A stretch of DNA of 64,000 nucleotides, taken from a virus. Where the stretch lies: the IMG/VR virus record IMGVR_UViG_3300030098_006570, positions 84,085 through 148,084 of that record; one strand, 5' to 3'. The notes beneath the pieces are model-generated. The model saw only the letters and a list, made by a program, of their open reading frames with translations. It had not been told where the DNA came from and ran no database searches. Positions 1-64,000 of the stretch are shown here, one piece after another. Positions within the stretch are counted from its first letter, which is position 1. Each line of letters begins with the position of its first letter. The position numbers and the translations under genes are program-made.

Positions 1-55
1 GAATAGAATCAAAATCGCGGCTAGTATAATCAATAGGTTGTAATCGTTTAGGCAT
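1..55 (-). CDS. Baseplate wedge protein, gp6/J-like, N-terminus only
   Basis: The gene runs off the left edge and only 18 codons are visible. They read MPKRLQPIDYTSRDFDSI. The DYTSRDFDSI stretch is typical of the start of T4 gp6 / P2 J-type baseplate wedge proteins, which form the inner ring of the contractile-tail baseplate. It follows the gp25-like gene by 19 nt on the same strand, the order usual in baseplate operons. The short visible length limits certainty. Confidence 0.6.
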   Translation of the reverse strand, partial: MPKRLQPIDYTSRDFDSI

Positions 56-74
56 GCTAGTGGTCTCGTAATAA

Positions 75-470
75 TTAGTTAGTGTTCACAGGAATCAATA
101 CACTCGTTGAAATTTGTAAAGGCACAATTGTAAACTGAATTTGAATGGCAATTGTGTTAGGAAAGAGATCAGGGTTGTTTTCCGGCGTACTAAACGTGAT
201 GTTGTTAATCTGAACAAACTTCATATAAGTGGCGACTTGGCTATAAATTCGGTCGTTGATAGCGTCATAAGTTGAAAGATTGTTATTTTCAAAAAAGAAC
301 CTACGGAGCCCGACACCAAAGCTAGGATTCATCATCCTCTCTCCCGGATTAGTTAATATTAGCATTTTGAGATTCTGAGTTACCACTTGCTTATAATCTG
401 TATTGAGATTATAAGCTCCGAATGTTTCATCTACAACCAAAGGTAACTGTGGGGATAAGCCTGACGCCAT
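75..470 (-). CDS. 25: Baseplate wedge protein gp25 (GPW/gp25 family)
   Basis: A 131-aa protein of the usual size for T4 gp25, the small wedge subunit that helps link baseplate to sheath. The hallmark segment NPGERMMNPSFGVGLRRF is at about residues 41-58, preceded by a TDYKQVVTQNLKMLILT helix. The old name 'gene 25-like lysozyme' is misleading because the fold is structural. The start has a good ribosome site (AGGAG about 8 nt upstream). It sits between a gp6-like gene and a giant structural gene, all read leftward, consistent with a late tail operon. Confidence 0.9.
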   Translation of the reverse strand: MASGLSPQLPLVVDETFGAYNLNTDYKQVVTQNLKMLILTNPGERMMNPSFGVGLRRFFFENNNLSTYDAINDRIYSQVATYMKFVQINNITFSTPENNPDLFPNTIAIQIQFTIVPLQISTSVLIPVNTN

Positions 471-500
471 TTCTTTTTCTCCTAGTGCGCTACACTATAA

Positions 501-3500
501 TTAACACTCCGGCAAACTTTCTTCCCCAGAAACTTCAGTCTCTTCTCCATCGAGATCATCTTCGATCGCCTTTTTCGCCAATTCGAGCAAGATGTATAAC
601 ACTCCAAAAGGAAGAGGGGGTAACATTATCATGCCAGTAAGGGTGCCTGTGAAGTCAACGCCGTCAAGAGTAAATTTAGGCAAAATATTGTTGATAAGCT
701 CTTCGTTATTGGCGGCATTATTGAGCGGCGGAGGACTGGCGCTTATGGCTGCCTCCAGGCCTGATTGCATTCCAAATTCAACCAAACACAGCATAACTCC
801 AAGTAACTGTTCGCCAGTAATTTCAAGGCCGGTTTGCTCCTTCAACTCTGCTAAGGGTGGAGCTGCATCAATAACTTTGATAATTTCACTAAATGCGGTC
901 CCCGTTATATTGCGCACCACCTTCCATATGGCTACGTGGGGGTCTATCATTTCTGCAAGGCCCTTCAAAATCATGATGGGGGTCTCTATGAGCATCTTTA
1001 AGATGAAATCACGACCCATAGACTGCATGGTAGCTGCGAACTCCGGACCTTGTGTGTTTTGAATGGCTGCCCTAGCTGCGGCGCGATCGTTGCCTGGATC
1101 TTCCTGCTCTTCTCGATTGTACAATACATCTAGGAAAGCGTTAACTATAAAGGCTTTTGTGGCACCGTAGGTTTGATCAATCTGTTCAAAATAGCGCTCC
1201 GTCAAATAAAAGTTCTGGTACATGGGGACCATGGTAATAAATGATTGAATAAAAGTCTCACCAAAAATTTGTTTGTAAACGGGATTATTGGCAATACGCG
1301 TCACCTCAGCATTACGTGCGTTCTGTTGCTGGATCGTAAGAGGCCCTGTCGCTAACCAATCATCCAATTGATCGCGTAAAAGCTCGAAGGCCGAGTCAGG
1401 TAAAAAAGCATCCCACTGATCGTTTTCTACTTCAAAATCAGCTATCGTCACGCGAATAAGAGGGGTATCAACATACCCTACATTATTGTAAAGGAGAGGA
1501 GTATCAACAGGCCTACCATCTTCATACGTGAATAGGCTGGCCTGATCTTCTATCAAAGCATCCGCGCTTGCTTCGGTGAGTGCAAACAGATTATTCTGAC
1601 TCTGATCAAGGTCTTGCATGTGGCCTATTCGCGAAATCAGCAATGATGCATATGATTCCACTGCAATGTCAGCAGAGGTGCCCTGGCCTTGGAGTTCGTT
1701 GTTGGACTGACTAGTGAACTCCGTGTCGAGACTATTAGTGGTGGAGGGCAAGAAGTAAACAAGCCTAGTTTTTACCCGCAAGTTTACAAAGCTAAAATCG
1801 AAGTCAGGTAGGAGAATGTTGTGGGACCCCTCTATATAGGGAGGACTTGTGTCGCCCCCATAGAAAGTGTTGCGAAACTCGGATAGTTCCAATTCGCCTC
1901 CTAATTCTCTCGTTAGTTCTAGAGCCTCCGGAGCATCGCCGCCGGTGATTCCGTCCCAAACCACCACTCTCTCTAGCGCAAGAGTGCCGTAAGCTAAAGG
2001 AGATCCGTTGGTGCGGGAGAGTATATTATGACCTGGTTCCAAGTCCATCGATGGGTTTCGAAGGCTCGTGAACCCCAAAATATCCTGAATAAAGGCTTGA
2101 TTGTAGGTTTTTTTGAACTGACCTTGTGGTGTCGCCAGTCTTACTGAATTGGACATAGCCGTTCGGCCCCAGTGAATCCTCTGATTAACCAGATAACTGA
2201 GCAACTCTAGCCAGTTAGCATCTGTAAATATGGTCCCCACGGGAAAGACAACCGCCTCATTGTGATCCAGGATGCCGCCGCGGGAAGCAACCACAGCGCG
2301 GCCCATCTTGCGATTGTAATACTCTTGAATAGCTCGGCGCATATCCGGTTGTTGGTTGATACGTCGTTCAAGATCCCCCAGGATCTGAGCTGTCATAAAC
2401 TGTGCTATGACGGGATCCGACATCAACTCATTGACATTGAATGCAGCAAAGGCAAAGATGTTTTTAATAACAAATTCGGCTACCTCGATCTGAATAAGAT
2501 TCAAGAATAATGACAACAGCACCGCATATCGGATCTTGTCGTCCAAAGGTATATCATCATCAAAACAAGCAGATTCTAAGAATTCTTCTTTAACCTGTCT
2601 TAGGATTCCGTCAGCATCTAGAAGATCGGCTGCTGCTTGGGGGGGGCAATTACTGTTATCTTTGAAAAATTGCAAAGCGCGGACCCCAGCCGCATCAAAT
2701 ACGCCATTTGCAGCAATATAGTTAAACATAGCTTTGGTAAGGCCAGCATACAATGACGGATAAAGCCAGGTCTCTATTTCTTCGGTAATAATTAGGTTCT
2801 GTTCGAGAGTAGTTGTATCCTGTAATATAGGCTGGAGTCCGGTGGCGACAGGGCCTGTGAACCTGTATACATAAGGGTTAGTTTGTAGTCGCATCCCCAT
2901 TTCCTGGTCAACGCCCGTCGCAACTGGATAGAAGTGGGATCCCAACACGTCCAATACCGAGGAGCTAATTTGGAATTCAGCTTTTGGCGGCAATATAGTC
3001 CCAATGCCCGAGGCACTAATTTGTACCTCAGCAAAGCTAAGATTCTCTGCATCCTCTCCACCTCCCATGGCTACTGCGGTGTTGAATCTAGGGTATGAAA
3101 GGGTCAAACTATCTTTGCGGCCAATGGTAGAAAAATTATAGGTTAGGCTGAGATCCCGATAGGCCAAGGCGCCGGCGCCGATATTGGTGACGATGACTGC
3201 GTCGGGATCGGCGAGAGTAGGGTTCCAAGTGGCCAGGGAGCCTGTATTTAGGCTTTCGTCGGCGCTCGTAGCCACATAATGGTTTGCCTCAACTCGCTCA
3301 GTCGTATTATTAAAGGTGGGGGCGCTAGCAATATAATTGGTGAAATTTGAGAGATAATTACTTGGGAAAGAATAAGTGGCACGCAAGTTATTGGGGCCAG
3401 GGCCGTCGCTACTCGTAATCTGTGCCGCAATGTCCCCTAGCCGGTCGTTGATAGAGGTAATAGCATCAACAAAATCAGGATCCGCAAAGACATCACCCAG

Positions 3501-6137
3501 GACCTGGAAACTTGCCTGGAGCGCGCTGATATTTGGGACACCGGCACAGTTCGGGCTCCCCAGTGCCTCTTCGAGGTTGGTCGCGAATTCAGAAAAACCT
3601 GTCATCACATCCTGAAGCATATCCTCGGCCGCGCTGCCGAGATCGGCGCCCTCTTCATTCTGTGGGGTGGGTAAAAACTTATTCATTATATCTAAGGTAG
3701 CTTGGCCCTTGGTAGAGGCCCCCCCATTACTACCCGCAACCACGCCGGGCTCCAATAATGTATCGAGTACGGCCTCTGTCGAATTAATAAACTGCAGTTC
3801 AATTGCTTCTGTAGTAAAATTGAGAATCTGGGGAACACTACGTTCAATGAGAGGATTGCTGATGAACCCTTCTTTATCGGGACAATCAAAATTGATTGGG
3901 GGAAGATCTAGTTGTAGACCGTTCTCAATAAGGTCCAACAGCGAATCTATATCCTGTGCATCTATGGCATTTGCGACATCTTCTTCTGTTAGACAAATGT
4001 TGTCTTGATTTATCTCATACGCGCCGTCAACTATCTCATCACATAATGATGTCACATCAACAATTTCCGAAAGATTGGCAAAAAAGGCCATCACCGCATT
4101 GACGGTCAACAACTGAGTATTTACATAGGGATGCGGATAGGTTCTATTATAATCAATGATACGAAGACTTAGTTCATCGCTCACCAAGTCCCGATTGGTA
4201 AACAATAGGCAAATTTCAAGAGAACTTAAAATATTGGACAAGTCTTGCAAATAAGCATACAGGTCATCTGGTGGCATGGGACGATTTAGTAGAGCAGCCG
4301 CATTTGGATTGGCGCCATAAATATTCCCAGGAGTTTGGGGGAGAAACTCGGTGATGTCACGAGCACCATAATCATTCGCATAAGGATTATTAAAATCACA
4401 AGCCTCACTTATCAGCTTGGCCAGCTCCTTCATAATTTCCAATACAGCGTTGCGTAAACCATCCAACAACGCCTTGAGTATCTGCTTCCAAATATCTCCT
4501 GTAAGAGAGAAGGGCTTAAACATCTCTAGATCAATATCGGGCTTACTAATTTCATTTTTGGGCAATTCCGGGGGAAGATAAATACTTCCCGCTTGGTTGG
4601 TCAAAGCCCGCTGAACCGCCTGGTTGATTCTGGCCATCTCTGGCGCTATGCCCAACGTTAAGCATCGGAAAGCTTCCTTTGCTAATTCACTTACACCAAA
4701 CTGACGAAAGACCAAATCTAGAGGAGAATTCTTTTTTACAAAACCTAGCGGACCTTGAGTTAGGAGCTGATCTAACTTTTTACTTACATTGATGCCCGCT
4801 TTGAGGACCGCAGCTTTCTGTTCTGCGAATACTTTGGCTGCTAACTCAGGATTTTCTAGTACTTTTTCTTTAAGTTCCTTGACCTGTTCCGAAGTAAGGG
4901 CAGCCTCCATTCCATCAGAAAGGGCTTGAGTATTTATGGGAATGCCTGCGTCTTTGGCGGCCTTAATAAATCCCTGATGAGCCTCTTCGGCTGCATTTTC
5001 AGTAATAGGAGTGACGAAATCAAACTGATCCCAATTATCCTCGAAGTTGAACTGACCACCTCCCAGTTGCATAAAGCTGCCGGTCCCAACAGTGTCGACA
5101 AAATCGAGAAAAGAATAGCCGGTATTACCTACAATGCCAGGGGGCTGCTGTTGCATCCTCTGCATACCCTCCAGGACATCCTCATAGTTCTTCATGAGGC
5201 TCAGCCCTAACTTATCATGCATAAGCGGGTTGTACTTGACATTGGTAAGATAGCCAACTGCTAATGTCTGTGTTGCCGGCGACTCTTCCTCTACAAAATA
5301 CTCCATTTTCGAGATGGCAATCTTATCCTCTTTGTCTGCATAAGTACCGAAATAAATTGTCAAACTATCGGCTTCATTAAAATCTTGAACATCATTTTTA
5401 GAATTGAATTGCTTTACTAGGACTTGCACAAAAAGGCTAAGAAATTTTTGAATATCTCTTTGGAAAAAAGTAAGGTCCAGCGCCGGAGTACTATTTGCAG
5501 GCATCGTAAGGAGTTGAAGAAAAAACCTCTGAAACCCTTGGGCGAAAACGTCTGCGGATGACAGAACATCAGTGAGAAGGAACGTTGTCTGAGAGTCGGG
5601 GGCCGTAATACCCCCGTCCTCTTGAAGGCTGTTGAAGTATTCTACTACCGGAGCCATGGGAGGAAGACCGGCAAAACCTACAAGTTCGCCCTCTTGGTTA
5701 TAGATTCTTTGTTGAGAGGGCGCATAGGTCCCGTCCCCTATAGTGCGACGGACACTATCCACCGACTCGCCGCGGTTCGGGCTATAGCTTGCGACCACGT
5801 ACGACCGATCGAAAGGAGGCGCTGCGCTGTGATAATAGCCGGCTACGGCTACCTGGCTTGTCAGCTGGGCGCGGAGCACTTCATAGGTGTCCTGATATTC
5901 CGGGACATCAGGAAATATATTCCCCAAATCTTCAGCTAGTCCGGGCCAATACTCCGGATAATAATGCATCATAAAGCGATCTATAGCTTCTTCCTTAAGA
6001 GAGGGGGCACGTGCTTGAAAATCGGCGTTATCGGTGATGCGAGTTTCAGTGTGTAAGCGCACATAATAACGTCCCTTTTCGAAAAAAGGAATGTTAGGGG
6101 TGGCGCGTCTGAATTTCTTTCCTGTGAGTTTGGCCAT
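501..6137 (-). CDS. Giant putative virion structural protein (1878 aa)
   Basis: Unrecognised 1878-aa protein, the longest gene in the window. It lies inside the baseplate operon (30 nt before gp25, 2 nt after the preceding stop), so a tail or baseplate role is inferred from position. The composition is mixed alpha/beta with many Asn/Asp and no long coiled coil, so it does not look like a tape measure. A hydrophobic stretch near the C-terminus (about residues 1835-1860, with LPPLPFGVLYILLELAKKA) is followed by an acidic tail. There is no convincing ribosome site, so translation is probably coupled to the upstream gene. Function unknown. Confidence 0.55.
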   Translation of the reverse strand: MAKLTGKKFRRATPNIPFFEKGRYYVRLHTETRITDNADFQARAPSLKEEAIDRFMMHYYPEYWPGLAEDLGNIFPDVPEYQDTYEVLRAQLTSQVAVAGYYHSAAPPFDRSYVVASYSPNRGESVDSVRRTIGDGTYAPSQQRIYNQEGELVGFAGLPPMAPVVEYFNSLQEDGGITAPDSQTTFLLTDVLSSADVFAQGFQRFFLQLLTMPANSTPALDLTFFQRDIQKFLSLFVQVLVKQFNSKNDVQDFNEADSLTIYFGTYADKEDKIAISKMEYFVEEESPATQTLAVGYLTNVKYNPLMHDKLGLSLMKNYEDVLEGMQRMQQQPPGIVGNTGYSFLDFVDTVGTGSFMQLGGGQFNFEDNWDQFDFVTPITENAAEEAHQGFIKAAKDAGIPINTQALSDGMEAALTSEQVKELKEKVLENPELAAKVFAEQKAAVLKAGINVSKKLDQLLTQGPLGFVKKNSPLDLVFRQFGVSELAKEAFRCLTLGIAPEMARINQAVQRALTNQAGSIYLPPELPKNEISKPDIDLEMFKPFSLTGDIWKQILKALLDGLRNAVLEIMKELAKLISEACDFNNPYANDYGARDITEFLPQTPGNIYGANPNAAALLNRPMPPDDLYAYLQDLSNILSSLEICLLFTNRDLVSDELSLRIIDYNRTYPHPYVNTQLLTVNAVMAFFANLSEIVDVTSLCDEIVDGAYEINQDNICLTEEDVANAIDAQDIDSLLDLIENGLQLDLPPINFDCPDKEGFISNPLIERSVPQILNFTTEAIELQFINSTEAVLDTLLEPGVVAGSNGGASTKGQATLDIMNKFLPTPQNEEGADLGSAAEDMLQDVMTGFSEFATNLEEALGSPNCAGVPNISALQASFQVLGDVFADPDFVDAITSINDRLGDIAAQITSSDGPGPNNLRATYSFPSNYLSNFTNYIASAPTFNNTTERVEANHYVATSADESLNTGSLATWNPTLADPDAVIVTNIGAGALAYRDLSLTYNFSTIGRKDSLTLSYPRFNTAVAMGGGEDAENLSFAEVQISASGIGTILPPKAEFQISSSVLDVLGSHFYPVATGVDQEMGMRLQTNPYVYRFTGPVATGLQPILQDTTTLEQNLIITEEIETWLYPSLYAGLTKAMFNYIAANGVFDAAGVRALQFFKDNSNCPPQAAADLLDADGILRQVKEEFLESACFDDDIPLDDKIRYAVLLSLFLNLIQIEVAEFVIKNIFAFAAFNVNELMSDPVIAQFMTAQILGDLERRINQQPDMRRAIQEYYNRKMGRAVVASRGGILDHNEAVVFPVGTIFTDANWLELLSYLVNQRIHWGRTAMSNSVRLATPQGQFKKTYNQAFIQDILGFTSLRNPSMDLEPGHNILSRTNGSPLAYGTLALERVVVWDGITGGDAPEALELTRELGGELELSEFRNTFYGGDTSPPYIEGSHNILLPDFDFSFVNLRVKTRLVYFLPSTTNSLDTEFTSQSNNELQGQGTSADIAVESYASLLISRIGHMQDLDQSQNNLFALTEASADALIEDQASLFTYEDGRPVDTPLLYNNVGYVDTPLIRVTIADFEVENDQWDAFLPDSAFELLRDQLDDWLATGPLTIQQQNARNAEVTRIANNPVYKQIFGETFIQSFITMVPMYQNFYLTERYFEQIDQTYGATKAFIVNAFLDVLYNREEQEDPGNDRAAARAAIQNTQGPEFAATMQSMGRDFILKMLIETPIMILKGLAEMIDPHVAIWKVVRNITGTAFSEIIKVIDAAPPLAELKEQTGLEITGEQLLGVMLCLVEFGMQSGLEAAISASPPPLNNAANNEELINNILPKFTLDGVDFTGTLTGMIMLPPLPFGVLYILLELAKKAIEDDLDGEETEVSGEESLPEC

Positions 6138-6139
6138 AT

Positions 6140-7150
6140 CTAATTTGTATTGTTATATTTGCTTAGCAAATATGAACTCTTTCCTCGACGGACCGTTTCA
6201 GCGCCAGCGGGAGCTTCAATATACTTTTGCTGAAGACTGGTTAGTTTCATCATTTGTTTGTAACATTCGGTTTCGACGTTTGTTACCAAATTAATGATAC
6301 GCTTAAACCCTTCCGGTAAATTTTGGAAGTCTACAGAGGTAGGGGATCCATAAAATGGACTAAAGTGCGTGTGAAACACCATCTGTATCTGGAATTGTCT
6401 ATTATAATCTAAGAAGGTGAGGAAAATATCTCGCAAATCATGAATGGCGCCGAGGGTCTCTTGGAGAAACTCCACTAAGTTGTCACCCTTCACTAAAGGT
6501 TGCATGTCACGATCGTCGTTCAGGGCTATCAAATCAATACCATAGCCTGTTGTAACAGCATTATTTAGTTCTCCTCCTTGAGAATTCTGACGATCGGTAC
6601 GAGTCACAAGCTTGATATTTTCGCGCGCGATAAAACGTAATGTATCAGCTTTGAGTGCAACTGTAGAGCGAGGATCACCGGTGCTCGTATTTCCCACTGT
6701 GCCCTCAGCCAAACCAAAATACTTGTCCACATTCGATTTCTGACTGAGATAGACGCGGGCGGAATCTAGCTTGAAATTGGGGTTTGTCTCAACCGGGCGT
6801 CCATCATCATAAAAAGCAGAGCCACGAGATCCTAAACGACCGACAACCAAATCCAGAGATGCACAGTGAGTATTGCCGCGTTGGCCATAGCCCGATAGAA
6901 GATTATGGGGTCGATCCACTCCAAAAACGATCCAGGCATTGCCGCGATTATATACTTCTTCGTCTTTAGATTCGATATAGGTGGGAGTATCGAAGTTTGG
7001 CCTACTAGTTTTCCCTAGTCCAAAAAAAGCCGCCTTGTCTTCAGGATTAGATAACGCCTCAAATTGCTGGCGCAAATACCGCGGTAGCTTGGAGGGGTCG
7101 ATAGCTTTGGCGTTTTTCTGTGCTTTCAGATTAATATTAGATTTTGACAT
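6140..7150 (-). CDS. Putative baseplate/virion protein of unknown function
   Basis: A 336-aa protein starting MSKSNINLK at the ATG at 7150. An in-frame ATG 54 nt upstream would overlap the lysozyme gene and has no ribosome site. No family was recognised. The protein has basic N- and C-termini and mid-protein text such as SQKSNVDKYFGLAEG. Placement between a gp5-like hub protein and the giant structural protein suggests a baseplate component. The next gene begins two bases after this one ends. Confidence 0.6.
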   Translation of the reverse strand: MSKSNINLKAQKNAKAIDPSKLPRYLRQQFEALSNPEDKAAFFGLGKTSRPNFDTPTYIESKDEEVYNRGNAWIVFGVDRPHNLLSGYGQRGNTHCASLDLVVGRLGSRGSAFYDDGRPVETNPNFKLDSARVYLSQKSNVDKYFGLAEGTVGNTSTGDPRSTVALKADTLRFIARENIKLVTRTDRQNSQGGELNNAVTTGYGIDLIALNDDRDMQPLVKGDNLVEFLQETLGAIHDLRDIFLTFLDYNRQFQIQMVFHTHFSPFYGSPTSVDFQNLPEGFKRIINLVTNVETECYKQMMKLTSLQQKYIEAPAGAETVRRGKSSYLLSKYNNTN

Positions 7151-7154
7151 GATA

Positions 7155-8411
7155 TTACGCCTGATAGAACAGGCTGCGCTCCCTTTCGCGGAGCCGATTG
7201 ACACCCGCTAAATATTTTTCCTCGCCGCGCCGGAGATAACCCATCTGACCATATACAGTAAAGGCTTCCGCGGCTCCCTTATAATCAGGAGGAGTTTGAG
7301 CCAAGTAGGGTTTGATAATATATTTGTTGACGTTTCCTTCACCGGCGTTGTAAACAGCCGACATCAGAGCATCAAACTGGTTCTGTGTAACTTTGACGTT
7401 ATTGGCTGCCCGCAACATTTGAACTAACTTCTTCTCCCTTTTCTTGATATCTTGATCAAAGAGCGCCTCGGCTTCGGCCTGGGTCAACGTCGGAGCTGGC
7501 GCCCTATTGTTCTTGCCGTCGGGCGGTACTCCGCCTTTGAGCCATTCCGCGGGGATCTGGCCTGCTGCTTCAAGTTCATGACACGGCTTAAGACCCCCAA
7601 CCAGGTGCCCAATACCCACCGTACAATAATTCAAAGGATCATTATAAAGCTCTAACACCACACCCTCGGCCTTCCTTTTTTTGTCTACAGCTGCCTGGGA
7701 CATAGCAGTAACAAGGGGAGCATCTGCTCCCGGTACAGGAGGGGTGCCAGGCAGAGGTGTAGGACCACTTCCATCTCCCAGGGCCGAAGCGGTGGCTCCC
7801 TTGAACTGAGAAGCAAGATCAGCCTGGATCTTCCCAAAACCATCCAACAATACGAAGTCTTGGTTGCTTCCCTCTACAATCTTTGGACCAAACAGGCGAT
7901 GGCGATCTTCATATTCTACATCTACGACCGCGCCGATGGGGAGAGCGAGTAGGTCGTTGCGGCCCGCAACTGTAAATATGTCAGGATAGGTCTTGATGAC
8001 TGGGTCTTCTGCGTTTTTGGGAGCGGGACGAGGTTCTAGTTCGGGAATATAAACCTTATAAGCAACGCGGCCAGGGCTACGGTAAGGATCATCCCTCCCG
8101 CCGCTCGTGCGCGACTGTACGGCGCCGGCATCGGAAGTTCCCTCAAGATTGGTGGCGACATAGCCTTGCAACAAATCCATCCGATTACTGTAGCGTGGCA
8201 TTGTAATAACCCGGCGATTAACTATGATTCCCTTGAAGCGTTGGATAGTTTGTAGGGTGCTAACTCCATAGGCCCGGCTTGTGGCGGCATTCAGCGCATT
8301 CAAACTGCTGGTTCGCCGGCGATCGCCCGAGTGTGCCACATTTTTGTCTTCGAGGGGATTGAGAGTACCAAAGGGTAAATCCTCTGTAAGATTAAGTTTC
8401 CCCGACGCCAT
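7155..8411 (-). CDS. 5: Baseplate hub / tail lysozyme, gp5-like (OB domain + GH24 lysozyme)
   Basis: A 418-aa protein. Residues about 1-200 resemble the N-terminal hub/OB part of T4 gp5, residues 205-232 are a Gly/Pro linker, and residues about 240-418 form a T4-type (GH24) muramidase. The catalytic triad can be placed by spacing: E249 (AEG), D258 (LYND) and T264 (CTVGIGH), with the same 9- and 15-residue intervals as E11, D20 and T26 of T4 lysozyme. It would sit at the tail tip and cut peptidoglycan during DNA injection. A C-terminal beta-helix needle as in gp5 is not seen, so it may be a separate gene. Confidence 0.85.
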   Translation of the reverse strand: MASGKLNLTEDLPFGTLNPLEDKNVAHSGDRRRTSSLNALNAATSRAYGVSTLQTIQRFKGIIVNRRVITMPRYSNRMDLLQGYVATNLEGTSDAGAVQSRTSGGRDDPYRSPGRVAYKVYIPELEPRPAPKNAEDPVIKTYPDIFTVAGRNDLLALPIGAVVDVEYEDRHRLFGPKIVEGSNQDFVLLDGFGKIQADLASQFKGATASALGDGSGPTPLPGTPPVPGADAPLVTAMSQAAVDKKRKAEGVVLELYNDPLNYCTVGIGHLVGGLKPCHELEAAGQIPAEWLKGGVPPDGKNNRAPAPTLTQAEAEALFDQDIKKREKKLVQMLRAANNVKVTQNQFDALMSAVYNAGEGNVNKYIIKPYLAQTPPDYKGAAEAFTVYGQMGYLRRGEEKYLAGVNRLRERERSLFYQA

Positions 8412-8709
8412 TTCCGGCCTCCTCGTTCAATAAATCAAATAATTGTTCTTTGTCATCGGCCGTCAGACCAAACTGTTGAGATTTTTGTTTTTGTACAAGC
8501 GCTGCCAATTTCACCAGTTGTTCGTTAGATCTCTGCAGATTTTCTACATACTTAGCGGCGATCGAACCCATTTCCTTACGAGCCACATCAGACATTTTCA
8601 TGTCATTGATAGTATCCATCAGTAACGACTTGGCCATTGCGCGGTCTTCACGAATATTGGTTGTCGTTTCGGCTATATAGTCATCTAAGGTAAGGTTCTT
8701 TTTACTCAT
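8392..8709 (-). CDS. Small helical protein of unknown function
   Basis: A 105-aa mostly helical protein (SMART-type family not recognised) with a likely coiled coil at about residues 40-85 and an acidic C-terminus. Its last 20 nt overlap the start of the gp5-like gene, so the two are probably translationally coupled. It begins directly after the late sigma factor gene ends. A baseplate or chaperone role is possible from position only. Confidence 0.6.
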   Translation of the reverse strand: MSKKNLTLDDYIAETTTNIREDRAMAKSLLMDTINDMKMSDVARKEMGSIAAKYVENLQRSNEQLVKLAALVQKQKSQQFGLTADDKEQLFDLLNEEAGNGVGET

Positions 8710-8710
8710 T

Positions 8711-9433
8711 TTATATCTCTCCGCTTTCCCACTTCTTTCGAAACGCCCTATAATGTTTGCGTAGTTTATTCAAATTATTGACTACCTGTTTGGTGTTCAG
8801 TCCTGTTATTTCACGCAGATATAAATAAATAGCTTTTTTGTTGAAAATTTCAATGGTGTCGGCCGAATCCAAAAGAATCCGAACCGCCATCAAAACCTTT
8901 CGCTCGTTTTCCTTGAGCATAATGGCATCCCAGGTGTCTATCTCTTTATAGAGAGAAAGCCAAAACTCAACATCTTCGCGAGTCTCAATATAGTTGGGTT
9001 CTTCCGAGACACACTCTTCTCCCAATTCGGAGAGCATATCTTCCAAGAAAACTTCGGTACGATTTCGTTTTTGATTGCGCTTTACTTTATGAATAAACCA
9101 GTTTTTGGTTACAACCGAAAAGTAAGAAAATGCTTTTGAGCCCTTCGAAGGGTCGTATTTTTCTAAAATAGTTGTAAGCCAGATTTTACAATCGTCGCTC
9201 AATGAGTCTATATTCGGAAGGCTTGTGAATCTATAGGTATAAATAATCTTATCTACCATTTGATTAAAGGCAGGCTGGATAAGCTCTCCATATAATTTTT
9301 CTCTAAGATCCCGGTCTGGTGTTTGGCAATATGTGATTATTGCTTCTTCATGAACTTTGGTGAAATAATGGTTCTTGGTGCGCTTTCTACGTGGCTTCGA
9401 TCGGCCTGGGATTATCTTCTTCTTCGATGTCAT
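8711..9433 (-). CDS. 55: Late-transcription RNA polymerase sigma factor, gp55-like
   Basis: A 240-aa protein matching the T4 gp55 late sigma family. The conserved block at about residues 85-115 reads LEKYDPSKGSKAFSYFSVV followed by KNWFIHK, equivalent to sigma region 2. A basic N-terminus and a C-terminal helical segment are also present. gp55-type factors recognise a -10-like element only and redirect host RNA polymerase to late genes, aided by a sliding clamp. The start at 9433 has a strong site (AGAGGAAGAATTAA before ATG) although it lies 47 nt inside the upstream gene. Confidence 0.88.
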   Translation of the reverse strand: MTSKKKIIPGRSKPRRKRTKNHYFTKVHEEAIITYCQTPDRDLREKLYGELIQPAFNQMVDKIIYTYRFTSLPNIDSLSDDCKIWLTTILEKYDPSKGSKAFSYFSVVTKNWFIHKVKRNQKRNRTEVFLEDMLSELGEECVSEEPNYIETREDVEFWLSLYKEIDTWDAIMLKENERKVLMAVRILLDSADTIEIFNKKAIYLYLREITGLNTKQVVNNLNKLRKHYRAFRKKWESGEI

Positions 9434-9722
9434 TTAATTCTTCCTCTAGTTCGATGTCCAGAGTATACTCGAATACCTCTCTAAATATCTCTATTTCCTC
9501 TGTAATACTTTTCGTACGATGCATAAGCTCCTCAATCATAGGCTCACCATGATATGAATTCATGCCATACAGTGACTTGAGGAAAACTGAATAGGATCGA
9601 AATAGAAGATAGAGATCTGATAAGTTTTCGGAGATAAAAATGAATTTTTGTAAGACTTTGACCACATACCACAACAAGAGAAGATTGAGAACACTGGACA
9701 CTGTAACTATAAAGTAAATCAT
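9387..9722 (-). CDS. Small membrane protein with acidic tail (paralogue at 27433)
   Basis: A 111-aa protein with one N-terminal membrane segment (about residues 2-30), a short loop containing GMNSYHG, and a Glu-rich C-terminus. The loop and following helix resemble the 88-aa protein at 27433-27699 (GMSHHG, then EIEEIVEEIKTFRE against EEIEIFREVFEY), so the two look paralogous. It overlaps the sigma factor gene by 47 nt. Function unknown; the topology suggests a cytoplasmic acidic domain tethered to the inner membrane. Confidence 0.6.
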   Translation of the reverse strand: MIYFIVTVSSVLNLLLLWYVVKVLQKFIFISENLSDLYLLFRSYSVFLKSLYGMNSYHGEPMIEELMHRTKSITEEIEIFREVFEYTLDIELEEELNDIEEEDNPRPIEAT

Positions 9723-9973
9723 TTCTTTTTATTTCTCAACTCATCTTTTTGTCTCGCCAGCTCTTGGCGTGAATTTTTGATGAACTCTTCCGTAATAGAC
9801 CCCACTTTCTGCGGTGCGTCTACAGTGGAGTGTGCGGTAGTAATCGGAGTGAGTAGTTTTGTGAGTGCATTCTCTGCGTCACACTTGGGGCATTGAGATA
9901 TCGTTTCATCAGCAAGATGAAACAGAGTCATTTCCTGTGTGCACACAGAACAGCGATACAAGTATCGCGGCAT
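9719..9973 (-). CDS. FmdB-type zinc-ribbon protein
   Basis: An 84-aa protein with an N-terminal zinc ribbon: CSVC at about residues 8-11 and CPKC at about 28-31, set in the PRYLYRC...FH context of FmdB/CxxC_CxxC_SSSS family proteins. The rest is a polar, Lys-rich tail. FmdB-like ribbons are proposed regulators, and in T4-like phages such small ribbon proteins sit near late-transcription genes, as here. Good ribosome site (GAGGAGTAGAG before ATG). Its exact role is unknown. Confidence 0.75.
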   Translation of the reverse strand: MPRYLYRCSVCTQEMTLFHLADETISQCPKCDAENALTKLLTPITTAHSTVDAPQKVGSITEEFIKNSRQELARQKDELRNKKK

Positions 9974-9975
9974 CT

Positions 9976-10194
9976 CTACTCCTCGTCAGTCAAAGCATCC
10001 GTCGTTTCAGGAAGGACAACGCCTTCGAAGTTAACAACCGGCGGGTTGGTGACAACCAGCGTAGAGTGGCTTGGGTCCTCAGGGTCATAGACAAAATCCA
10101 TATTCTGTAAGACCGGCACAATATCGCTTTGTTCCATTAAAGATTTCTGGAGAGCCATCATAAGGGCTCCAAGTGCTTGATTTGATAACTTCAT
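9976..10194 (-). CDS. Hypothetical small protein
   Basis: A 72-aa protein of unknown family. The N-terminal helix (residues 1-28) is followed by a segment rich in Val, Pro and Thr and an acidic end (TDALTDEE). It overlaps the next upstream gene by 4 nt and is followed after 2 nt by the FmdB-like gene, so it belongs to the same transcription unit. Confidence 0.6.
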   Translation of the reverse strand: MKLSNQALGALMMALQKSLMEQSDIVPVLQNMDFVYDPEDPSHSTLVVTNPPVVNFEGVVLPETTDALTDEE

Positions 10195-10415
10195 CGCCCG
10201 CCCGCCAATCTTTCAAGCGCTACAAGACGTTCGTGGATATTACGCAAGTGCTTTTCCATATCCCGACTGTGATCACGGAATGCAGAGCGCAGCATCTCAT
10301 CCACTGTCTCTTTCACTTCTGTTCGAGTGATTGCGGGCGGATGGTTCGTATTCTGCGCAGCCCGTGGGCTCTTTTTAGTTGCGGCCGCGGTGGGCCTAGT
10401 CGTGGTTTTTCTCAT
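10191..10415 (-). CDS. Hypothetical small basic protein
   Basis: A 74-aa protein with a disordered N-terminus rich in Thr, Ala, Lys and Arg (residues 1-30) and a C-terminal amphipathic helix (about 33-70) that could form a coiled coil. It is the first gene of the unit running toward the late sigma factor. The 73 nt before it are AT-rich and end in AGAAAGGAAAATAATAAA before ATG. No family recognised. Confidence 0.6.
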   Translation of the reverse strand: MRKTTTRPTAAATKKSPRAAQNTNHPPAITRTEVKETVDEMLRSAFRDHSRDMEKHLRNIHERLVALERLAGGR

Positions 10416-10488
10416 TTTATTATTTTCCTTTCTATGAATAATATTTTGTTTATATTACAGTATATTATAAACTGTTCTCACACACTCA

Positions 10489-11184
10489 TTAAGTAGTGGC
10501 ATGAAATTCTTTATAGAGGGCCTCCCCTACTCTAAATTGCCACTCATAGTCAATATCAAAGCTTTCCAATTCATTTATAACTACTAGTTCCAAATTGGGA
10601 GGTGCGGCAGTATCCATCCAATAGCCCTCCCCTATAATATCTATACGACTTCCATAGAGACAATGAGCGGCCTCATAGACCGCATCAACATCCTTAGTGT
10701 CCATCCAGCTCCGTCCTTTCCAGTCAGTGAGGTGGTTTTTGTTTTGATCCCAGTAATAGGTTTTCTTTTCGGTCACGGCAAACGCTCCCTCATTCTCTGA
10801 GTGAATAAAAGACTCAATAAAGGTATCGATGGTAGAAACCTCCAGAAGAGGATTGCAGCCGCTCACCATAATCACATATTTATATTGAGGGGGGAGTTTA
10901 TCGTGCCATTCGAAAATGGTGGCTAAGCGCTTTTCTTCTAAGGCTGACTCTTGAGACCTCTCGAAGATATTAATTTGATGACGGCGACCGATCTCTTTGA
11001 TCGGTTCATCATAGGCGGAAAGAAAAATGTTTTCCCGCGGCAGAGACGTCAGTTTTTGTAGTTTACTAAAGAGAACATCGAGCAAGGTAGAACCAGCAAA
11101 TGGGCGCACCATCTTGTTGGGCACACGCTTGGAAGCCAAGCGCGATTGTACCATGAGAGCGATCTCGCTTCTATCTTTCGGCAT
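10489..11184 (-). CDS. neuA: CMP-sialic acid synthetase-like cytidylyltransferase 1 (NeuA/SpsF-like)
   Basis: A 231-aa member of the acylneuraminate cytidylyltransferase family. The nucleotide-binding start VQSRLASKRVPNKM matches the QARxGSxRxPGK motif, and FDIDYEWQF near the C-terminus is the metal-binding DIDxxxD-like motif. Such enzymes activate nonulosonic acids (sialic, legionaminic, pseudaminic) with CTP. The ATG at 11184 overlaps the stop of the acetyltransferase gene. This is the last gene of the glycan locus and one of two NeuA-like genes in it; the other is at 13180-13896. Confidence 0.75.
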   Translation of the reverse strand: MPKDRSEIALMVQSRLASKRVPNKMVRPFAGSTLLDVLFSKLQKLTSLPRENIFLSAYDEPIKEIGRRHQINIFERSQESALEEKRLATIFEWHDKLPPQYKYVIMVSGCNPLLEVSTIDTFIESFIHSENEGAFAVTEKKTYYWDQNKNHLTDWKGRSWMDTKDVDAVYEAAHCLYGSRIDIIGEGYWMDTAAPPNLELVVINELESFDIDYEWQFRVGEALYKEFHATT

Positions 11185-11585
11185 CACTGCTCTTCTCCCT
11201 CAAAAATGTAATATTGTTTGACGAACCCGCACCCCTCAAATAGACGTACGCTCGCCAGATTAGATATGTGAACAATTGCTTTGAGATCTTTCTTTTTTAG
11301 TTCTTGAGAAACATAAATGAGCATCTGTTTTCCCAAGCCTTTGCCCCGGGAGCCCTCGACCACAGCTATAGAGATATAGCCAGATGCATTGAACCCCACA
11401 TATCCCACGGGGGCCGAGTCTTCCAAACAAATATAATACTTATCACCATGCGCTTTCATATAGTTCCGATGTTCTTCGGCAGTAATCTCATGCGAATGCA
11501 TAGAGTTTTCTCGTGACACCTTATCGTTCTTAAGTTTGCGGATGAATGCCCAGTATGAAGGGTTATTTTTAACTATGTGTGCCAC
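11184..11585 (-). CDS. GNAT-family N-acetyltransferase
   Basis: GCN5-related acetyltransferase. The acetyl-CoA binding motif A is RGKGLGKQML, preceded by a beta strand (YISIAVV) and followed by NLASVRLFEGCGF, the usual C-terminal motif. I favour the GTG at 11585, which has AAGGA 4 nt upstream, over an in-frame TTG 12 nt earlier. In pseudaminic and legionaminic acid pathways a GNAT enzyme (PseH or LegH) acetylates an aminosugar intermediate. The position between a formyltransferase and NeuA supports an N-acylation role on the same sugar. Confidence 0.75.
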   Translation of the reverse strand: MAHIVKNNPSYWAFIRKLKNDKVSRENSMHSHEITAEEHRNYMKAHGDKYYICLEDSAPVGYVGFNASGYISIAVVEGSRGKGLGKQMLIYVSQELKKKDLKAIVHISNLASVRLFEGCGFVKQYYIFEGEEQ

Positions 11586-12150
11586 GCAATCCTTCAATCT
11601 GATGGATGGGGGTGGCCCACCCTTTTTCTAGAAGAGGCCAGTATTTCTCCAAATCGCGTTTATAGTGAAAGGAGCCCACCGATTCATCTTGTTTGGTAGG
11701 CGCGATGGCTTGGCTGCGGATGGCGGGCCAGCTCTCTCTAAATAAGTTTTCCATCTCCACTCGCAGACGCCCATATGTTTTCTCAAGCGTGTCTTCCTCG
11801 GGCCCGAAGGTGACCTCTTTCTGGGCAAGGAGGTCGCCCGTATCGATTCCTTCATCGATGAAGTGAATGGAAACGCCCCGGGGGGTGTTGTCCAAGAAAG
11901 ACCAAAAATTAGGATGATAACCGCGATTCCACGGCAAATAGGAAATATGTAAATTAATAACGCGATCTGGGTAGTGTTCCAAAAGAGGCGCCTTCAAGAT
12001 ATACTTATAACCATACGACACAATGAAATCCGGCGCCCAGGCAATTACATCGGGGGTAGCCACGCGCTGAGACGTAGCCCACACGGTGTCCTCTTCTTGG
12101 ATAAAATCTATCAGCGGACTGTCCTCATACCCCAAAAATAAAATTTTCAC
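11569..12150 (-). CDS. Sugar formyltransferase (formyl_trans_N fold)
   Basis: A 193-aa protein with the formyltransferase core: NLHISYLPWNRGYHPNFW (about residues 85-102) carries the Asn and His of the catalytic centre, and IDEGIDTGDLLAQ carries the catalytic Asp. The donor should be N10-formyl-tetrahydrofolate. Family members in surface-glycan loci N-formylate aminosugars such as viosamine or pseudaminic-acid precursors. It overlaps the acetyltransferase gene, consistent with alternative acyl decorations of the same sugar. The substrate is inferred from context only. Confidence 0.8.
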   Translation of the reverse strand: MKILFLGYEDSPLIDFIQEEDTVWATSQRVATPDVIAWAPDFIVSYGYKYILKAPLLEHYPDRVINLHISYLPWNRGYHPNFWSFLDNTPRGVSIHFIDEGIDTGDLLAQKEVTFGPEEDTLEKTYGRLRVEMENLFRESWPAIRSQAIAPTKQDESVGSFHYKRDLEKYWPLLEKGWATPIHQIEGLRGTHS

Positions 12151-12160
12151 TCTTTCCTCC

Positions 12161-13183
12161 CTAATCTTGTGGTGGAGTGTCCAATAGAGAATACGCTAAA
12201 ATGCTATCTTCCGCGACCTCTTCGGTTACCACTCTTCCCAGTACCTCATAAAAATCCGACGCCGGTATCGATTCCTCTAGAAAAGGGCGTTTAGTCGTGA
12301 TGTTTTCGGTTGTGAGAACCTCTCCGGGAACCAAAGGCCGGGTGGCTATGATGGATCTCATTGCAGTTTTCATATTCTCTTCACTCGGCGTCAGGTTGCT
12401 GGTGCGTCGGTTCAAGCAGGTCTCTGCCGTGCGAATGTTGCTTACCATCTGCTGGAGTTCTAGAGGCTCGATCGCAAAGATATGATCGGGGCCTGGTAGC
12501 CGTTGAGAGAGGGTATAATGCTTTTCTACACAAGAAGCACCCAGAGCCACGGCGAGAGGGGGAGCTAAGATCCCCGGTGTGTGGTCGGAAAGGCCGACGC
12601 GCACTTCCGGATAGGCTGCTCGAAGGGTAGGGATTTGTAAGAGATTAATATCTTCGAAGGGGGTAGGATAAGCATTGTTGCAATGTAAAATGGTTACATC
12701 GGGAGTGGAGTTTTCCATAGTTACCCACTCCAGGAGATTAGCAACCGTCTCTACATTACTCCCAATGCCAGCTGATATCACCAAAGGGAGGCCAGTGCTA
12801 GCGACCATGCGTACAAAACGGGGATCGCTAGACTCAAATCCGGCAATTTTGATCCTTTTTACCCCCAGTGCAACGAGTTCATCAACCGCCCTCTCGTCAA
12901 AAGGGCTGGACATAAATTCAATTCCCACTTCATCGCAGTACGCCTTGAGGTCCTTTTGCCACTCTCGCGGGAGTTCAATGTCTTTGATAAGCTGCGTTAT
13001 ATTCTTATAGTTATAGAAATCAGGCGTATGCTTAGAATAGAGGGTTTCCGCTGTATAAGTCTGAAATTTTACCGCATCGGCACCCGCCTCGACAGCTGCA
13101 TCGATGAGAGCCAGGGCTTGGCCAAAATTTCGATTATGATTAGCGCCGGCTTCGGCGATAACAAAGGTACGAGTAGAAGTCAT
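12161..13183 (-). CDS. neuB: N-acetylneuraminate/legionaminate/pseudaminate synthase 1 (NeuB family)
   Basis: A 340-aa NeuB-family enzyme that condenses phosphoenolpyruvate with a 6-carbon aminosugar to give a 9-carbon nonulosonic acid. The catalytic barrel has canonical motifs: IAEAGANHNRNFG near the start, VKFQTY, FMSSPFDE, LHCNNAYPTP and LSDHTPG, whose two His match the metal ligands of NeuB, and EKHYTLSQRLPGPDH. The C-terminal SAF/antifreeze-like domain (about residues 275-338) is intact (ATRPLVPGEVLT). The ATG overlaps the stop of the upstream NeuA-like gene. It looks catalytically competent, unlike the second copy at 13893. Confidence 0.88.
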   Translation of the reverse strand: MTSTRTFVIAEAGANHNRNFGQALALIDAAVEAGADAVKFQTYTAETLYSKHTPDFYNYKNITQLIKDIELPREWQKDLKAYCDEVGIEFMSSPFDERAVDELVALGVKRIKIAGFESSDPRFVRMVASTGLPLVISAGIGSNVETVANLLEWVTMENSTPDVTILHCNNAYPTPFEDINLLQIPTLRAAYPEVRVGLSDHTPGILAPPLAVALGASCVEKHYTLSQRLPGPDHIFAIEPLELQQMVSNIRTAETCLNRRTSNLTPSEENMKTAMRSIIATRPLVPGEVLTTENITTKRPFLEESIPASDFYEVLGRVVTEEVAEDSILAYSLLDTPPQD

Positions 13184-13896
13184 AATTTATTTTCCTTTTC
13201 AAACAGTTGGGAGTAAAGCGCTTCTGCCGCATCAAACTCCCATTGATAATCAATATCAATATATTGTGCTGAATCATAATGGAAGAGGGGCGGATCATTA
13301 GGTTTCTCAAAAGACCCCATATAAACGTGCCGTCCCACATCTTCCATGGTTCCGGCGCGCAGAGGGCCGCCGGAGTAAATAGGCTCGATAAATTTAGTGT
13401 TGAAAGTGCGGCGCGCTTCCTCGGATCCATAAAACGCTTGAAATTGGGATCCATCCTTACGGTAAAAGAAGCGGCGATGCTCTACCACTGAAAATAGGCC
13501 GCGCGAATCTGATTTTACAAAAGCTTCCACAAAGTTGTTCAAAGTTTCCACCTGTACTAGAGGATTGCATACATTCATAAGAATATAATGATCGTAATCG
13601 AGCTTATTCCACCAATCGAAAACCTCAGGCAATGTAAAAGGCTTGGTATCATCATTGCGAATTGAGGTTTCGTCACGTAGATAAACATTAATATTGTGAT
13701 TGTCAGCAATTTCTAAAAGTTCGGGATCGCGAGCAGAAAGATATAAATTCTCCGTGGGAAAAATAGACTCTTTTATCTTCTCAATTGCTACCTCCACCAG
13801 AGTACTTCCGGCGAATGGGTTGATGACTTTCCCTGGCAAACGCGAAGATCCAACGCGTGCTTGCAAAATAAAACAAATTCGATCTAAATTTTTCAC
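13180..13896 (-). CDS. CMP-nonulosonate cytidylyltransferase-like protein 2
   Basis: A 238-aa protein of the NeuA/SpsF group with the N-terminal motif LQARVGSSRLPGKVINPFAG and the C-terminal DIDYQWEFDAAEAL. It is clearly paralogous to the protein at 10489-11184 (shared NPF/RPFAGSTL, ENxxLSAxD, FxWWxKL-like segments). Start and stop codons overlap both neighbours by 4 nt, so it is translationally coupled between NeuB copies 2 and 1. Two synthetase/cytidylyltransferase pairs suggest two different activated sugars. Confidence 0.72.
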   Translation of the reverse strand: MKNLDRICFILQARVGSSRLPGKVINPFAGSTLVEVAIEKIKESIFPTENLYLSARDPELLEIADNHNINVYLRDETSIRNDDTKPFTLPEVFDWWNKLDYDHYILMNVCNPLVQVETLNNFVEAFVKSDSRGLFSVVEHRRFFYRKDGSQFQAFYGSEEARRTFNTKFIEPIYSGGPLRAGTMEDVGRHVYMGSFEKPNDPPLFHYDSAQYIDIDYQWEFDAAEALYSQLFEKENKL

Positions 13897-14951
13897 CCTA
13901 CCTCATCCTCCGCCGTGATAATGTCCTCGTACCCTACCGCCTCGTTGCGGCGAATGTCTCTCGCAGCCACAGTTCCCAATAGATTGGGATAATGACTAGG
14001 ATCGAGTCCCGCATCTTCGGGCCGTTTACATGTAAGCATCTCCGACGTAATAACATCCCCTGCTCTAATATCTGCCGAAGCACAAATATGCTTGAAATAT
14101 TCTTTTCTATGCGCAAGATCATCGGCGCTGGGGATGATATCCATCGCGCCGAGGGACTTTTCAATATTTCGAATGTGGCCTACCCACTCGGCGAACTCGG
14201 CTGGTTCCTTCGAAATAATGTGATGATGGCCCGGAAGTGCATGACTCAGGGTTAGGCGCTTTTCAATAACTCTGGCGCCTAAACCGATGGCTACATAATC
14301 ATTGATGTCGTAAGAATTCGGTGAGGAAAAGCCTACCCGAACACCGAGTTGCTCCTTCATGTAGGGGATAGAGAGCATATTCATTTCTTCATGATGGGGG
14401 GTGTGATAATCATGTAATAAAATAACATCATTGTCTTTGAGGATGTCGAGGACGATTTTCAGCTCATCTTCGTAGACAGTGCCCACATCAATTATGATAG
14501 GCTCCTTAAGCTTGCTCATTTTTTCCCATAAGGGATAATCGCTCAGATCCCAAGCTCCCACCTTGTAGAGCAAGAAGTTCAACTCTTCGGCATAGTCTAG
14601 GCCTGCTTGACCTTCGATGCTGGCAAAGAGAAGGATATTTTCTTTATCCGCATAAGCTTTTATCTCTTTCCACTCGTCCAGGGTAAACCTCAAGGAGTCA
14701 AACATCTCAAACATATTTTCCGTAACCTTACCGCGCACGGTGTCATAAGTATATTCCACTGTGGGGTCGCTCATCAAATCATCTGGGAAATGGAGAACAA
14801 ACTTAACCGAGTCTGCACCAGCTTTTGCGGCGGCCGATATCAATTGTTTGGTTATATCCATATCATAATTGCAAGTAACTCCAATCTCAGCGATGATAAA
14901 AATATTTTTATCTCCTATAATTCGGTTACCAACTGTAAGCTCTGTGTTCAT
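13893..14951 (-). CDS. Divergent NeuB-family synthase 2 (possible loss of a metal ligand)
   Basis: A 352-aa NeuB-family protein from the ATG at 14951 (GGGAGATAAA site), which overlaps the deacetylase stop. The fold is recognisable (IAEIGVTCNYD, AGADSVKF, VIEKRLTLSHALPGHHH, C-terminal SAF domain with ADIRAGDVITSEML). Several canonical residues have changed: NHNG is TCNY, KFQ is KFV, and the SDH motif that supplies the second metal-binding His reads SSPN. It may use another acceptor, be regulatory, or be inactive. It is coupled to NeuA-like copy 2 downstream, so the pair was probably acquired or duplicated together. Confidence 0.75.
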   Translation of the reverse strand: MNTELTVGNRIIGDKNIFIIAEIGVTCNYDMDITKQLISAAAKAGADSVKFVLHFPDDLMSDPTVEYTYDTVRGKVTENMFEMFDSLRFTLDEWKEIKAYADKENILLFASIEGQAGLDYAEELNFLLYKVGAWDLSDYPLWEKMSKLKEPIIIDVGTVYEDELKIVLDILKDNDVILLHDYHTPHHEEMNMLSIPYMKEQLGVRVGFSSPNSYDINDYVAIGLGARVIEKRLTLSHALPGHHHIISKEPAEFAEWVGHIRNIEKSLGAMDIIPSADDLAHRKEYFKHICASADIRAGDVITSEMLTCKRPEDAGLDPSHYPNLLGTVAARDIRRNEAVGYEDIITAEDEVG

Positions 14952-15604
14952 TTTATCTCCCTTATTAGTTGAAATTTTTCCGCATATTCCAGGCCGACCT
15001 GGGAACCCCAAAATTTCATCGTATTCTCTACATGTTGATAGCTGCGGGCATGCGGATGGCCCCTCATTTCTTCCTCATAGCATTCCTTTAGACATGTTAT
15101 TTTTTTATCTTTATATTTGGTGACATCAAAATAAACTGTTCCCCTAAAAGAATTGAGAGGATTATAGTCAGTGGACGAGGGAACATAATACGAATAGATT
15201 TTAGTATGATCTCCTCCTTGGGGGCGAAAGACCGTAATCGTGGCCCTATAGACTACCGAATGGTCTATATTCAAACAATCCGGATGATGAGTAAAAATAA
15301 CATCTGGTTTAAAATTAATATTGTTTTCGATAAATCGACACACCTCTAAGAGAGGTACCGAATCCATTTGGTTATCCGGGAAAGATCCATAATTATGGCT
15401 ATGGATACCCAACGTATCGGCTACGGATTTAAGCCTATAATTCCGATTCTGAGCATCAGGGGTCATCCAGGCTCGAGCGCTGATACCATCCGTAAAGGTC
15501 AACAGGTGAACGCGATGTCCCTCTGCACTCAGCCGCGCTATGGTGGCGCCACACCCAAAAGTTTCATCATCAGGGTGGGCCGCTAAAACTAAAATATTCT
15601 TCAT
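14948..15604 (-). CDS. PIG-L/LmbE family N-deacetylase
   Basis: A 218-aa PIG-L family zinc deacetylase. The metal motif AAHPDDETFGCGAT is at residues 8-21, TFTDG at about 37-41, and HHPDCLNIDHS (about 106-116) supplies the third ligand. Family members remove acetyl groups from GlcNAc-linked substrates. In this locus it could free an amino group for the formyl- or acetyltransferase encoded downstream. It ends in an ATGA overlap with the second NeuB-like gene and follows the WbqC-like gene by 6 nt. Confidence 0.85.
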   Translation of the reverse strand: MKNILVLAAHPDDETFGCGATIARLSAEGHRVHLLTFTDGISARAWMTPDAQNRNYRLKSVADTLGIHSHNYGSFPDNQMDSVPLLEVCRFIENNINFKPDVIFTHHPDCLNIDHSVVYRATITVFRPQGGDHTKIYSYYVPSSTDYNPLNSFRGTVYFDVTKYKDKKITCLKECYEEEMRGHPHARSYQHVENTMKFWGSQVGLEYAEKFQLIREIK

Positions 15605-15610
15605 CTTCTC

Positions 15611-16306
15611 TCAAACCTCAATCAGTCTTTTAACATTTTCAACACCTATATTGAATAGTATATCATAAAATCCCATCCAAGGCACGAAGTTTTCCATGTT
15701 GTGTTGTGAATGGGGGGGCGTTTCGGCGTCATGATAAATGAGCCCTATTTCAGTGCCTCCAAATACATCTTCCACCCCATAATCTTTAGCCGGGTGGCCA
15801 CAAATATAATGAGTAGCCCCCACTTTTTTACAGAGATTCACAATTTTATGGGGCCCCTTTGCATCCACGCTTAGGCTGCTGGACTTAAGAAGCTCAACCT
15901 CAAAACCTAGTAGATTACATGTCAGCTCCAAGAGATGGAGTGTAACCTCCGTGTAATCAAAATTGAACTTTTCAACCACTGTGTCCAATTTATCATAAAA
16001 CATATCTAATATTTTACCGTCATAGTGGGGATGGTTAGAATAAGCTCGACGGAGTTGATCGCGGTGATGTCCTATCCACTCCAAATTAGCTATTTCGGAC
16101 TCAGAAATCAGAGCCCGCGACGAGGAGGAAATCGGAATGGTGAGCCAGGTGGGACGGCCGTCGAGTAAGATCTTGTTGCGATTTTCAAATGCACGTGATT
16201 GACGCTGTACATCGTCGAGAACTATAAAGAGGTCGGCCTGATAGAGACGCTGAATATAACTCAATATGGGAATGTATCGCGGTTGGGTTATGACAACAGA
16301 TTTCAT
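15611..16306 (-). CDS. WbqC-like family protein
   Basis: A 231-aa WbqC family member (O-antigen and capsule loci). The N-terminal signature ITQPRYIPILSYI, then LDDVQ and FENRNKI, is typical, and the segment AKGPHKIVNLCKKVGATHYICG is the family's second conserved region. WbqC proteins are presumed to be aminosugar acyl- or amino-acid-transferring enzymes, though the chemistry is not settled. It overlaps the methyltransferase gene by 4 nt, so it belongs to the same glycan operon. Confidence 0.8.
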   Translation of the reverse strand: MKSVVITQPRYIPILSYIQRLYQADLFIVLDDVQRQSRAFENRNKILLDGRPTWLTIPISSSSRALISESEIANLEWIGHHRDQLRRAYSNHPHYDGKILDMFYDKLDTVVEKFNFDYTEVTLHLLELTCNLLGFEVELLKSSSLSVDAKGPHKIVNLCKKVGATHYICGHPAKDYGVEDVFGGTEIGLIYHDAETPPHSQHNMENFVPWMGFYDILFNIGVENVKRLIEV

Positions 16307-17172
16307 TCATTCCCAGCCAATTCGGATAGAAGAGCGGAGATTCGCCCATCATGCTCATTAACTCGACCCATCAGCTTTCTGGCTTCAGTTGGCGCATGTG
16401 TAAAGGCCAAGCGAAGAATATCCATCCAATTCACATTATTCTTGCTACGGATCTCCTGTACCTCATCGAGGATTTCGAGGTCGCTCCTTTTTTGGGTGGC
16501 ACCAGTTTCCTTGGTGACCAGAAAGCTCACCTCCACCGAACCGCAGCAGTAGCCATGATTTTCACCTACTGTGACGCGCTCGCAGGTCGTAAATCCGACG
16601 TCCTTGGCGATCTTCGCAATGTCCCCATATTTCATCCAGAGTACATTCCACTCTCTGGCGCGCTCATTCCCTTCGTTCTCTCGCTTTTCGATATCATAGC
16701 CATGATAAACAAGGGCCTTACCTCCCTCTTCTAAGAGATTGTAAATGTTTTCCATACTGGTCTGTAACCCTGCATCATTGAGATAGGGAAAGACAGCGCC
16801 ACAAATAATTTTATTGAACTTTTTACCCTCTAGGTTGGAAAGATGAGGCAACGAATCTTGAATGGCTTCCATCTTGTGACTGTTCCCCGTCTTTCGGGCC
16901 CACTTATTAAAATTGTTTACATAATTAGCATAGGGTTCGACCAGGGTTAGAGAGGTGAAGCGCTCGCTATCTAATTGTTTGATAAAATGACCCGTACCTC
17001 CTCCAAGGTCCAAGATGGTATCACCATCTTCAAAAGACAAAAACTTGTCAATGTCATCTCCAATACTGGCAAAAACCGAATCAGGATAGGCCCCGCGGCC
17101 ATGGGCAATTTTATAATCGGAGTAGCTGCTTCTCTCACTCCAATATTTCTTCCATGTTTTTTCTCTTTCCAT
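16303..17172 (-). CDS. SAM-dependent methyltransferase with C-terminal WMDILRLAF-type tail domain
   Basis: A 289-aa class I methyltransferase with motif I ILDLGGGTGHF (about residues 53-63), an acidic post-I residue in LVEPYANYV, and motif IV-like IICGAVFPYL. The last 60 residues form a separate helical segment containing NVNWMDILRLAF and INxHDGRISALLSEL-like text. I recognise this as a small tail found on varied sugar-modifying proteins, perhaps a docking helix pair. The likely role is methylation of the assembled glycan or a sugar nucleotide. It begins the tight run of overlapping genes that continues to 10489. Confidence 0.75.
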   Translation of the reverse strand: MEREKTWKKYWSERSSYSDYKIAHGRGAYPDSVFASIGDDIDKFLSFEDGDTILDLGGGTGHFIKQLDSERFTSLTLVEPYANYVNNFNKWARKTGNSHKMEAIQDSLPHLSNLEGKKFNKIICGAVFPYLNDAGLQTSMENIYNLLEEGGKALVYHGYDIEKRENEGNERAREWNVLWMKYGDIAKIAKDVGFTTCERVTVGENHGYCCGSVEVSFLVTKETGATQKRSDLEILDEVQEIRSKNNVNWMDILRLAFTHAPTEARKLMGRVNEHDGRISALLSELAGNE

Positions 17173-17196
17173 AAGAATCTTATCTCCTTTTCTTTC

Positions 17197-18141
17197 TTAT
17201 AAATTTAGCGCTTCGTCGAAGCTAATATAAGGAACCACTTGATTTATCAAAGTGTATGTGTCATCGAAAACACTGTAAATTTCCATCTGATGCAGGTGTT
17301 GCAGATCTACCCATTTTTTAACGAACCCGAGCGACACATCACGCTGATCTTCTTGCTCTGCAGCGTGGGCGGCCGGACGCGAGGCTCCAAAATTAGAGGC
17401 CTCTAGAGTGTTGCGTAAAACCACATCTTCATCGATTTCCCAAAAACGGGCGCCCACAAAATCAAACCCCATTATCATCACCCGTCGCGCTTTCAAAAAC
17501 TGCGCTAAGGGAAAAATAGCGCTTGAGACCTTATTTTCTAGTCCCCATTTGCGCGCCATCGTATAGGGAGGAAGAAAAACCTGCTCTCCATCAAAGGCGG
17601 CCGTGCCGAAAACAATGGGGCCCTCCGTTTCAAAGCGATTTTCAAAATCCCCTACGCAATAGGTATCATCAGGAGTCGTCGTATTGAGCCCCATGGTCTG
17701 TTGATACTTGGTGGTAGTAGCTTTAAACACTGTCACTTTGATCCCGATATGTCTAACTTGATCCAAAAGCTCTAAATACTCGTCCCAACTACAGGTCCGA
17801 TGCTCATCATCTACTCGATCTGGAGCGGTAGGGGTGGTTCCCCCATACAAGCGATAATATGCATAATTGTCGGCTAAAAAGTGAGGAACCAAAATTTCTA
17901 TATTCATCAATCTTTCATACTGGGGGGCCGTCGAGGGCACCGTCAGTAAAAATCTAAGACCTTCGGCTGCAGAGTTAGGGTCCATCCACGCCCAGTAATC
18001 GGGGACCACATTATAAAATTTATATTCCAGTGGAAAGGTCCGCTGGAACGAAAGAATCTTGTCACCGCTGCGTCGCAGTTTTTCCAGCTCTTCTTTGTGG
18101 TAGGCAATAGACTCACCAGTTCCCAGGACCCATAATTTCAT
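17197..18141 (-). CDS. Putative Rossmann-fold glycan protein (DUF115/GT42-like)
   Basis: A 314-aa protein not assigned with confidence. It begins MKLWVLGTGESIAYHKEEL, and continues with a strand/helix pattern resembling the nucleotide-binding start of DUF115 (motility accessory factor) and GT42 sialyltransferase-like proteins. Members of those groups transfer nonulosonic acids to protein or lipid acceptors, which would fit this locus. A second glycine-rich strand region lies at about residues 215-235 (VMIMGFDFVGAR). The 3' neighbour on the coding strand is the methyltransferase gene after 24 nt; 86 nt of AT-rich sequence lies upstream. Confidence 0.5.
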   Translation of the reverse strand: MKLWVLGTGESIAYHKEELEKLRRSGDKILSFQRTFPLEYKFYNVVPDYWAWMDPNSAAEGLRFLLTVPSTAPQYERLMNIEILVPHFLADNYAYYRLYGGTTPTAPDRVDDEHRTCSWDEYLELLDQVRHIGIKVTVFKATTTKYQQTMGLNTTTPDDTYCVGDFENRFETEGPIVFGTAAFDGEQVFLPPYTMARKWGLENKVSSAIFPLAQFLKARRVMIMGFDFVGARFWEIDEDVVLRNTLEASNFGASRPAAHAAEQEDQRDVSLGFVKKWVDLQHLHQMEIYSVFDDTYTLINQVVPYISFDEALNL

Positions 18142-18227
18142 GGTTTGTGATCTCTTTGTATGTTCAAGTACATCTGCTTTATTCTACTCTATTCTGCGCG
18201 GGATTTAAATACGATTATAAAGAATTT

Positions 18228-19226
18228 TCACGGTTCCGGCGAATATAGAGGGAGATTGAGGATAGTGGAATGAACCTCTTCTAAAAGGGGTAAACAGTGT
18301 TTCTCTACTGAAGACCAATAAGCGGTAGTGTGAAGCATGGGATAGTGGCGCGCTACTCCGATTCTCTCTGTCAAGGCCTCTGCATTATCCACCAAAGTGG
18401 TTCCCAAATAATAAGAAGAATGGGAATCTTGGGGGAGTAATGTAAATTCTTCGCCCCACCTTTCATAGTTAGTTTTGCGCTCGGCTAATTGTGCTGCGTA
18501 ACGAGGCAACTGCGTAAGCGCTACTGTTGCGCTTAAGTTATTCATATAAAATTTAAACCCCTCCTGGGTGATGTCATAAGAGGACCCAGAGGTCACGCGC
18601 CCAAAATTGCGATAAGAGCGGAAATAATTTTCCGCCGCCGAATCGTTGGTGCCAATAAGGCCGCCGTCGGGACTACATATGGGCTTATAAGGATGAAAAG
18701 AGAAAAATACAAAATCAGATTTGATCGTAGGAGTCACGCAATGGGCGCTATCTACCACCACTACCTCATCTCCATAAGGTTCAAAATCTTCAATATTACT
18801 CACACCCCCATAAAGGACCGGCATGAGAACAACCGGCAGGGAGGGTTTCTGCAAAGAAACTGCAAGGCGCCTCTCTTTATAAGAAGTTGTCGAAAATTGG
18901 AGATCTTTATTCACATCCACAAATATGACCCGATGGCCATTTTGCCGCGCGGCCCAGGCGGGAGATGTAAACCCGAGGGATGTGGTATAAACATCACACG
19001 GGCCTTTAAGTGCGAAAAGATAAGCGAAAATCATATAGGCTGCAGCGCTAGCGGAATTTGTGGCAATATTGTAAGATTTATGTGAAAAAGATGTAAACTG
19101 ATTTTCAAATTCTGTAACGTTGGGACCGAAACCGAGGGCGCCCTTTTGGAGAACCTCTATAATAGAGGGCAGATCTTCAGCAAGTATAGAAGAATCAAAG
19201 GCCTTCATTTTAGAAGATATCTTCAT
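18228..19226 (-). CDS. DegT/DnrJ/EryC1 family sugar aminotransferase
   Basis: A PLP-dependent aminotransferase-fold protein of 332 aa (start ATG at 19226, 9 nt after GGAG; an ATG two codons upstream is too close to that site). Evidence includes GFTSPAWAARQNGH, VVVVDSAHC with the PLP-binding Asp, and FSFHPYKPICSPDGG, where the Lys is the expected Schiff-base residue. These enzymes aminate keto sugars made by 4,6-dehydratases, and such a dehydratase-like gene is immediately upstream. At 332 aa it is slightly shorter than usual at the C-terminus. Confidence 0.85.
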   Translation of the reverse strand: MKISSKMKAFDSSILAEDLPSIIEVLQKGALGFGPNVTEFENQFTSFSHKSYNIATNSASAAAYMIFAYLFALKGPCDVYTTSLGFTSPAWAARQNGHRVIFVDVNKDLQFSTTSYKERRLAVSLQKPSLPVVLMPVLYGGVSNIEDFEPYGDEVVVVDSAHCVTPTIKSDFVFFSFHPYKPICSPDGGLIGTNDSAAENYFRSYRNFGRVTSGSSYDITQEGFKFYMNNLSATVALTQLPRYAAQLAERKTNYERWGEEFTLLPQDSHSSYYLGTTLVDNAEALTERIGVARHYPMLHTTAYWSSVEKHCLPLLEEVHSTILNLPLYSPEP

Positions 19227-19303
19227 AAACATGCTCCCCCGAGTTATTGGTCATTATATATTTACGAGCACCGGCGCCCTGGGACCAATATTCCTCTTGT
19301 GGA

Positions 19304-20278
19304 TTAGTTGGCATCGCCCAATCCCCGCTCAATCAGTCGCACTAATTCATCCACATTATCACTCATATGCAATGCGGAGTTGAACTCCGGGCCATCATAG
19401 GACGCCCAGGCTGTCCGAGCGGTGCGATTAGTATATTGAGGGCGTACGCCCAACAGATTGAGGCCGGGGACCGCGTAAGTAAACGGTAATTCGGTGGCGG
19501 CGAGCATATCTTCGTGAAGTTTCTCTCCAGGTCGCAGCCCGATCAATTCATAGTCGACAGGGGCGCCGTGCAACTTCTCCACGGCTTTAATAATTGTAGT
19601 CATATCATAAGAGCAGATCTGGGGAATAAAAACTTCGCCACCCTCGGCATTTTCGAGGGCGCCCAGGACCGTATCCACTGCATCTTCGAGGGTAAACAAA
19701 AAGCGGGACATCTCAAGCGACGTCACTTTGATATTCTTCCCCTCCCCAAGAAGACCGAGCCATAGAGGGATAAAAGATCCGCGGGACGCAATCACATTTC
19801 CATATCTCACTGATGCAAAGATGGTTCCTTCGGATTGATAGTCATAGTTGGTGTAGAGTCGTTCTGCGATAAACTTTGAGGACCCATAGACGTTGACCGG
19901 TTGGCAGGCCTTATCGGTGGAAATAAGAATACACTTTTTCACCATGTTCAAAAGAGCGGCCCGGGCCACATTTTCGGATCCAGCAATATTAGTTTTTACA
20001 CACTCATCCGGGTAGAATTCCATATCATCAATACGTTTGAGAGCGGCGGTGTGGATAACATAGTCGGGCTTGAAGCGCTTCATTGTAACATTGAGTTTAT
20101 CGAAATCTCGTACGTCCCCAATGACGCGTATAACCTCAGGTAATGGCCCAAAGGAAAGGGCTTGTTTGCCTTCGTCACGGCTAAACACCACTATCTTATT
20201 CAAAGGATCTTTGAGTAGGCGTTTGATGAGGGCTTTTCCAAGCGATCCCGTGCCGCCCGTAATCAAGTATGTTGTCAC
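19304..20278 (-). CDS. NAD-dependent sugar-nucleotide dehydratase/epimerase (PseB/FlaA1-like)
   Basis: A 324-aa extended short-chain dehydrogenase. The N-terminal LITGGTGSLGKALIKRLL binds NAD(P), HTAALKRIDDMEFYP and STDKACQPVNVYGSSK (YxxxK) form the active-site region, and GLRPGEKLHEDML is typical of the PseB/FlaA1/CapD polysaccharide biosynthesis group. It most likely makes a 4-keto-6-deoxy UDP-sugar from UDP-GlcNAc, the first step toward pseudaminic- or legionaminic-type acids, feeding the aminotransferase. It overlaps the glycosyltransferase gene by 4 nt. Confidence 0.85.
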   Translation of the reverse strand: MTTYLITGGTGSLGKALIKRLLKDPLNKIVVFSRDEGKQALSFGPLPEVIRVIGDVRDFDKLNVTMKRFKPDYVIHTAALKRIDDMEFYPDECVKTNIAGSENVARAALLNMVKKCILISTDKACQPVNVYGSSKFIAERLYTNYDYQSEGTIFASVRYGNVIASRGSFIPLWLGLLGEGKNIKVTSLEMSRFLFTLEDAVDTVLGALENAEGGEVFIPQICSYDMTTIIKAVEKLHGAPVDYELIGLRPGEKLHEDMLAATELPFTYAVPGLNLLGVRPQYTNRTARTAWASYDGPEFNSALHMSDNVDELVRLIERGLGDAN

Positions 20279-22314
20279 AGTTCCACCCGTTCTATCTTAT
20301 CGTCAGCCGGATTCAGCCGGGAGATAATCTTTAGTTCACACTCATTTTGGCGAAGCCAATCGTGCCAGTCACCCACTACACTCAAAGTAATTCCCTCCTC
20401 ATGAGGAAGCGTTTTGGCCGCCGTCTCGTTGGCGGCGACTTCATTGGAGTGGATAAATTCTTCCTTCTTGTAAGTACTGCCTTCTTTATCATAAAAGTGT
20501 TGGTGAGCAGCGCCTTCGGGGAGCAATTTATTGTCCCATCCAATAGTGATGACCTCGCTCACCCCCAGATGCTGAAGGAGATAGAAGACAGCCTCGTACA
20601 TGATGCCGGGCCCATAAGGACGGAGCATTCCTTGTTTGTCCAGGGTCCACTCATCAAAATTCTTCTTGGCCGCTACGGAGTTATCAAAATTTCTCTCCTG
20701 AATAAAGAACTTCAAATCACACTCTCCCAACTTGAAAGGAGTAGTGGACGCTTCCAAAACGACTGGGCGGCGCGCAGTGTAGTCATACTTCTTATAGTTA
20801 GCGCAGTTATAAACATGGAAATCCGTGAACGATGCAAACAGATCATAAGCCTGTTTGATGGCAATCGTGAGATTATTTTCCAGCAGCCCCTTTACGGCAT
20901 CCTCATCGTGTTCTGTTAACGTGGGTCCGCAAGAGAGCACATAACATTTCTCTCCCTTGAAGAGGTCCTTCAGGAGGGCCAGCTTTTCGGACTGCAGACC
21001 GAACTGGGCGACGGCCGTTGTTGCAGCTGCAGCACGATCTTTGGGGTTTTCTATCTGCAGTAGATCTTCGCGTGCTTTCCCAATACTGTCTTTGGTGCCC
21101 TCCAGGGGTACCCCTAAGCTCTCAACAAACTGTGCATACATATTTTCCGGAGTGAAGTTCTCAAGGATATGCTTTTGAAGAGCGAGAGCCTCTTGCTTAT
21201 AGTGCTGCTGCTTGGTAATTGCCTCCTTGAGGGCGCGCTTGTACGAGTTTTCCTTGGCATAAGCCCACATAGAATCCTTTTGGAGGACCCCATCCCAGAC
21301 GGCCGCCTTCTGAATCGGCTTCACATTATAATCTACCTTGATGATACGAGGAAAGTTTTTACCCTTCTTGTTGGGACGACAAATGTAATCCATCTGCCCG
21401 CTCCACGCCATCGTGATAAGCGGAAGACCATTATATGCTGCCTCAAACATAGGGAGGCCATACCCTTCCCCGTGAGCGATATTAATCAAGGCGCGCATGG
21501 ACGGGTGCTGATAGAGCCACGTAAGGTTCTCCATACTAATCTCTCCATGGACCATGTAAATCTTGCATTTGCGGTCCGGGATGGCCTGCAGGATTCGCTC
21601 AATTGTCCACCCTGTGTGGTAGCGATCTCGAATACTGTCGCATGCGATGCTTGTCTTGACCACAAGTCCCGCTGTCTCATCATCTTTGAAAGTTTCCGCA
21701 AACCACTTAATGGTGTTTTCCATATTCTTCCGGGGGCCCCACTGCGACACTACCAAGAAATTATTAGTAGTGGTAAACTCGATGTTTAGGGGGTCAGCTT
21801 CTCTTACCCGCGTGGGGTAATTCACAACTTCTACAGGGAGGTCAGGGCGCAGGCCCCAGTTCGGCACCTCTTCACCGGTTTCCTGAGCAGTGACAGCGTA
21901 CTTTGTATTCTGGAATACATCTCGTGAATGTGCAGAAATGGTAACCAAGCGCTGTACCGTCGTGTTGCATTTTTCAATCCACTGGGGGGCGACCTTGGTT
22001 GTTTCAATTCCAGCCGTATACCCAACGTTGTAGGGAGCAATGGGCTCAAACTCATTTGGAATAGTCACCTGTAGGGACATGTCAAAGGTCCCGCCGTTTT
22101 GAGTATAAACTTGAGTCTTTAGCATCAAGCTGTCCAACCACCGGCGCTCTTCGCTGTTTTCCATCATCATCCCGGTTTTCCCCCATGGGATATTGATAGC
22201 ATAAATATCAAATACGTCTTCTCGGGTGCGCAATGCTCGCAGCGCGAACCGGGCCTGTTCGCCATAGCCGGATCGGCTAAGAGCCGGCGCCTTCACTAAT
22301 ATTTTCTTTTTCAT
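20275..22314 (-). CDS. Two-domain glycosyltransferase (GT-B domain + DUF115-like domain)
   Basis: A 679-aa fusion. Residues about 1-415 form a GT-B glycosyltransferase, with VVSQWGPRKNMENTIKWF and the family-typical HGEGYGLPMFEAAYNGLPLI acceptor/donor motif. Residues about 450-679 begin CYVLSCGPTLTEHDEDAVKG and resemble the Rossmann-like DUF115/GT42-like region also seen at 17197-18141. Two transferase-like domains in one chain suggest sequential additions to one acceptor. It overlaps both neighbours by 1-4 nt. The acceptor, whether phage glycoprotein, DNA or host lipid, cannot be read from sequence. Confidence 0.75.
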   Translation of the reverse strand: MKKKILVKAPALSRSGYGEQARFALRALRTREDVFDIYAINIPWGKTGMMMENSEERRWLDSLMLKTQVYTQNGGTFDMSLQVTIPNEFEPIAPYNVGYTAGIETTKVAPQWIEKCNTTVQRLVTISAHSRDVFQNTKYAVTAQETGEEVPNWGLRPDLPVEVVNYPTRVREADPLNIEFTTTNNFLVVSQWGPRKNMENTIKWFAETFKDDETAGLVVKTSIACDSIRDRYHTGWTIERILQAIPDRKCKIYMVHGEISMENLTWLYQHPSMRALINIAHGEGYGLPMFEAAYNGLPLITMAWSGQMDYICRPNKKGKNFPRIIKVDYNVKPIQKAAVWDGVLQKDSMWAYAKENSYKRALKEAITKQQHYKQEALALQKHILENFTPENMYAQFVESLGVPLEGTKDSIGKAREDLLQIENPKDRAAAATTAVAQFGLQSEKLALLKDLFKGEKCYVLSCGPTLTEHDEDAVKGLLENNLTIAIKQAYDLFASFTDFHVYNCANYKKYDYTARRPVVLEASTTPFKLGECDLKFFIQERNFDNSVAAKKNFDEWTLDKQGMLRPYGPGIMYEAVFYLLQHLGVSEVITIGWDNKLLPEGAAHQHFYDKEGSTYKKEEFIHSNEVAANETAAKTLPHEEGITLSVVGDWHDWLRQNECELKIISRLNPADDKIERVEL

Positions 22315-23570
22315 CAGTACACCTTCACTTCATAGCTATTATAACCGGTCCGGTTCTCCCATGATCCCATGGTTTCATGGACATGCGTGAACAAATTGTC
22401 CCATCGCTCCACAAACGTTTCGAACCCAAACTGCTTTTCAGCCCAAGCACGACCGCGGAGGCCCCACTCGCGCCGCTGTTCTTCCGGCATCTTATACATA
22501 TCCGTCAGAGCTTGCACTACGTCCTCACCAGCCAGTCGGTCCTCGTATATAAAGGGAACTTCCTGACTGCCAATGATAGATTTGGACGATGGTTCTAATC
22601 CGATTCCGTACCAATTATCCTCTCCATCCTTTATCTGATCCTGAAGCCCTCCTGTCAGGGTTGCTATGATTGGGGTGCCACAGGAGAGAGACTCCAATGT
22701 AGATAACCCGAATCCTTCAGCGTCTGACACATTGATTGTGGCATCAGCAAGATTATACATCATTGCTAAATCAACCGCATTCACTTTTTCTTTAGACAAC
22801 AAAACCTGGCCGTTTGTCAGGTCAAGCTCTTTCATAATCGCTTCCAAATCCTGCCCATGAACGTCCTTTGGGTCTGTGTGCATTATAAGGGTGGCCTTGT
22901 CATGTAGATCGTTTTGGTCTAGAAAATCCTTAAACCAATAGATAAGAGATCCTGACTGTTTACGTCGTGCATTTCGATTATTCCATGCTACTACAAACTT
23001 GCCGGCTAATCCCTTCTCTTCCTTTATTGCCGCCACAGCCGCGGGGTCCAGCGGCTTGAAAATTTCCCCGTCCACCGCGTGGGGGATATAAGAACTCTCC
23101 ACACTAGGCGAGACAGTTTGTACAATATCATATGTAAGCTGTGAAATGCAAGCAATATGATCGTTAGAATCGTACCAGACGCGATTGAAGCTAGGATAGG
23201 GATAATTATCCCACACATGATAGTAAACCATGGGAACATGCGTTCTGATTTCGTTCTCAATATCCCACAGCCATGTATAAAATCTGGGATCGGTCATAAA
23301 CCAGAGAATATCCGGCTTTTGCTGGTGAATCATCGCGCGAACCATGTCCGCGTTTCCGTACCCATCTACAGGCCAAATGATCCAGTCTTGTCCCCACTCA
23401 GGCGTATGCTGAGGGTCGTGACGGGGGTGCTTGATGGCACCGCCGAAGCTGACAAATTGATATTTTCCTGTCTTGAGCATCCCTTCGATAATGTATTTTG
23501 TTTGTGTGCCCACACCGGAAGGGGAAAGCGGGTGGTCACTGATCGTAAAGATCTTAATCTTGTCTGACAT
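22314..23570 (-). CDS. GT4-type glycosyltransferase
   Basis: A 418-aa protein starting MSDKIKIFTISDH at 23570 (AGGAGACAGA site); an in-frame upstream ATG falls inside the nuclease gene. It has the GT-B layout: an N-terminal Gly-rich loop (SPSGVGTQTKYI) and the C-terminal nucleotide-sugar motif SDAEGFGLSTLESLSCGTPI with the E-x7-E pattern of GT4 retaining enzymes. It heads the glycan locus, 8 nt after the PD-(D/E)XK gene. Its stop overlaps the next gene start by one base. Confidence 0.85.
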   Translation of the reverse strand: MSDKIKIFTISDHPLSPSGVGTQTKYIIEGMLKTGKYQFVSFGGAIKHPRHDPQHTPEWGQDWIIWPVDGYGNADMVRAMIHQQKPDILWFMTDPRFYTWLWDIENEIRTHVPMVYYHVWDNYPYPSFNRVWYDSNDHIACISQLTYDIVQTVSPSVESSYIPHAVDGEIFKPLDPAAVAAIKEEKGLAGKFVVAWNNRNARRKQSGSLIYWFKDFLDQNDLHDKATLIMHTDPKDVHGQDLEAIMKELDLTNGQVLLSKEKVNAVDLAMMYNLADATINVSDAEGFGLSTLESLSCGTPIIATLTGGLQDQIKDGEDNWYGIGLEPSSKSIIGSQEVPFIYEDRLAGEDVVQALTDMYKMPEEQRREWGLRGRAWAEKQFGFETFVERWDNLFTHVHETMGSWENRTGYNSYEVKVY

Positions 23571-23578
23571 TCTGTCTC

Positions 23579-24361
23579 CTAACGACAATGTTCGGTATTG
23601 AGGAGCTTGCATGGATACGGCTTATGGCAATGCAGCCGGTTTTTGATAGCAAACTTTTTGGTTATATTGTATATTGCTTGATATAGAAGTTTAAGCGCGT
23701 TTTCCGTTTTTTTGGGTCCGCTCGTCACTCTAAAAATCTCCACACGATCTTTTTTAGCCGTGCGCTTGAGCAGTGCAAAGTGGGTCTCAACGCTTTTAGG
23801 ATCTATACCGTGCTTTTGGCAAAAAAAGTGCTTGTATAGTGTAAGCTGGTAAGTGACCATCTTTTCAGCCTTCTTGCGGGAATCCCATCCCCAAGAGCAG
23901 GTTTTCCAGTCAAAAAGGTGGTAAGTGTCCCCTACCTTAACGACTGCATCCACAAAACCTTTAAAATTTATATTGAAATTCTCAATAGGAACGTAAAGCA
24001 TTTCCTCCGAAGAAAAAACCTCGTAATCGCCAAAATACTCTTTCAGTGCAGATTCAACCTGGGCTAGTATCTGAGGGCCCGCTTGACGCATCTGCTTTAC
24101 ATTGTTGGCGTTTACATCAATGTTCTTTTCAAACAATTTTTGTAGCTGCTTATCAAAGCCAATCTGGAATATCTCTGTTTCATCAATATCTTCTTTGAGA
24201 AGCTTCTTTTCACAGACATCATGGATGGCAGTCCCAAAAGCGGTGTATTCGTTGCCTTCAAATGGAGCAACTCTTTCCACCCAAGCCTTCTTATGGTAAT
24301 GGGGACAATGCGCCCAATCTTTTAGTTCTGAATAAGATATGTGTTCACGCGGTTGCATCAT
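23579..24361 (-). CDS. PD-(D/E)XK exonuclease, Cas4/RecB-like
   Basis: A 260-aa nuclease. Core residues are visible: H47 (AIHD), D138 (FKGFVDAV), D151-x-K153 (LFDWKTC) and Q172-Y176 (YQLTLY), the RecB/Cas4 motif series. A Cys at residue 19 together with a C-terminal Cys group (LHCHKPYPCKLLNTEHC) could bind a 4Fe-4S cluster, as in Cas4 and AddB. In T4-like phages such enzymes act in recombination and replication. It overlaps the metallopeptidase gene by 17 nt. No CRISPR array or cas1 is nearby, so a phage DNA-metabolism role is more likely. Confidence 0.82.
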   Translation of the reverse strand: MMQPREHISYSELKDWAHCPHYHKKAWVERVAPFEGNEYTAFGTAIHDVCEKKLLKEDIDETEIFQIGFDKQLQKLFEKNIDVNANNVKQMRQAGPQILAQVESALKEYFGDYEVFSSEEMLYVPIENFNINFKGFVDAVVKVGDTYHLFDWKTCSWGWDSRKKAEKMVTYQLTLYKHFFCQKHGIDPKSVETHFALLKRTAKKDRVEIFRVTSGPKKTENALKLLYQAIYNITKKFAIKNRLHCHKPYPCKLLNTEHCR

Positions 24362-24965
24362 CTACTATTTCTGTTATTACTTGATATAAAATGGGGGAGG
24401 TCTTAGCGACCACGGAGGGAGTATCGAGAAAATATTTTTCAAATCCATTAGCAAAGTACTCTGGCAGCGATGTAGCGCCATAAGGGGAAACAAATAGACC
24501 CATTGTCAGCATTACCAAAGTCGGATATCCCACTTCATTGGCTAAGAATTCATCAAACTGTTGATTATATTCTGTATACTGATAGAGCAGCGGATTAATA
24601 TGATATCCTTCAGCATTGAGGAGATGCCGGAGCTTTTCTCTCTTTCCTAAGAACTCCTCTCGGAGCGCAGAATTATGAATAAGATTCTCGTACTTTTTTT
24701 CTAGGGCATGAGCCACTTCATGAATGAAGTTCTCCAGCATATCAAAAACTGATGGTTCTTTCGAGGTCATATAAACAGCATCATTAGCATATGTTGCGTT
24801 GCGACCATTGAGTTCAGGGAAATCCCCAATGTAAACAATGTCGATGTTGTCCAATAGTTCGGGTGCCATATACTCTTCGACTGAGCTACAAAACTCACTA
24901 ATCTCCACACCCTTTTGGAGGGGGGATGTTACAAACACCGGAATATTATAAATATAATATTCCAT
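24345..24965 (-). CDS. Putative zinc metallopeptidase (HExxH...E)
   Basis: A 206-aa cytoplasmic-type protein with HEVAH at residues 82-86 and, 83 residues on, a LPEYFANGFEKYF segment whose Glu (E169) could be the third zinc ligand. That spacing and motif resemble lethal-factor-like or gluzincin peptidases. No signal peptide is visible. It overlaps both neighbours by a few bases in the nuclease-PhoH operon. The target is unknown; it could process phage proteins or act on a host protein. Confidence 0.7.
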   Translation of the reverse strand: MEYYIYNIPVFVTSPLQKGVEISEFCSSVEEYMAPELLDNIDIVYIGDFPELNGRNATYANDAVYMTSKEPSVFDMLENFIHEVAHALEKKYENLIHNSALREEFLGKREKLRHLLNAEGYHINPLLYQYTEYNQQFDEFLANEVGYPTLVMLTMGLFVSPYGATSLPEYFANGFEKYFLDTPSVVAKTSPILYQVITEIVDDATA

Positions 24966-25213
24966 TACTCGCTAGCTTTCGACAACTCAACACTCTCAAC
25001 GTCAATGAGGGCCTGTTCGTATCCTCGCAAGAAATTTTCTTCCGCAACCGCCATTAGAAATTCCGGGAATTCAGCGGCAAAAACTTGCACAGCCATATCG
25101 ACGGTCACGTCCTCGGACGCCTCCAGGCGCTCGCCAATGTAATTGACCACTAGTGTCTTGAGGTTCGTCGTGGTCTCAACGAACTTTTCTATATCAGGGT
25201 TATTATCAATCAT
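24965..25213 (-). CDS. Hypothetical small acidic protein
   Basis: An 82-aa helical acidic protein starting MIDNNPDIEKF at 25213. An upstream in-frame ATG would lie inside phoH. No family was recognised. The start is 7 nt beyond the phoH stop with a weak GAGA site, and the stop overlaps the metallopeptidase start by one base, so it is probably coupled within the phoH operon. Confidence 0.6.
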   Translation of the reverse strand: MIDNNPDIEKFVETTTNLKTLVVNYIGERLEASEDVTVDMAVQVFAAEFPEFLMAVAEENFLRGYEQALIDVESVELSKASE

Positions 25214-25220
25214 TTTTGTC

Positions 25221-26540
25221 TCACAGATTTTGTGCAGCAAAAGTTGCAACCTTAGAACGCTCACCCTTATGAAGGGTAACATGCGAAGCCAGTTCAAACT
25301 TCTTGAATTTTTCTACCGCATGAGTCAAACCATTCGAGGTGGCATCGATGTAAACATTGTCAATCTGTTCAACATCGCCAGTCAGCACAATTTTGGTTCC
25401 TTCTCCTACTCTGGTTATTATAGTCTTTAGTTCGTGAGTTGTCAAGTTTTGAGATTCATCGATGATGATGAATGCATTAGAAATTGATCGGCCACGAATA
25501 TATGTCAGAGCTTCTATTTCTATTGTACCCTTTTGCATATAAATGTCAAGGGTTATTTTATCATTTCCCATCAAAAACTGGAGATTATCCTGGATGGGCA
25601 TAAGCCACGGAGACATTTTCTCCTCCATGGTTCCGGGCAGAAACCCTATGTCCTTTCCGAGGGGCTGTACGGGACGTGAGACGATTACACGCGTGTATTC
25701 CTGCTTGGACTCGTCTATGGTCTGCTCAAGGCCTGCAGCGATCGCACAGATCGTTTTACCGCTACCGGCCTTCCCAATGGCCGTAACAATTTGAATCTGA
25801 GGGTCCATCAAGGCATCCAGGAGGAATTGCTGTTCTTTATTGCGTGGCTTGATGCCCCATACTTTTTGTTTTCCTGTTATGAGTTGTTTCACCGGGGTGA
25901 CCGAATTAGTATATCGACCGAGCGCAGTCTTTTTTTCATTCGCATTAGAAACCAACATTACATACTGATTCGAATGGAGAGCGTCATTATCAAGATAAAC
26001 ATCTTCCCGTTCATAAAACCGGTCGATCGTTTGATCATCTACCAAGACTTGGGTATACCCAGTATAGATACTATCACTGTTGTCGACTATTTGATTATTA
26101 AGGAAGTCCTGAGACTCTAAACCCACTGCATCCGCAATGACCCGCATATTGATATCGCGCGATACCAGAATAACTTTGCGCGTATTTTCTCGCTGAGCTT
26201 TGAGGGCCGTTGCGATAATAAGATGATCTGGGACTTTGGAGTCTAGATCCTCCGGCAAATCTTCGGGCAAGAGTGCCGCTGCATTGATAGATTTGATAAT
26301 TCCCAATCCTTTGCGGATTCGGACCCCTTTCTGGAGTGATCCCGTAGCTCGCAAATCATCCCAGATGCGAATTATTTTACGTGCCTGGGCTCCTACAGGA
26401 TCCTGACGCTTTTTATGCTTGTCCACTTCCTCAAATACCTTGAGGGGAACGTGAATATCATTATTTTCAAATGCGTAGATACATTCTGCGTTTGTCAAAT
26501 AAACACTGGTATCTAAAACGTATATCTTTTTACGACTCAT
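25221..26540 (-). CDS. phoH: PhoH2-type PIN-PhoH ATPase
   Basis: A 439-aa protein of PhoH2 architecture. An N-terminal PIN ribonuclease-like domain (residues 1-150, acidic D10, D105, D129) is followed by a PhoH helicase-like ATPase with Walker A GKAGSGKT (256-263) and Walker B FIIIDESQN (358-365). PhoH2 proteins unwind and cut RNA. phoH is widespread in marine phages and often used as a marker gene. The 44 nt upstream contain a TATATAGTATA stretch that could be a -10 element, but no clear -35 is seen. Confidence 0.92.
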   Translation of the reverse strand: MSRKKIYVLDTSVYLTNAECIYAFENNDIHVPLKVFEEVDKHKKRQDPVGAQARKIIRIWDDLRATGSLQKGVRIRKGLGIIKSINAAALLPEDLPEDLDSKVPDHLIIATALKAQRENTRKVILVSRDINMRVIADAVGLESQDFLNNQIVDNSDSIYTGYTQVLVDDQTIDRFYEREDVYLDNDALHSNQYVMLVSNANEKKTALGRYTNSVTPVKQLITGKQKVWGIKPRNKEQQFLLDALMDPQIQIVTAIGKAGSGKTICAIAAGLEQTIDESKQEYTRVIVSRPVQPLGKDIGFLPGTMEEKMSPWLMPIQDNLQFLMGNDKITLDIYMQKGTIEIEALTYIRGRSISNAFIIIDESQNLTTHELKTIITRVGEGTKIVLTGDVEQIDNVYIDATSNGLTHAVEKFKKFELASHVTLHKGERSKVATFAAQNL

Positions 26541-26584
26541 AGAGACCCTGCTGACGGTATACTATATAGGGTTGGCGCGCCTTT

Positions 26585-27100
26585 TTAATAGTTTCCCCCT
26601 TTGGGCGTCCCATCACACTGGATCACCTCTACACGCGAAGGCTGTAAGTCTCCCTCCGTCGCCACATCACCTACCATGCCGGCGTCTGTCACCAGAGTGG
26701 AAGAGCTTTGAACTTTTCCCCCACCCATATTCCATAGAAGTTGTACGCCTAATTCCTCGCACACATCCATTTCCGGAGTGTTATCGTTTTTGCGATCACC
26801 GCCGTTAGCAAAATAATCCGGCTTGATCCGCCGGAGCGCTTCGCATACAGTGCCGTCCCTATCATCAACGTTCGTTGTTTCACCAGTTGCTGTAAAGCCC
26901 TCTAGAATTTCGCACCGCTCCTCGAAAGGCATAAAGATATATCCTTTCTTTCGCATCAGCCAGTCATCAGAATTAACGATCACTACCACATGGCCGTGTT
27001 GCGCTGCTTCTTGTATCATACGGAGATGACCGATATGAACAGGATCGAAGCCTCCCGATACACAAACAACATCATAAGGAGTTTGGGGTAGATTAGTCAT
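26585..27100 (-). CDS. Cytidylyltransferase-like nucleotidyltransferase (RfaE/TagD type)
   Basis: A 171-aa protein starting MTNLPQTPYDVV at 27100; a longer reading frame extends upstream but overlaps the preceding gene entirely. The HxGH nucleotidyltransferase signature is VSGGFDPVHIGHLRMI (H22-I-G-H25), and NGGDRKNDN is typical of ADP-heptose synthase (RfaE domain II) and related enzymes. It probably activates a sugar phosphate or related alcohol, perhaps for the glycan locus nearby. The C-terminal 30 residues are divergent. Confidence 0.75.
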   Translation of the reverse strand: MTNLPQTPYDVVCVSGGFDPVHIGHLRMIQEAAQHGHVVVIVNSDDWLMRKKGYIFMPFEERCEILEGFTATGETTNVDDRDGTVCEALRRIKPDYFANGGDRKNDNTPEMDVCEELGVQLLWNMGGGKVQSSSTLVTDAGMVGDVATEGDLQPSRVEVIQCDGTPKGGNY

Positions 27101-27338
27101 TAGAGGGCTCCTCGGCGGCCTCTGGCCCCACAAAATAACGATTGATAGCGCCAATAGCCTCGTCAGCTTCCGCCAAGCGGGCGACAGCCCCAGCAATTTC
27201 CCCCACGATGTCAGGATGCTCACCCACCCCCACAGGACGAGTGAGATACAACTCAATGGTGGCCAAAGCCTCCTGACGCTTGGCGTCAAACCTCGCGAGG
27301 GTGGCACTCATAAACCGGTTAGTAAGTATATTGGACAT
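27093..27338 (-). CDS. Hypothetical small helical protein
   Basis: An 81-aa helical protein (MSNILTNRFMSATLARFDAK start) with an acidic C-terminus. It overlaps the nucleotidyltransferase by 8 nt and starts 18 nt downstream of the tRNA-Asn gene on the same strand, so it is probably read from the same transcript after tRNA processing. Family not recognised. Confidence 0.6.
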   Translation of the reverse strand: MSNILTNRFMSATLARFDAKRQEALATIELYLTRPVGVGEHPDIVGEIAGAVARLAEADEAIGAINRYFVGPEAAEEPSND

Positions 27339-27356
27339 AATATTTTCCTTTCGTTA

Positions 27357-27432
27357 TGGCTGCGGCCGCTGGGCTCGAACCAGCGACCCGTTGATTAACA
27401 GTCAACTGCTCTACCAACTGAGCTATACCGCA
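27357..27432 (-). tRNA. tRNA-Asn (GTT)
   Basis: A 76-nt cloverleaf with encoded CCA. The acceptor begins TGCGGTA and pairs with GGCCGCA (one A-G mismatch at pair 7 and one G-U). D-loop AGCTCAGTTGGTAGAGC; anticodon stem GTTGA/TCAAC with loop CTGTTAA, anticodon GTT; T-arm GCTGG-TTCGAGC-CCAGC; discriminator G. It is packed directly against the stop codon of the upstream small membrane-protein gene. Confidence 0.93.
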
Positions 27433-27699
27433 CTATTCTTCTTTTTGCAAGTATACAACATTTCCTTCTTCTCTAAAAGTTTTTATTTCCTCTACAATCT
27501 CTTCTATTTCTTCCACTTCCCACGGCATGGGGATTAAGCCGTGATGTGACATTCCTACTTCTAAATAATTCAAGCGTCTCCAGACATTAGAATTAATTTT
27601 TTCCTGATACTTCTGAATCTTAGTTAGTACCCACAGCGTGATCACATTGAAAAAGAATCCTAATATGGCTATAAATAATACTAATTCAACTGTCATCAT
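27433..27699 (-). CDS. Small membrane protein (paralogue of 9387)
   Basis: An 88-aa protein with one N-terminal membrane helix (residues 4-27) followed by a charged region containing GMSHHG and a Glu-rich helix. It resembles the 111-aa protein at 9387-9722 in topology and in the GM(N)S(Y/H)HG and IxxFRE segments. It overlaps the DUF2452-like gene start region by 14 nt, and its stop codon abuts the 5' end of tRNA-Asn. Function unknown. Confidence 0.6.
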   Translation of the reverse strand: MMTVELVLFIAILGFFFNVITLWVLTKIQKYQEKINSNVWRRLNYLEVGMSHHGLIPMPWEVEEIEEIVEEIKTFREEGNVVYLQKEE

Positions 27700-28147
27700 T
27701 TTCTGGCTGTTCTACAACCTCCCACGTTTGATCGGGAAGTAATTCGACCTCAGCCAGAAAAGTACCGGGATCCACCCGGTGCCAGTATTGGGGCGCTATC
27801 AACGAAAGAAAATGACTTTGGTCTTTTCTTTGATACAAATAATAATGCTCTCCAATCACGGGCTCTATGTTAAAATCCGCCTCATAAATAACCTTTGAGA
27901 CGTTTACTCGTTCTTGTACTTCTTTTGCTTGTTCCATAATTATTTCTGCCTGTTTCTTAAGTTTTTCTATTTCTTTTTCCGCATATTTCTCGGCCGCGGA
28001 AATGGCCCGGCCCTTCAGGGTACTCATATCATTAGGCACGATAGCAGGAGCGCCCACATTCGTCCCATAGGGTTTTATATTAGCATCAAATTCTTCCGTC
28101 TCATAGTTATACACTACATTATCTGCAAATTTTTTATCTTTTGCCAT
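27686..28147 (-). CDS. DUF2452-like protein
   Basis: A 153-aa protein from the ATG at 28147 (MAKDKKFADN). The text EFDANIKPYGTNVGAPAIVP, the central Lys/Glu helix (residues 55-90) and HYYLYQR near residue 115 match what I recall of the DUF2452 family, found in bacteria and eukaryotes (C1orf50-like) and in some phages. The molecular function of that family is unknown. It overlaps the small membrane protein gene by 14 nt and lies 11 nt after the QueF-like gene's coding start is exhausted, so it is in the same operon. Confidence 0.65.
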   Translation of the reverse strand: MAKDKKFADNVVYNYETEEFDANIKPYGTNVGAPAIVPNDMSTLKGRAISAAEKYAEKEIEKLKKQAEIIMEQAKEVQERVNVSKVIYEADFNIEPVIGEHYYLYQRKDQSHFLSLIAPQYWHRVDPGTFLAEVELLPDQTWEVVEQPENDDS

Positions 28148-28158
28148 TCGATTGCCTT

Positions 28159-28566
28159 CTACCAACGATGATCCTTTCCGGCCCAATCTTTAAATTTTTC
28201 TTCCCCGCCGCGAATCGCCCAATCCGAATCAATAGTAAGTTTGGAGGAAAGGCCTCCCCGGGGGTTGAAATCCATTTCCAAACGCAAACGATTCGGCTCG
28301 TAGACTTCTTTCAAATCATCATAAACCACATTGATGAGCCGCTCATACGAAAGCAGCCGATTGCGAAAATCCTGAAAATACTTTTTTAGGGATTTCAACT
28401 CAATTATACTATCTTTGGGATAAAAGACAATCCAAACCGTTGCAAAATCCGGCTGGTCCTTGACCCCAATAAAAGTAACCTCCGGGTTCTTGATATTTAT
28501 TTCATAACCATCCCCTGAAGGGTTTGGCAAAGTCTTGAGCAGCGACTTATTACTCCATGTTCTCAT
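28159..28566 (-). CDS. QueF-fold protein lacking the catalytic cysteine
   Basis: A 135-aa tunnelling-fold protein matching type I QueF (7-cyano-7-deazaguanine reductase): QPDFATVWIVFYP, the ELKSLKKYF motif, DFRNRLLSYE, and the C-terminal NPRGGL. In active QueF the segment before QPDF is FTSxCPxTG, with a Cys nucleophile; here it reads VTFIGVKD with no Cys, and the His of FHE is Tyr (SYE). Nitrile reduction by the known mechanism therefore seems impossible. It may bind a deazapurine or do other chemistry. No queC, queD, queE or dpdA is visible in the window. Confidence 0.75.
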   Translation of the reverse strand: MRTWSNKSLLKTLPNPSGDGYEINIKNPEVTFIGVKDQPDFATVWIVFYPKDSIIELKSLKKYFQDFRNRLLSYERLINVVYDDLKEVYEPNRLRLEMDFNPRGGLSSKLTIDSDWAIRGGEEKFKDWAGKDHRW

Positions 28567-28576
28567 ATATTCTCCT

Positions 28577-28652
28577 TGGTGCCGGCGCCACGAATCGAAC
28601 GCGGGACCTGCGGGTTACAAAACCGCTGCTCTACCAACTGAGCTACACCGGC
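28577..28652 (-). tRNA. tRNA-Thr (TGT)
   Basis: A 76-nt cloverleaf with encoded CCA. Acceptor GCCGGTG pairs with CGCCGGC (one G-U); D-loop AGCTCAGTTGGTAGAGC; anticodon stem GCGGT/CCCGC with one mismatch, loop TTTGTAA, anticodon TGT; T-arm CGCGT/GTGGCG-type with TTCGATT loop; discriminator A. It resembles bacterial tRNA-Thr(UGU). The first ten bases overlap the 3' end of the class II aldolase gene. Confidence 0.9.
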
Positions 28653-29263
28653 GTTTTATTCATTATACTAGGTCTGACCCCAGAATTCAAGACAATTTGG
28701 CAAATGTGTTCCAGACGCTCTATGTGCTCAAAGGCGTCCCATGGATTTTTTCCGACCGCACATACTCCATGATTTCCTTGTCCCACCACATCGTATTCCG
28801 GCTTGCCCGGGCGTACGCCCAAGGCTTTAGAAGTAGCATCCGCCAAGGCCTGAGAGACCGCTGGGAGCACTGGAACATTGGGGCCCACGCGCGTGTACCT
28901 ATAGATCTCGGGAAACTGGCTCGCCATGATCTTGAGATCCCAACCGGCGTACATTGCTGCCACGATATTAGTGGAATGTACATGGAGAACACAGCGAGTC
29001 CTCACCGCGTCTTTTAAAATCTGCCAGTGCATCTCTAGCTCCCCAGAAGGGTTTTCCACCCAGGGCTTGTCAGCCAACGAGCCGTCTTCCGCAATGCGAA
29101 TAGATTTAATAAACTCGGGATATATCAGATTCTTTCTCACCCCAGAGGGAGTGATATATATTTTCCGATCGCCACTCTTACGGAGTGAACAGTTGCCATC
29201 GCGCGTAGTTATCCACCCACGCTTATAACACTCTCTCATCACATCGCCGATTGCTGTTATCAT
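28643..29263 (-). CDS. Class II aldolase/adducin family protein
   Basis: A 206-aa class II aldolase fold. DGNCSLR (about residues 22-28), the metal-binding HVHS (about 94-97) and GQGNHGVCAVG (about 160-170) are the usual motifs of L-fuculose/rhamnulose-phosphate aldolases, ribulose-phosphate epimerase and MtnB. It could cut or rearrange a sugar phosphate linked to the glycan pathway, or act in methionine salvage; the substrate cannot be told. Its last bases overlap the 5' end of tRNA-Thr, so translation and tRNA maturation compete on one transcript. Confidence 0.75.
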   Translation of the reverse strand: MITAIGDVMRECYKRGWITTRDGNCSLRKSGDRKIYITPSGVRKNLIYPEFIKSIRIAEDGSLADKPWVENPSGELEMHWQILKDAVRTRCVLHVHSTNIVAAMYAGWDLKIMASQFPEIYRYTRVGPNVPVLPAVSQALADATSKALGVRPGKPEYDVVGQGNHGVCAVGKNPWDAFEHIERLEHICQIVLNSGVRPSIMNKTPV

Positions 29264-29268
29264 TATTG

Positions 29269-29532
29269 CTATGTATGGTAAAGCGGATCTTTCTTTCTCT
29301 CTTCTTCCGCGTCTTCATAAGTTAGGACATGCGTAGGATACCTTACGATAGTATATAGGCCATGAAAGTTGCCGGGAATCTGAGCGCGAATCATTGAAGC
29401 CTCTTCCTTGCATGTCGCATCGATATAAAGTGTAAGCCCCATTGTACCTGGCTGAATATCATACATAGCGTCAGCACCCCATTCAAGCGCGGCTTCTAAG
29501 ATGATATTGTCTCTTTCGAGTTGTGAAATCAC
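29269..29532 (-). CDS. Hypothetical small protein
   Basis: An 87-aa alpha/beta protein with an acidic helix at the start, a strand-rich middle (MGLTLYIDATCKEEA) and the charged end YEDAEEERKKDP. It overlaps the preceding gene start region by one base and is followed by the aldolase gene after 5 nt. No family recognised. Confidence 0.55.
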   Translation of the reverse strand: MISQLERDNIILEAALEWGADAMYDIQPGTMGLTLYIDATCKEEASMIRAQIPGNFHGLYTIVRYPTHVLTYEDAEEERKKDPLYHT

Positions 29533-29720
29533 TAGTTTTTCTTTCTTCTAGTCTTTTTATGAAGCTTTTCAAACAAAAGCTTTTTCCAGAGGGTTGCTTC
29601 AATTTCTTCTTTAGGCATATTGAGAGAATAAAGACCGGCCAAAATTAAGCGAATTTCTCGATTGGACAAATAAACAGTCTTCAAGAAAGCCGGTAGTTTT
29701 TTTCCATTTTGGTCCGACAC
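29532..29720 (-). CDS. Hypothetical small protein (GTG start)
   Basis: A 62-aa basic helical protein with a GTG start at 29720, preceded by AAGGAGATCAATATC, a good ribosome site. The Lys/Arg-rich C-terminus (HKKTRRKKN) suggests nucleic-acid contact. An ACTATTTAGT element lies about 25 nt upstream. No family recognised. Confidence 0.55.
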   Translation of the reverse strand: MSDQNGKKLPAFLKTVYLSNREIRLILAGLYSLNMPKEEIEATLWKKLLFEKLHKKTRRKKN

Positions 29721-29783
29721 GATATTGATCTCCTTGCATCACTAAATAGTGTGTCGGAGATTCTTTTTACTATATTGTGGCGT

Positions 29784-30050
29784 CTACTTCTTTCGTCGTT
29801 TCTTGGACAACTTAGCTTTCCGACGCTTCTTTTCTTCACGTTTAGCGATTGAGGGATCCGTGCGAGTCTTGACCGCATAGAACTTACGATTTGGGGGTCC
29901 TTGATAGTGGACCTTCACTTGGAGATCTTCTTGTCCTGCTAGTTCATTTCTCTTGGCGTCAGCGCCGTCGAATGTGGGGAAACGGCCCACGATATTCCAT
30001 GTTGGCCCGTCGGTGTGTTGCGGCGCCATTTCTACTTCTTCAGTACTCAT
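29784..30050 (-). CDS. Small basic protein of unknown function
   Basis: An 88-aa protein starting MSTEEVEMAPQHTDG at 30050 (AGGAAAAAGG site). The central region (about residues 18-65) has a strand-helix pattern with GRFPTFDGADAKRNELAG and KFYAVKTRTDP, followed by a very basic tail of repeated KK/RR residues. The tail suggests RNA or DNA binding. It overlaps the upstream SH3-like gene by 4 nt. Confidence 0.55.
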   Translation of the reverse strand: MSTEEVEMAPQHTDGPTWNIVGRFPTFDGADAKRNELAGQEDLQVKVHYQGPPNRKFYAVKTRTDPSIAKREEKKRRKAKLSKKRRKK

Positions 30051-30274
30051 CCTTTTTCCTTCCATAGATAAGTTGCATCCATTGGCCAATAAACATCTTG
30101 ACCAGTGTCTAATACTTGTATTTTATAGATTGTGATAGATTTGTCAAGTACTAATCCTACAAAAGTTCTTTTTCCGGCGTTAGCGTCTCTTTTGGCAACA
30201 TCCACACAGATGACCAGATCGCCTACCTCCGCGCTTTTTGTAGTCCTTCCGTATCCCAACCGCCCATCATCCAC
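30047..30274 (-). CDS. SH3/KOW-like small protein
   Basis: A 75-aa protein with EVGDLVICVD near residue 16, GLVLDKS, KIQVLDTG and YWPMDATYLW, the strand order of a small SH3-like barrel. It resembles the proteins arrayed at 61.3-64 kb. The ATG at 30274 lies 52 nt inside the matrixin gene; a GGAGGT sequence coincides with residues 15-17, so a shorter product from a downstream GTG is possible. Function unknown. Confidence 0.5.
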   Translation of the reverse strand: MDDGRLGYGRTTKSAEVGDLVICVDVAKRDANAGKRTFVGLVLDKSITIYKIQVLDTGQDVYWPMDATYLWKEKG

Positions 30275-30807
30275 TTTTCGTTCATGAGGTGATTAATCTT
30301 GTTAAAATGGAGAAAACCGAGGGCATGCCCTAGTTCGTGTTCGAGGACAGTCTCCCTTACATCTGGTCTTAAATAAATAACTGCGTATTCCACCTGGTTT
30401 GTTGTGTTGTCAATAAAGAAGTGCGTTTGTGCTAGAGCTGTCTCTTCCATTTTTACGCCCAAGGTCACCATATGGATTATGATATAACCTTTGGGAGTCT
30501 CGCTTAGACACTTATTGAGCGGATCATGTTTATATTGTGTATTATAAAAACGATATCCCAAATCTTTCCAGAAGCTTACAGCCTTATCAACCTGACTCTT
30601 TGTTACTGGTGCATGTTCGCAAACAATAACCGTGGGGGTTAGTCCCCATTTGGCAGCTTGCGGAGGCCTATCGTTTACTAAAGGTATTCTGTCATAGTTA
30701 CTAATATAGGGACCAGCAGAAGCCGGGACAGCTAGCAGTACTATTGACAAACTAAAAGAAACTACATAAACAAGTGTTCCTAGCGCTATCCGGATAGTAT
30801 CACTCAT
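30223..30807 (-). CDS. Secreted matrixin-like metalloprotease
   Basis: A 194-aa protein with an N-terminal hydrophobic signal segment (about residues 8-31, ending VPASAG). The metzincin zinc motif HELGHALGFLHF (HExxHxxGxxH) is followed by the Met-turn-like NHLMN. This is the catalytic core of matrixin/M10-type peptidases in minimal form. Export to the periplasm or outside is expected. Secreted proteases are unusual in T4-like phages; the target could be envelope proteins. It follows a lipoprotein gene by 7 nt, so both would act in the envelope. Confidence 0.75.
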   Translation of the reverse strand: MSDTIRIALGTLVYVVSFSLSIVLLAVPASAGPYISNYDRIPLVNDRPPQAAKWGLTPTVIVCEHAPVTKSQVDKAVSFWKDLGYRFYNTQYKHDPLNKCLSETPKGYIIIHMVTLGVKMEETALAQTHFFIDNTTNQVEYAVIYLRPDVRETVLEHELGHALGFLHFNKINHLMNEKWMMGGWDTEGLQKARR

Positions 30808-30814
30808 ATAATAT

Positions 30815-31333
30815 TTAGTTGAAAAAACCAGTTTTGTGATAAACTGTGCCGGAAACTCTTATAGATTCTCCCTCCGGAGGTGGTATATAGATGGTGAGAG
30901 CCTGATGATCTTTGTCTGGTGGGCGCCATATTATCTGCAGAGCGTTAGATTCTGGCGCCCATATCGAATCGAACTCGTTGCCGATATTATTTTCATAGTG
31001 ATTGTAACAATTATAATTATTATTAGTAAGACTCGCGATTAAAGTATCATGCAAGTCATAACCTGAATTAAGGATTACATCCCTGCCACAGATGGAAAAG
31101 AATTGCTCTTCCTCTGTGTCTCTTTCAATAGCTAGGCTGACGAATCCAGATAGCAGTGGAGTGTCGAGTTGCTTATCGCACCAAAAGACCAATGTACTGG
31201 GGCCTTCATTTTTACTCCACCAGCAGTCCATGATTGCATATTCTTCACCGTATTCTTGAATTCTAATCTCCTCTTCCCCTATATTAGAGCAAGAACAAAG
31301 TAGAAGTAGTAAGCAAATTACAATCTTATTCAC
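30815..31333 (-). CDS. Putative lipoprotein
   Basis: A 172-aa protein with a short signal peptide and lipobox (LLLLLCSC), predicting a lipid-anchored periplasmic protein. Mature part: strand-rich, four or more Cys, no known domain. The start is GTG at 31333, with AAGG immediately before it. It is encoded just upstream of the secreted metalloprotease, so a shared envelope role (inhibitor, superinfection exclusion) is possible but unproven. Confidence 0.65.
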   Translation of the reverse strand: MNKIVICLLLLLCSCSNIGEEEIRIQEYGEEYAIMDCWWSKNEGPSTLVFWCDKQLDTPLLSGFVSLAIERDTEEEQFFSICGRDVILNSGYDLHDTLIASLTNNNYNCYNHYENNIGNEFDSIWAPESNALQIIWRPPDKDHQALTIYIPPPEGESIRVSGTVYHKTGFFN

Positions 31334-31392
31334 CTTATATTAATTATAATATAATAAAGTTATTTGTAAGATGCAAGCAAAAAGTATATTAT

Positions 31393-31475
31393 TGGTGGAG
31401 GTGCACGGAGTCGAACCGTGGTCCTGAGAATGCCATTGCAGGATTTAATCTCAGTCGAATTCCCAAACCACCCCC
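31393..31475 (-). ncRNA. 83-nt tmRNA-like RNA without a tag reading frame
   Basis: The 5' end (GGGGGTG, then TTGGGAATTCGAC) and 3' end (GGAC, T-arm CACGG-TTCGACT-CCGTG, then CACCTCC-A-CCA) match the tRNA-like domain of bacterial tmRNA (ssrA). The acceptor stem pairs over 7 bp with a G3-U70 wobble, the alanine identity element, and discriminator A73. Where tmRNA carries its mRNA-like region and pseudoknots, only a 6-bp stem (CTGAGA/TCTCAG) with a 19-nt loop remains. A normal anticodon stem and D-stem cannot be drawn, which argues against an ordinary tRNA. It lies alone in a 173-nt gap between genes on the same strand. Confidence 0.7.
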
Positions 31476-31506
31476 ATTTAGTCCTTGACAGGCCAAAATA
31501 ATTAGG

Positions 31507-31863
31507 TTACCATTGGTTTATGTCGTCTTTTTGTATCCTATACTTTTTCTTCAATACTTTTAAGGTCTCATCAGTGACTCCTAAAATTCTCGTCATTTCT
31601 TTATTTGTGTTAGCTATGCTAACAACAGAATTGAAGAGAGCTTCTTTCACGAGAGCCACCGTATTGGACCATAGGTTAAAACCATATAGTTTGCCATTAG
31701 TTAGACGACTGGCGCACTCAAGTTTGAGACCAATAATTTCTTCCAGAGTTAATGCAGAAAGCATTATTTCAAATGCTTCATTTGACTTTCCGTGGTTCCT
31801 CAGCTTTTGTGAGAAAGAAATATCACTGCAAAAACCCTGGGAATCTGACTTCCGGGGTTTCAT
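31507..31863 (-). CDS. Hypothetical protein with C-terminal HTH-like segment
   Basis: A 118-aa helical protein. The C-terminal 40 residues (TNKEMTRILGVTDETLKVL) look like a helix-turn-helix, so DNA binding or a small regulator is possible. The ATG follows the stop of the acidic protein gene without a gap. Placement at the end of the head-associated block could also mean a structural role. Confidence 0.55.
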   Translation of the reverse strand: MKPRKSDSQGFCSDISFSQKLRNHGKSNEAFEIMLSALTLEEIIGLKLECASRLTNGKLYGFNLWSNTVALVKEALFNSVVSIANTNKEMTRILGVTDETLKVLKKKYRIQKDDINQW

Positions 31864-32676
31864 CTATAATAAGTTTTCGATAATATCGTCTATATCTAGA
31901 AAATTAGCTATTTCTTGTAGCTCAATGTTGGCAACGGTATCTTCTTCCGCCTCTTCGGCACTGGCGTCACCCACCGCGGCCGCCGCTGCAGCGGGTTCGG
32001 GCACATCTGTCTGCAGTTCTGTCTCGAATTTGTCAAAATACAGCGCAAGATTTTTTAGTAGATACTCCTCAAACATAGCAATATCGTCGGCGTTGTCAAG
32101 GTCATCATATGCTGTAAGAATGCTCTTCTCGATGTCTTGGAAGTCGGTGAATGCGCGGTTGCGTCCAGTCTTATCTTCCCCATTAAGCCCAAACTCTGAC
32201 TTGGGATCGACTTCAACCTCTTCTTCGTCATCGATACTAATAAAATCCGGATCATCTTCGGGCCGGTCGCCAATATCAATTTCAATATCTTCATCGATTG
32301 GGGCCCCGAGTTCCTCGTCTTCCCCCGCCTCTTTGCGAGATTCTTCGGGGGCAAGTGATTTTTCGACAGCAGCTAAAATATGGTTACGATATGATTCACG
32401 CTGCTCCACCGCGGTGGTAAGGGACTTATATCCGGTCTCTATAGTTGACAAAACATTAGTGTTTCGTAGAAGGTCCTCTAGAGCATTGATTCCCGTACTG
32501 TCATGTTTGGCAACTGCTGCAACGGCAGCACTTTCAGTAATAAGGTCACGGATAATCTGGCGAAGTTCGTGCTCTTGGTTACTCTTATGCTCTCTGCGAG
32601 ATTTTACAATCCGAATCGCATCACGAACTGCTTCTCTCAATTGGATTTCCTGTGCTACTTCTGCTCGATCAATCAT
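31864..32676 (-). CDS. Acidic protein, possible prohead core/internal component
   Basis: A 270-aa, strongly acidic protein with a basic helical N-terminal third (residues 1-110), then an Asp/Glu-rich middle (IDEDIEIDIGDRPEDD) and an Ala/Glu linker before a helical end. Acidic helical proteins are typical of T4-like prohead scaffolds. The start MIDRAEVAQEIQLREA contains L-R-E at residues 13-15, which could be a prohead-protease site, but it lacks the ENW motif of the tagged proteins nearby. No family recognised. Confidence 0.5.
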   Translation of the reverse strand: MIDRAEVAQEIQLREAVRDAIRIVKSRREHKSNQEHELRQIIRDLITESAAVAAVAKHDSTGINALEDLLRNTNVLSTIETGYKSLTTAVEQRESYRNHILAAVEKSLAPEESRKEAGEDEELGAPIDEDIEIDIGDRPEDDPDFISIDDEEEVEVDPKSEFGLNGEDKTGRNRAFTDFQDIEKSILTAYDDLDNADDIAMFEEYLLKNLALYFDKFETELQTDVPEPAAAAAAVGDASAEEAEEDTVANIELQEIANFLDIDDIIENLL

Positions 32677-32678
32677 TT

Positions 32679-34544
32679 TTATCCCACCGATATACCTAAT
32701 AAATAGTCCATTATTTCGTTTACAAACTGGTCTTCCACAGATTCATTGTTCGAAGTTTTTTTCTTTTTGCGCTTCTCAGATCCAATCACATCGGGGAAAG
32801 TAGTGGCAAACCCTGTCACCGCGCCTCCCGACTGCGCGCTCATTTCATCAAGCTGTTCGCCAAGTATCCTCATTATATCAGCTACATCGCTATCATTTAA
32901 CTCTGTAGGTAACCCGCGGATAAAGCCAACATCATCGTCATCACGAAGAGCTTTCCTCATCATGGTGGCACTTACTCCTCCCATCTGCGGAGGAATTGGG
33001 ACTTGCTGTACATTTACTCCTTCACGACGACCTTCGGCCGTCTTGAAGCGCCCACCTTCGACATCTTTTTCTCCCAAGATAAGGTGCAAGTCTTCCCCGA
33101 CGTCGGCTTCGTTGTCAATGTATTCATAGACAGAACGCACAGGCGTCACATCTGCAACTCTAACATCTACATCACCAGGCAAGTGTTGGCGGTAAACGTT
33201 CCAAATATTGACGGCTTGTTGAGGAGTAATTCCTTCATGAACTTTTGGAGAGACAAATATAATGATCTTATCCACTCCGGGGTTACTTAGCACCGATTTA
33301 GCAACATTGAAGTGGCCGCCATGAGGTGGCTTAAACTTTCCAGGGTAAAGAGCAATGTTACGCACCCCCTCGACGGGTACCCTCTCTTCTTCAGCTAGGC
33401 CCTGCTTGGAACGATCTCCATGGGTAGAGGCCAGCCCTTGAACAATAAAATCTCCTGTAAGTTTGACTAGGAAATCTTCCATCCCTCGTAAAACAACACC
33501 TTCATGGGATCCAACTGGACCAGCCATACTGCGCAAAGCTTCTTTTACCGCTTGCCCTAGGAGTCGAGTGCCATGATAAAAAATACCTCCATTGATGGCG
33601 TCTTTGACGTCTTCTTTGGAGGCAAGATATTCACTTAAAGGTATTCCATTTTTCTCGGCGCTGCGTAATACTGCCATATAAATATCTTTACTTAGTGCTC
33701 CCACGGATTTCCCATCAGCCCGGGTAACACGAGTATCTTGGGGGTGCTCTACCATCTGGAGCCATTCTCGTAATGTGTTTGTGGCCACCCCGCCAGGAGT
33801 AACCTGAACGGACACTGGCGTCTCTAAAACTTCTTCTAGATTCAGATCATAATCCGGATCAAACTCCACTGGTACATCACCATATACTTCAAAACCATAT
33901 TTGGCTGCAATGGGGCGCACTTTTTCAATAAGTCGTGCTAGGGCTGCGTGATCATAAGGAATTTCGATTCCACCACCTTTGACGGGCTTTCTCGTCTTGG
34001 GGTCTATAGGGCGCTCAAGCCCTGGGCGATCCATGGAAATCCCTTTTCGAATCATATGGGGCTGGGCTTTTTTTTCATAGAACTGGTTGATGCCATGAAT
34101 AGCCAAAATATTGGAATCATATTCCTGGACGTTAGACTTCCCTTCAATATATTCGGTATTGAAATATTTTGTAGGGTCATCCCACATTTTGAGCGCTTTA
34201 AGTTCCGGAGTGATGGCTGGAATAGCCGCATTGAAAATAGTTAACAACTTAGCTATAGCATTAGCCATGCCATGATCGGATCCCCACTTTGCTAAAGCAC
34301 TTTCAGCATCAAAGCCCTCAATTGAGGCAATATGAGAGGTTCCGCGATCCATGCGAAACTCTTTTTGACCATCCTCGTTGGTAATCAGCTTAAAACTGGT
34401 ATTGATGCCATCCCACTTGACGCTGCCGGCAATTTCATTGTTTTGAAGACGCACAACAGCGTCCTGGATATAATCAATGAGGTCTTGCCCTGTTTTTACG
34501 CGGTCGACATCAAAAGGGTGCGCCATATGGCCCGGTGTGCCCAT
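32679..34544 (-). CDS. Fusion of ligase-like nucleotidyltransferase and NMNAT-like adenylyltransferase
   Basis: A 621-aa two-domain protein. The N-terminal part (about 1-380) has the covalent nucleotidyltransferase signs of RNA/DNA ligases and capping enzymes: K43-W-D-G (SVKWDGINTSF), EYIEGKSNV, EGVVLR at 348-353 and KLTGDF at 361. The C-terminal part (about 393-565) is a cytidylyltransferase-like domain with HGGH at 408-411 (YPGKFKPPHGGH) and SATMMR at 525-530, as in NMN adenylyltransferases. A role in RNA repair, NAD metabolism or nucleotide capping is possible. Start chosen for AGGAGTAGGTAC. It lies among probable virion genes. Confidence 0.7.
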   Translation of the reverse strand: MGTPGHMAHPFDVDRVKTGQDLIDYIQDAVVRLQNNEIAGSVKWDGINTSFKLITNEDGQKEFRMDRGTSHIASIEGFDAESALAKWGSDHGMANAIAKLLTIFNAAIPAITPELKALKMWDDPTKYFNTEYIEGKSNVQEYDSNILAIHGINQFYEKKAQPHMIRKGISMDRPGLERPIDPKTRKPVKGGGIEIPYDHAALARLIEKVRPIAAKYGFEVYGDVPVEFDPDYDLNLEEVLETPVSVQVTPGGVATNTLREWLQMVEHPQDTRVTRADGKSVGALSKDIYMAVLRSAEKNGIPLSEYLASKEDVKDAINGGIFYHGTRLLGQAVKEALRSMAGPVGSHEGVVLRGMEDFLVKLTGDFIVQGLASTHGDRSKQGLAEEERVPVEGVRNIALYPGKFKPPHGGHFNVAKSVLSNPGVDKIIIFVSPKVHEGITPQQAVNIWNVYRQHLPGDVDVRVADVTPVRSVYEYIDNEADVGEDLHLILGEKDVEGGRFKTAEGRREGVNVQQVPIPPQMGGVSATMMRKALRDDDDVGFIRGLPTELNDSDVADIMRILGEQLDEMSAQSGGAVTGFATTFPDVIGSEKRKKKKTSNNESVEDQFVNEIMDYLLGISVG

Positions 34545-34548
34545 GTAC

Positions 34549-34794
34549 CTACTCCTTATTCTCTTCTAGTATTTTTACCTGCTCCTCAAGAGTGTTCACT
34601 CTTTCTTGGAGCCGTCGTGTATGGCGCCTGACTTCGCGCAAGTTCGCTCGTGCTGTTTCAATCCGCAACGCGTCGGTTTTAGAACGCGGAGTTATGGCTT
34701 GGAGAACCTCGGAAATAGATTGAAGATAGCTAGCAACACTAGGGGCGCTGCTCTCGCCGAGCAAGAACTTGCGAGTAAGTCGGCGATAGTCCAT
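34549..34794 (-). CDS. Small coiled-coil protein with possible capsid-targeting N-terminus
   Basis: An 81-aa basic helical protein; residues 45-78 form a heptad-like coiled coil (LQERVNTLEEQVKILEE). The N-terminus MDYRRLTRKFLLGE ends in L-G-E at residues 12-14, the same place as the (L/I)-x-E of the tagged proteins at 38.9-41.8 kb, though the ENW core is absent. It could be an internal head protein. It is 4 nt from the ligase/NMNAT fusion gene. Confidence 0.55.
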   Translation of the reverse strand: MDYRRLTRKFLLGESSAPSVASYLQSISEVLQAITPRSKTDALRIETARANLREVRRHTRRLQERVNTLEEQVKILEENKE

Positions 34795-34797
34795 TAC

Positions 34798-35076
34798 TTA
34801 TTCCTCAGATTTCGAAGCAGCCTTTCGGCCACGTCGCCGCGGAGCTGGCTTATCTTCCGTGTCTTTCGCTGCCTTAGCGGCTTCCGCAGCTGCCTTGTCC
34901 TCAGCGGCCTTCGCTTTTGCAGCAGCCTCGGCCTTGGCTTTTGCTGCAGCCTCGGCCTTCGCCTTGGCTTCAGCCTCTGCTTTTTCTTTGGCGGCTGCTT
35001 CTGCTTTCGCTTTAGCGGCCGCTGCTTTCTTGGCGCTCTCATTCCGGCGTCGTCGTTTAATCCATGGTGCTACCAT
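34798..35076 (-). CDS. Ala/Lys/Glu-rich repeat protein
   Basis: A 92-aa protein starting MVAPWIKRRRR at 35076 (AAGGAAGG site; an in-frame GTG 24 nt upstream has none). The centre is a low-complexity helix of repeated AKAEAAAKA units, with basic patches at both ends (RRRR; PRRRGRKAASKSEE). The pattern recalls TolA-like rods and H1-type histone tails. In a head-gene context, DNA-binding internal protein is a reasonable guess. The coding strand is repetitive, which also produces a long spurious antisense frame. Confidence 0.6.
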   Translation of the reverse strand: MVAPWIKRRRRNESAKKAAAAKAKAEAAAKEKAEAEAKAKAEAAAKAKAEAAAKAKAAEDKAAAEAAKAAKDTEDKPAPRRRGRKAASKSEE

Positions 35077-35077
35077 T

Positions 35078-36283
35078 TTACTTGCCTTCCTTTCTGACAC
35101 GCGCGATGATTCGACGTGTGATTTGTTTTGCTTCTTTTACCGAGATTTTACCAGGCCTGGCGTACTCCGCGAGATCCATTCTCTTGGCCATCGATGGACG
35201 GTTACCCTCCTCGTCATCGTGTTCTTTAGATCCGATACCCTTATAATCATCTTCGTCCTCATCACGCATGGGATGGCCATGGCCCTCAGCAAGACTAGCA
35301 TTGGTGACAAGAATATCACGGGCATCCACGCGCTCAAGAATGGTGCCGTCCTGAAGCTTCATGTCGTACCAGGTAACCTGGTTCAGCTTCTTATTGAAGT
35401 TGTGGTTGATGGCCTCTGCCATCTTAATCTGACCTTCATGGTGGACGCCGCCGTGATGAACACAGTAGTGGTTAGGGGAGAACGCACCCTCCCGGAAGTG
35501 GGTTCCGCGCTCGTGACGATCCTCATGATCTTCATCATATGCCATATCGCGCTTCAGGGCGTCAATGTGAGCCCGCGTAGCATGTCGCTTGATAAGGTCA
35601 TGAAGCTCACGGTCGTCCCGACCTTCATCCTCACCATAGTGGTAGGTCTCTTCGCCCTCGGAGTCTTCCTGAAGCTCTTCGGCTGCATCTTCTCCAGCCT
35701 CTTCACCAGCGAGTACACGGTCGGCGTGCGCCACGTCAGCGGGCTCGTTCTTCTCTTCCTTAAGAAGCCCCCACTTTTTCATCAACTTGGTGTTGATCTC
35801 ATTATTTTTCCATTCTTTTAGCGACATTTTTGGTTCTCCTGTTTCTGAAAAGTCTATGGCGACATTCCGTTTTCCTGTCTTAATTAGGTCTTCATAATCC
35901 CTAAAGATCAAATTACCTTTGGTATAAGCCTCACGCTCCATCTTGCGGAGATGAGGATTCTCTTGTGCATAGCCCGCCGAGGTCTCCATATCACTGGTAA
36001 AATCCCCCCGACAATTTTGCGCATGGTGCACCAATTCATGAGACAATGAGCGCATGATATCTTTAGGATGGCGCCCATCAACATAGAGCACAATTTCCAT
36101 AGCACCCGGATCATAATAAGCGGTTTTTCCTAAAATTCGCTGTGAATTGGAGGTGTCACTCTGAAATATAACGGTGACAGGCTTGTTAAATCCTAGCTGC
36201 TGTTGGGAATACGGGAAGAAATCTCCCACCAACTGCTCTAAGTGATAAACGTTCCCAATAGATTGATTTTTACACTGATGCAT
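35078..36283 (-). CDS. Metallopeptidase-domain protein with acidic middle
   Basis: A 401-aa protein. The N-terminal domain (residues 1-150) contains SLSHELVHHAQNC, an HExxH zinc site of the type seen in many marine phage proteins. MSLKEWKNNEINTKLMKKWG (about 153-172) is a recurrent phage motif. The middle is Glu/Asp/His-rich with HHGGVHHEG, and the C-terminus is basic. It could be a virion-associated peptidase. The gene starts 6 nt after the DUF5658-like gene, and its stop lies just before the next ATG. Confidence 0.65.
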   Translation of the reverse strand: MHQCKNQSIGNVYHLEQLVGDFFPYSQQQLGFNKPVTVIFQSDTSNSQRILGKTAYYDPGAMEIVLYVDGRHPKDIMRSLSHELVHHAQNCRGDFTSDMETSAGYAQENPHLRKMEREAYTKGNLIFRDYEDLIKTGKRNVAIDFSETGEPKMSLKEWKNNEINTKLMKKWGLLKEEKNEPADVAHADRVLAGEEAGEDAAEELQEDSEGEETYHYGEDEGRDDRELHDLIKRHATRAHIDALKRDMAYDEDHEDRHERGTHFREGAFSPNHYCVHHGGVHHEGQIKMAEAINHNFNKKLNQVTWYDMKLQDGTILERVDARDILVTNASLAEGHGHPMRDEDEDDYKGIGSKEHDDEEGNRPSMAKRMDLAEYARPGKISVKEAKQITRRIIARVRKEGK

Positions 36284-36289
36284 CGTTTA

Positions 36290-36607
36290 CTAAATAGTGC
36301 TGAATAGTAGAAAGAGTACACCCCAGAGGTGATACACAAAAAGCGCCATGTAGACAAGGTTTAGTGCTAGTAATATTTTGAAAATACTATTAGTAAACCT
36401 TTTTCGAAAACAATAAAGAATCCATATCCCTACAGCACTGAGTCCGAGCTTGGCGATGACAAATAATAAAGGGGATACCTCCAAAAAGAAGGCCATGATA
36501 GGATTTGCTTCGTGCCCTAAGTCATTAGCAATCCAAAAAATAGTAGCGGTGAGATCAATGAGGATAAAGATTGCCAGAATATAGACTAGTCGGACAATCT
36601 TCCTCAC
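36290..36607 (-). CDS. DUF5658-like membrane protein
   Basis: A 105-aa membrane protein with three predicted helices (about residues 5-27, 39-62, 72-100). The text DLTATIFWI then GHEANPIMAFFLE followed by FVIAKLGLSA matches the DUF5658 pattern (D..T, EANP, K). The family function is unknown. It might act in lysis or membrane exclusion. Confidence 0.65.
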   Translation of the reverse strand: MRKIVRLVYILAIFILIDLTATIFWIANDLGHEANPIMAFFLEVSPLLFVIAKLGLSAVGIWILYCFRKRFTNSIFKILLALNLVYMALFVYHLWGVLFLLFSTI

Positions 36608-36628
36608 CTACATTACCCCTTCTTTCCC

Positions 36629-36841
36629 CTATCCGCAGCACTCACAGTCTTCGCAGCAAGCGCACTTACAAAGCGTTGCGCCTACACATTTAGCTTGAAG
36701 CCACTCTGGCTGCTGCCAAAAGGGGATAAGCATATGCACCAGCATAGCCAGTCCCGAAAGAAGCAACAAGCCCGATAGCCGCGCTGACTGCTTCAAATGG
36801 CCTAACCAGCCATGTTCTTTAAGATGTGCCCAATCCCACAT
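36629..36841 (-). CDS. DUF6356-like membrane protein with Cys-rich tail
   Basis: A 70-aa protein: N-terminal amphipathic segment with HLKEHGWLGHLKQSAR, one membrane helix (about 22-42, with HMLIPFW), and the C-terminal cysteine cluster CKCACCEDCECCG. The helix plus H-x-x-x-P pattern resembles DUF6356. The Cys cluster (seven Cys in thirteen residues) could bind metal such as zinc or copper. It overlaps the next upstream gene by one base. Confidence 0.6.
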   Translation of the reverse strand: MWDWAHLKEHGWLGHLKQSARLSGLLLLSGLAMLVHMLIPFWQQPEWLQAKCVGATLCKCACCEDCECCG

Positions 36842-37173
36842 TATCTTCCCTCCGGATTTTGTTTGTCATAAATAATAGCCTTGAAGGCTGTTTCAACGTA
36901 ATCAGCTGCTTTGGTAAGCTTTGCTTGTACCCAAGGCTCAAGATTCTCATCATCCTGTAACATATCGTGCAGCTGTTGTGCTTGTTGTGCTAAATGAAAA
37001 AGATCTCTCCGCGCCATAGCGCCCTCATACCCATCGGGGTCTTTTTCGACTTTTGGTGGAGTGCGATCTTGTGCATTCATCACAGGGGTTTCTAGTAAAA
37101 TAGAAGAGCCCTTGCGGATTTCTTCTGAAATAAGGTTTTTGAGAGTTTGTCGGTTAAGCTTCGGGGAAGTCAT
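36841..37173 (-). CDS. Conserved-type phage protein, unknown function
   Basis: A 110-aa helical protein. The central and C-terminal text (YEGAMARRDLFHLAQQAQQL, PWVQAKLTKAADYVETAF) is of a kind I recognise from marine T4-like phages, usually beside head genes, but without known function. The N-terminus contains L-I-S-E at residues 14-17, a possible prohead-protease site. Start and stop overlap both neighbours by one base. Confidence 0.6.
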   Translation of the reverse strand: MTSPKLNRQTLKNLISEEIRKGSSILLETPVMNAQDRTPPKVEKDPDGYEGAMARRDLFHLAQQAQQLHDMLQDDENLEPWVQAKLTKAADYVETAFKAIIYDKQNPEGR

Positions 37174-37742
37174 TATCTATCTCCTGTGGCGTCGCCCAAT
37201 ACAAAGGCTTGAAATGCTTGTTTGTCTTTATCGTTCATTCGGGAATAGAGTTCAACCGCGCGCTTGACAGAGCCCTCTAGGGCAGAAACTTCCATCTTGG
37301 TCTCTTGCATTCCTGCAGCCCCGTCGCCACCACCCCAGGCGCCCGAACTATAACCAGCATAACTGGTAGAGCCCGCGTACTTCTGTTGACTTTTCGGAGG
37401 CGCGACCACGCGCTGGTCCGGCATTGGATGGGCCCCGGCCATCTCAATGTCATTGAGGGCCTTCCTGAGCGCTGTGGTGGCTCTAAATGCGTTTTCGTAG
37501 GCGCCGTCATAAGTGGGATCATCGAGAGCCACAATAAGGCGTTCTGTAGCCTCTCGGGCCTCTAAAGCTATCTCATATAACTCATTGGCTTTGGGATCGC
37601 CCATATTTTGCTCTTTGTCAGAGTTGGACTGTGACCCCATACGATGCGGTACACCTTCAGGGGCGGAAGGCTCATTAATACCCCCGCCAGTAAACATGGC
37701 TTCCTTCACCATGGTTTTAAGCTGGGCGTAATCAATACTCAC
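37173..37742 (-). CDS. Hypothetical protein (GTG start)
   Basis: A 189-aa protein with a GTG start at 37742. It is helical from residue 48 to 105 and then has a disordered Gly/Ser/Tyr-rich stretch (SYAGYSSGAWGGGDGAAG) before a C-terminal helix (SVKRAVELYSRMNDKDKQAF). No family recognised. The N-terminal MSIDYAQLKTMVKE has the length of the capsid-tag peptides but with Val rather than Leu/Ile before x-E. Confidence 0.55.
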   Translation of the reverse strand: MSIDYAQLKTMVKEAMFTGGGINEPSAPEGVPHRMGSQSNSDKEQNMGDPKANELYEIALEAREATERLIVALDDPTYDGAYENAFRATTALRKALNDIEMAGAHPMPDQRVVAPPKSQQKYAGSTSYAGYSSGAWGGGDGAAGMQETKMEVSALEGSVKRAVELYSRMNDKDKQAFQAFVLGDATGDR

Positions 37743-37745
37743 GAG

Positions 37746-38093
37746 TTAGTCCTTCTTCCGCTTGCGCGCCATCTTCCGGAAAGTCTTGGCCAGGTTATAA
37801 CGTTTGGTTCCAGGGCGACATGTCGGACCGCCAAATTTCTCGCCGGTGCATACCCCTTCGGTGCCGCGGCGCTCAATATCTGCTTCGGCATCCTGAATCC
37901 AGTCATCGTCTTTTTCTTCGGCAAGGCCCGACTCAAGGGGTCGCTCATAGCCCTCTTCCCCCTTTTTTTCTTCGCGCAGAATTTCATCTAAAAGAGACGC
38001 CGGATCGAGGTCAAACACTTCGATTGCTTCAGCATTAGTAAGCACCACCTCTACTTCTTCTCTAATAATATTCAGTAACTCTGTTTTTGTCAT
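37746..38093 (-). CDS. Small protein with basic Cys-containing C-terminal motif
   Basis: A 115-aa protein: acidic helical first half and a basic C-terminal motif (GVCTGEKFGGPTCRPGTKRY, NLAKTFRKMARKRKK) that recurs in marine phage head-region proteins. The start MTKTELLNIIREE contains I-R-E at 10-12, compatible with prohead-protease cutting. A GGAGG site lies 9 nt before the ATG, and an ACTATTTAAT element lies further upstream. Function unknown. Confidence 0.6.
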   Translation of the reverse strand: MTKTELLNIIREEVEVVLTNAEAIEVFDLDPASLLDEILREEKKGEEGYERPLESGLAEEKDDDWIQDAEADIERRGTEGVCTGEKFGGPTCRPGTKRYNLAKTFRKMARKRKKD

Positions 38094-38167
38094 AGCACGA
38101 ACCTCCGGCGTATAATTAAATAGTTTCTTCTTCTTCCTTTGACATTAGAGCTTTAGATTTTTTGACC

Positions 38168-38881
38168 TTAGGTGTTGATCAGGTTGCCATAAATTTTGGG
38201 ATTTTCAATGGGGTGAGTCCCGGCATAGAAGAGAGCAAAACCAGCGATCAAATTGCTATTACCAGCGATATCGACTGCCGTACCAAACGTATAGTTGGTA
38301 GTGGAACTTCCCCAGCCGTCATCTGAATACTTAATCGTCACTACGTTTGAATCGACTGCCACGCGGAAGGACCGGCCGGCCGTCCAGTTAGGTCCACCCC
38401 CGCTGGTGCCGTTCACCAGCGTACCACTTTCAAAAGCCGCAGCGGATGTTCCGGCCCAGCAATAGACGGCCCATTGCATCCACGCATAGGCATTCGTAGA
38501 TGTGACAGGCGGGGTGTCTTTGTAGCCGAGTCCAAACATGAATTGAACGTTGTTACCGTTGTAGTTGAAGGATGGAGTCATTTCTACATAAGCCGAGTCA
38601 CCAGAAGTAATTTCGGCGACGGTAGTAGCGCCGCAATTCCAGTTTCCTCCGCTTAGGGTTCTAATAATACCTTGATCAAGCCCGGTTTCGGTACCCACTG
38701 CGCAGACAGTTCGATTATTAAGTTGAGAAGTATCGGTAATGGGCAATTCGAAGGGCGCGGCATCTGAGCATGCACCACCCGAAAGAATGGTGCTAACACG
38801 GGATTTATCTATCCCGATAATGGTGCTTATCTGATCACATTTGATGCCATCAATTGTTGCTGCTTGCGTCTCGTCACTCAT
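38168..38881 (-). CDS. Putative virion decoration/adhesin-like protein
   Basis: A 237-aa beta-rich protein (Gly, Ser, Thr and Asn-rich). Its second half (about residues 85-237) has a lectin/SPRY-like strand pattern with AWMQWAVYCWAG, FRVAVDSNVVTIKYSDDGW and FALFYAGTHP. Two short N-terminal repeats are visible: ISTIIGIDKSRVSTILSGG and a similar IIRTLSGGNW. It may be a capsid or tail surface protein that binds carbohydrate. No transmembrane segment or signal peptide. Low certainty. Confidence 0.5.
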   Translation of the reverse strand: MSDETQAATIDGIKCDQISTIIGIDKSRVSTILSGGACSDAAPFELPITDTSQLNNRTVCAVGTETGLDQGIIRTLSGGNWNCGATTVAEITSGDSAYVEMTPSFNYNGNNVQFMFGLGYKDTPPVTSTNAYAWMQWAVYCWAGTSAAAFESGTLVNGTSGGGPNWTAGRSFRVAVDSNVVTIKYSDDGWGSSTTNYTFGTAVDIAGNSNLIAGFALFYAGTHPIENPKIYGNLINT

Positions 38882-39447
38882 GATTTTTCTCCTGCGCTAC
38901 GTGGGCCATCCATTTTTATATATTTCATCAGTCGCGGTGCAACTTCGAAGCCGGCTTCGTGAAGTTTATTGGCCCACCACTTGGCAATAGCCCCTTCTTC
39001 AAGCGCCGACGGAACCAGATTGGCCTTGATGCCGGCTGCTTCTGCCGCCGCCACTTCTTCCTCATCGTCGTCCCAATGCTCGGCAACACCCAAGGACAGA
39101 AGAGTCTCAGCTTTAAGGTCCCCATGTGTGTAGTGGATACTCTCCACAGGAAGCTCTAGTTCGGCTACCAACTCTTCTGGGTCTGGGGCTGTATCCCATG
39201 GGTGTTTATCCCCTGTGCGTTTTGACCGGGATGTAACAATTAGAACCTTGTTGCCGGCCGCTGCAAGTTCTCTTAGCTTTGCGATGTTCTCCTCGTGAGG
39301 GCCATCATAAAGAATGCCAAATTCGGGATCTTCTGGGTCTGGCTTATGTCTGATTAAAGTATCGTCGTAATCAAACGAATAAATGTTTTGTTCCAAGTTA
39401 TCTTGTTCGGCGATGTACTTTCGCCATTCTTTTAAAATTTGTTTCAT
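38878..39447 (-). CDS. HAD-fold phosphatase-like protein with capsid-targeting-like N-terminus
   Basis: A 189-aa protein. Residues 1-14, MKQILKEWRKYIAE, match the tag shared with the next three genes and end in I-A-E. The rest is a HAD-like domain: D26-x-D28-x-T30 (SFDYDDTL), motif II in VLIVTSRS, and a lid/C-terminal region (GDLKAETLLSL). T4-type prohead protease cuts after (L/I)-x-E, so the mature product would start at Q15 inside the head. It would then be injected with the DNA as a possible phosphatase or nucleotidase. The C-terminal 60 residues are of unknown type. Confidence 0.7.
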   Translation of the reverse strand: MKQILKEWRKYIAEQDNLEQNIYSFDYDDTLIRHKPDPEDPEFGILYDGPHEENIAKLRELAAAGNKVLIVTSRSKRTGDKHPWDTAPDPEELVAELELPVESIHYTHGDLKAETLLSLGVAEHWDDDEEEVAAAEAAGIKANLVPSALEEGAIAKWWANKLHEAGFEVAPRLMKYIKMDGPRSAGEKS

Positions 39448-39512
39448 TATTATAAATATACCTTTTCATTCATTTACAGTATAACAGACTGAAAAAGGAA
39501 GTCAAGAGGTTT

Positions 39513-40244
39513 TTAATAGTCATCGTCCTCACCGTAATCTGGCGGGAAGATGGAGGAATCAATGATTTTGAAGTTACCTTCACTATCATGTCCAATGTTA
39601 CCGCTGCCAATCTCATATTTATCGATATTAAACTCGTGCATGGCTTTGCTTAACTCTTGATACGCAGGGCCAGCTACACGGGACAGTAGGACTCCGAGTT
39701 CTTGAGCAATCTCGGCACTTTTAGACTCGTCATCAGCCGCATCTTTGGTCCGATCATACCGGAAGGATCCCAGAATTGTCTTCAAGATATGAAAAGGGTC
39801 GGCAGGATTGATATCTGCCTCACGACGCCATTGCAATATGGCTTCTTTCTCTGCGGGGAAAGACTTATCAAGAACTTTTTCCAAATCATCCATGCGATCA
39901 ATTGGCGTAGCTTTGTCCACTACAACCCACGAGAAGTCATCAGCATGGGCGTACGCACGGGGGAATATAAGAGGATAGCGCTTGGCAGTGTTGAAATCGT
40001 CTTCATTCATCTGCATCTTATAATCATCGGGCTCGTGAATCATTTTGATAACGTGCTCGGGATCACTAACGGGCTGATACACTGCGCGAAAGGATCCGGC
40101 GCCAAGTTTCTTAAAGCGATCAGATTCTAGGATGGCATGGATCTCATCAAAGTCGTCGGTGGCTTGGATTTCTTTTAGCCAAGGGAAATATTGTGTCTCA
40201 TTCTCGGTAAGATACTTCCGCCAGTTTTCAAGTAGGAGTTTCAT
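39513..40244 (-). CDS. Protein-kinase-like protein with capsid-targeting-like N-terminus
   Basis: A 243-aa protein. Residues 1-14 are the tag MKLLLENWRKYLTE. The rest resembles a minimal kinase fold: Gly-rich loop LGAGSFRAVYQP (48-58), a Lys in HVIKMIH (K67), a hinge-like WVVVDKATPID, and a C-terminal IGSGNIGHDSEGNFKIIDSS with Asn216 and Asp229 in the places of the catalytic-loop Asn and DFG Asp. The HRD motif is altered, with D208 the nearest Asp, so activity is uncertain. If packaged and injected, it could modify host proteins early, as T4 Alt does by ADP-ribosylation. Its ATG overlaps the preceding stop. Confidence 0.65.
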   Translation of the reverse strand: MKLLLENWRKYLTENETQYFPWLKEIQATDDFDEIHAILESDRFKKLGAGSFRAVYQPVSDPEHVIKMIHEPDDYKMQMNEDDFNTAKRYPLIFPRAYAHADDFSWVVVDKATPIDRMDDLEKVLDKSFPAEKEAILQWRREADINPADPFHILKTILGSFRYDRTKDAADDESKSAEIAQELGVLLSRVAGPAYQELSKAMHEFNIDKYEIGSGNIGHDSEGNFKIIDSSIFPPDYGEDDDY

Positions 40245-40525
40245 TCTTCGTCCAATTCGGGATGATACCCCAAATACACGCGCCCGATGTCGTCCCCCAC
40301 CTTTTTACCATCAGCTTTCAGTTCAGCCGGAACAGCCTTATCCGGTGTCCCATACCAGTAATAAACATCATAGCCGCCGTCCTCCCTCCATTTTACTACA
40401 AGTCCACGTTCGTGCTCTGCAGTGTCCGCTTTCAAGATTATTTCTTTATTTTGTGGAAGTACGAGGTCTGGCTCCCCACCCTCTTCTTTTAGTAACTTCC
40501 GCCAGTTTTCAAGGATTAGTTTCAT
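40241..40525 (-). CDS. Small protein with capsid-targeting-like N-terminus
   Basis: A 94-aa protein starting MKLILENWRKLLKE at 40525, the tag ending in L-K-E. An upstream in-frame ATG would lie within the neighbouring gene. The body (residues 15-94) has KWREDGGYDVYYWYG and an acidic end; no family recognised. The stop overlaps the kinase-like gene start (ATGA) and the start is next to the stop of the large Cys/Lys-rich gene, so the tagged genes form one unit. Confidence 0.65.
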   Translation of the reverse strand: MKLILENWRKLLKEEGGEPDLVLPQNKEIILKADTAEHERGLVVKWREDGGYDVYYWYGTPDKAVPAELKADGKKVGDDIGRVYLGYHPELDEE

Positions 40526-40526
40526 T

Positions 40527-41768
40527 TTACCACTTCTTGCAGGACCAGTAACGCGCTTTTGTCTTTGGACCAGGGTTGTCACAGTTGTGACGAGCACGGA
40601 AAGACTTGCGCGCCTTGGGGTTGCTCTTACGAATTTTCATATTCGGATCACCAAAGTTAACCTTCTTTACATTTCCAGTTTTCGGATCCTTGACATAAAC
40701 TTTAAATTTTTTGACATCTCCACGGGTGGGTTTATTGAGGGTAACCTTACGCCCGCGATACTCAGCCTCGTAAACAAGATCAGGACAACCACAGGCCGCA
40801 GTATCAAGCTGTTCTATTAAACATGCAACGCACACGGGAGTGCCGTCGTCTAGGTAAGCCTCAGTCAGATGGGGAAATACATCCCGCTCCAAAAGCGCCC
40901 GATTAACTTCTTCAGCAATCAAACCGTATAGCTCATCACTTCTCATGGTAATTCCCTCTTTCTTGGTTTTCTTAGCTTTCTTGCCCCAAGATTTACCTTT
41001 ACCTCGCTCTTTACATGCGCCCGGGGTTGGACGACATGCCGGGTACTTCTTGCGCTTTTCACCAGAACCTCGGCCGCATGACTTGTAGCCGCCTTTACCG
41101 TCTGGGGCATTGCAGTCAACCCAACCTTTCTTAGAACCCTTCGCGCCCTTACGACCAAACCAATCTCGAAGTGATGACTCTTTGCTGGACTCAGTTCCAG
41201 CTTTCTTCTTTTTCTCGTCAAGGGTTTTTTTGACATCGATCTCTTCGCCATCTTGGAGAATATAATCTCCGTCTTCATGGAGTCCAACGTCGCTCATACC
41301 TTTGATAGCATCTTTGATTTCTTTTTCTGATGCTTTGGTGTGGTCCTTGAGCGCTTTCATACCTGCAGCGCCACCTTCCTCGATCAATGCTTTGCGAATT
41401 TTTGACTCTAGGTTTTCTTCGCCCTCAAAAAGCTCAATTTGTTCGTTTTTCTTACTCTTATTGCCCCAATTCTTTGCACCTACCTTGCGGCATTTTACAA
41501 GGGCCCCTGAGGCATACGCTGACGGCCAGACTTTATAACGAGAGCGCACTTTATGATAACAAGCGTCTCTTTTAGCCTTCTTCTTTTTCTTCTTCTTTTT
41601 CTTCTTCTCATCAAGGGCATCTTCTTCGATAACTTCTTCTTCGAGAGGCACACAGTTGGGAACCATCTTGTCGCCCTTCTTTTTCATTCCCACTTTTTTG
41701 TAGCCATCCCAACACGGATCAGCTGCCTCTTCAAGATAGGAATTCCAGTTTTCAAATAAGAGTTTCAT
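40527..41768 (-). CDS. Modular Cys/Lys-rich protein with capsid-targeting-like N-terminus (DUF5872-like)
   Basis: A 413-aa protein from ATG 41768. Residues 1-14 are MKLLFENWNSYLEE. Then come several small modules: CWDGYKKVGMKKKG, a run of ten Lys, CYHKVRSRYKVWPSAYASG, a helical part, and a Gly/Lys/Cys module (KGWVDCNAPDGKGGYKSCGR and YPACRPTPGACKERG) resembling DUF5872. The C-terminal KFKVYVKDPKTGNVKKVNFG then RARHNCDNPGPKTKARYWSC module is common in marine phages. The high Lys and paired Cys suggest DNA binding inside the head. Function unknown. Confidence 0.65.
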   Translation of the reverse strand: MKLLFENWNSYLEEAADPCWDGYKKVGMKKKGDKMVPNCVPLEEEVIEEDALDEKKKKKKKKKKAKRDACYHKVRSRYKVWPSAYASGALVKCRKVGAKNWGNKSKKNEQIELFEGEENLESKIRKALIEEGGAAGMKALKDHTKASEKEIKDAIKGMSDVGLHEDGDYILQDGEEIDVKKTLDEKKKKAGTESSKESSLRDWFGRKGAKGSKKGWVDCNAPDGKGGYKSCGRGSGEKRKKYPACRPTPGACKERGKGKSWGKKAKKTKKEGITMRSDELYGLIAEEVNRALLERDVFPHLTEAYLDDGTPVCVACLIEQLDTAACGCPDLVYEAEYRGRKVTLNKPTRGDVKKFKVYVKDPKTGNVKKVNFGDPNMKIRKSNPKARKSFRARHNCDNPGPKTKARYWSCKKW

Positions 41769-41769
41769 T

Positions 41770-42054
41770 CTATTCTTTACCCTTTCCTTGCATCCTAAGT
41801 AGTCGATCTTCGGCATATTTTGCCCTCATATCGCCCAAACCACGGTCAATTTTTTCAAGTGCTTGGACTAACATCTTTTCCTGATTGGCTAGTTTGGACA
41901 CGATCATTTCCTGGTGATATTGGCGCGCTTCCTTGGCGGCCGCCTCCTCTTCTTTTTTATCCTTACGTTGCTGCCAGTTCATGAATAACAAAGAAGCAGT
42001 CCACAATCCTAGGACGCCATATTGAGCTAAGCCTTTTATTATTTCGAGTTCCAC
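41770..42054 (-). CDS. Membrane-anchored coiled-coil protein, possible holin (BhlA/UviB-like)
   Basis: A 94-aa protein with a GTG start at 42054. One N-terminal membrane helix (about residues 8-26, YGVLGLWTASLLFMNW) is followed by a highly charged coiled coil. This layout resembles BhlA/UviB holin-like proteins, and an endolysin gene lies 1.6 kb away on the same strand. It could equally be a structural or spanin-like protein. A CACTATTTACT element is immediately upstream. Confidence 0.5.
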   Translation of the reverse strand: MELEIIKGLAQYGVLGLWTASLLFMNWQQRKDKKEEEAAAKEARQYHQEMIVSKLANQEKMLVQALEKIDRGLGDMRAKYAEDRLLRMQGKGKE

Positions 42055-42070
42055 TCAGTAAATAGTGATA

Positions 42071-42727
42071 TTATAGCGTCAACAACCACTCAATTGAATA
42101 GTTCACCTCTTCTGCACTATATCCCCGATCAATATCTCGTAAAATCATGTTACCGTCAATGTAATAAAACGTTGGCCAGCCAGACAGTGCCCAAGTCCCC
42201 CCAGCGCTTTCGAGCATCGCTCTGCTACCCCCGATTACAAGAGAGCTAGTATTGCCGTATTCTTGCGCCCAGGCTTGGACATCTTTAGCGGTGGGCACAT
42301 TGCCTTCGGCTGTTTCAATCAGAACAGTGATATAAAGAAGCCCTGTGTCGCTATATTGATCTTGTACCTCTTGGGCGTGTTGCGCTGCTAGTCGACAGGG
42401 ACCGCACCACCCGGCTGAGAAATCCAGTACGATTGGGCGCCCAAAGAGGGCGTATAGACTAAAGGCATCGCCCTTGTGGTCGACGGCCGTAATATTACAA
42501 GGGTGTTCTCCCTCTACGCACGCGCACGATTTCCAATCAATGGGACTGGTGGGAAGCATATCCCACGGATCCGTTTCGTGAAAATTCTCCAAAGCAACAA
42601 AGTCTAGTGTTTCCTGGTGATCTTCCGGGCCCAAGTCTCTTGGAATCCTATCAAACTCCTCCTTTCCCGAAGGGGGCGTACACGCGAATAAAGACGCGCA
42701 TAATACTAACAAAACCGTACGTAACAT
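42071..42727 (-). CDS. TlpA-like thioredoxin-fold lipoprotein
   Basis: A 218-aa protein with a signal peptide and lipobox (ASLFAC, Cys16), then a thioredoxin domain at about residues 85-218: SAGWCGPCRLAAQH with the CxxC active site and the cis-Pro loop GWPTFYYID. A second CACVEGEHPC segment precedes the domain. It would be anchored in the periplasm and act as a thiol-disulfide oxidoreductase. Phage-encoded TlpA lipoproteins are uncommon; it may help fold Cys-containing envelope proteins such as the lipoprotein at 30815. Confidence 0.82.
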   Translation of the reverse strand: MLRTVLLVLCASLFACTPPSGKEEFDRIPRDLGPEDHQETLDFVALENFHETDPWDMLPTSPIDWKSCACVEGEHPCNITAVDHKGDAFSLYALFGRPIVLDFSAGWCGPCRLAAQHAQEVQDQYSDTGLLYITVLIETAEGNVPTAKDVQAWAQEYGNTSSLVIGGSRAMLESAGGTWALSGWPTFYYIDGNMILRDIDRGYSAEEVNYSIEWLLTL

Positions 42728-42749
42728 AGCGACATACCTCCTATTGTAA

Positions 42750-43067
42750 CTAGAGGAGATGCTTTTTGTTCGGTATGTTTTTATATTTATCCGCGTCGGG
42801 GTGAGGGTCGATGGAATAATCTATGGGGGGAGAAATTACAGCTAATCTTTCATTTATTTCTATAAACTCCTCTTGGTCCGCGGGGACTTCAAAATCCCCA
42901 TATATTGCATCCACAGGACAAAGAGGCGTACATGCGTCGCAGTTTATACACACTTCCGGGTCGATAACGAGCATATCCGGAGCTTCCCGAAAAGCATAGA
43001 CAGGGCACGCGTCGACGCAATCAGTATACTTACATTTAATACAAGCCTCAGTTACCACATATGTCAT
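42750..43067 (-). CDS. fdxA: 7Fe ferredoxin, FdxA type (3Fe-4S/4Fe-4S)
   Basis: A 105-aa ferredoxin. CIKCKYTDCVDACPV (C9, C12, C17, C21) and CINCDACTPLCPVDAI (C40, C43, C46, C50) match bacterial FdxA, including the MTYVVT start, and the length is near the usual 106-112. It would carry electrons in the cytoplasm. As an auxiliary metabolic gene it may feed reductases or Fe-S enzymes during infection. It lies between the TlpA-like lipoprotein gene (22-nt gap) and the thioesterase gene (no gap). Confidence 0.92.
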   Translation of the reverse strand: MTYVVTEACIKCKYTDCVDACPVYAFREAPDMLVIDPEVCINCDACTPLCPVDAIYGDFEVPADQEEFIEINERLAVISPPIDYSIDPHPDADKYKNIPNKKHLL

Positions 43068-43469
43068 TTAGGTAAAGTCCTTAGGATCCCTATATTTTTG
43101 TCTTACCTTTTCAGATATCGGGATCGCTTCTCCATCACCGTCGATACGCACGAAGGTCATGGTGGTGCTCGCGACAGCTCGCTGGGTGCCGTTGTACACA
43201 GAGTGCCTTCTCGCCTCCATAGCCAGCGTTAGAGACGTTTTACCGACCTTGGCCACCTCTCCATATATCTTGATGATCTGACCGGGTCTGCAGGGCTTCT
43301 CGAAGGTCAATCCAGAAATATGTTTAGTGACCATTCGCGGAGTATCAGCAACCTGAGCAGCGTATGCAGCTGCGGCTTCGTCTAACCATGCGAGCATGAC
43401 ACCGCCGAAGAGGTTTCCGTGATATCCCACATCTTGTGTTTTCACAAAGTGGGTAGATATTAATTCCAT
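43068..43469 (-). CDS. YciA-like acyl-CoA thioesterase (hotdog fold)
   Basis: A 133-aa single hotdog domain. GNLFGGVMLAWLDEAAAAYA matches the helix and active-site Asp region of YciA/acot-type thioesterases, with KHISGLTFEKPCRPGQIIKI the following strand. It would hydrolyse acyl-CoA in the cytoplasm, changing fatty-acid or CoA pools. The stop codon abuts the ferredoxin ATG, and the start abuts the stop of a 58-aa coiled-coil gene. Confidence 0.85.
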   Translation of the reverse strand: MELISTHFVKTQDVGYHGNLFGGVMLAWLDEAAAAYAAQVADTPRMVTKHISGLTFEKPCRPGQIIKIYGEVAKVGKTSLTLAMEARRHSVYNGTQRAVASTTMTFVRIDGDGEAIPISEKVRQKYRDPKDFT

Positions 43470-43646
43470 TTATTTAGCTTTTTCGGGGGTAGACGATGCG
43501 CTCAAATCTTTGTTCACCTTTTTTACTTGCGCGCATTGGGTATTTTGACATAACTCGTTAACTTTAGCCTGTAGTTTTTCAATTTTTAAGCTCAAACTTT
43601 CCACCACAGTGGAAATTTCCAGTATAATTTTTTCTCTAGAGTCCAT
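43470..43646 (-). CDS. Small coiled-coil protein (58 aa)
   Basis: A 58-aa gene between the amidase and thioesterase genes, starting MDSREKIILEISTVVESLS and ending with the disordered Ser/Lys-rich STPEKAK. Residues 5-35 form a clear heptad pattern (ILEISTVVESLSLKIEKL). Its ATG lies inside the 3' end of the amidase gene (11-nt overlap) and its TAA touches the thioesterase ATG. The unbroken packing supports it as a real gene. Function unknown. Confidence 0.65.
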   Translation of the reverse strand: MDSREKIILEISTVVESLSLKIEKLQAKVNELCQNTQCAQVKKVNKDLSASSTPEKAK

Positions 43647-44253
43647 CTGCTTCGATCTCCTGTATCATCGCGAAGTGAGCATCAGCCACTGCCTGCCTCG
43701 TGAGGGGATCCAGTAACGCTGTGGCATCATCAAAATTAGTCATAAACCCATTCTCAGATAAGACTGCCGGCATATGAGTTTTTCGAAGAACGTAAAAGTT
43801 GGCCCATGTATCGTTACTCCGAATTCCTCGGTCGTAAAACACAGTAAGGTCGGCGAGCCAGCGTTGAAGACTTGTGGCTAATCGCTTGCCGGATCGACTC
43901 TTATAATGATAGAATGTGCATACGCCTTTGGCCTTATTGAAGTCACGTCCGTTTCCAAAAGCATTGGCATGCACCGAAACGTATATAGAATTGCGATTTT
44001 GACGATGAAGCTCGTTAGCTGTACGTACGCGGTGAGATAGTGGAATGTCTTTATTGGTGTTTACGATATCGGCACAATCAATGTTATGCTGTTTGCATAA
44101 CTCTATAACACGGTCCACCACATCGCGATTGAATTCTCCCTCATAAAGGACAGATCCATCAGGAAAGCGAGGGGATCGTTTTCCTGCGGTCTGGTAAACA
44201 CCGTTGATTATTCCGCCGTGTCCTGGGTCTAGGAGCCATGTGTGGCGCGACAT
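43636..44253 (-). CDS. N-acetylmuramoyl-L-alanine amidase endolysin (Amidase_3)
   Basis: A 205-aa zinc amidase. The ATG at 44253 has GGAGGAAAGACC before it; an in-frame GTG 15 nt upstream overlaps that site. Zinc and catalytic residues are visible: H12 in LDPGHGG, E in LYEGEFN, H in VSVHANA and E in SENGFM. It cleaves the amide bond between MurNAc and L-Ala and is the probable lysis enzyme. No signal peptide or cell-wall-binding domain is seen, so a holin is expected; the protein at 41770 is a candidate. Confidence 0.9.
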   Translation of the reverse strand: MSRHTWLLDPGHGGIINGVYQTAGKRSPRFPDGSVLYEGEFNRDVVDRVIELCKQHNIDCADIVNTNKDIPLSHRVRTANELHRQNRNSIYVSVHANAFGNGRDFNKAKGVCTFYHYKSRSGKRLATSLQRWLADLTVFYDRGIRSNDTWANFYVLRKTHMPAVLSENGFMTNFDDATALLDPLTRQAVADAHFAMIQEIEADGL

Positions 44254-44269
44254 TGGTCTTTCCTCCACT

Positions 44270-44770
44270 CTATAAATATTCTTTCCATTTCAAATTTCCT
44301 TTACCGATACGTTTTTTAATTATAGACCGATAGGAAGGTTTCTTCGGCGGCCGCATAAGAGTCACCGGCGCATTTTCGATCAAAAAATCACGTTTTTTCT
44401 GATTGCAAGCGTTGCATGCGGCAACAACATTGTCCCATGTATTAGCGCCTCCTTTGGAACGAGGCAAAACATGGTCGATCGTCAGGTCGCCTTCTCGGAA
44501 ATGTTTGGTGCAATATTGGCACCTATTTTCGTCCCGTAAAAGGATATTCTTGCGCGTACATGGCAAAGTAAAGAATTTTTCGTCAATATAGCGGAATAAG
44601 ACGATAACAGAGGGTATTTGAAACGCTTGTGTAGCCGAATGAACCCATTTATCGGTATATTCAGCAGCCCAGGCCTTTTTGAGCCATGTCAAAATGATTG
44701 CCTCCTCCCAACTAATCACTTCGATGGGTTTGAACGACGAATCGAGTTTTAGAACGGAAATGGTCTCCAT
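44270..44770 (-). CDS. HNH endonuclease
   Basis: A 166-aa protein. The HNH core lies at about residues 84-130: CQYC then LTIDHVLPRSKGGANTWDNVV and CNACNQKK, giving a zinc-bound beta-beta-alpha metal site. The N-terminal 75 residues (VLKLDSSFKPIEVISWEEAI) match the common family of free-standing bacterial and phage HNH proteins. It may be a homing nuclease or a DNA-processing enzyme near terminase-like functions. It is the first gene left of the divergent promoter region; 16 nt separate it from the amidase start. Confidence 0.88.
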   Translation of the reverse strand: METISVLKLDSSFKPIEVISWEEAIILTWLKKAWAAEYTDKWVHSATQAFQIPSVIVLFRYIDEKFFTLPCTRKNILLRDENRCQYCTKHFREGDLTIDHVLPRSKGGANTWDNVVAACNACNQKKRDFLIENAPVTLMRPPKKPSYRSIIKKRIGKGNLKWKEYL

Positions 44771-44878
44771 TTATCTCTAAGGTGGCACGACAGAGGGGCG
44801 CCCTCATTATAAATAGAAATTATTTTGTCGATAAAAGACGAGCGCCAAGAAAATACGCTAAAAAAACCAAAAAAGAGC

Positions 44879-44907
44879 TTGCCATCTGAATTTGGGTCAA
44901 TTATAAT
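44879..44907 (+). promoter_or_regulatory. Sigma70 promoter for the yeaH-spoVR-prkA operon
   Basis: TTGCCA at 44879-44884 and a perfect TATAAT at 44902-44907, separated by exactly 17 nt, point toward the only plus-strand genes in the window. Transcription would begin near 44914. The 189-nt gap (44771-44959) is the divergent space between the minus-strand HNH gene and this operon. It also holds an ATTATAAATAGA stretch at about 44808-44819 that could act on either strand. Confidence 0.75.
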
Positions 44908-44919
44908 ATGAAAGATCCT

Positions 44920-44935
44920 AAAACTAAACAGTTTT
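44920..44935 (+). other. 5'-leader hairpin before the yeaH-like gene
   Basis: AAAACT-AAAC-AGTTTT is a perfect 6-bp stem with a 4-nt loop, only a few bases after the predicted transcription start. Such 5' hairpins can protect mRNA from decay. No Shine-Dalgarno sequence is seen before the ATG at 44960, so the leader may matter for translation control. Confidence 0.45.
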
Positions 44936-44959
44936 GTCGGGCATCAAAGTAATTAGTAT

Positions 44960-46198
44960 ATGAGCGTATTCCGCAAACACAAATCAATTGTCGACCGAGC
45001 CGCCAGTGACCGAATTCGTCATAAAAAGAAAATTGAAAAGGCAATCAAAGATTCTATCAAAGACGTTATTGCTGAAGAATCTATCATTGGCCAAAATGGC
45101 AAGAAAAAGATCCGAATTCCGGTCCGGGGCATCAAAGAATATCGCTTTATCTACGGAAATAACGAAAATAACAAAACTGTAGGCTCCGGAGGGCAGCATG
45201 GACTGAAAAGAGGTCAAAAAATCGGTCAAAAACGGGCTGACAAGGCCAAAGGCCAAGGAACGGGTAAGGCCAGTAACGAAAAAGGTGACCAATACTATGA
45301 TGTAGAAGTTACATTGGAAGAATTGGCTGAATATTTGTTCGCAGATCTAGAATTGCCGGATTTAGAGAAGAAACAATTCAAATTTATCTCTCACGAGACC
45401 ATCAAACGCCAAGGATACCGCTTTCAAGGCATCCGTCCGCGCCTCTCCAAGAAAGAAACGCTCAAAAGGAAGATTCGACGTCAGAAAATGGCGGAAAAAG
45501 CCGGAACCTATGACCCCGAGAGCGACGATCGCTTCCCCTTTCACAAGGATGACCTAAAATATCACCATATCAAACCCAAAGTTAAAGAAAACAGCTCTGC
45601 CGTCATCTTTTTCCTCATGGATGTATCGGGATCCATGTCTCAAGACCGAAAATACCTGGCGAGGAGCTTCTTCTTCCTCTTGTATCAGTTCTTGAACCAC
45701 CGATATGAGAATGTGGAGGTAGTTTTTATCTCTCACTCCACAAATGCGGAGCGTGTGACTGAAGAAGACTTCTTTAAAGTAGGTACATACGGTGGTACAA
45801 TTGTTTCATCTGCCTTGAACCGCCAAATCGAAATCGTAGAAAAAGAATTTCATCCAAATACATGGAATATTTACACTTTTTACTGCGGTGATGGAGAAAA
45901 TTGGTCTTCGGACAATGAAAAATGCATAGATTTGTTCAAGCAGATCAAAGATATAAGCCAACTAACAGCTTATTGCGAGATTAACGAGCACTATGGCAAC
46001 TTCGCCGAGGAGGGAAGCAACGAAGTTATGCCAGATGGGTACCCGTGGCCCTCATTTTCAGCTTGGAAGCAGGAAGAAAAGGACAATCTGTGGTCCAAAC
46101 TCACTCCCATCTGCGACAATAAGTTCAAAAAAGTGATGATTGGTCATACCGATCACATTTGGAAGGCCTTCAAATCTCTATTTGGTGGAGGAAAGTAA
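44960..46198 (+). CDS. yeaH: YeaH/YhbH family protein (DUF444, VWA-like)
   Basis: A 412-aa DUF444 protein, close to the 427 aa of E. coli YeaH. The N-terminus SVFRKHKSIVDRAASDR is basic and the middle is Gly/Lys-rich. The VWA-like domain carries the metal-ion site DVSGSM at residues 221-226, then THYGGT-like GTYGGTIVSSAL. YeaH acts with the kinase YeaG (PrkA) in stress and nitrogen-starvation responses in enteric bacteria, and its partner genes follow directly. Driven by the sigma70 promoter at 44879. The ribosome site is weak. Confidence 0.9.
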   Translation: MSVFRKHKSIVDRAASDRIRHKKKIEKAIKDSIKDVIAEESIIGQNGKKKIRIPVRGIKEYRFIYGNNENNKTVGSGGQHGLKRGQKIGQKRADKAKGQGTGKASNEKGDQYYDVEVTLEELAEYLFADLELPDLEKKQFKFISHETIKRQGYRFQGIRPRLSKKETLKRKIRRQKMAEKAGTYDPESDDRFPFHKDDLKYHHIKPKVKENSSAVIFFLMDVSGSMSQDRKYLARSFFFLLYQFLNHRYENVEVVFISHSTNAERVTEEDFFKVGTYGGTIVSSALNRQIEIVEKEFHPNTWNIYTFYCGDGENWSSDNEKCIDLFKQIKDISQLTAYCEINEHYGNFAEEGSNEVMPDGYPWPSFSAWKQEEKDNLWSKLTPICDNKFKKVMIGHTDHIWKAFKSLFGGGK

Positions 46199-46200
46199 CC

Positions 46201-47508
46201 ATGAGTGACTGGACTGAAGCAGATTTGCTTCATTGGGATGAAAAAATCATCAGGATAGCGGAGGATTTAGGACTCGATTGGCATCCTATTGATTATGAGA
46301 TCATCGATTACCAAGAAATGCTCGGCGCCATGGCTTACACCGGTCTACCAACGCATTATCGGCACTGGTCATACGGCAAAGAGTACGAGCGTACGCATAC
46401 GCTTTATAATATGGGCCAAACAGGGCTACCTTATGAGATGATTATCAACTCAAATCCGTCTATCGCATACTTGATGAGAGAAAATGCGCTCTACATTCAC
46501 CTCTTGACGATGGCTCACTGCGTTGGTCACTCGGATTTTTTCAAACAGAACCGTATGTTTGCCGAAACTAACCCGGAAAACATAATTGATAGCTTCAAGT
46601 CTTCTGCTAAATACGTACGACAATTGATCGAAGACCCGTCTATTGGTATTGATAAGGTGGAAAATATCCTAGACGCTGCACATTCTATCAAATATCAGGT
46701 ACCGCGTTTTCCTGGGATCAAATACAAAAGCCGCGATGAATTGATAGCGCTCGAAAAAAAGAAGATGATCGAGAATCCAAACTATTCTCCCAATCTCTCT
46801 AAAAATCCCCTGAGGCCAGAGTATAACCTTCTTCGCTTTATAGCAGAACACAGCAAAGGTCTGGAGGAATGGGAGAGGAACCTTATTCTTATTGTTGAGG
46901 AAAGTTCGAAATATTTCATCCCCCAGGCGCTCACGAAGGTGATGAATGAGGGGTGGGCCTGTACAATTCACTACAAGATTATTAATGAGCTAAACTTACC
47001 GGATAAGCTTCACCTGCCGTTTATCAAGCTTCACAATCAGGTAGTACGACCCCATCTCGGCCAACTTAACCCCTATCATTTAGGCTTCAAATTGTTTGAG
47101 AAAATTATCGAGAAGCAGGGTATGGAAGAGGCCATGATAGTACGAGAAGTTCACAACGATATTTCCTTCCTACGGTTCTATATGGACCAAGAGTTTATGG
47201 AGGAAATGAATTACTTTACATACTCCTTCAAAAAAACACAAAAAAATATTACAATAGATGATATCTCCGATGAAGATGGGTGGGAAAAAGTAAGAGACGA
47301 GTTAATTAGGAATATAGGACTTAACCGCGTACCAGTTATTTACGTGGACGAAGTAGAAAGAGACAACTCCTTGTGTTTGGTCCACGAACACGATGGCCGC
47401 GATCTCGACCTAGCGTATGCCCGCAAAGTATTCGAGCATATAAACACTTTATGGAAAGATAATGTCACTTTGACAACAATCGTGGAAAACGAAATATGGG
47501 AGTTTTAA
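46201..47508 (+). CDS. spoVR: SpoVR family protein (YcgB-like)
   Basis: A 435-aa SpoVR family protein from ATG 46201, 2 nt after the yeaH stop, with GGAGGAAAGTAACC before it. Family features include DWHPIDYEIIDYQEM, PTHYRHWSYGKEYE and ALTKVMNEGWACTIHYKI. B. subtilis SpoVR affects spore cortex; elsewhere the family co-occurs with PrkA and DUF444, as here. E. coli YcgB is about 510 aa, so this version is shorter, mostly at the ends. Its biochemical role is unknown in any organism I know of. Confidence 0.92.
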   Translation: MSDWTEADLLHWDEKIIRIAEDLGLDWHPIDYEIIDYQEMLGAMAYTGLPTHYRHWSYGKEYERTHTLYNMGQTGLPYEMIINSNPSIAYLMRENALYIHLLTMAHCVGHSDFFKQNRMFAETNPENIIDSFKSSAKYVRQLIEDPSIGIDKVENILDAAHSIKYQVPRFPGIKYKSRDELIALEKKKMIENPNYSPNLSKNPLRPEYNLLRFIAEHSKGLEEWERNLILIVEESSKYFIPQALTKVMNEGWACTIHYKIINELNLPDKLHLPFIKLHNQVVRPHLGQLNPYHLGFKLFEKIIEKQGMEEAMIVREVHNDISFLRFYMDQEFMEEMNYFTYSFKKTQKNITIDDISDEDGWEKVRDELIRNIGLNRVPVIYVDEVERDNSLCLVHEHDGRDLDLAYARKVFEHINTLWKDNVTLTTIVENEIWEF

Positions 47509-47511
47509 ATC

Positions 47512-49446
47512 ATGACCACAACAAATAAGTTTCTAGAAAGGATTCAGGAGCACCGAGATCTCAAGAAGGTAGAAAAATTTGAAGGATACCTTGGTGATTA
47601 CCTGGCGCTTCTGGAGGATAATAAAGAAATTGCAGCCCTAGCACACAGGCGCCTGTATGACCAGATCATGTCCGAAGGGCTAACTGTTCTTGATGAGACA
47701 GATCATCGGTGCAATAAGATCTTTGATGGAGAAGAGGTTAAAATCTATAACTATTTTTCTGACCATTTCTTTGGAATGGAGCGGCCCCTAGAGAAGGTCA
47801 TGCGCTTCTTGCGCTCGGCAGCTATGAAAGGCGAAGAGAGTCGTCAGGTACTTTTACTTCTTGGTCCGGTAGGCGCAGGAAAATCCGCTCTTGTCGAGCA
47901 CATCAAGAGCGCCCTAGAACAGTGCGCTCCGGTTTTTGCATTAGACGGTTGCCCCATCCGCGAGGAGCCGCTTCATCTTATCCCTCGCTCACTGCGCGCG
48001 GAGTTTGAAGAGGAGTACGGCATCAAGATTGAAGGAGACCTTTGTCCAGTATGCCGGCACAGACTTATCAATGAGTTTGAAGGAGACTTCACGAAGTTCC
48101 CAATTACGCAGTCTTCCTTCTCTGTGCGAGGCCGCAAGGGTGTTGGGGTTGTTCCTCCCATGGATCCGAACACCCAGGATACAAGCCTTCTCATTGGCTC
48201 TGAGGATATTTCAAAGCTAGACCTGTATCCGGAGGACGACCCAAGAGTTCTTTCGCTCAACGGAGCGTTCAACGTTGGTAACCGAGGCATTGTTGAGTTC
48301 GTTGAGGTTTTCAAGAACGAGATTGAGTTCCTTCATACCATGATTACCGCCACCCAGGAGAAGAATGTTCCTTCCCCCGGTAAGCAAGCGATGATTTATT
48401 TTGATGGTGTCATTCTCGCTCACTGCAATGAAGCCGAGTGGAACAAGTTCAAGGCTGAACATACTAACGAAGCCATCCTTGACCGTATCGTGCGTGTTAA
48501 TGTTCCTTACACGCTTGAGTTCGAGCAGGAGGTCAAGATTTACAAGAAGCTAATTGGGCGCTCCGACTTCGATTCTCATATCGCCCCTCATACCCTTGAG
48601 GTTGCTGCGATGTTCGCGGTCCTCTCCCGCCTGAAGCCTTCCAACAAAGTCGATGCATTGACCAAGATGAAGATCTACAACGGTCAGGAGATTGTCGAGA
48701 AGGGTCTTATCAAGAAAGTGGACATCAAGGATCTCCGCGAAGAGGTTGAAGATGAGGGTATGACTGGTATCTCCACTCGTTTCATCATGAAGGCCATTGA
48801 TGCCGCCCTAGCTGATTCGTCCAAGAATATGATCACCCCCATATCGATTCGAGATGCACTAGTCAAACAGGTCAAGGAACAGATTGTCAACGCTGATGAC
48901 AGAAAGCATTTCCTTCAGTTCCTGCAGAAGACGCTTCACGAAGAATATCTTTCCATTCTTGAGAAGGAAATCACCAAGGCTTTCGTTACTGCCTATGAAG
49001 AGCAGGCAGAGTCCTTGTTCAACAACTACCTCGATCACGCCGAGGCTTACGTCAATAACACAAAGGTCAAGGATCGAGTAACAAACGAAGAGTTCGAGGC
49101 CGACGAAAAGTTTATGGCTAGCATCGAAGAGCAGATCGGTATCAAGGGCTCTGCGAAGAATAACTTCCGGGCTGATATCACTTCCTACATGTTTGCTAAG
49201 TTGCGTCGCGGGGAGTCAATTGATTGGCGATCCTATGGTCCTCTTAGAGAGGCAATCGAAAACAAGCTTGTTTCGTCGGTACGCGATATTTCTCGTATTG
49301 TCACCAAGAGCAAGAGTCGAGATGTAAAGCAGCAGAAGAAATTCAATGCGATGGTTGAAACTCTAATCGAAAATTATGGTTACAATGAAGACTCCGCCGA
49401 AGAAGTCATCAAGTTTGCGAGTAATAATCTATGGCGTGATTCGTAA
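47512..49446 (+). CDS. prkA: PrkA-type serine protein kinase (YeaG)
   Basis: A 644-aa protein, the same length as E. coli YeaG. It has an N-terminal AAA+ domain with Walker A GPVGAGKS (118-125), a Cys-containing CPVCRHRL insert (about 177-184) typical of the family, and a C-terminal kinase-like region (ISTRFIMKAIDAAL; ISIRDALV). PrkA proteins are AAA+ kinases linked to stationary phase, starvation and sporulation control. It follows spoVR by 3 nt and ends the plus-strand operon at a terminator. Codon use looks like that of the neighbours, so the operon may be long resident. Confidence 0.93.
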   Translation: MTTTNKFLERIQEHRDLKKVEKFEGYLGDYLALLEDNKEIAALAHRRLYDQIMSEGLTVLDETDHRCNKIFDGEEVKIYNYFSDHFFGMERPLEKVMRFLRSAAMKGEESRQVLLLLGPVGAGKSALVEHIKSALEQCAPVFALDGCPIREEPLHLIPRSLRAEFEEEYGIKIEGDLCPVCRHRLINEFEGDFTKFPITQSSFSVRGRKGVGVVPPMDPNTQDTSLLIGSEDISKLDLYPEDDPRVLSLNGAFNVGNRGIVEFVEVFKNEIEFLHTMITATQEKNVPSPGKQAMIYFDGVILAHCNEAEWNKFKAEHTNEAILDRIVRVNVPYTLEFEQEVKIYKKLIGRSDFDSHIAPHTLEVAAMFAVLSRLKPSNKVDALTKMKIYNGQEIVEKGLIKKVDIKDLREEVEDEGMTGISTRFIMKAIDAALADSSKNMITPISIRDALVKQVKEQIVNADDRKHFLQFLQKTLHEEYLSILEKEITKAFVTAYEEQAESLFNNYLDHAEAYVNNTKVKDRVTNEEFEADEKFMASIEEQIGIKGSAKNNFRADITSYMFAKLRRGESIDWRSYGPLREAIENKLVSSVRDISRIVTKSKSRDVKQQKKFNAMVETLIENYGYNEDSAEEVIKFASNNLWRDS

Positions 49447-49469
49447 CACTCCCAATCGAATGTATCGCC

Positions 49470-49503
49470 AAGGGGGCCCTTAGGGGTCCCCTTTCATTTT
49501 TTT
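49470..49503. terminator. Rho-independent terminator after prkA
   Basis: Stem AAGGGG (49470-49475) pairs with CCCCTT (49488-49493) around an inner CCCTTAGGG, followed by a T-rich run interrupted by CA. It ends the plus-strand operon. The convergent minus-strand gene stops inside the hairpin (TAA at 49480-49482), so it may serve both directions, though the A-tract needed on the minus side is weak. Confidence 0.7.
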
Positions 49504-49677
49504 ATCTTCTATAAGAACCAAGTTACCAAATTTTACCCATTGATACGTTTCTACCGGATGGGTGAATAAAACCCGCACCCAAGGTTCGTGGGGGCTAAGA
49601 TCAGAGAACACTTCGGTTACAATACCCATGGCTTGCGCGTTGGAATTTTTAAGTGTGACAAGATCCCCTGGCTTCAT
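49480..49677 (-). CDS. SH3/KOW-like small protein
   Basis: A 65-aa protein beginning MKPGDLVTLKNSNAQAMGIV with VRVLFTHP and ETYQWVKFGNLVLI, the strand pattern of a single SH3/KOW barrel. It belongs to the same type as the array at 61.3-64 kb. An ACTACTTAGTATATG sequence contains the start; there is no strong ribosome site. It converges on prkA through the shared terminator. Confidence 0.6.
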   Translation of the reverse strand: MKPGDLVTLKNSNAQAMGIVTEVFSDLSPHEPWVRVLFTHPVETYQWVKFGNLVLIEDKKMKGDP

Positions 49678-49705
49678 ATACTAAGTAGTTGTTCCACCGC
49701 GGATC

Positions 49706-50143
49706 CTAATGAAAGGTCTTATCATCGGGATCAGTAAAATTGACAAGCTGGGAGAGTGGATCCTGCGCCCCTAAATCGCCGCTGGTTGACAGTATAACAT
49801 CATGAGTTTTCATATCGACATAGACACTTACATGGTCGTCCATCTTGATGTCAAAATCTTGAGCTGTCAGTCGCAAGTCTCCCAGTTTGTGCACAATAAC
49901 GCTGACGAGGGTCCCGAGCATTGCCGGGCTGTTGTAATCCAAGGATTGATTCGCTCCAGGCCCCGGGGCGACATAAACGGAAGCTTTGTCGGCCATTTTT
50001 TTGGTTTCAACAAAAAGTGCTTCCAGTTCAGTGGCGATTAGGATATTTGTTTGTTCTTGTCGTTTGTTTTTATACCCCCACCAAGAAGCCACCACGAAAG
50101 TGATTGCCAGTACGATGCCTAAGATAATATTGAGAGTAAACAT
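49706..50143 (-). CDS. Membrane-anchored protein of unknown function
   Basis: A 145-aa protein with an N-terminal membrane helix (residues 4-24, IILGIVLAITFVVASWWGY), a basic stop-transfer (KNKRQE) and a soluble part of about 115 residues facing the cytoplasm by the positive-inside rule. No domain was recognised. 28 nt separate it from the SH3-like gene. It is preceded by a 239-nt stretch (50144-50382) in which I see only weak hydrophobic frames without usable starts. Confidence 0.55.
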   Translation of the reverse strand: MFTLNIILGIVLAITFVVASWWGYKNKRQEQTNILIATELEALFVETKKMADKASVYVAPGPGANQSLDYNSPAMLGTLVSVIVHKLGDLRLTAQDFDIKMDDHVSVYVDMKTHDVILSTSGDLGAQDPLSQLVNFTDPDDKTFH

Positions 50144-50382
50144 GGGTGGGTCTCCATGAATAATTAGTGACTGATCCGCGAATTTTTTCTCGCCAATTTT
50201 TCTTTGTTTCCAGGCACCCTAGAAGCGCGTTTTATACCGGATCCCTAGCAAGACCTCATACGAAAACAAACAAACGCTTATATGGACCCCCCAGCGGCTA
50301 CAGTCATGACCCACAGTGTAGAGACCAAACCCCGCAACGCAGCCAGCGTGACGAGAGAATCTAAGGAAGGGCAAAGGGAGCA

Positions 50383-50499
50383 TTACCAGATATGCGCCAC
50401 TATCCAAGCAGTACTACCGGCAATGATGGCGCAGCATACCCAAAAGATAGCCTCGGTCAACTCAGGATTTGAAGACAATACATTACGCATAATAGACAT
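50383..50499 (-). CDS. Possible small membrane peptide (38 aa)
   Basis: A 38-aa frame starting MSIMRNVLSSNPELTEAIFW with one membrane helix (about residues 15-34, ending IVAHIW). No good ribosome site. It is listed because it lies in a series of single-span peptides on this strand (50588, 50900) and nothing else occupies the space. Low confidence. Confidence 0.3.
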   Translation of the reverse strand: MSIMRNVLSSNPELTEAIFWVCCAIIAGSTAWIVAHIW

Positions 50500-50587
50500 A
50501 AGTAGAGAGCAGTATACCAGAAAGCCTCTAAAATATGTTGTGGACCTATGCACATGTTGTGCCAAAGCACAAAAAGGCCTGAAATTT

Positions 50588-50887
50588 CTACTGGGATTTT
50601 TTTCTCGGCCTTGTTTTGGCGACCTTCAAACGGTTTGCTCGGCCGCGCGCGCGAAGGGAGTCCTTTGGATATTTGGGGAAAGCTCTGAGGTATGCTTCCA
50701 GTACGTCGTCTGGATCTGGGAGTTCGTCTGGAATCTCCTCGAATCCCTGTTTATGAGTCGTATGATTAGGTTCGCCCTTAGAGGAGCTAGAGTCGCGACC
50801 AATCCTCCATGCGAAGTAGACCAACAGACCGCCAGGTATCAGTACCGCGGCTATAAACGCTAGCGCATGTACAAGGGGGTTGGCCAT
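50588..50887 (-). CDS. Small membrane protein
   Basis: A 99-aa protein from ATG 50887 (a GTG one codon earlier is also possible). One membrane helix at about residues 5-26 (VHALAFIAAVLIPGGLLVYFAW) is followed by a polar region with acidic DELPDPDDVLEAYLRAFP and a basic end (KTRPRKKSQ). No family recognised. It follows the 48-aa membrane peptide gene by 12 nt. Confidence 0.55.
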   Translation of the reverse strand: MANPLVHALAFIAAVLIPGGLLVYFAWRIGRDSSSSKGEPNHTTHKQGFEEIPDELPDPDDVLEAYLRAFPKYPKDSLRARGRANRLKVAKTRPRKKSQ

Positions 50888-50899
50888 CACGTTCCATAC

Positions 50900-51046
50900 C
50901 TACCGCTTGATCCTCTCTAGCAGCTGCCCCATATACTCTCCGAATGTGTCATTCACTGATGCTAGCGCTCCGAGAGCGGCAATTGCCCAAAGGAACGCCA
51001 AACTGCTTAGCGCTCCCACTATGATTATGTCATGTAAGTTGCTCAT
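50900..51046 (-). CDS. Small membrane peptide (48 aa)
   Basis: A 48-aa single-span peptide beginning MSNLHDIIIVGALSSLAFL and ending GQLLERIKR. The membrane helix covers about residues 6-30. The start at 51046 has a weak AGAG site. It is the first gene of a short run of membrane peptides toward 49.7 kb. Possible roles are superinfection exclusion or lysis timing, but nothing in the sequence decides. Confidence 0.5.
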   Translation of the reverse strand: MSNLHDIIIVGALSSLAFLWAIAALGALASVNDTFGEYMGQLLERIKR

Positions 51047-51295
51047 TATACTCTAACTATGTCTGAGTCTATCTATTCTCACTCAGAGGGTCGAAAAGTC
51101 CCGAAAATTGCCTGCGCGTTGTGAATGTACATAATCACCAGAATGACCCGGGTTAGTTGTATGGTACATATATTCGGCCCCGGCACGGGGGGAGGGGGGT
51201 CCCCCCATATGTCAAAATTTTGTGTTGTGATTATTGTGTGATTTGACACTCACGGCGTGAGTTGTTTGTGTGTGCGTAGTAACTCACGCGAATAC
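51047..51295. other. Intergenic stretch with G-run palindrome and inverted repeat
   Basis: No gene is seen in this 249-nt stretch. It contains G6-A-G6-T-C6 at 51187-51206, which can form a GGGGGG/CCCCCC hairpin, and the inverted repeat CTCACG-G-CGTGAG at about 51249-51261. CTCACG recurs at about 51283. No sigma70-like pair of boxes was found. The stretch separates the membrane-peptide genes from the early gene at 51353. Confidence 0.5.
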
Positions 51296-51321
51296 AAAAA
51301 AACCCGCCACAATGGGCGGGC
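51296..51321 (-). terminator. Rho-independent terminator
   Basis: On the minus strand GCCCGCC, loop CATTGT, GGCGGG is followed by a run of seven T. The stem is six G-C pairs (51303-51308 with 51315-51320). It ends the transcript of the gene at 51353-51772, 31 nt after its stop codon. Confidence 0.88.
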
Positions 51322-51352
51322 TCTGTTGTGACCCTCGCGGGTATGTTGCGAA

Positions 51353-51772
51353 TTAGCTTCGCTTGTATCCTCGCTTGTTGAGGGTCATGGCAGTGATAGA
51401 AAGCTCAACGCTATCCGCGCCAGCCTCAGCCGCAAGAAGCTGCGCGGCCTGGACGGCCTCACGAAGCTCCGCAACCTTTGCAACGTTGCTCGGGTCAATA
51501 CCAACCAATTCACACGCCTGAATTGCACCGTCCAGCTTCGACTGAGCGGCGGCAACCTGGGAAGCCGCGTCAGCACCGGACACGGTGAAGTCGAGCACGC
51601 GACGGCTGGACGCCTTGACGGCCTTCGTGGTCGCCGGGACGCCGTGAAGCATCAGCGCGGACCCTTCCGGGTTAAGGTCGCCGTGCGAGTCCTGGATGAA
51701 AGTGAACGCGGACCCGATGTTGCTGAAAGCGAGGGTCATGTCAGCTGCGGTTGCGAGGTAGATAGTGGTCAT
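51353..51772 (-). CDS. Hypothetical protein under tandem operator-linked promoters
   Basis: A 139-aa protein from ATG 51772 (AAAGGACACACTAAC site). Residues 1-60 are strand-rich (TTIYLATAADMTLAFSNIG); residues 65-125 are Ala-rich helices (AASQVAAAQSKLDGAIQAC, ELREAVQAAQLLAAEAGADS); the end is basic (NKRGYKRS). Higher GC than neighbours. It is monocistronic, with two promoters upstream and a strong terminator, which suggests high expression. No family recognised. An in-frame ATG further upstream lies within the promoter repeats and is unlikely to be used. Confidence 0.65.
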   Translation of the reverse strand: MTTIYLATAADMTLAFSNIGSAFTFIQDSHGDLNPEGSALMLHGVPATTKAVKASSRRVLDFTVSGADAASQVAAAQSKLDGAIQACELVGIDPSNVAKVAELREAVQAAQLLAAEAGADSVELSITAMTLNKRGYKRS

Positions 51773-51821
51773 GTTAGTGTGTCCTTTCGAGACGCGGGCT
51801 TCATTGCCCTCAACTGTCCTT

Positions 51822-51869
51822 ATAGTAGCATAAGGACTTGACTTTGTATCGGGCATCTTTCTGCCCGAT
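51822..51869 (-). promoter_or_regulatory. Promoter P1 with inverted-repeat operator
   Basis: On the minus strand GATACA (51845-51850), 17 nt, then TGC-TACTAT (-10 at 51822-51827, extended -10). A perfect inverted repeat ATCGGGCA-N6-TGCCCGAT (51848-51869) overlaps the -35 box. The same arrangement occurs 91 bp upstream. The -35 is a poor match, which together with the palindrome suggests control by a dimeric DNA-binding protein. Confidence 0.6.
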
Positions 51870-51912
51870 TGACTCAGGGGGTCGGCCTGTCCTTGCCCCA
51901 TCGTCTACAAGT

Positions 51913-51960
51913 ATTGTAGCTGAAAAATTCGAATTTGTATCGGGCATAATCGTGCCCGGT
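51913..51960 (-). promoter_or_regulatory. Promoter P2 with inverted-repeat operator
   Basis: On the minus strand GATACA (51936-51941), 17 nt, then TACAAT (51913-51918). The inverted repeat ATCGGGCA-N6-TGCCCGGT (51939-51960) has one mismatch and overlaps the -35 exactly as in P1. Identical geometry in two copies makes chance unlikely. Confidence 0.6.
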
Positions 51961-51969
51961 CGATTGGGG

Positions 51970-52205
51970 TCGCGGATACTTGTGGGATGCAAGCACCGTG
52001 AGCTTTTGATTACTTGTAGCATGCAACCGTAACACTTAGTACACGCAAGCAACTCACAAACACTTGATTGCATGCCGCATATAACTCACAGAACTCACGT
52101 TTTGCGCCTGTACTATATCAACACATTCGCATCCCCACTATTCTCCACATTGCTATCACCCTGCTATCAAACTAAAACACTACTTACACATTACCTCCAT
52201 TCCCC
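51970..52205. other. Intergenic stretch without recognised genes
   Basis: This stretch is AT-rich in its right half and has several copies of ACTCAC/AACTCA and of CTATCA (for example CATTGCTATCACCCTGCTATCAAAC). No clear terminator follows the gene at 52206 and no open frame has a usable start. It may hold the 3' untranslated part of that gene's transcript. Confidence 0.4.
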
Positions 52206-53006
52206 CTAAGTCACAGGCGCATACTCTACAGGTCTAGACAATACCTTCAAGCGGTAGTCAATGACATCACTCATAAAGTAGCAGTTGGACCTGGGTAGCA
52301 TGTACTCGTCAACGCTTGTCGTGTTAGCAGTCCAATGCACTTTCACATAACCGTGTTCCTCTACCTCTCGCACAATACCCAGGACACTTCCTGTATAATC
52401 TTGAGTCATTTTTCCTGCAATAATTTCTTGAATTGTCACAAGATCTCCTGGCAAGATTTCTGCTTCGAATTTTTGTACCTTTTTCTGCGAAGGATTTTTA
52501 TTGAGCGGATAATTCCTCTGCCTCGCTTGATCGCGGCGTTGTCGCGGGCCGATTTTCTGAGACTTTCCTGCTGTGATTTTCTGTGAAGATTTCTTTGTTG
52601 TACTCGCTGCCTTTTTCTTGCCGCCCCATGTAGTCCAACAGGCATTCGCACAAACCACGTTGCCACTTTTTGCTGTGAACTTTTTTGCCTTACAATGCTT
52701 GCATGTCTTTACAAACTTTTCTGCTGCTTCCTGCGCCCGAATGGTCTTGACAAGTCCTGTGTTGGTCGTGAAAACTTCTGTGGTTATCTCGCGCCACTGC
52801 TTCTGTCGATTGATGTAGCAGAGCTTCACCCCAACCTTGCCAACGATTTTTCCTGTCTTGCCGTCAATGCCGGAATCAACCACAACGCGCACAAACTTTG
52901 CGCTGGGATGCTTGCGGCTATAAATGATGCTTGTGCCCTTCCCATTCTTCTTGTGGGGAAAGAAGCCTTCGGCCTTGAGGATTGCTTTTCGCTGGACTAC
53001 TGTCAT
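52206..53006 (-). CDS. Zinc-ribbon/SH3-like two-part protein
   Basis: A 266-aa protein with good site GCGAGGTATAAA. The N-terminal 90 residues are unknown. A Cys cluster at about 103-123 (CKHCKAKK, then CANACW) may bind zinc. Residues 130-180 are Lys/Gln/Arg-rich and disordered. The C-terminal about 85 residues begin LPGDLVTIQEI and have GIVREVEEHGYVKVHW, an SH3/KOW-like barrel of the type arrayed at 61-64 kb. The combination suggests RNA or DNA contact. Function unknown. Confidence 0.55.
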   Translation of the reverse strand: MTVVQRKAILKAEGFFPHKKNGKGTSIIYSRKHPSAKFVRVVVDSGIDGKTGKIVGKVGVKLCYINRQKQWREITTEVFTTNTGLVKTIRAQEAAEKFVKTCKHCKAKKFTAKSGNVVCANACWTTWGGKKKAASTTKKSSQKITAGKSQKIGPRQRRDQARQRNYPLNKNPSQKKVQKFEAEILPGDLVTIQEIIAGKMTQDYTGSVLGIVREVEEHGYVKVHWTANTTSVDEYMLPRSNCYFMSDVIDYRLKVLSRPVEYAPVT

Positions 53007-53007
53007 T

Positions 53008-53220
53008 TTATACCTCGCTTATAATCTTGATGTCTGAGACGTACTCTTCGGACGTACATCCACCGTTCCAACTGAACCATTTTACCTGCACAACGTAAGC
53101 CCCGTTTGCATTCACCTGGATAATCCTGGTTACGGTTCCGGGGTCGCCCTCCAAAGTGATAGATTTCACAATGTCGCCAACTCGGCAGATTGGGTTTCCC
53201 CATGCGTCTTGCTTTCTCAT
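53008..53220 (-). CDS. SH3/KOW-like small protein
   Basis: A 70-aa protein from ATG 53220 with an excellent site (GGGAGGAATACG). It has CRVGDIVKSITLEGDPGTV, then QVNANGAYVVQVKWFSW and EEYVSDIKIISEV, the five-strand order of a small SH3-like barrel. It overlaps the upstream gene by 4 nt and precedes the 52206 gene by 1 nt. Function unknown. Confidence 0.6.
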   Translation of the reverse strand: MRKQDAWGNPICRVGDIVKSITLEGDPGTVTRIIQVNANGAYVVQVKWFSWNGGCTSEEYVSDIKIISEV

Positions 53221-53486
53221 CGTATTCCTCCCTTGTCTCGCCAAATCTCTTCGGCGAATCGCTTTGCGAAACGGAGACTGTAGCCGTTTCCATCAACTTC
53301 CTCTTCCTTCACTGCTGCGTTGGCGAAGTTGCGGAGGCACTTGATGAACTCGATTTTGCCAAAGGCTCGCTTGTTGGCTCGATGGAGGCTTTGGCCCATG
53401 TAGACGGCTGCAAGGTGTTCTACCATTTTGATGGTGTTTTCCATTCCGTTGCGGTCTTCGGTGTCAAAGACGATAACCATCTTCAT
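53217..53486 (-). CDS. Conserved-type small phage protein
   Basis: An 89-aa alpha/beta protein: MKMVIVFDTEDRNGMENTIK strand-helix start, then KIEFIKCLRNFANAA and SLRFAKRFAEEIW. I recall similar small proteins from other large phages, but no function is attached. Part of the four-gene unit from the promoter at 54027. Confidence 0.6.
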   Translation of the reverse strand: MKMVIVFDTEDRNGMENTIKMVEHLAAVYMGQSLHRANKRAFGKIEFIKCLRNFANAAVKEEEVDGNGYSLRFAKRFAEEIWRDKGGIR

Positions 53487-53491
53487 TTATC

Positions 53492-53971
53492 TTATCCTCG
53501 GAGCGCGGACAAATCGGCTTCGGTTAGGCCGAGAGAATCAAGCAGTTTCTGGCGTTCGGTCTTCTTGACCTTCGGAGCCTTTGCCTTTACCTTCTTCGGC
53601 TTCGGGACGGGCATCCCAATGTTTGCGGCCCGTGCGTTTCGCTCCTTCTTCTCTTTCTCCCATTGGGCGAAAAGGACAGCGTTTCCGGGGTGCATTGGAG
53701 CTTTGTTCCGCGCACGGAATCGAGCAAGACGAGCCCTGCGAGCAGCGCCTGGAATGCCATTAGCAAAGGCAGCATCTTTTGCGTTAGCACGAGCGACGTT
53801 GTTTGCTCCACCGTGACGCTCGCAATACCAAACTTTATCGGCGCGAACATTTGGATCAAATTCGCGACAACCACCATGATGATTGCAAGAAACCCCATGA
53901 GTGTGGTTAGCCGCTTCGCGGGAATTGCTGGCGATGATGAAGGCATTTCGGACATTGTTGCGCTTACCCAT
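53492..53971 (-). CDS. Basic Cys/His protein of unknown function
   Basis: A 159-aa protein from ATG 53971 (GAGGAG site). The N-terminal region has C and H residues in a pattern able to bind zinc (SCNHHGGCREF, then WYCERHGG). The middle is Arg/Ala-rich (GAARRARLARFRARNKA), the C-terminal part Lys-rich with KVKAKAPKVKKTERQK, ending in a short helix. It is likely nucleic-acid binding. First gene after the sigma70 promoter at 54027-54055. Confidence 0.55.
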   Translation of the reverse strand: MGKRNNVRNAFIIASNSREAANHTHGVSCNHHGGCREFDPNVRADKVWYCERHGGANNVARANAKDAAFANGIPGAARRARLARFRARNKAPMHPGNAVLFAQWEKEKKERNARAANIGMPVPKPKKVKAKAPKVKKTERQKLLDSLGLTEADLSALRG

Positions 53972-54026
53972 TCTTTCGATTCTCCTCTGGCGGGATGGCA
54001 GCATGCCTTTCCCTCACTGTGGTTAT

Positions 54027-54055
54027 ATAATACCACGCGCGAGGGGTACTGTCAA
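54027..54055 (-). promoter_or_regulatory. Sigma70-type promoter
   Basis: Minus strand TTGACA (54050-54055), 17 nt, TATTAT (54027-54032) preceded by TGG (extended -10). Drives genes 53971 to 52206. Confidence 0.8.
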
Positions 54056-54063
54056 GCAAAAAA

Positions 54064-54684
54064 TTACCGCGAAACTGCGCCTTCGCGCTTTGTGATCTCC
54101 GCGACCTTCAACATAGCCTTCTGGCGGAGGTTCTCAAAATCATCCGTATAGTATCGGCGGGCATTCTCCGGTGTCTTGATGGTGCCAAGTCTGAGAGCAA
54201 GGTCAAGCGTGCAATTCGGATGATCCACGAATCGGCGCAAAGTATAAGTCCGCGTTGCTTCCTCTTCGGGCAAATCGGCGTAGATTTCCTCAAGCAGTGC
54301 GCCTGGAGTCTTGCTGGGTCCATTGTTCGACGCCCAATAAGGTCGAGCGAGGAATGCTTGCTGCATTCGCCAGATGGAACGACTGTTGTTCTTGAAATAC
54401 TTGCGATAAGTATCAAAGTATTCCTGTTCGGTCAACTCGATGTTTCCATGTGCCAGCATAACTGACTTCAAAACGTAACCCCTGCAATTCCAGAGTTCGC
54501 GGGCTGCCTCCGGGGTTAGATTGGTGTTGGCGGCCAAATACTCCTTGCCGAGCTTGTACCAATGCTTTGCAATCGCCATCATCGTTTCGGCGTCAGTAAA
54601 GCGATTCTTTGCAAGTGCGACAACCTCGGAGTTGTACATGTTGCCAATGTTGTTCGCGTAGGGCGATCCATAAACTTGTGTCAT
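54064..54684 (-). CDS. Hypothetical protein
   Basis: A 206-aa largely helical protein starting MTQVYGSPYANN at 54684 (an earlier in-frame ATG overlaps the upstream gene). Repeating helix pairs such as AKHWYKLGKEYLA and LRRFVDHPNCTLDLALRLGT suggest a helical-repeat fold. No family recognised. It is the last gene of the unit from the promoter at 55650. Confidence 0.55.
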   Translation of the reverse strand: MTQVYGSPYANNIGNMYNSEVVALAKNRFTDAETMMAIAKHWYKLGKEYLAANTNLTPEAARELWNCRGYVLKSVMLAHGNIELTEQEYFDTYRKYFKNNSRSIWRMQQAFLARPYWASNNGPSKTPGALLEEIYADLPEEEATRTYTLRRFVDHPNCTLDLALRLGTIKTPENARRYYTDDFENLRQKAMLKVAEITKREGAVSR

Positions 54685-54685
54685 C

Positions 54686-54958
54686 TTAAAATTCCAATCC
54701 GTTGAAGTCAAAAGGGTCTACGTCCGCAGAATTACGGGGGTTGTCGGGCTCACCTTCGCCCACTGCATCGGCAATCGAATTACGGAACTGCTGCTGTGCG
54801 TCAAACAACTTCTGCCAGCACCATTCGGCTGAACCTGCTTCGGTGAGGTCAGCATCATTACGACTATCCGCCCACTCAAGCCGCTTTGCGTCCCCGTAAT
54901 TGTCCAAAGCCACCAGAATCGTGGTGACTTCATCATCAGTTAGTTCAAATTTGATCAT
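54686..54958 (-). CDS. Hypothetical small acidic protein
   Basis: A 90-aa protein: N-terminal helices with FELTDDEVTTILVALDNYGD, a central WCWQKLFDAQQQFRN and the acidic, disordered end GEGEPDNPRNSADVDPFDF. It overlaps the upstream gene by 4 nt. Family not recognised; acidic tails of this kind are common in phage proteins that bind host factors. Confidence 0.55.
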   Translation of the reverse strand: MIKFELTDDEVTTILVALDNYGDAKRLEWADSRNDADLTEAGSAEWCWQKLFDAQQQFRNSIADAVGEGEPDNPRNSADVDPFDFNGLEF

Positions 54959-55236
54959 CCTGGGAACTCCGAATTCTCGAAAACTGCCGGGTGCATAACG
55001 TGACCAGCAATCGCTCGGGCCTTTCCAACATGGGACGAAGTAGTCACAGAGTAAAATCCGCCACCGGGGGAAGTGTAATCTCCCAGAATCGTTGCTCCGG
55101 TCTTCGCCCGATAGCCAATCCTGAGATTGTAAGAATAAAGGTTCACGCCGTCTGTGCGAAGTGCTCCGTTGTGGGAACTAGCTGCAACGCCGCGTGTCCA
55201 GGCGTTGATAACAAGTTCATTTCTCATTCTACTCAT
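54955..55236 (-). CDS. Small phage protein of a recurrent type (DUF8033-like)
   Basis: A 93-aa strand-rich protein; start ATG 55236 with GGAGATTAGAACA upstream. The text DGVNLYSYNLRIGYR, then GDYTSPGGGFYSVTTSSHVG resembles small proteins I recall from several large phage genomes (possibly DUF8033). Function unknown. It overlaps the next gene by 4 nt. Confidence 0.55.
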   Translation of the reverse strand: MSRMRNELVINAWTRGVAASSHNGALRTDGVNLYSYNLRIGYRAKTGATILGDYTSPGGGFYSVTTSSHVGKARAIAGHVMHPAVFENSEFPG

Positions 55237-55240
55237 TGTT

Positions 55241-55300
55241 CTAATCTCCAACCACTGCAAACAGTGCGAAAGCCACATTCAAAAACGCGAAAGCAATCAT
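55241..55300 (-). CDS. 19-aa hydrophobic micropeptide
   Basis: MIAFAFLNVAFALFAVVGD is a single membrane-length hydrophobic peptide. The ATG at 55300 has a near-ideal site (GAGGAGTAAA) that is formed by the end of the preceding gene, and the TAG is followed by the next gene's own ribosome site. Tight packing on both sides supports translation, although a leader peptide role is equally possible. Confidence 0.45.
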   Translation of the reverse strand: MIAFAFLNVAFALFAVVGD

Positions 55301-55301
55301 T

Positions 55302-55406
55302 TTACTCCTCTTCCTCTTCAATGTCATCGTCAAAAATAACTTCGTCATATTCAATGTCAAAGCCGTACCGTAGGGAATTGCAATATTCCCAAATGTTATC
55401 ATCCAT
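55302..55406 (-). CDS. 34-aa acidic micropeptide
   Basis: A peptide with start MDDNIWEYCNSLRYGFDIEY and a Glu/Asp tail (DDDIEEEEE). The ATG at 55406 has AAAGGACATATC upstream. It overlaps the end of the 25-aa peptide frame and is one base from the 19-aa frame. Very acidic; could mimic nucleic acid or simply couple translation. Confidence 0.45.
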   Translation of the reverse strand: MDDNIWEYCNSLRYGFDIEYDEVIFDDDIEEEEE

Positions 55407-55476
55407 GATATGTCCTTTCATAAATCCAAAGCCCTCCGAGATACCAGAGAGCGAACCACAGTCCAATTTCAATCAT
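55399..55476 (-). CDS. 25-aa hydrophobic micropeptide
   Basis: MIEIGLWFALWYLGGLWIYE plus five residues: Trp-rich and of membrane-spanning length. Its ATG overlaps the stop of the 47-aa gene (TAATG), a classic re-initiation arrangement, with no independent ribosome site. Confidence 0.4.
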   Translation of the reverse strand: MIEIGLWFALWYLGGLWIYERTYHG

Positions 55477-55619
55477 TACCAGTTCTTTCGGTTCTTGTGT
55501 TTCGGCTTGCGGGAGCGTCCCTTTGAAACGTCCCGGTTGCGAGTGTGATGTTTACCTGCACCACCTCTTTGGAAGGCGGCGATTGCAATCCAATTTCGAG
55601 TTTTGCTGCTCTTAGACAT
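55476..55619 (-). CDS. 47-aa basic protein
   Basis: A small basic protein starting MSKSSKTRNWIAIAAFQRGG, followed by AGKHHTRNRDVSKGRSRKPK and ending HKNRKNW. Short basic proteins with GAGKHH and RDVxKGRxRKxKH are frequent in phages of several kinds. It is the first gene after the promoter at 55650, 31 nt from the -10 box. Likely nucleic-acid binding; function unknown. Confidence 0.6.
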   Translation of the reverse strand: MSKSSKTRNWIAIAAFQRGGAGKHHTRNRDVSKGRSRKPKHKNRKNW

Positions 55620-55649
55620 TCAGGGTACCCCTTCCTCCACTGTCTTTAT

Positions 55650-55678
55650 AGTATACAGGAAGGGGCACCCACTGTCAA
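55650..55678 (-). promoter_or_regulatory. Sigma70-type promoter
   Basis: Minus strand TTGACA (55673-55678), 17 nt, TATACT (55650-55655). Drives the eight-frame unit from 55619 to 54064. Confidence 0.82.
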
Positions 55679-55689
55679 GAGAAAAATAG

Positions 55690-56976
55690 TTACCTTTCGG
55701 TAGGAACGATAATCATTCGTTCGGGCTTCGGGTTGAAGTAGGGACGCTGGCCGTTGTACTCATCGGTAATCCAGAGACGTTGAACATTGCAGCGAACCGG
55801 CTTCGGTGCCTCCATATCGGTACAAATGATAAGGCCGTCGAATCCGCCCTTCTCATTCACGAACTTCGTGGGAGCGTTGAAGCAAGTTCCGCCGTGCATG
55901 ACACGTTCACGCTTGCGCTGCATTCCCTTCTTCCAAACATAATTCAAACTCTCCTCGACACGAGTATCGAAAGGAATCACCGTGAACTCTGCGATCTTAG
56001 CAAGCGAGTTCAACTCTGCAAAGAAGGATGCCAGCATAGCATCCGAAACCGAGCCCGACTGGTCGATTGCAATCGCAATCTTAGCAGTTCGGGAAGACTT
56101 CTTGCCAGGATGCTGGTAAGGATAACGCTTGTTGATCTTGCGAACCGTGCTGCGCTTGTTTGCCTTCTGGCTCTGCTTCACAAAGTAGCGAAGCACCTTG
56201 CGCCAGTCAACCTTGCTGGAGATACCGTCAATAATCTCCTTCCTGAGATTGCTCGGCACACTTCCCCATCCACGGGAAGAAGAGTTTGCCTCTTCAACGG
56301 CGTCCTTCACGAACTCCTTGACTCGCTCCTCCGCAATCTGCTTTGTCTGCTCATCAACAGCATCCCAACCGGAGTGATCATCGAAAGAGTCCATATCGTC
56401 CAGGGACTGCTGGCCTTGCCCTTGTCCCTCTCCACCTTCACCTTCTTGAGGCTCACCCTGACCTTGTTGATTCTCCGGTTGTTCCTTCTGCATCTTGCGA
56501 AGTTCCTTCAAGTAGTGCTCGGCAGTCTTGAAAGGCTCAAGGTGCTCAAATGGCCCCTTTCCAGGCATACAAGCCATTTCGGGAAGGTGCGGAAGATGCC
56601 CGTTGATTGACAGGTCCATCGCGATGTTGTGAATCTTGCGCTCGTTCGGTGCCATGTCGCGGAAGGACAAGAATCGGTTGCCAGTCACATGCTGAAACAC
56701 AATGTGATAGAACTCGTGCTTTAGGATGTCCTTCTTTGCTTCATCACTCAGGGGAGCGAAGAACTTAGGATTGTAGACCATCTGCAACTTGCCCTCTTCC
56801 GTCACCATCACACCGGCAGTTGGAATCGCGTTGCTTGCACGCTTATCCATCCGACGCGAAAGTGCCGCAAAGAAAGGCTCGTCCATAAGCAGACGATGAA
56901 TGTGAATGTTCAGGTCGAAAGCGGATACATCCACTTCCTCAGTTTCGACTGCTTCGCTTTTGGCTGGCTCGGTCAT
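55690..56976 (-). CDS. VWA/metallopeptidase-like protein (DUF2201 type)
   Basis: A 428-aa protein from ATG 56976; GGAGGAACGCTCA precedes it, and an in-frame ATG 15 nt earlier overlaps that site. The N-terminal domain has HEFYH at 87-91 (HExxH, DUF2201 N-terminal metallopeptidase-like). A Gln/Gly/Glu-rich linker covers about 165-190. The C-terminal VWA-like domain begins at about 300 with the metal site D305-Q-S307-G-S309. Such proteins act with MoxR-type AAA+ ATPases, and one is encoded next upstream (57071). Each has its own promoter. Cellular pairs act in metal-cofactor insertion or complex remodelling. Confidence 0.82.
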   Translation of the reverse strand: MTEPAKSEAVETEEVDVSAFDLNIHIHRLLMDEPFFAALSRRMDKRASNAIPTAGVMVTEEGKLQMVYNPKFFAPLSDEAKKDILKHEFYHIVFQHVTGNRFLSFRDMAPNERKIHNIAMDLSINGHLPHLPEMACMPGKGPFEHLEPFKTAEHYLKELRKMQKEQPENQQGQGEPQEGEGGEGQGQGQQSLDDMDSFDDHSGWDAVDEQTKQIAEERVKEFVKDAVEEANSSSRGWGSVPSNLRKEIIDGISSKVDWRKVLRYFVKQSQKANKRSTVRKINKRYPYQHPGKKSSRTAKIAIAIDQSGSVSDAMLASFFAELNSLAKIAEFTVIPFDTRVEESLNYVWKKGMQRKRERVMHGGTCFNAPTKFVNEKGGFDGLIICTDMEAPKPVRCNVQRLWITDEYNGQRPYFNPKPERMIIVPTER

Positions 56977-57001
56977 TGAGCGTTCCTCCATTGTTACCTA
57001 T

Positions 57002-57030
57002 AGTATACCAGAAAAAAGGCGACCTGTCAA
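57002..57030 (-). promoter_or_regulatory. Sigma70-type promoter of the VWA gene
   Basis: Minus strand TTGACA (57025-57030), 17 nt, TGG-TATACT (57002-57007). Confidence 0.85.
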
Positions 57031-57070
57031 GCAAGGAAAGAGTATCCCCACTTGACAGGCCAGTCAGTTT

Positions 57071-58132
57071 CTACACCTTGTCGCCAGTCAGAATCTCCAC
57101 AAGGTAGTTACCAACCTTGCGACCATCAGCCGCAGCCGTGGAGTGGAACTGAATCGCGTTGTCCTGATTCGCCTGACCGATAACGGTCCACAGCTTCATG
57201 GCGGGCTCGCTCGGCAGAGACATGAAGTATGCCGCGAGGTTCACGAGTTCACCCTCGTTCAGGGAGTTAGCGAATCGGTCACTCGCACCCATCTTGTCAA
57301 TGAGAGCGCAGTGCTGGTTCAGGTCAACGTCCGGGGTCATTCCCTTGTCGAGAATGTCGGAAATGGTGACAACCTTGCTGTAGTTCGCTACGAAGTCGTT
57401 GAAAGCAACCGCAGCCTCGAATCCGAGGTAAGCAGAAGCCAGCGCAAACACAGCCGGGTTGGACTGGCCCGCTTCGACCAGTCCCGCAGCGGTCACAGTG
57501 TCCGAGAATCGAGCCCACGAACGACGCGACGGGTAAACCTTGTTCGGCTCGGGGTCGTCGTTGTGCTCAAGGTGCTCGGTGTTGTTCCGAATGAAGTCCG
57601 TCACCAGAGCATCGCAGTTGTCCGCAGCCCACGCAATCCAGTCATCAATGGAAGGCTCCACATCGAACACCGTGTAGCGGTCGAGTTCAGCCGGGTCCAT
57701 TTCACCGACCTGATAGGAAGCAGCGCCCGCGTGGGTTCCACCATTCACCGCAGCGAAAATCAGGGTGTCAGGGTGAAGTGCATGACCGGCGAGCTTGCGA
57801 GAATCGCAAAGCTCAAAGATACCCTGGCGAACTTCCAGGGTCGCACGGTCAACCTCATCGAGGAAGAGGACGACGCCATTATCACAGGCAGTCGCGAACC
57901 AGTCTGGAGGACAAAAGGAAGTCACCCCTTCATCCACAGTCGGCAGACCCAAAAGGTCGCCTTCCGTCATCTGCGAAGCGCGGCGCTCCACCACCGGAAG
58001 ACCGAGGGATTCCGCGTACTGGTAAACCACGGAAGACTTACCGATGCCGTGCCGACCACGGAGCAGGACAGGGTGATTCGCACTTGTAACGTGCGGAAGG
58101 ACGAGGAGAAGATTCTTGAAGTCGATTGCCAT
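57071..58132 (-). CDS. MoxR-type AAA+ ATPase
   Basis: A 353-aa AAA+ protein. Walker A GRHGIGKSS (26-34), pore-loop/ligand region with MTEGDLLGLPTVD, Walker B VVLFLDEVDRA, sensor 1 IFAAVNGG, and a C-terminal helical lid. The MoxR/RavA-like layout and the adjacent VWA gene make a two-component chaperone-like module likely. The first 20 residues are MAIDFKNLLLVLPHVTSANH. Read from its own promoter at 58179. Confidence 0.88.
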   Translation of the reverse strand: MAIDFKNLLLVLPHVTSANHPVLLRGRHGIGKSSVVYQYAESLGLPVVERRASQMTEGDLLGLPTVDEGVTSFCPPDWFATACDNGVVLFLDEVDRATLEVRQGIFELCDSRKLAGHALHPDTLIFAAVNGGTHAGAASYQVGEMDPAELDRYTVFDVEPSIDDWIAWAADNCDALVTDFIRNNTEHLEHNDDPEPNKVYPSRRSWARFSDTVTAAGLVEAGQSNPAVFALASAYLGFEAAVAFNDFVANYSKVVTISDILDKGMTPDVDLNQHCALIDKMGASDRFANSLNEGELVNLAAYFMSLPSEPAMKLWTVIGQANQDNAIQFHSTAAADGRKVGNYLVEILTGDKV

Positions 58133-58178
58133 GTTTTGTTCCTAGTTGTGGGGCTTACTCGCCCCGTCCATTATCTAT

Positions 58179-58207
58179 ATAGTACCACAGGGAGACGCTG
58201 CTGTCAA
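58179..58207 (-). promoter_or_regulatory. Sigma70-type promoter of the MoxR-like gene
   Basis: Minus strand TTGACA (58202-58207), 17 nt, TGG-TACTAT (58179-58184). Confidence 0.8.
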
Positions 58208-58231
58208 CCCTAAAAATGTTCACTTTCTATA

Positions 58232-59098
58232 CTAACTATCATCGCGGGGAACTTCGGGATCTTTCATTTCCGAAAGTTCAATCTCGCCATTCACATACTG
58301 CCGGAGCTGTGTCCTTTGGAAGTCCGTGAAGGTACGGAAATTGTCGCTGGACTGATCATTCTTCGCGCCAAAATGCTCCTTCGTGGCCTTCTTCAGTGCC
58401 TTCACATCAAGGAAAGAACTGGTTTTCAGAGAACCACAAGCCGGGGAAACCACTTCCCAATTAGTGTTGTCTGCCCTCTCGTGGCGATCCATCTTCTCGG
58501 ATTCATAGTACCAACCCTTTCCAAACCTGGGAACGATACCCGGAATAGTTGGGAGGCATACAGGCACCGTCCGACGCGAAGCATACACAGTCTCTTGTTG
58601 GGCTCCAATGAATTCAAAATGAAAGAAGGGTGATGGACTGCCCCATTCGGGTGTATTCATGATGCCAGCATAATGAGTAAGTTCATGGCTGATATGAGGC
58701 ACCATATACATCCCAACCGGAGGCATGTAGCCGTCGTCGTTAGGATACTGATATGTTCCGTTACGGTAATAGCTCACCTCGTTGGCGCGCACCATTGCGC
58801 CCGGTCCCAGGCCAGTCTCTTTCATCCACTTTACCAACGCCTGACGCCACAGATTGAGGTCCATCTGGAATTGTGCCTTGTGCTTCTTAGCAGTTTCGCA
58901 CCCTGCGCGAGTGTGTCCCATTTCACCACAGTAGCTGCACCTTTTCGGCTTTGCTTTGCGGTCAAGAATTGCCTGCCACTGGCGACCATAATAACTGTTA
59001 GGGTCCTCTTCCCACTTCTTCTTCAGTTCGGGACAACTGGTTTTGTTGTGTCCTGATTGGTAACAATAACTGCATCGAACTGTTCCGGTCCAACTCAT
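58232..59098 (-). CDS. CCHC zinc-knuckle protein
   Basis: A 288-aa protein with two retroviral-type CCHC zinc knuckles at the N-terminus: CSYCYQSGHNKTSC (about residues 9-22) and CSYCGEMGHTRAGC (about 54-67). A helical region (75-95), an SH3-like stretch with PGAMVRANEVSYYRNG (about 98-130) and an unknown C-terminal half follow. CCHC knuckles bind single-stranded RNA or DNA and are common in eukaryotes and retroviruses but uncommon in bacteria. Monocistronic, from the promoter at 59145. Confidence 0.75.
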   Translation of the reverse strand: MSWTGTVRCSYCYQSGHNKTSCPELKKKWEEDPNSYYGRQWQAILDRKAKPKRCSYCGEMGHTRAGCETAKKHKAQFQMDLNLWRQALVKWMKETGLGPGAMVRANEVSYYRNGTYQYPNDDGYMPPVGMYMVPHISHELTHYAGIMNTPEWGSPSPFFHFEFIGAQQETVYASRRTVPVCLPTIPGIVPRFGKGWYYESEKMDRHERADNTNWEVVSPACGSLKTSSFLDVKALKKATKEHFGAKNDQSSDNFRTFTDFQRTQLRQYVNGEIELSEMKDPEVPRDDS

Positions 59099-59144
59099 AT
59101 TTTCTCTCCCGATTGCGGGGGGTTAATCTCTAACTTCTACCTGT

Positions 59145-59173
59145 ATTATACCAGCCTCTAAGGTGGCTGTCAA
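59145..59173 (-). promoter_or_regulatory. Sigma70-type promoter of the zinc-knuckle gene
   Basis: Minus strand TTGACA (59168-59173), 17 nt, TGG-TATAAT (59145-59150), the best match in the series. Confidence 0.88.
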
Positions 59174-59340
59174 CCTTTTAATTGTAAGGATGGGGGGCAA
59201 CATCTTTTCGGGTGTTGCGGCCTAGACAACTTTCAACATGTTTCGCGCCGTCCAGTAGGTTCCGATGGTTCTCCTGTATACGCAGGGATTCACGATTGTC
59301 ATTGAAGCCCCATTTATTTAGTATTCACCCCAATTCTATG
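59174..59340. other. Intergenic stretch with imperfect hairpin
   Basis: On the minus strand GCAACA (about 59214-59219) can pair with TGTTGC (about 59198-59203) around ACCCGAAAAGA-like loop sequence, but no T-run follows, so it is a poor terminator. A 26-codon frame (MTIVNPCVYRR start, about 59215-59300) has no ribosome site and was not called. Confidence 0.35.
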
Positions 59341-59970
59341 TCACTTACGCTTCTTTGCCTTCTTTAGATGACGCTCTTCCGTCCAAATGGGCTCGGAAGA
59401 CCCGATTGGCAATACTTGTAGCGGCTTTGCGCCCTTTCCGTGGGACCTGACCATCTCAAATCCCCCATACTTCAAAATAATAACTGGCTTGTTTGCGAAT
59501 CGGCGGGTTCCGCTGGCGGCTCGGAAGCAAGCTGTTGAACCTACTACAAAACTAGGTTCGCTCAGGAAGTTGCGAATGACACCAGCAGCATACTTGTTTT
59601 CTACGATCTTGTTGTATTCCCCCATTGTGGGAGTGCCACCGCAACGAACACCCTTACCGCTCTCAGGGTCATATCTAAAATACTTACCAGTAATATTGCC
59701 GTAATAGCCGGTCCGGTTGTAATAGTGAAGGGCGATGCAAAACTTCTGTTCCTTTTCGTCGTCCCAATCTTTGGCCCAAGCTCCTCGGGCTTTGAGAGCT
59801 TCGTCCGACCATCGACCCTTGATTTGCTGTAGGACTCGTTCCTGATTCGCGGAAAGAGTCCTTCCACCGGCCAACTGCTTAGTGATAGACTCTAGAAACC
59901 CATAATCCCAGGAGTTTTCCTCCCCGGCAATAAGGATTTTGCCCATGAAGTTATTTACTTGCTCAAGCAT
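59341..59970 (-). CDS. Hypothetical protein
   Basis: A 209-aa protein from ATG 59970, which has GAAGGAGCCGCG before it; an ATG 18 nt upstream overlaps that site. The N-terminal 90 residues are helical; the middle (FCIALHYYNRTGYYGNITGK) and later part (AGVIRNFLSEPSFVVGSTAC) are mixed; the end is basic (ERHLKKAKKRK). No family recognised. Monocistronic from the promoter at 59998. Confidence 0.6.
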   Translation of the reverse strand: MLEQVNNFMGKILIAGEENSWDYGFLESITKQLAGGRTLSANQERVLQQIKGRWSDEALKARGAWAKDWDDEKEQKFCIALHYYNRTGYYGNITGKYFRYDPESGKGVRCGGTPTMGEYNKIVENKYAAGVIRNFLSEPSFVVGSTACFRAASGTRRFANKPVIILKYGGFEMVRSHGKGAKPLQVLPIGSSEPIWTEERHLKKAKKRK

Positions 59971-59997
59971 CGCGGCTCCTTCGCTCATCGTGTATAT

Positions 59998-60026
59998 ATA
60001 CTACCACAGACCGGCGCTGCTGTCAA
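59998..60026 (-). promoter_or_regulatory. Sigma70-type promoter
   Basis: Minus strand TTGACA (60021-60026), 17 nt, TGG-TAGTAT (59998-60003). It overlaps the stop codon region of the SWIM-finger gene. Confidence 0.78.
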
Positions 60027-60364
60027 GCGGCAAGTAGAATTTGCAAGTTTGTGATATGCTTGCACTTTCCACGAAACTGGAAGCCCGAACACTCGCACTT
60101 CCACTTGTTCCCCTGCTTTGTAACTTTGTAGGTGTTGCCCTTTGAGCCCTTTACTTCAATGACTTTCGCCGGTTCATCAGAATACTTCGGATCCCAATAC
60201 TTCCGAGCCTCCGCACCCCAACAAAACAGTTCTTTAGCATCTTCCAAAGTAGTATCGTCGGGAACCTCAATCCAAACACCTGAAGACACAGCATAAAACT
60301 TGCCTCCCTGTCCCTCCATAACTGTTGGGTGCCAGAGAACGACGTATCGTCCATCAGGCGTCAT
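60023..60364 (-). CDS. SWIM zinc-finger protein
   Basis: A 113-aa protein from ATG 60364, inside the end of the upstream gene. The C-terminal 40 residues hold the SWIM motif C-x-C...C-x-H in KWKCECSGFQFRGKCKHI, a zinc-binding nucleic-acid or protein contact domain. The first 65 residues are strand-rich (GRYVVLWHPTVMEGQGGKFY). No ribosome site, so coupled to the preceding gene. A longer form from an ATG 12 nt upstream is possible. Confidence 0.65.
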   Translation of the reverse strand: MTPDGRYVVLWHPTVMEGQGGKFYAVSSGVWIEVPDDTTLEDAKELFCWGAEARKYWDPKYSDEPAKVIEVKGSKGNTYKVTKQGNKWKCECSGFQFRGKCKHITNLQILLAA

Positions 60365-60572
60365 TTTGGGAGACATACTCGGCAGCCAATCGCTCAAAGG
60401 TTTCACGCTGGAAAGCGTCGATGCTGAAATACTCCTGATTGAGAGTATCCCAGTAAACACCGGCTTCAAAAAGCATTTCCTCTACTTCTGGGCCTAGACT
60501 GCCCGACGCCAATCTGTCTTCCGTTAGCCGCTGCAAGGCGGCCTTTTCCAAACTTAGAATTCCTGAGAGCAT
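60354..60572 (-). CDS. Hypothetical small acidic protein
   Basis: A 72-aa helical acidic protein from ATG 60572, chosen because GGAGGAAAGAGAA precedes it; an in-frame ATG 30 nt earlier lies before the site. Contains EMLFEAGVYWDTLNQEYFSI. Overlaps the SWIM-finger gene by 11 nt. Function unknown. Confidence 0.55.
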   Translation of the reverse strand: MLSGILSLEKAALQRLTEDRLASGSLGPEVEEMLFEAGVYWDTLNQEYFSIDAFQRETFERLAAEYVSQNDA

Positions 60573-60598
60573 TTCTCTTTCCTCCGGGGGCTGTTCGC

Positions 60599-60898
60599 TC
60601 ATTCTGTCTCTACTATAGCACCGATTGCGGTGCTTGTCAAGTCGTTTTCTTCATTCATCGAATCCATCTCGATGAAGTAATCTTCAATAGCATTCTGCAC
60701 AAAACCAATGCCGCGTGGGCCGAGGATACCGAGAGGAATGTGCTCCGGCATTGTACTGGGGTTGAATAGGTCGTAGACCATTACGGTCCAGCGTCCATCC
60801 CAAACACAGAGATAACGGTCGCGACCAACAATGACGAGTTCCGCGCCATCGACGGCGTTCAAAACATCCAAAGCATTCCAGGCAATTTCTTCAAGCAT
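60599..60898 (-). CDS. Hypothetical small protein
   Basis: A 99-aa alpha/beta protein starting MLEEIAWNALDVLNAVDGAE, with a strand-rich centre (LVIVGRDRYLCVWDGRWTVM) and an acidic end that carries the downstream promoter. Its ATG overlaps the preceding stop by one base. Family not recognised. Confidence 0.55.
   Translation of the reverse strand: MLEEIAWNALDVLNAVDGAELVIVGRDRYLCVWDGRWTVMVYDLFNPSTMPEHIPLGILGPRGIGFVQNAIEDYFIEMDSMNEENDLTSTAIGAIVETE
60612..60640 (-). promoter_or_regulatory. Sigma70-type promoter
   Basis: Minus strand TTGACA (60635-60640), 17 nt, TGC-TATAGT (60612-60617). It lies within the 3' end of the gene at 60599-60898. Confidence 0.82.
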
Positions 60899-61245
60899 TA
60901 CAGCTTACCCTTGTGATTAGAGTTTCCAAAGTTCTCGCCAACCTGACGAAACTTCATCCCGGTCATTGCGGTATTAGATCCTGAGAGTGCTGCGCTCTTA
61001 CCCTTGTGCATTCCAATGTTGTTGTTCCATGCCTTGCGGTATTTCTCGCGGTCTTCATTGGACTCAAACGCAAGAATGGAAACACCGCCCATCTTGCCGT
61101 CAGCGGAAGCACAACCAAGATACTTTACAGCAGTCTCGGTTCCCAATTCTTCAACACAGTCGGCGCACTCGTTAATACGACCACCAACCTTGCGCTTTCT
61201 TTGGGACTTAGGATTGAAATCAACTTCGCAGTGAATACAGTTCAT
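60898..61245 (-). CDS. Zinc-ribbon-like protein
   Basis: A 115-aa protein from ATG 61245 (GGAGGTCAG site). The N-terminal ribbon CIHC...CADC (about residues 3-6 and 28-31) probably binds zinc. The rest has GCASADGKMGGVSILAFE and NNNIGMHKGKSAALSG, with a basic Gly/Asn-rich end. An imperfect TTGACA box lies at 61287-61292 but its -10 spacing is too long for a confident promoter call. Confidence 0.6.
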   Translation of the reverse strand: MNCIHCEVDFNPKSQRKRKVGGRINECADCVEELGTETAVKYLGCASADGKMGGVSILAFESNEDREKYRKAWNNNIGMHKGKSAALSGSNTAMTGMKFRQVGENFGNSNHKGKL

Positions 61246-61259
61246 CTGACCTCCAGTGT

Positions 61260-61472
61260 CTATACACTCGCACACGATGACACGATTGTCAAGTCATCTT
61301 CGTCCATCCAGCATCCGTCGCCGGGTCCAAAATGAACCCAATAGGAAGGAACATAAATACGCTTCCATTTCTCCAGTATAATTCCAACTTTGCCAGCCAA
61401 GTCCTTACCACTAATCGCGGAGGCACCCAAAGTTTCCTTATTGACTTTCACCATATCACCAACATCATACAC
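61260..61472 (-). CDS. SH3/KOW-like small protein
   Basis: About 70 aa. A GGAGG site lies 8 nt before a GTG at 61472, which I favour; an in-frame ATG at 61487 overlaps that site. It has YDVGDMVKVNKETL, GKVGIILEKWKRIYVPSYWV and GCWMDEDDLTIV, the SH3-like pattern. Left-most clear member of the array that runs to the window end. Confidence 0.55.
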   Translation of the reverse strand: MYDVGDMVKVNKETLGASAISGKDLAGKVGIILEKWKRIYVPSYWVHFGPGDGCWMDEDDLTIVSSCASV

Positions 61473-61496
61473 TGGTGTCACCTCCATCGTGCATAT

Positions 61497-61525
61497 ATTA
61501 TAGCACAGCATAGCTACTCTGTCAA
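61497..61525 (-). promoter_or_regulatory. Sigma70-type promoter
   Basis: Minus strand TTGACA (61520-61525), 17 nt, TGC-TATAAT (61497-61502). Drives the SH3-like gene at 61260 and genes to its left. Confidence 0.87.
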
Positions 61526-61714
61526 GGAGTCTTCACTAATCTCGAAATGTTCCTTCTCTGTAAAAATGTACCTCTCCGGGTTGAGGCCACCGATCATTCT
61601 TACCACACACCGCCTCTCAAGAACCGTGCAGACCTCAAACCGATACTTTCGATAGCTGGGAATCCAATCTTCTGGTGCACTCGGGGCGACCTTTACAATG
61701 TCACCCGGCTTCAT
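61514..61714 (-). CDS. SH3/KOW-like small protein, tandem duplicate of 61701
   Basis: A 66-aa protein starting MKPGDIVKVAPSAPEDWIPSY at 61714 (an upstream in-frame ATG lies within the next gene). It aligns along its length with the protein at 61701-61895: PxDWxxxYRxxxFxV, then MIGxxPE and the end LEx/FEISED. This is a recent tandem duplication by the standards of the array. Overlap 14 nt. Confidence 0.62.
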   Translation of the reverse strand: MKPGDIVKVAPSAPEDWIPSYRKYRFEVCTVLERRCVVRMIGGLNPERYIFTEKEHFEISEDSLTE

Positions 61715-61895
61715 CGGCCAGTTCCAGATTGGTTTTGCTGATAACCCACAGCCACTCCGGGCGGGAACCAATCATCATTAGTTCAACCCCCGTTTCAGTA
61801 GGAAAATCAAGCACCCGAAATGTCTTATCCCTGTAGTCCTCCATCCAATCTAGTGGGGGATTTTCGATCAACTTTACAACATCACCGATCTTCAT
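61701..61895 (-). CDS. SH3/KOW-like small protein
   Basis: A 64-aa protein starting MKIGDVVKLIENPPLDWMED with ELMMIGSRPEWLWVI. Paralogue of 61514-61714. Its ATG overlaps the upstream gene by 14 nt. Confidence 0.62.
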   Translation of the reverse strand: MKIGDVVKLIENPPLDWMEDYRDKTFRVLDFPTETGVELMMIGSRPEWLWVISKTNLELADEAG

Positions 61896-62064
61896 TTACT
61901 AACTCCAAGTATTCAGCAGGATGCGTTGATCGCTCCGTGTTACCTTTTCCATCCCACCACTCTACCGTTTTGTGCTGGGCAGTTCCAGGGATTTCCGTGA
62001 CAATATATCCAAGCCATGTTGGAAAGCCGTCACCCTTATACCTTACCAAGTCACCGACCTTCAC
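61882..62064 (-). CDS. SH3/KOW-like small protein
   Basis: A 60-aa protein: MKVGDLVRYKGDGFPTWLGY, then IVTEIPGT and KTVEWWDGKG and YLELVNEDR. The first five strands of an SH3-like barrel can be drawn. It overlaps neighbours by 14 nt on each side. Confidence 0.62.
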   Translation of the reverse strand: MKVGDLVRYKGDGFPTWLGYIVTEIPGTAQHKTVEWWDGKGNTERSTHPAEYLELVNEDR

Positions 62065-62251
62065 TTACAACCTCCAGTAAGTCTATCTTACTCGGCATCA
62101 CGCTCTTGATACCACTCCACTTCACTAGGGCGGTTGGAACAACTCGATAATGAATCCCCACCACGATACCCACGCGCTTACTCTGATTGAGCCACGCGGT
62201 TCCCTTCGGGTACATCTTTTCGCCATACTTTACCAAGTCACCGACTTTCAT
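62051..62251 (-). CDS. SH3/KOW-like small protein
   Basis: A 66-aa protein starting MKVGDLVKYGEKMYPKGTAW with VGIVVGIHYRVVPTALVKWSG. That last stretch is nearly repeated in the protein at 63371-63553 (LGIVVELHNRVVPTAVVQWHG), showing they are close paralogues 1.1 kb apart. Confidence 0.65.
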   Translation of the reverse strand: MKVGDLVKYGEKMYPKGTAWLNQSKRVGIVVGIHYRVVPTALVKWSGIKSVMPSKIDLLEVVSEGR

Positions 62252-62337
62252 TTTTCATCCTTCGGCGGAGCGCCCAAAAACCAAACCAAACCATAAAATA
62301 CAACTGTGACGGCCCAACTTATTAGATGGTGCTTCAT
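62248..62337 (-). CDS. 29-aa membrane micropeptide inside the SH3 array
   Basis: MKHHLISWAVTVVFYGLVWF plus nine residues (ending APPKDEK): one membrane-length helix. The ATG at 62337 has GGAGATTATGC upstream, and both ends overlap neighbours by 4 nt (ATGA), so it is fully embedded in the coupled array. Confidence 0.5.
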   Translation of the reverse strand: MKHHLISWAVTVVFYGLVWFLGAPPKDEK

Positions 62338-62561
62338 TGCATAATCTCCATCTGCCCTTGATATAAAGATTCCTCAATCATTTCAGGGCTGTGATGACTC
62401 ACGGTCTTGCTGATGGCCCACGCAATATGATAGTGTCCTTCTCGGTTGACGGCGAGTTTGGTCACAATCCCCAATTCATCAATGTCGGCGCGCTCGTAAG
62501 CAATGTAGCCCCCATGCCACCGGACCAATGTTCCAATTCTAAAATCAGCGTGGGTTTGCAT
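62334..62561 (-). CDS. SH3/KOW-like small protein
   Basis: A 75-aa protein from ATG 62561 (GGAGATTCTGTCCT site): MQTHADFRIGTLVRWHGGYI, then ELGIVTKLAVNREGHYHIAW, pattern of the array. Overlaps both neighbours. Confidence 0.55.
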   Translation of the reverse strand: MQTHADFRIGTLVRWHGGYIAYERADIDELGIVTKLAVNREGHYHIAWAISKTVSHHSPEMIEESLYQGQMEIMQ

Positions 62562-62733
62562 AGGACAGAATCTCCAAAGTGTCGCGCCGGGTGTAAACGT
62601 CGTAGGACTCGCCCTTAGCTGCATTATCAAAAAAGCGCACCCAAACATGGATACCTTCGACTCCTACAATATATCCAGCGCCCTCAACTATGCGGGATCT
62701 TACAACATCTCCAACTTTAGGCTTCTTTCGCAC
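62545..62733 (-). CDS. SH3/KOW-like small protein
   Basis: A 62-aa protein starting MRKKPKVGDVVRSRIVEGAG with YIVGVEGIHVWVRFFD and DTLEIL. Overlaps its neighbours by 17 nt each. Confidence 0.6.
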   Translation of the reverse strand: MRKKPKVGDVVRSRIVEGAGYIVGVEGIHVWVRFFDNAAKGESYDVYTRRDTLEILSYANPR

Positions 62734-62938
62734 GATGCACCGTTATTCCCTTGTCCACTTCCCAGCGTCTCATTTCGTCAAAGTAATAGTGGTATATCAG
62801 CTCATGGCAATCCACAAATTTAACGTGAACGCCGAAGTCATCAAACATACCATCTCGTTGAACCCGAATGATGATTCCTATCTCTCTTCCACTTCGCTCG
62901 TGAAATTCAATCAAATCGCCGGGGTTGTATTCGCTCAT
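62717..62938 (-). CDS. SH3/KOW-like small protein
   Basis: A 73-aa protein from ATG 62938: MSEYNPGDLIEFHERSGREI, then GIIIRVQRDG and VHVKFVDCHELIY. First gene after the promoter at 62948 and head of a run of eight or nine overlapping genes. Confidence 0.58.
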   Translation of the reverse strand: MSEYNPGDLIEFHERSGREIGIIIRVQRDGMFDDFGVHVKFVDCHELIYHYYFDEMRRWEVDKGITVHRAKEA

Positions 62939-62947
62939 CGTGTCTAG

Positions 62948-62975
62948 AGTATAGCACACGGACTGCAAAAGTCAA
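62948..62975 (-). promoter_or_regulatory. Sigma70-type promoter
   Basis: Minus strand TTGACT (62970-62975), 16 nt, TGC-TATACT (62948-62953). Drives the array from 62938 leftward. Confidence 0.72.
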
Positions 62976-62978
62976 TAC

Positions 62979-63185
62979 CTAATCTGGAATCCTCAAGTCG
63001 TCAATGTGGGACCAAGTATGCTTTCCGTCAGCGGTATAAACTTTATATTCTGCGGTGCCGTCCACGAAGCCTCTGTCATCTGTGATAACCCCCACTACAT
63101 CGGTGAAGACCCATTTAGGCTTACCTGTTTGCGGGGCAAAGTTGTACCTTCCGGTTCGTAATATTACTAAATCACCGACTTTCAT
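62979..63185 (-). CDS. SH3/KOW-like small protein
   Basis: A 68-aa protein: MKVGDLVILRTGRYNFAPQT, then VVGVITDDRGFVDG and EYKVYTADG, ending SHIDDLRIPD. Last gene of the right-hand coupled run; overlap of 14 nt with its upstream neighbour. Confidence 0.62.
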   Translation of the reverse strand: MKVGDLVILRTGRYNFAPQTGKPKWVFTDVVGVITDDRGFVDGTAEYKVYTADGKHTWSHIDDLRIPD

Positions 63186-63384
63186 TGCTACTCACTAGCC
63201 GCAAGCATGCTCCACTCCACCACCCTTCGTTATTTGCAGTGTGCCATACAACATAACATTCGCCATATACTTTGCCGACTTCTTTGAGGGACGCGGGGCG
63301 CAGTCGGACAACTGTCCCAAGTTGGCGCTCGCGTTCTGCATAGGTATGACTGCCTATGTATTCTACCAAGTCACCGACTTTCAT
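63172..63384 (-). CDS. SH3/KOW-like small protein
   Basis: A 70-aa protein: MKVGDLVEYIGSHTYAERER, then LGTVVRLRPASL and CYVVWHTANNEGWWSG. Overlaps both neighbours by 14 nt. Confidence 0.62.
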   Translation of the reverse strand: MKVGDLVEYIGSHTYAERERQLGTVVRLRPASLKEVGKVYGECYVVWHTANNEGWWSGACLRLVSSNESR

Positions 63385-63553
63385 TGATTACCTTCAGCAT
63401 CTTTATGCGATGAGCCATTGTGCCCTCAACACCATGCCACTGAACCACAGCGGTTGGCACAACTCGATTATGAAGTTCCACCACAATACCCAAGCGTCCC
63501 CACACGATGCTTTCTGGCACCCTGGTGATTTCTACCAAATCACCGACTTGCAC
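63371..63553 (-). CDS. SH3/KOW-like small protein, close paralogue of 62051
   Basis: A 60-aa protein: MQVGDLVEITRVPESIVWGR, then LGIVVELHNRVVPTAVVQWH, shared with 62051-62251 apart from a few residues. Overlaps neighbours by 14 nt. Confidence 0.65.
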   Translation of the reverse strand: MQVGDLVEITRVPESIVWGRLGIVVELHNRVVPTAVVQWHGVEGTMAHRIKMLKVINESR

Positions 63554-63728
63554 TGATTACCTCCACATCCCAATCCAGAGGGTCGAAGATTCGCTTCTTT
63601 CCGTCTCCATTACACACGACAGAAATGGCACCCCACTGAGGCCCCAGGACAAGTATGCCGAAATAACGGGTATCGGGGTCACCCATACACTCTTTGTGGG
63701 TTACCACTACCAAATCACCAACTCTCAT
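63540..63728 (-). CDS. SH3/KOW-like small protein
   Basis: A 62-aa protein from ATG 63728: MRVGDLVVVTHKECMGDPDT, then YFGILVLGPQWGAISVVC and WDVEVISASR. Earlier in-frame ATG is less likely because MRVGDLV aligns with the array starts. Confidence 0.6.
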   Translation of the reverse strand: MRVGDLVVVTHKECMGDPDTRYFGILVLGPQWGAISVVCNGDGKKRIFDPLDWDVEVISASR

Positions 63729-63742
63729 GGTCCTATCGTACA

Positions 63743-63922
63743 TCACTCTTCCATTGAAAGGATTTCAAAGTTTTCCAAAGGATGCCACGCATTTTCATGA
63801 TCTCCCGCGAACTGGACATACTCCCCGCGATTGCTGCACTTGTATCCGGTAACAATCTTCATAATCATTGAGCAGTCGCGCACAAGCGCACCAATCATAG
63901 GCATACCACGACTCAGTGTCAT
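63743..63922 (-). CDS. SH3/KOW-like small protein
   Basis: A 59-aa protein starting MTLSRGMPMIGALVRDCSMI, then MKIVTGYKCSNRGEYVQFAG and LENFEILS. More diverged: MIGALVRD replaces VGDLV. ATG at 63922 has AAGGACAGTAAA upstream. Confidence 0.5.
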   Translation of the reverse strand: MTLSRGMPMIGALVRDCSMIMKIVTGYKCSNRGEYVQFAGDHENAWHPLENFEILSMEE

Positions 63923-63932
63923 TTTACTGTCC

Positions 63933-64000
63933 TTAGTATTGAATGGAGGTTACGGGAGTAATATCCCAATAGCCGGAACCACGAACAACTACGTCACCAT
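63933..64000 (-). CDS. SH3/KOW-like small protein, partial
   Basis: The start lies beyond the right edge. The visible C-terminal 21 residues begin GDVVVRGSGYWDI and end TPVTSIQY, consistent with another array member of the GD(L/V)V type. The array therefore continues outside the window. Confidence 0.45.
   Translation of the reverse strand, partial: GDVVVRGSGYWDITPVTSIQY

Follow-up and report, generated by a model that had tools for sequence, protein, structure and literature searches.

AAA+ ATPases acting with a VWA partner that carries a MIDAS site are familiar from pairs such as RavA-ViaA, NorQ-NorD and CbbQ-CbbO. Bacteria widely encode the cellular PrkA-YeaH-SpoVR module, which is nonetheless an orphan with regard to what it acts on and to the part played by SpoVR, a protein for which we know of no activity. 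In E. coli, YeaG (PrkA) and YeaH quiesce the metabolism of nitrogen-starved cells and have been termed a 'metabolic brake' (PMC10954441, PMC4664914); yeaG acts there via repression of mqsRA and dinJ-yafQ (PMC4664914), and the YeaG variant K426A is described as catalytically deleterious (PMC10954441). The kinase role of PrkA is disputed, the B. anthracis protein having negligible kinase and protease activity.

The same genes occur in phages. The Thermus phages phiYS40, TMA, phiLo, MN1 and Lalka8 carry all three, YeaH preceding SpoVR and SpoVR preceding PrkA, under the annotations conserved bacterial protein or vWA protein, SpoVR and serine kinase; the huge phages LR745206, LR756502 and LR756504 (635–642 kb) and LR756511 (595 kb) likewise encode PrkA, DUF444 and SpoVR proteins; and jumbo phage RsoM2USA, which is not among the matches of the sequence collection searched here, encodes SpoVR (ORF28) and PrkA (ORF30) (PMC8504454). 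Being in databases already (phiYS40, RsoM2USA), the trio is hence not new as phage gene content. The first-pass annotation of the locus described below knew of no described function for the trio in a phage. Indeed, no tested function was found in the literature searched, which included few subscription papers and no preprints, but the genes themselves had been annotated in phiYS40, phiLo, MN1 and RsoM2USA.

Organization of the operon

The trio occupies positions 44960–49446 (plus strand) of the window, that is, of the whole 64,000-nucleotide stretch analysed (positions 84,085 to 148,084 of IMG/VR record IMGVR_UViG_3300030098_006570). The three intact genes, separated by gaps of 2–3 nt, constitute one apparent transcription unit, which is arranged with its signals and flanking genes as follows:

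43636–44268, minus strand: N-acetylmuramoyl-L-alanine amidase (endolysin-type), flanking, outside the module
44270–44770, minus strand: HNH endonuclease, flanking, outside the module
44809–44816, minus strand: CTATTTAT motif, candidate late-type promoter of the HNH gene, which diverges from the operon
44879–44907, plus strand: sigma70-type promoter TTGCCA-17-TATAAT (11/12 match; same class in the 7 nearest relatives)
44920–44935, plus strand: leader element AAAACTAAACAGTTTT, a weak 5-bp A/U stem with a 6-nt loop
44960–46198, plus strand: YeaH/YhbH DUF444 VWA protein, 412 aa (PF04285, 1.3e-106), complete MIDAS (DxSxS, T, D)
46201–47508, plus strand: SpoVR/YcgB, ATG at 46201, 435 aa (PF04293, 7.5e-115, plus SpoVR_C)
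47512–49446, plus strand: PrkA/YeaG AAA+ protein, 644 aa (PF08298, 3.3e-145; PF06798, 5e-81)
49470–49503, plus strand: intrinsic terminator, 10-bp stem (7 GC) at 49470–49493, then a T run

The 148-kb contig is that of a large tailed phage and carries TerL, portal, major head protein and tail sheath genes along with DnaB, RNR, PhoH and endolysin; the contigs of its relatives likewise hold viral hallmark genes. At the DNA level, no similarity to known phages was found. As first annotated, three full-length proteins are encoded on a phage genome, all of them intact and with complete Pfam domains. They do not, however, lie in their usual association, since the order YeaH-SpoVR-PrkA differs from the usual bacterial one. 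The reported isolation of the trio on the opposite strand extends to the whole 148-kb contig, save for ORFs, short or overlapping, that match no family; among the relatives it is shared by the window's subclade (8 contigs) and a few others, but not by most of the wider clade.

Conserved features of the three proteins

PrkA matches PF08298 and PF06798 over its full length (484 and 273 bits; cut-offs 25), YeaH matches PF04285 (357.6 bits), and SpoVR matches PF04293 (384 bits) and SpoVR_C (35 bits), both above the cut-offs. All three score below the NCBIfam equivalog cut-offs, unlike the E. coli yeaG-yeaH/ycgB module: YeaH reaches 383.5 vs 468 bits for TIGR02877 (YhbH), SpoVR 271 vs 679 bits for NF008737, and PrkA 411 vs 576 bits for NF011999, so that PrkA is a family member rather than an equivalog. 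In about 110 clade loci, the Walker A/B, sensor and Arg-finger-type residues of PrkA and the lysine equivalent to K426 of E. coli YeaG (K427 in the window) are 100% conserved, and the MIDAS of the YeaH VWA domain is complete, with DxSxS, T280 and D311 invariant. SpoVR has conserved H106, H110, N249-E250, H257 and H278, the H/N-E/H sites being 100% conserved in these loci, and the conserved His and Glu residues may form a metal site. For PrkA there is a solved structure (9xip), whereas sequence searches found none for YeaH or SpoVR. A confident predicted model of SpoVR (pLDDT 94.8) found no solved relative in a fold search (best E 0.52); the single good viral match was A0A3Q8HYQ4, whose 617 aa equal the length of phiLo SpoVR.

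A deep viral clade and independent acquisitions

Relatives of this PrkA are encoded in at least 149 IMG/VR stretches, 80 of which were kept as clade loci (64–89% identical). These 80 form one fully supported, deep and exclusively viral clade, the sister of which is, in both the PrkA and the SpoVR tree, a rare bacterial version (PrkA 55–58% identity). All complete loci hold the intact trio in the order YeaH-SpoVR-PrkA, and dN/dS is about 0.02–0.05 for each gene; the trio is thus under strong purifying selection across the clade and is inherited together. It is likewise found in seven of ten large relatives chosen by TerL alone, the other three appearing not to reach the expected place. The occurrence of the cassette on more than 100 related pieces of viral DNA argues for long viral retention.

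Could the trio nevertheless be passive host-gene cargo, or an assembly chimera, without phage function? All three proteins belong to cellular families and prkA occurs on some plasmids, and the first-pass annotation had reasoned that a phylogeny placing the operon within one host clade, with a contig break nearby, would point this way. The trees place it instead in the deep viral-only clade, and several TerL-bearing viral contigs hold the operon in their interior; it is a real phage operon and no contig artefact. Together with the hallmark genes (TerL and portal lie on the same contigs as the trio), these findings rule out host contamination or chimerism. The low dN/dS, the conserved promoter class and the lineage-wide presence also speak against mere cargo, a reading that is already contradicted and to which we give hardly any credence.

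A single phage origin of the trio is rejected (AU test, p 6.5e-54). The Thermus phage versions are about 24–35% identical to those of the window, and phiYS40 has not kept the K426-equivalent lysine of the window clade; those of the huge phages that were placed in the tree group with proteobacterial or mixed-phylum versions and have PrkA first. The trees thus indicate that the Thermus phages and the ~600-kb huge phages acquired the trio independently of the window clade.

Transcription signals and timing

Upstream of the trio, a promoter with 17-nt spacing is present in 7/7 nearest relatives (best TTGACA-17-TATAAT, in locus L004), the leader AAAACTAAA..GTTTT is kept in six of seven aligned sequences, the window counted among them, and a terminator of different sequence lies at the same place in most near relatives. 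Since they are retained, promoter, leader and terminator are unlikely to be chance matches. Of the signals first proposed, the sigma70 promoter, its 17-nt spacing and the terminator thus stand, but the 5' hairpin amounts to the weak A/U stem listed above. Consensus sigma70 promoters number 19 on the phage gene strand vs 3 on the other (reversed controls, 1–2) and lie mostly at replication and end-region genes. The trio promoter belongs to this class and not to the CTATTTAT type that precedes several other genes and occurs 13 times on the minus strand of the whole contig and never on the plus strand; no T4-type late promoter TATAAATA was found upstream of genes. Hence, early transcription of the trio by host polymerase, as initially suggested, is plausible for the window phage. 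In the wider clade, no promoter signal above chance was found upstream of YeaH and relatives place the cassette otherwise, so that strand isolation and an own promoter are rejected as traits of the whole clade.

Two further readings draw on this early-type promoter. The trio might block host toxin-antitoxin or abortive responses, as the action of E. coli yeaG via mqsRA and dinJ-yafQ would allow. That link is transcriptional and possibly indirect, however; the PADLOC system models gave weak matches only (DolB 1e-4, Cas11a 4e-3), which do not make the trio a defence system, and the same trio occurs in bacterial genomes without defence context, so that we regard such counter-defence as improbable. 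Just as improbable, in our judgement, is a developmental timer that would govern when the cell commits to lysis or remains in a pseudolysogenic pause, starvation signalling itself being left alone. The trio is a lone early-type unit, some 0.7 kb from the gene of an endolysin-type amidase, and large phages have recruited it repeatedly, but the amidase adjacency has so far been seen in the window's subclade only.

Placement of the cassette in relatives

A head-tail operon encloses the trio in 16 of the 80 clade loci, with major head protein and head-tail adaptor upstream, very large ORFs beyond and, in several cases, a sheath homologue downstream. In other relatives the intact cassette is found beside GroEL/PhoH; a GroEL-like ORF follows PrkA in 39 loci. 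Strand isolation is therefore not an essential feature; and since the cassette stays intact and in the same order in differing places, its parts appear to depend more on one another than on the genes around them.

These surroundings suggest a machine for proteostasis or assembly, in which the trio would remodel phage proteins (of head, neck and tail, or very large adhesins) together with chaperones of the phage. Consistently, the trio of Lalka8 has portal/minor head protein on one side and TerL on the other, that of phiYS40 is close to TerL, and the AAA+ part of PrkA is intact where the kinase activity of the Bacillus protein is disputed. Location within the head-tail operon implies late expression in those loci, which fits the early host takeover proposed below poorly. 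The window's subclade, however, holds the trio apart from structural genes and with a sigma70 promoter, and the orthologous structural operon of the window contig is without it, which indicates that assembly needs no trio in cis; the cellular homologues, furthermore, act in starvation and sporulation. We thus consider an assembly role unlikely, though still worth weighing.

A phage-owned brake on host metabolism?

Judging from sequence, these viruses most probably use the trio to slow or retune the metabolism of the infected cell. We tentatively propose, with a confidence just short of even, that the phage has in this operon a functional PrkA-YeaH-SpoVR module of its own, whose early-made complex sets a starvation-like, quiescent and viable host state. 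PrkA would be an ATP-driven AAA+ ring, YeaH its VWA/MIDAS partner and SpoVR the third component of one complex that acts on host proteins. Produced early from host-type promoters, it would impose a quiescence akin to the E. coli brake and thereby give a large phage, presumably one with a long cycle, time and resources in nutrient-poor hosts. This proposal is favoured by (i) the complete domains and invariant catalytic residues, (ii) the low dN/dS and intact gene order despite changing places, (iii) the presence in seven of ten TerL-picked relatives, (iv) the host-type promoter in near relatives, (v) the independent gains, and (vi) the quiescence brought about by E. coli YeaG/YeaH. The last is weaker as support, since it was in E. 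coli that the brake was described and the YeaG of that species shares just 32% identity, and the disputed kinase activity of PrkA and the lack of a known SpoVR activity weaken the proposal further. It is tempting to speculate, though we would rather doubt than assert it, that a widespread lineage of large, probably marine phages pauses infected, starved cells alive with a metabolic brake of its own, present throughout the lineage, and that several other groups of large phages recruited the brake independently.

Several uptakes by large phages, and one lineage that keeps an intact, relocating cassette under purifying selection, suggest that the module meets some viral need. The cultured Thermus phages make this viral role testable, and a trio-dependent phage, if found, would offer a clean route to the substrates of a system that has long been an orphan. 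A virus-set pause of starved cells, if true, would bear on phage persistence in nutrient-poor water.

Comparison with known systems

The E. coli yeaG-yeaH and ycgB genes represent the same three families, in which the Walker and Arg-type residues are conserved, as is the K426 position; SpoVR is 32% identical over 473 columns, as is PrkA (32%), and the phage SpoVR is shorter (435 vs 510 aa). E. coli has the order yeaG-yeaH with ycgB elsewhere, whereas the phage order is YeaH-SpoVR-PrkA. The closest cellular relatives are the sister loci from Sneathiellales (L141), Acidiferrobacteraceae (L142) and Deltaproteobacteria RIFCSP (L143), with identities to the phage version of 55–58% for PrkA, 40–42% for YeaH and 41–46% for SpoVR. 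They have the order PrkA-YeaH-SpoVR, which the phage clade does not show, and chromosomal neighbours, e.g., lon, DNA ligase and shikimate dehydrogenase. Most bacterial loci have PrkA first, and three Bacillota loci share the phage-like order. RavA-ViaA, NorQ-NorD and CbbQ-CbbO resemble the trio by analogy only, as PrkA matches AAA_PrkA and not the AAA_5 family of MoxR-type proteins; despite this difference in family, PrkA may work with its VWA partner much as MoxR-type AAA+/VWA pairs do.

An apparently conserved transcription unit

The three open reading frames (ORFs) described in the first-pass annotation are confirmed, and the sigma70-type promoter and terminator ascribed to them were both found.

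Features in the window
44879-44907 (+): promoter TTGCCA-17-TATAAT, upstream of the trio
44960-46198 (+): YeaH (DUF444), ORF with family match
46201-47508 (+): SpoVR, ORF with family match, start ATG 46201
47512-49446 (+): PrkA (YeaG), ORF with family match
49470-49493 (+): strong terminator, downstream of the trio
44809-44816 (-): example of motif CTATTTAT, candidate late promoter

The genes are separated by just 2 and 3 nt; the TTG start listed for SpoVR at 46159 falls within yeaH, and the ATG at 46201 fits. All seven nearest relatives have a diverged upstream region and yet retain a promoter with 17-nt spacing (TTGAAG/TATACT, TTGCAA/TATAAT and, with both hexamers perfect, TTGACA/TATAAT in loci L004 and L005). 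Of the seven sequences aligned, the window among them, six keep the leader AAAACTAAA..GTTTT, and most relatives possess a terminator of differing stem sequence. We read this retention of spacing, leader and terminator despite diverged sequence as selection acting on the transcription unit.

The residues which we take, from what is generally known about AAA+ and VWA proteins, to be the Walker A and B, sensor and Arg-finger-type residues of PrkA and the MIDAS residues of YeaH are 100% kept in ~110 loci of the phage clade, as are the PrkA STRF..K lysine (aligning with E. coli YeaG K426) and SpoVR H106, H110, N249, E250 and H257. Where dS is measurable, dN/dS is 0.02-0.05 for the trio. A solved structure exists for a relative of PrkA (9xip, E 1e-100); sequence search returned no such relative of YeaH or SpoVR, and the confident SpoVR model matched no solved fold.

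Phylogeny and distribution

Searching IMG/VR with PrkA matched at least 149 stretches, the best 80 being 64-89% identical, and SpoVR matched 52, of which 28 are close. The order YeaH-SpoVR-PrkA holds throughout the clade loci with the sole exception of L077, which lacks YeaH and is cut by the contig end, while bacterial loci mostly show PrkA-YeaH-SpoVR. Three Bacillota MAG loci (L147, L149, L153) have the phage-like order, with PrkA only 39% identical.

Compared with bacterial and phage homologues, the window's relatives form one fully supported phage clade in the PrkA and SpoVR trees, sister to the bacterial L141-L143, where the trio sits among ordinary chromosomal genes; the YeaH tree does not conflict with this but gives less support. 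L140, from a bacterial MAG containing a portal gene, groups inside this clade. Other trio phages place apart: the Thermus phages; LR745206 and LR756504, two huge phages that group with proteobacterial versions; and LR756511, which joins a third group. One phage clade for all copies of the trio was rejected (log-likelihood 1094 lower, p-AU 6.5e-54), and strong branches force five or more label changes. Because the tree is unrooted, it does not prove which way each transfer went.

Among non-query contigs of at least 80 kb chosen by TerL, and thus independently of the trio, 7/10 carry PrkA (G001, G003, G004, G006, G068, G070, G072). The others (G059, G065, G071) appear to stop short of the expected trio place, judging from distances to TerL on fragments. 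The lineage may be marine, a guess that draws on general knowledge and on a single relative in a TMED MAG. In the record of Enterobacter phage LAU1 (MN688132.1), yeaG and yeaH lie right at the end (61-3158) and are possibly host DNA.

Strand and genomic location

The contig, an IMG/VR virus record of 148,084 bp in which the window spans 84085-148084, encodes portal, TerL, major head protein, head-tail adaptor, tail sheath, RNR, DnaB-type helicase, primase, an SbcC/D-like protein, PhoH, endolysin and glycosyltransferases. All recognisable genes except the trio lie on the minus strand. The plus-strand ORFs tested gave no family match and mostly overlap minus-strand ORFs; one at contig 53115-53915 (+), likewise without family match, occupies its own gap and is a possible exception. 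Opposition recurs in 15/15 loci (8 contigs) with PrkA at least 84% identical, whereas in 89/95 loci at 60-80% identity (some contigs counted twice) the trio is colinear with its neighbours. The claim that it stands alone on its strand thus holds for this contig's recognisable genes and its subclade and fails for the wider clade: strand isolation, the most conspicuous cue in the first-pass annotation, is a subclade trait, and what is conserved is the cassette itself.

Other host-like genes in the window are those for a thioredoxin-like protein, a ferredoxin (Fer4 + DUF3470) and a 4HBT thioesterase in a row adjoining an amidase (42071-43469, -). About 6 kb from the trio lies a second AAA+/VWA pair (55690-56991 and 57071-58132, both -), namely DUF2201 (metallopeptidase and VWA-like) and an AAA_5 (dynein-related) ATPase, with PHROGs matches phrog_1314 and phrog_1297. 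At 31393-31475 (-), near two tRNAs, a match to the Rfam tmRNA model (54.6 bits against a gathering cut-off of 47) spans only 83 bases, though aligned to model positions 1-374, as in a shortened tmRNA-like gene.

Over 80 non-identical clade loci, the trio has GroEL-like and/or PhoH neighbours in 41, lies inside a head-tail operon in 16 and is placed otherwise in 23, seven of them of the window type. On the window contig this head-tail operon is also present (contig 26801-30764) but lacks the trio, and no GroEL match was found there. Gene order is kept and location differs; the unit is constant and moves. The head-tail and GroEL neighbourhoods make phage proteostasis or assembly machinery the main rival explanation of the trio, albeit an unlikely one.

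The GroEL-like ORF (~440-470 aa), shortly 3' of PrkA in L124:8184-9587 and 38 other loci, is a diverged phage chaperonin of which GroEL models cover only ~230 residues. Near the trio and PhoH, ~30 loci encode a small protein (82 aa) that bears a sigma-70 region 4 domain (e.g., L020:11793-12038, -).

Expression and possible function

Consensus sigma70 promoters (score at least 11 of 12) occur at 19 sites on the minus and 3 on the plus strand of the contig, against 2 and 1 in a reversed-sequence control. Those close to gene starts lie before the helicase, primase, SbcC/D-like and right-end genes, and hardly in the head-tail block. Motif CTATTTAT is found 13 times on the minus strand and never on the plus strand of the whole contig, 25-46 nt ahead of several other genes. 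The trio promoter is of the sigma70 class that precedes the helicase and primase genes, not of the CTATTTAT class, so that early expression by host polymerase, as first proposed, is plausible.

In E. coli, YeaG and YeaH act together as what has been termed a metabolic brake, and deletion mutants survive nitrogen starvation worse and recover faster (PMC10954441); yeaG works via toxin-antitoxin repression and rpoS (PMC4664914). PrkA of B. anthracis showed negligible kinase and protease activity (PMC13001217). These data lead us to favour, tentatively and at slightly less than even chances, a phage-owned AAA+/VWA/SpoVR complex that would act on host physiology. Behind this and the assembly reading come counter-defence and a lysis or pause timer, both improbable to the same degree.

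Relation to known phage trios

The trio is already present in database phages, namely phiYS40 (YS40_056/057/059), phiLo, MN1, Lalka8 and huge phages. SpoVR has been reported from ocean viromes (PMC8940887), and together with PrkA from RsoM2USA (PMC8504454). The best-matching PHROGs families for YeaH, SpoVR and PrkA are all of unknown function. What is new here is how large and deep the phage clade is, how its cassette behaves, its distinct gene order, and the evidence of repeated recruitment.

Follow-up and report, generated by a model that had tools for sequence, protein, structure and literature searches.

The window analysed here is a stretch of 64,000 nucleotides that forms the terminal part (bases 84085-148084) of a 148,084-base IMG/VR virus record. 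Since this record encodes a T4-type major capsid protein (gp23), a T4-type portal and a T4-type large terminase, together with a ribonucleotide reductase and a DnaB-like helicase, it can be assigned to a T4-superfamily phage, and its source is a marine T4 relative. The closest capsid proteins of cultured phages are those of Microcystis phage Mel-JY01 and Flavobacterium phage immuto, with 35-44% identity over the aligned parts. On the minus strand of the window, more than 100 kb from gp23 on the contig, an AAA+ ATPase gene is followed by the gene of a zincin-VWA protein, as listed below:

58179..58207, minus strand: sigma70-type promoter of the ATPase gene (TTGACA-17-TACTAT, at 58207), just upstream of the gene
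57071..58132, minus strand: MoxR-type (CbbQ/NorQ/Midasin-like) AAA+ ATPase of 353 aa, assigned by Pfam, PHROG, profiles, Foldseek and motifs
57020..57062, minus strand: hairpin resembling an intrinsic terminator, located between the two genes (stem of 18 pairs, -28.6 kcal/mol, z -6.2)
57002..57030, minus strand: sigma70-type promoter of the zincin-VWA gene (TTGACA-17-TATACT), just upstream of the gene
55690..56991, minus strand: partner of 433 aa, zincin (DUF2201_N), linker and VWA (DUF2201), assigned by Pfam, PHROG, invariant residues and fold match

Two other features of the minus strand are recorded for completeness. A NeuB-family synthase, a DegT-type aminotransferase and glycosyltransferases make up a surface-sugar synthesis cluster (12161-23612). 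An element of only 83 nt (31393-31475) matches the Rfam tmRNA model with 54.6 bits, above the gathering score. It combines a tRNA-like acceptor, a T-arm and a CCA end with a 5' part resembling that of tmRNA, while the mRNA-like part is almost missing; ARAGORN makes no call there, no match was obtained when 401 bases were rescanned on their own, and record G002 carries an 86% identical copy.

The initial annotation had proposed a MoxR-type ATPase next to a DUF2201-like partner carrying an HExxH motif and a VWA metal site, and both assignments are borne out, with the two open reading frames lying where it had placed them. The ATPase matches Pfam AAA_5 (E 4e-9) and belongs to PHROG 1297, labelled ATPase; its NCBIfam matches are weak and all below cut-off. 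Profile search against solved structures retrieved Midasin (4e-32), CbbQ (2e-9), NorQ (3e-6) and CobS (5e-5). Foldseek ranks 1-16 of the single-chain model (pLDDT 79.9, pTM 0.64) are taken by NorQ, in several cases as part of a NorQ-NorD VWA complex, and by CbbQ2, with a high rmsd over the whole chain, so that these matches are taken as family resemblance alone. Strands 63-67 and 70-74 of the model are a plausible site for the helix-2 insert beta-hairpin, as read from the model itself rather than from a superposition on the NorQ insert. Among 43 ATPase sequences (mean column identity 64%), the Walker A (G29, G31, K32, S33) and Walker B (D92, E93) residues are invariant, as are R152 and R204, which by their position are candidates for the Arg finger and sensor-2, respectively. 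Comparison with eight distant pairs (N4, AR9, XC38, CBB, PA5oct, Phosso, MarsHill and a Pontibacillus plasmid; 18-28% identity) revealed only two kinds of motif change: G31 is replaced by A in a single sequence, and S33 by T in two others or fewer distinct ones. The sensor-1 asparagine is aligned in all three proteins of a small set and falls on a gap position in the larger alignment of distant pairs.

The partner combines, in one chain, an N-terminal PF13203 domain (DUF2201_N metallopeptidase; residues 31-290, E 2.5e-20, 73.7 bits for a cut-off of 23.2) and a C-terminal PF09967 domain (DUF2201 VWA-like; residues 305-417, E 9e-10, 39.2 bits for a cut-off of 26.4). The HExxH motif is H92-E93-F-Y-H96 (HEFYH), and the MIDAS is complete (D310-x-S312-x-S314, T369 and D392). 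These residues, together with H101, N122 and D126, are invariant in 44 zincin-VWA sequences having a mean column identity of 51%, and the same 11 zinc and MIDAS positions are kept in the eight distant pairs, with N122 to H in MarsHill as the sole change. From its conservation and position, D126 may be the third zinc ligand. Such strict keeping argues that both metal sites are in use, and suggests that the pair cuts or loads something important. In the single-chain model (pLDDT 76.7, pTM 0.58), residues 299-433 match VWA domains with Z about 10, in a fold comparison that is dominated by the VWA domain and barely probes the zincin part. About 27 residues separate the strand ending at 341 from T369 in this model of the partner on its own, a stretch that bears on the question of a NorD-type finger. 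A sequence search of the partner against solved structures gave no relevant match, NCBIfam gave no family, and neither protein of the pair matched the PADLOC anti-phage defence models at E 0.01. The partner falls in PHROG 1314, whose family label is 'HNH endonuclease', a label that many RefSeq phage records also give to its homologues, N4 gp25 (NC_008720) among them. Since no HNH family appears among the Pfam matches down to E 0.1, we reject this identity; the label is apparently a propagated misannotation.

A search for the pair in other phages, proposed together with the initial annotation, found the two genes together in about 45 distinct related contigs, nearly always adjacent and with the ATPase first; as these contigs were retrieved via the pair itself, such counts give no frequency in the phage group. 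An alternative sample of 80 contigs retrieved via the major capsid protein was too short to reach the pair region. When 33 records were scanned with both profiles, the zincin-VWA protein was found in all 33 and the ATPase in 32, the exception being a record that starts within the pair. Two relatives depart from adjacency: one (L038) has the reversed order with about 1.6 kb between the genes, and the other (G031) has them about 7 kb apart. For 40 contigs, the distance matrices of both proteins agree (Mantel p 0.0005, Spearman 0.58); common descent of the contigs accounts for part of the linkage and co-inheritance. Beyond this group, the genes are adjacent or one gene apart in N4, AR9, XC38, CBB, Phosso, MarsHill and the Pontibacillus plasmid, separated by four genes in PA5oct and far apart in Vibrio Va1-type phages; the pair also occurs in PBS1 and in Staphylococcus jumbo phages, among others. 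It is thus very widespread in phages, and the same machine is present in phages with very different virions. A scan of bacterial genomes gave only eight loci, mostly small marine MAG contigs with best segments of 46-56% identity, plausibly phage contigs binned with the MAGs. Examination of the conserved neighbours for a third component gave three recurrent families, none of them constant: a protein with two conserved CCHC zinc knuckles (58232-59098, minus strand), which 28 of 56 loci have close to the pair, and the products of 59341-59988 (30 loci) and 54064-54711 (25 loci).

The sequences surrounding the two genes bear on the timing of their expression. The pair region contains 13 promoter-like sites, as against 6.4 +/- 2.5 in shuffles. 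In 40 relatives, we scored sites with at least 10 of 12 matches and at most 150 bases upstream of a gene, with mononucleotide shuffles as control; these are related contigs rather than independent events, and gaps and sequences vary between their subclades. Such a site precedes the ATPase gene in 29 of the 40 (shuffled expectation 1.5) and the zincin-VWA gene in 22 (expectation 0.65). Early-type expression signals, in line with the early action supposed in the initial annotation, are present, the strong sigma70-type promoters of the ATPase gene pointing to early expression. On the other hand, the two separate sigma70 promoters of the initial annotation, though found as sequences before both window genes, are not a general feature: ten of the 40 relatives have a gap of at most 30 nt between the genes, and only one of these ten has a second promoter. 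In the window itself, the terminator-like hairpin and the second promoter suggest that the genes are probably transcribed separately, which would permit unequal amounts of motor and partner. The 3' arm of the hairpin contains the -35 box of the zincin-VWA promoter and its T-run lies within the promoter spacer; compensating changes preserve the stem in two close relatives (L003 and L004). More broadly, near-consensus promoters precede successive minus-strand genes between 54000 and 62000, with TTGACA, a 17-base spacer and often TGTGG or CTGG before the -10 box, and this part of the window looks like the phage early region. The T4 late-promoter motif TATAAATA showed no enrichment on the structural-gene strand (2 on the minus strand and 12 on the plus strand, for a shuffled mean of 2.8 per strand) and so offers no contrast between late and early genes. 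Outside the marine group, an annotated early promoter lies ahead of the AR9 pair g028/g029, and gp24/gp25 of N4 are middle genes (PMC4193335).

We favour, with a probability of roughly 0.55, the reading that the pair is a remodelling protease, driven by ATP and active from early in infection. The window and its relatives provide the basis for it: both domains, conserved active sites, near-constant linkage, joint inheritance and early-type promoters. Host sigma70 RNA polymerase would make both products from the start of infection, and they would form a single protein-remodelling machine. The ATPase probably assembles into a MoxR-type hexamer, which could dock the C-terminal VWA domain of the partner within its pore or above it. 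Through its MIDAS metal or the adjoining linker, this domain would then hold on to an acidic residue of the client, a protein complex. Rotation or pulling driven by ATP would strain this client and present it to the N-terminal zincin domain, a putative peptidase that would cut it. NorQ-NorD, whose NorQ is the best Foldseek match of the ATPase, may serve as a mechanical precedent: NorQD inserts iron, and its structures show the ring twisting its VWA partner (PMC13036017). The timing makes a host complex a somewhat more likely client than a virion precursor, and the pair may disarm such a complex, as had been supposed from the window alone.

The published proposal differs. In their 2021 jumbo-phage survey, Iyer et al. 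described exactly such a pair, in which the vWA cochaperone of a MoxR ATPase bears a metallopeptidase at its N-terminus, and proposed that in group 2.2 jumbo phages it serves virion assembly and processes structural proteins (PMC7824862). A chaperone-protease that folds or processes phage structural proteins is a possible but less likely explanation here as well. It has a precedent in p618 and p892 of ATV, which interact and are tied to tail development (PMC4124505), and in CBB the pair adjoins structural genes. Moreover, one ATPase peptide was detected in DC4 virions (PMC10638138), and the PA5oct ATPase record carries an ESI-MS/MS note, as do the structural-protein records of this phage; the ATPase was thus detected in the virions of one jumbo phage and probably of a second. 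These detections fit an assembly role and count against an early protease. Nevertheless, early expression sits badly with assembly, given the sigma70-type promoters upstream of the ATPase gene in the marine relatives, the early promoter of AR9 and the middle expression in N4. Indeed, of the 43 virion proteins of AR9, 41 belong to the late class and only g084 and g215 do not (PMC5312081), so that g028 and g029 are probably not part of the particle. The pair also spans unrelated virion types (T4-like, N4-like and PBS1-like).

Timing and virion detection could be reconciled, speculatively, if the machine were packaged for immediate action. We put forward only tentatively, as rather doubtful, the broader idea of a host-directed, ATP-powered early protease shared by several unrelated phage lineages (T4-like, N4-like, PBS1-like and other jumbo phages), some of which would also carry it in the virion to act at once.

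Less likely still is a metal-insertion chaperone of the NorQ-NorD kind, which would open a phage or host metalloenzyme while the zincin domain holds or hands over the metal with no cutting. The closest solved ATPases, which include NorQ, CbbQ and CobS, the iron insertion by NorQD and the ribonucleotide reductase of this phage are in line with such a function, and the two-subunit MoxR pair of phage 0305phi8-36 was termed a metalloprotein chaperonin by its authors (PMC2147016). However, an HExxH motif followed by an acidic residue further along the chain is a signature of the peptidase type, here strictly retained, and no metalloenzyme gene lies consistently beside the pair.

The initial annotation had also drawn attention to another AAA+/VWA module in the window, which does exist and consists of three genes identified by Pfam:

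44960-46198, plus strand: DUF444/YeaH
46159-47508, plus strand: SpoVR
47512-49446, plus strand: PrkA

PrkA is already known in Thermus phages, and PrkA and SpoVR are listed for Ralstonia phage RsoM2USA (PMC8504454). That both modules form one compound AAA+/VWA system is highly improbable: they lie close together, roughly 6-12 kb apart, in the compared records having both, including the window, but just 12 of the 33 records contain PrkA, the MoxR/VWA pair is found in six relatives of 185-191 kb that have none of YeaH, SpoVR and PrkA, and YeaH has only the generic VWA core in common with the DUF2201 VWA domain. Since the YeaH-SpoVR-PrkA block is all-or-none (whole in 12 of 18 records tested) and the pair is present without it, the two modules look independent. 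The significance that had been attached to their concentration is therefore not supported; YeaH-SpoVR-PrkA appears to be a separate accessory whose coexistence with the pair is a feature of subclades.

Since pairs of this kind were described in the jumbo-phage survey, among the core genes of N4-like phages and in 0305phi8-36, the window pair is not the first of its kind. The homologous CBB_216/217 of group 2.2 jumbo phages have the same metallopeptidase-vWA fusion and the same residues, whereas the window pair is only 21-25% identical to them and belongs to marine phages of the T4 superfamily, which reach about 190 kb; its early-type sigma70 promoters oppose the role published for group 2.2. 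AR9 and PBS1 also encode an adjacent pair, g029 being annotated as a zincin-like protease fused to vWA; the window pair shares 24-28% identity with that of AR9, a jumbo phage with its own RNA polymerases. ATV p618/p892, compared by published description, likewise associate a viral MoxR ATPase with a VWA partner but come from an archaeal virus and have no peptidase domain (PMC7824862), unlike the zincin-bearing partner of the window. The mechanics of a motor plus a VWA protein are likely common to the window pair, NorQ-NorD and CbbQ-CbbO, although no zincin domain is reported for NorD and the clients differ. Finally, the core genes of N4-like phages include gp24 and gp25, the latter named only vWFA (PMC4193335, PMC2784036), while its homologue in Sinorhizobium phage P_ort11 was earlier noted as a PF13203 metallopeptidase (PMC6992544). 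These N4 genes are adjacent and gp25 carries, like the window partner, the HExxH motif, the D126 equivalent and a full MIDAS; the window pair is 22-23% identical to them, and expression differs, the N4 genes being middle genes. With N4 growing in laboratory E. coli, the role of the pair is directly testable in this phage.
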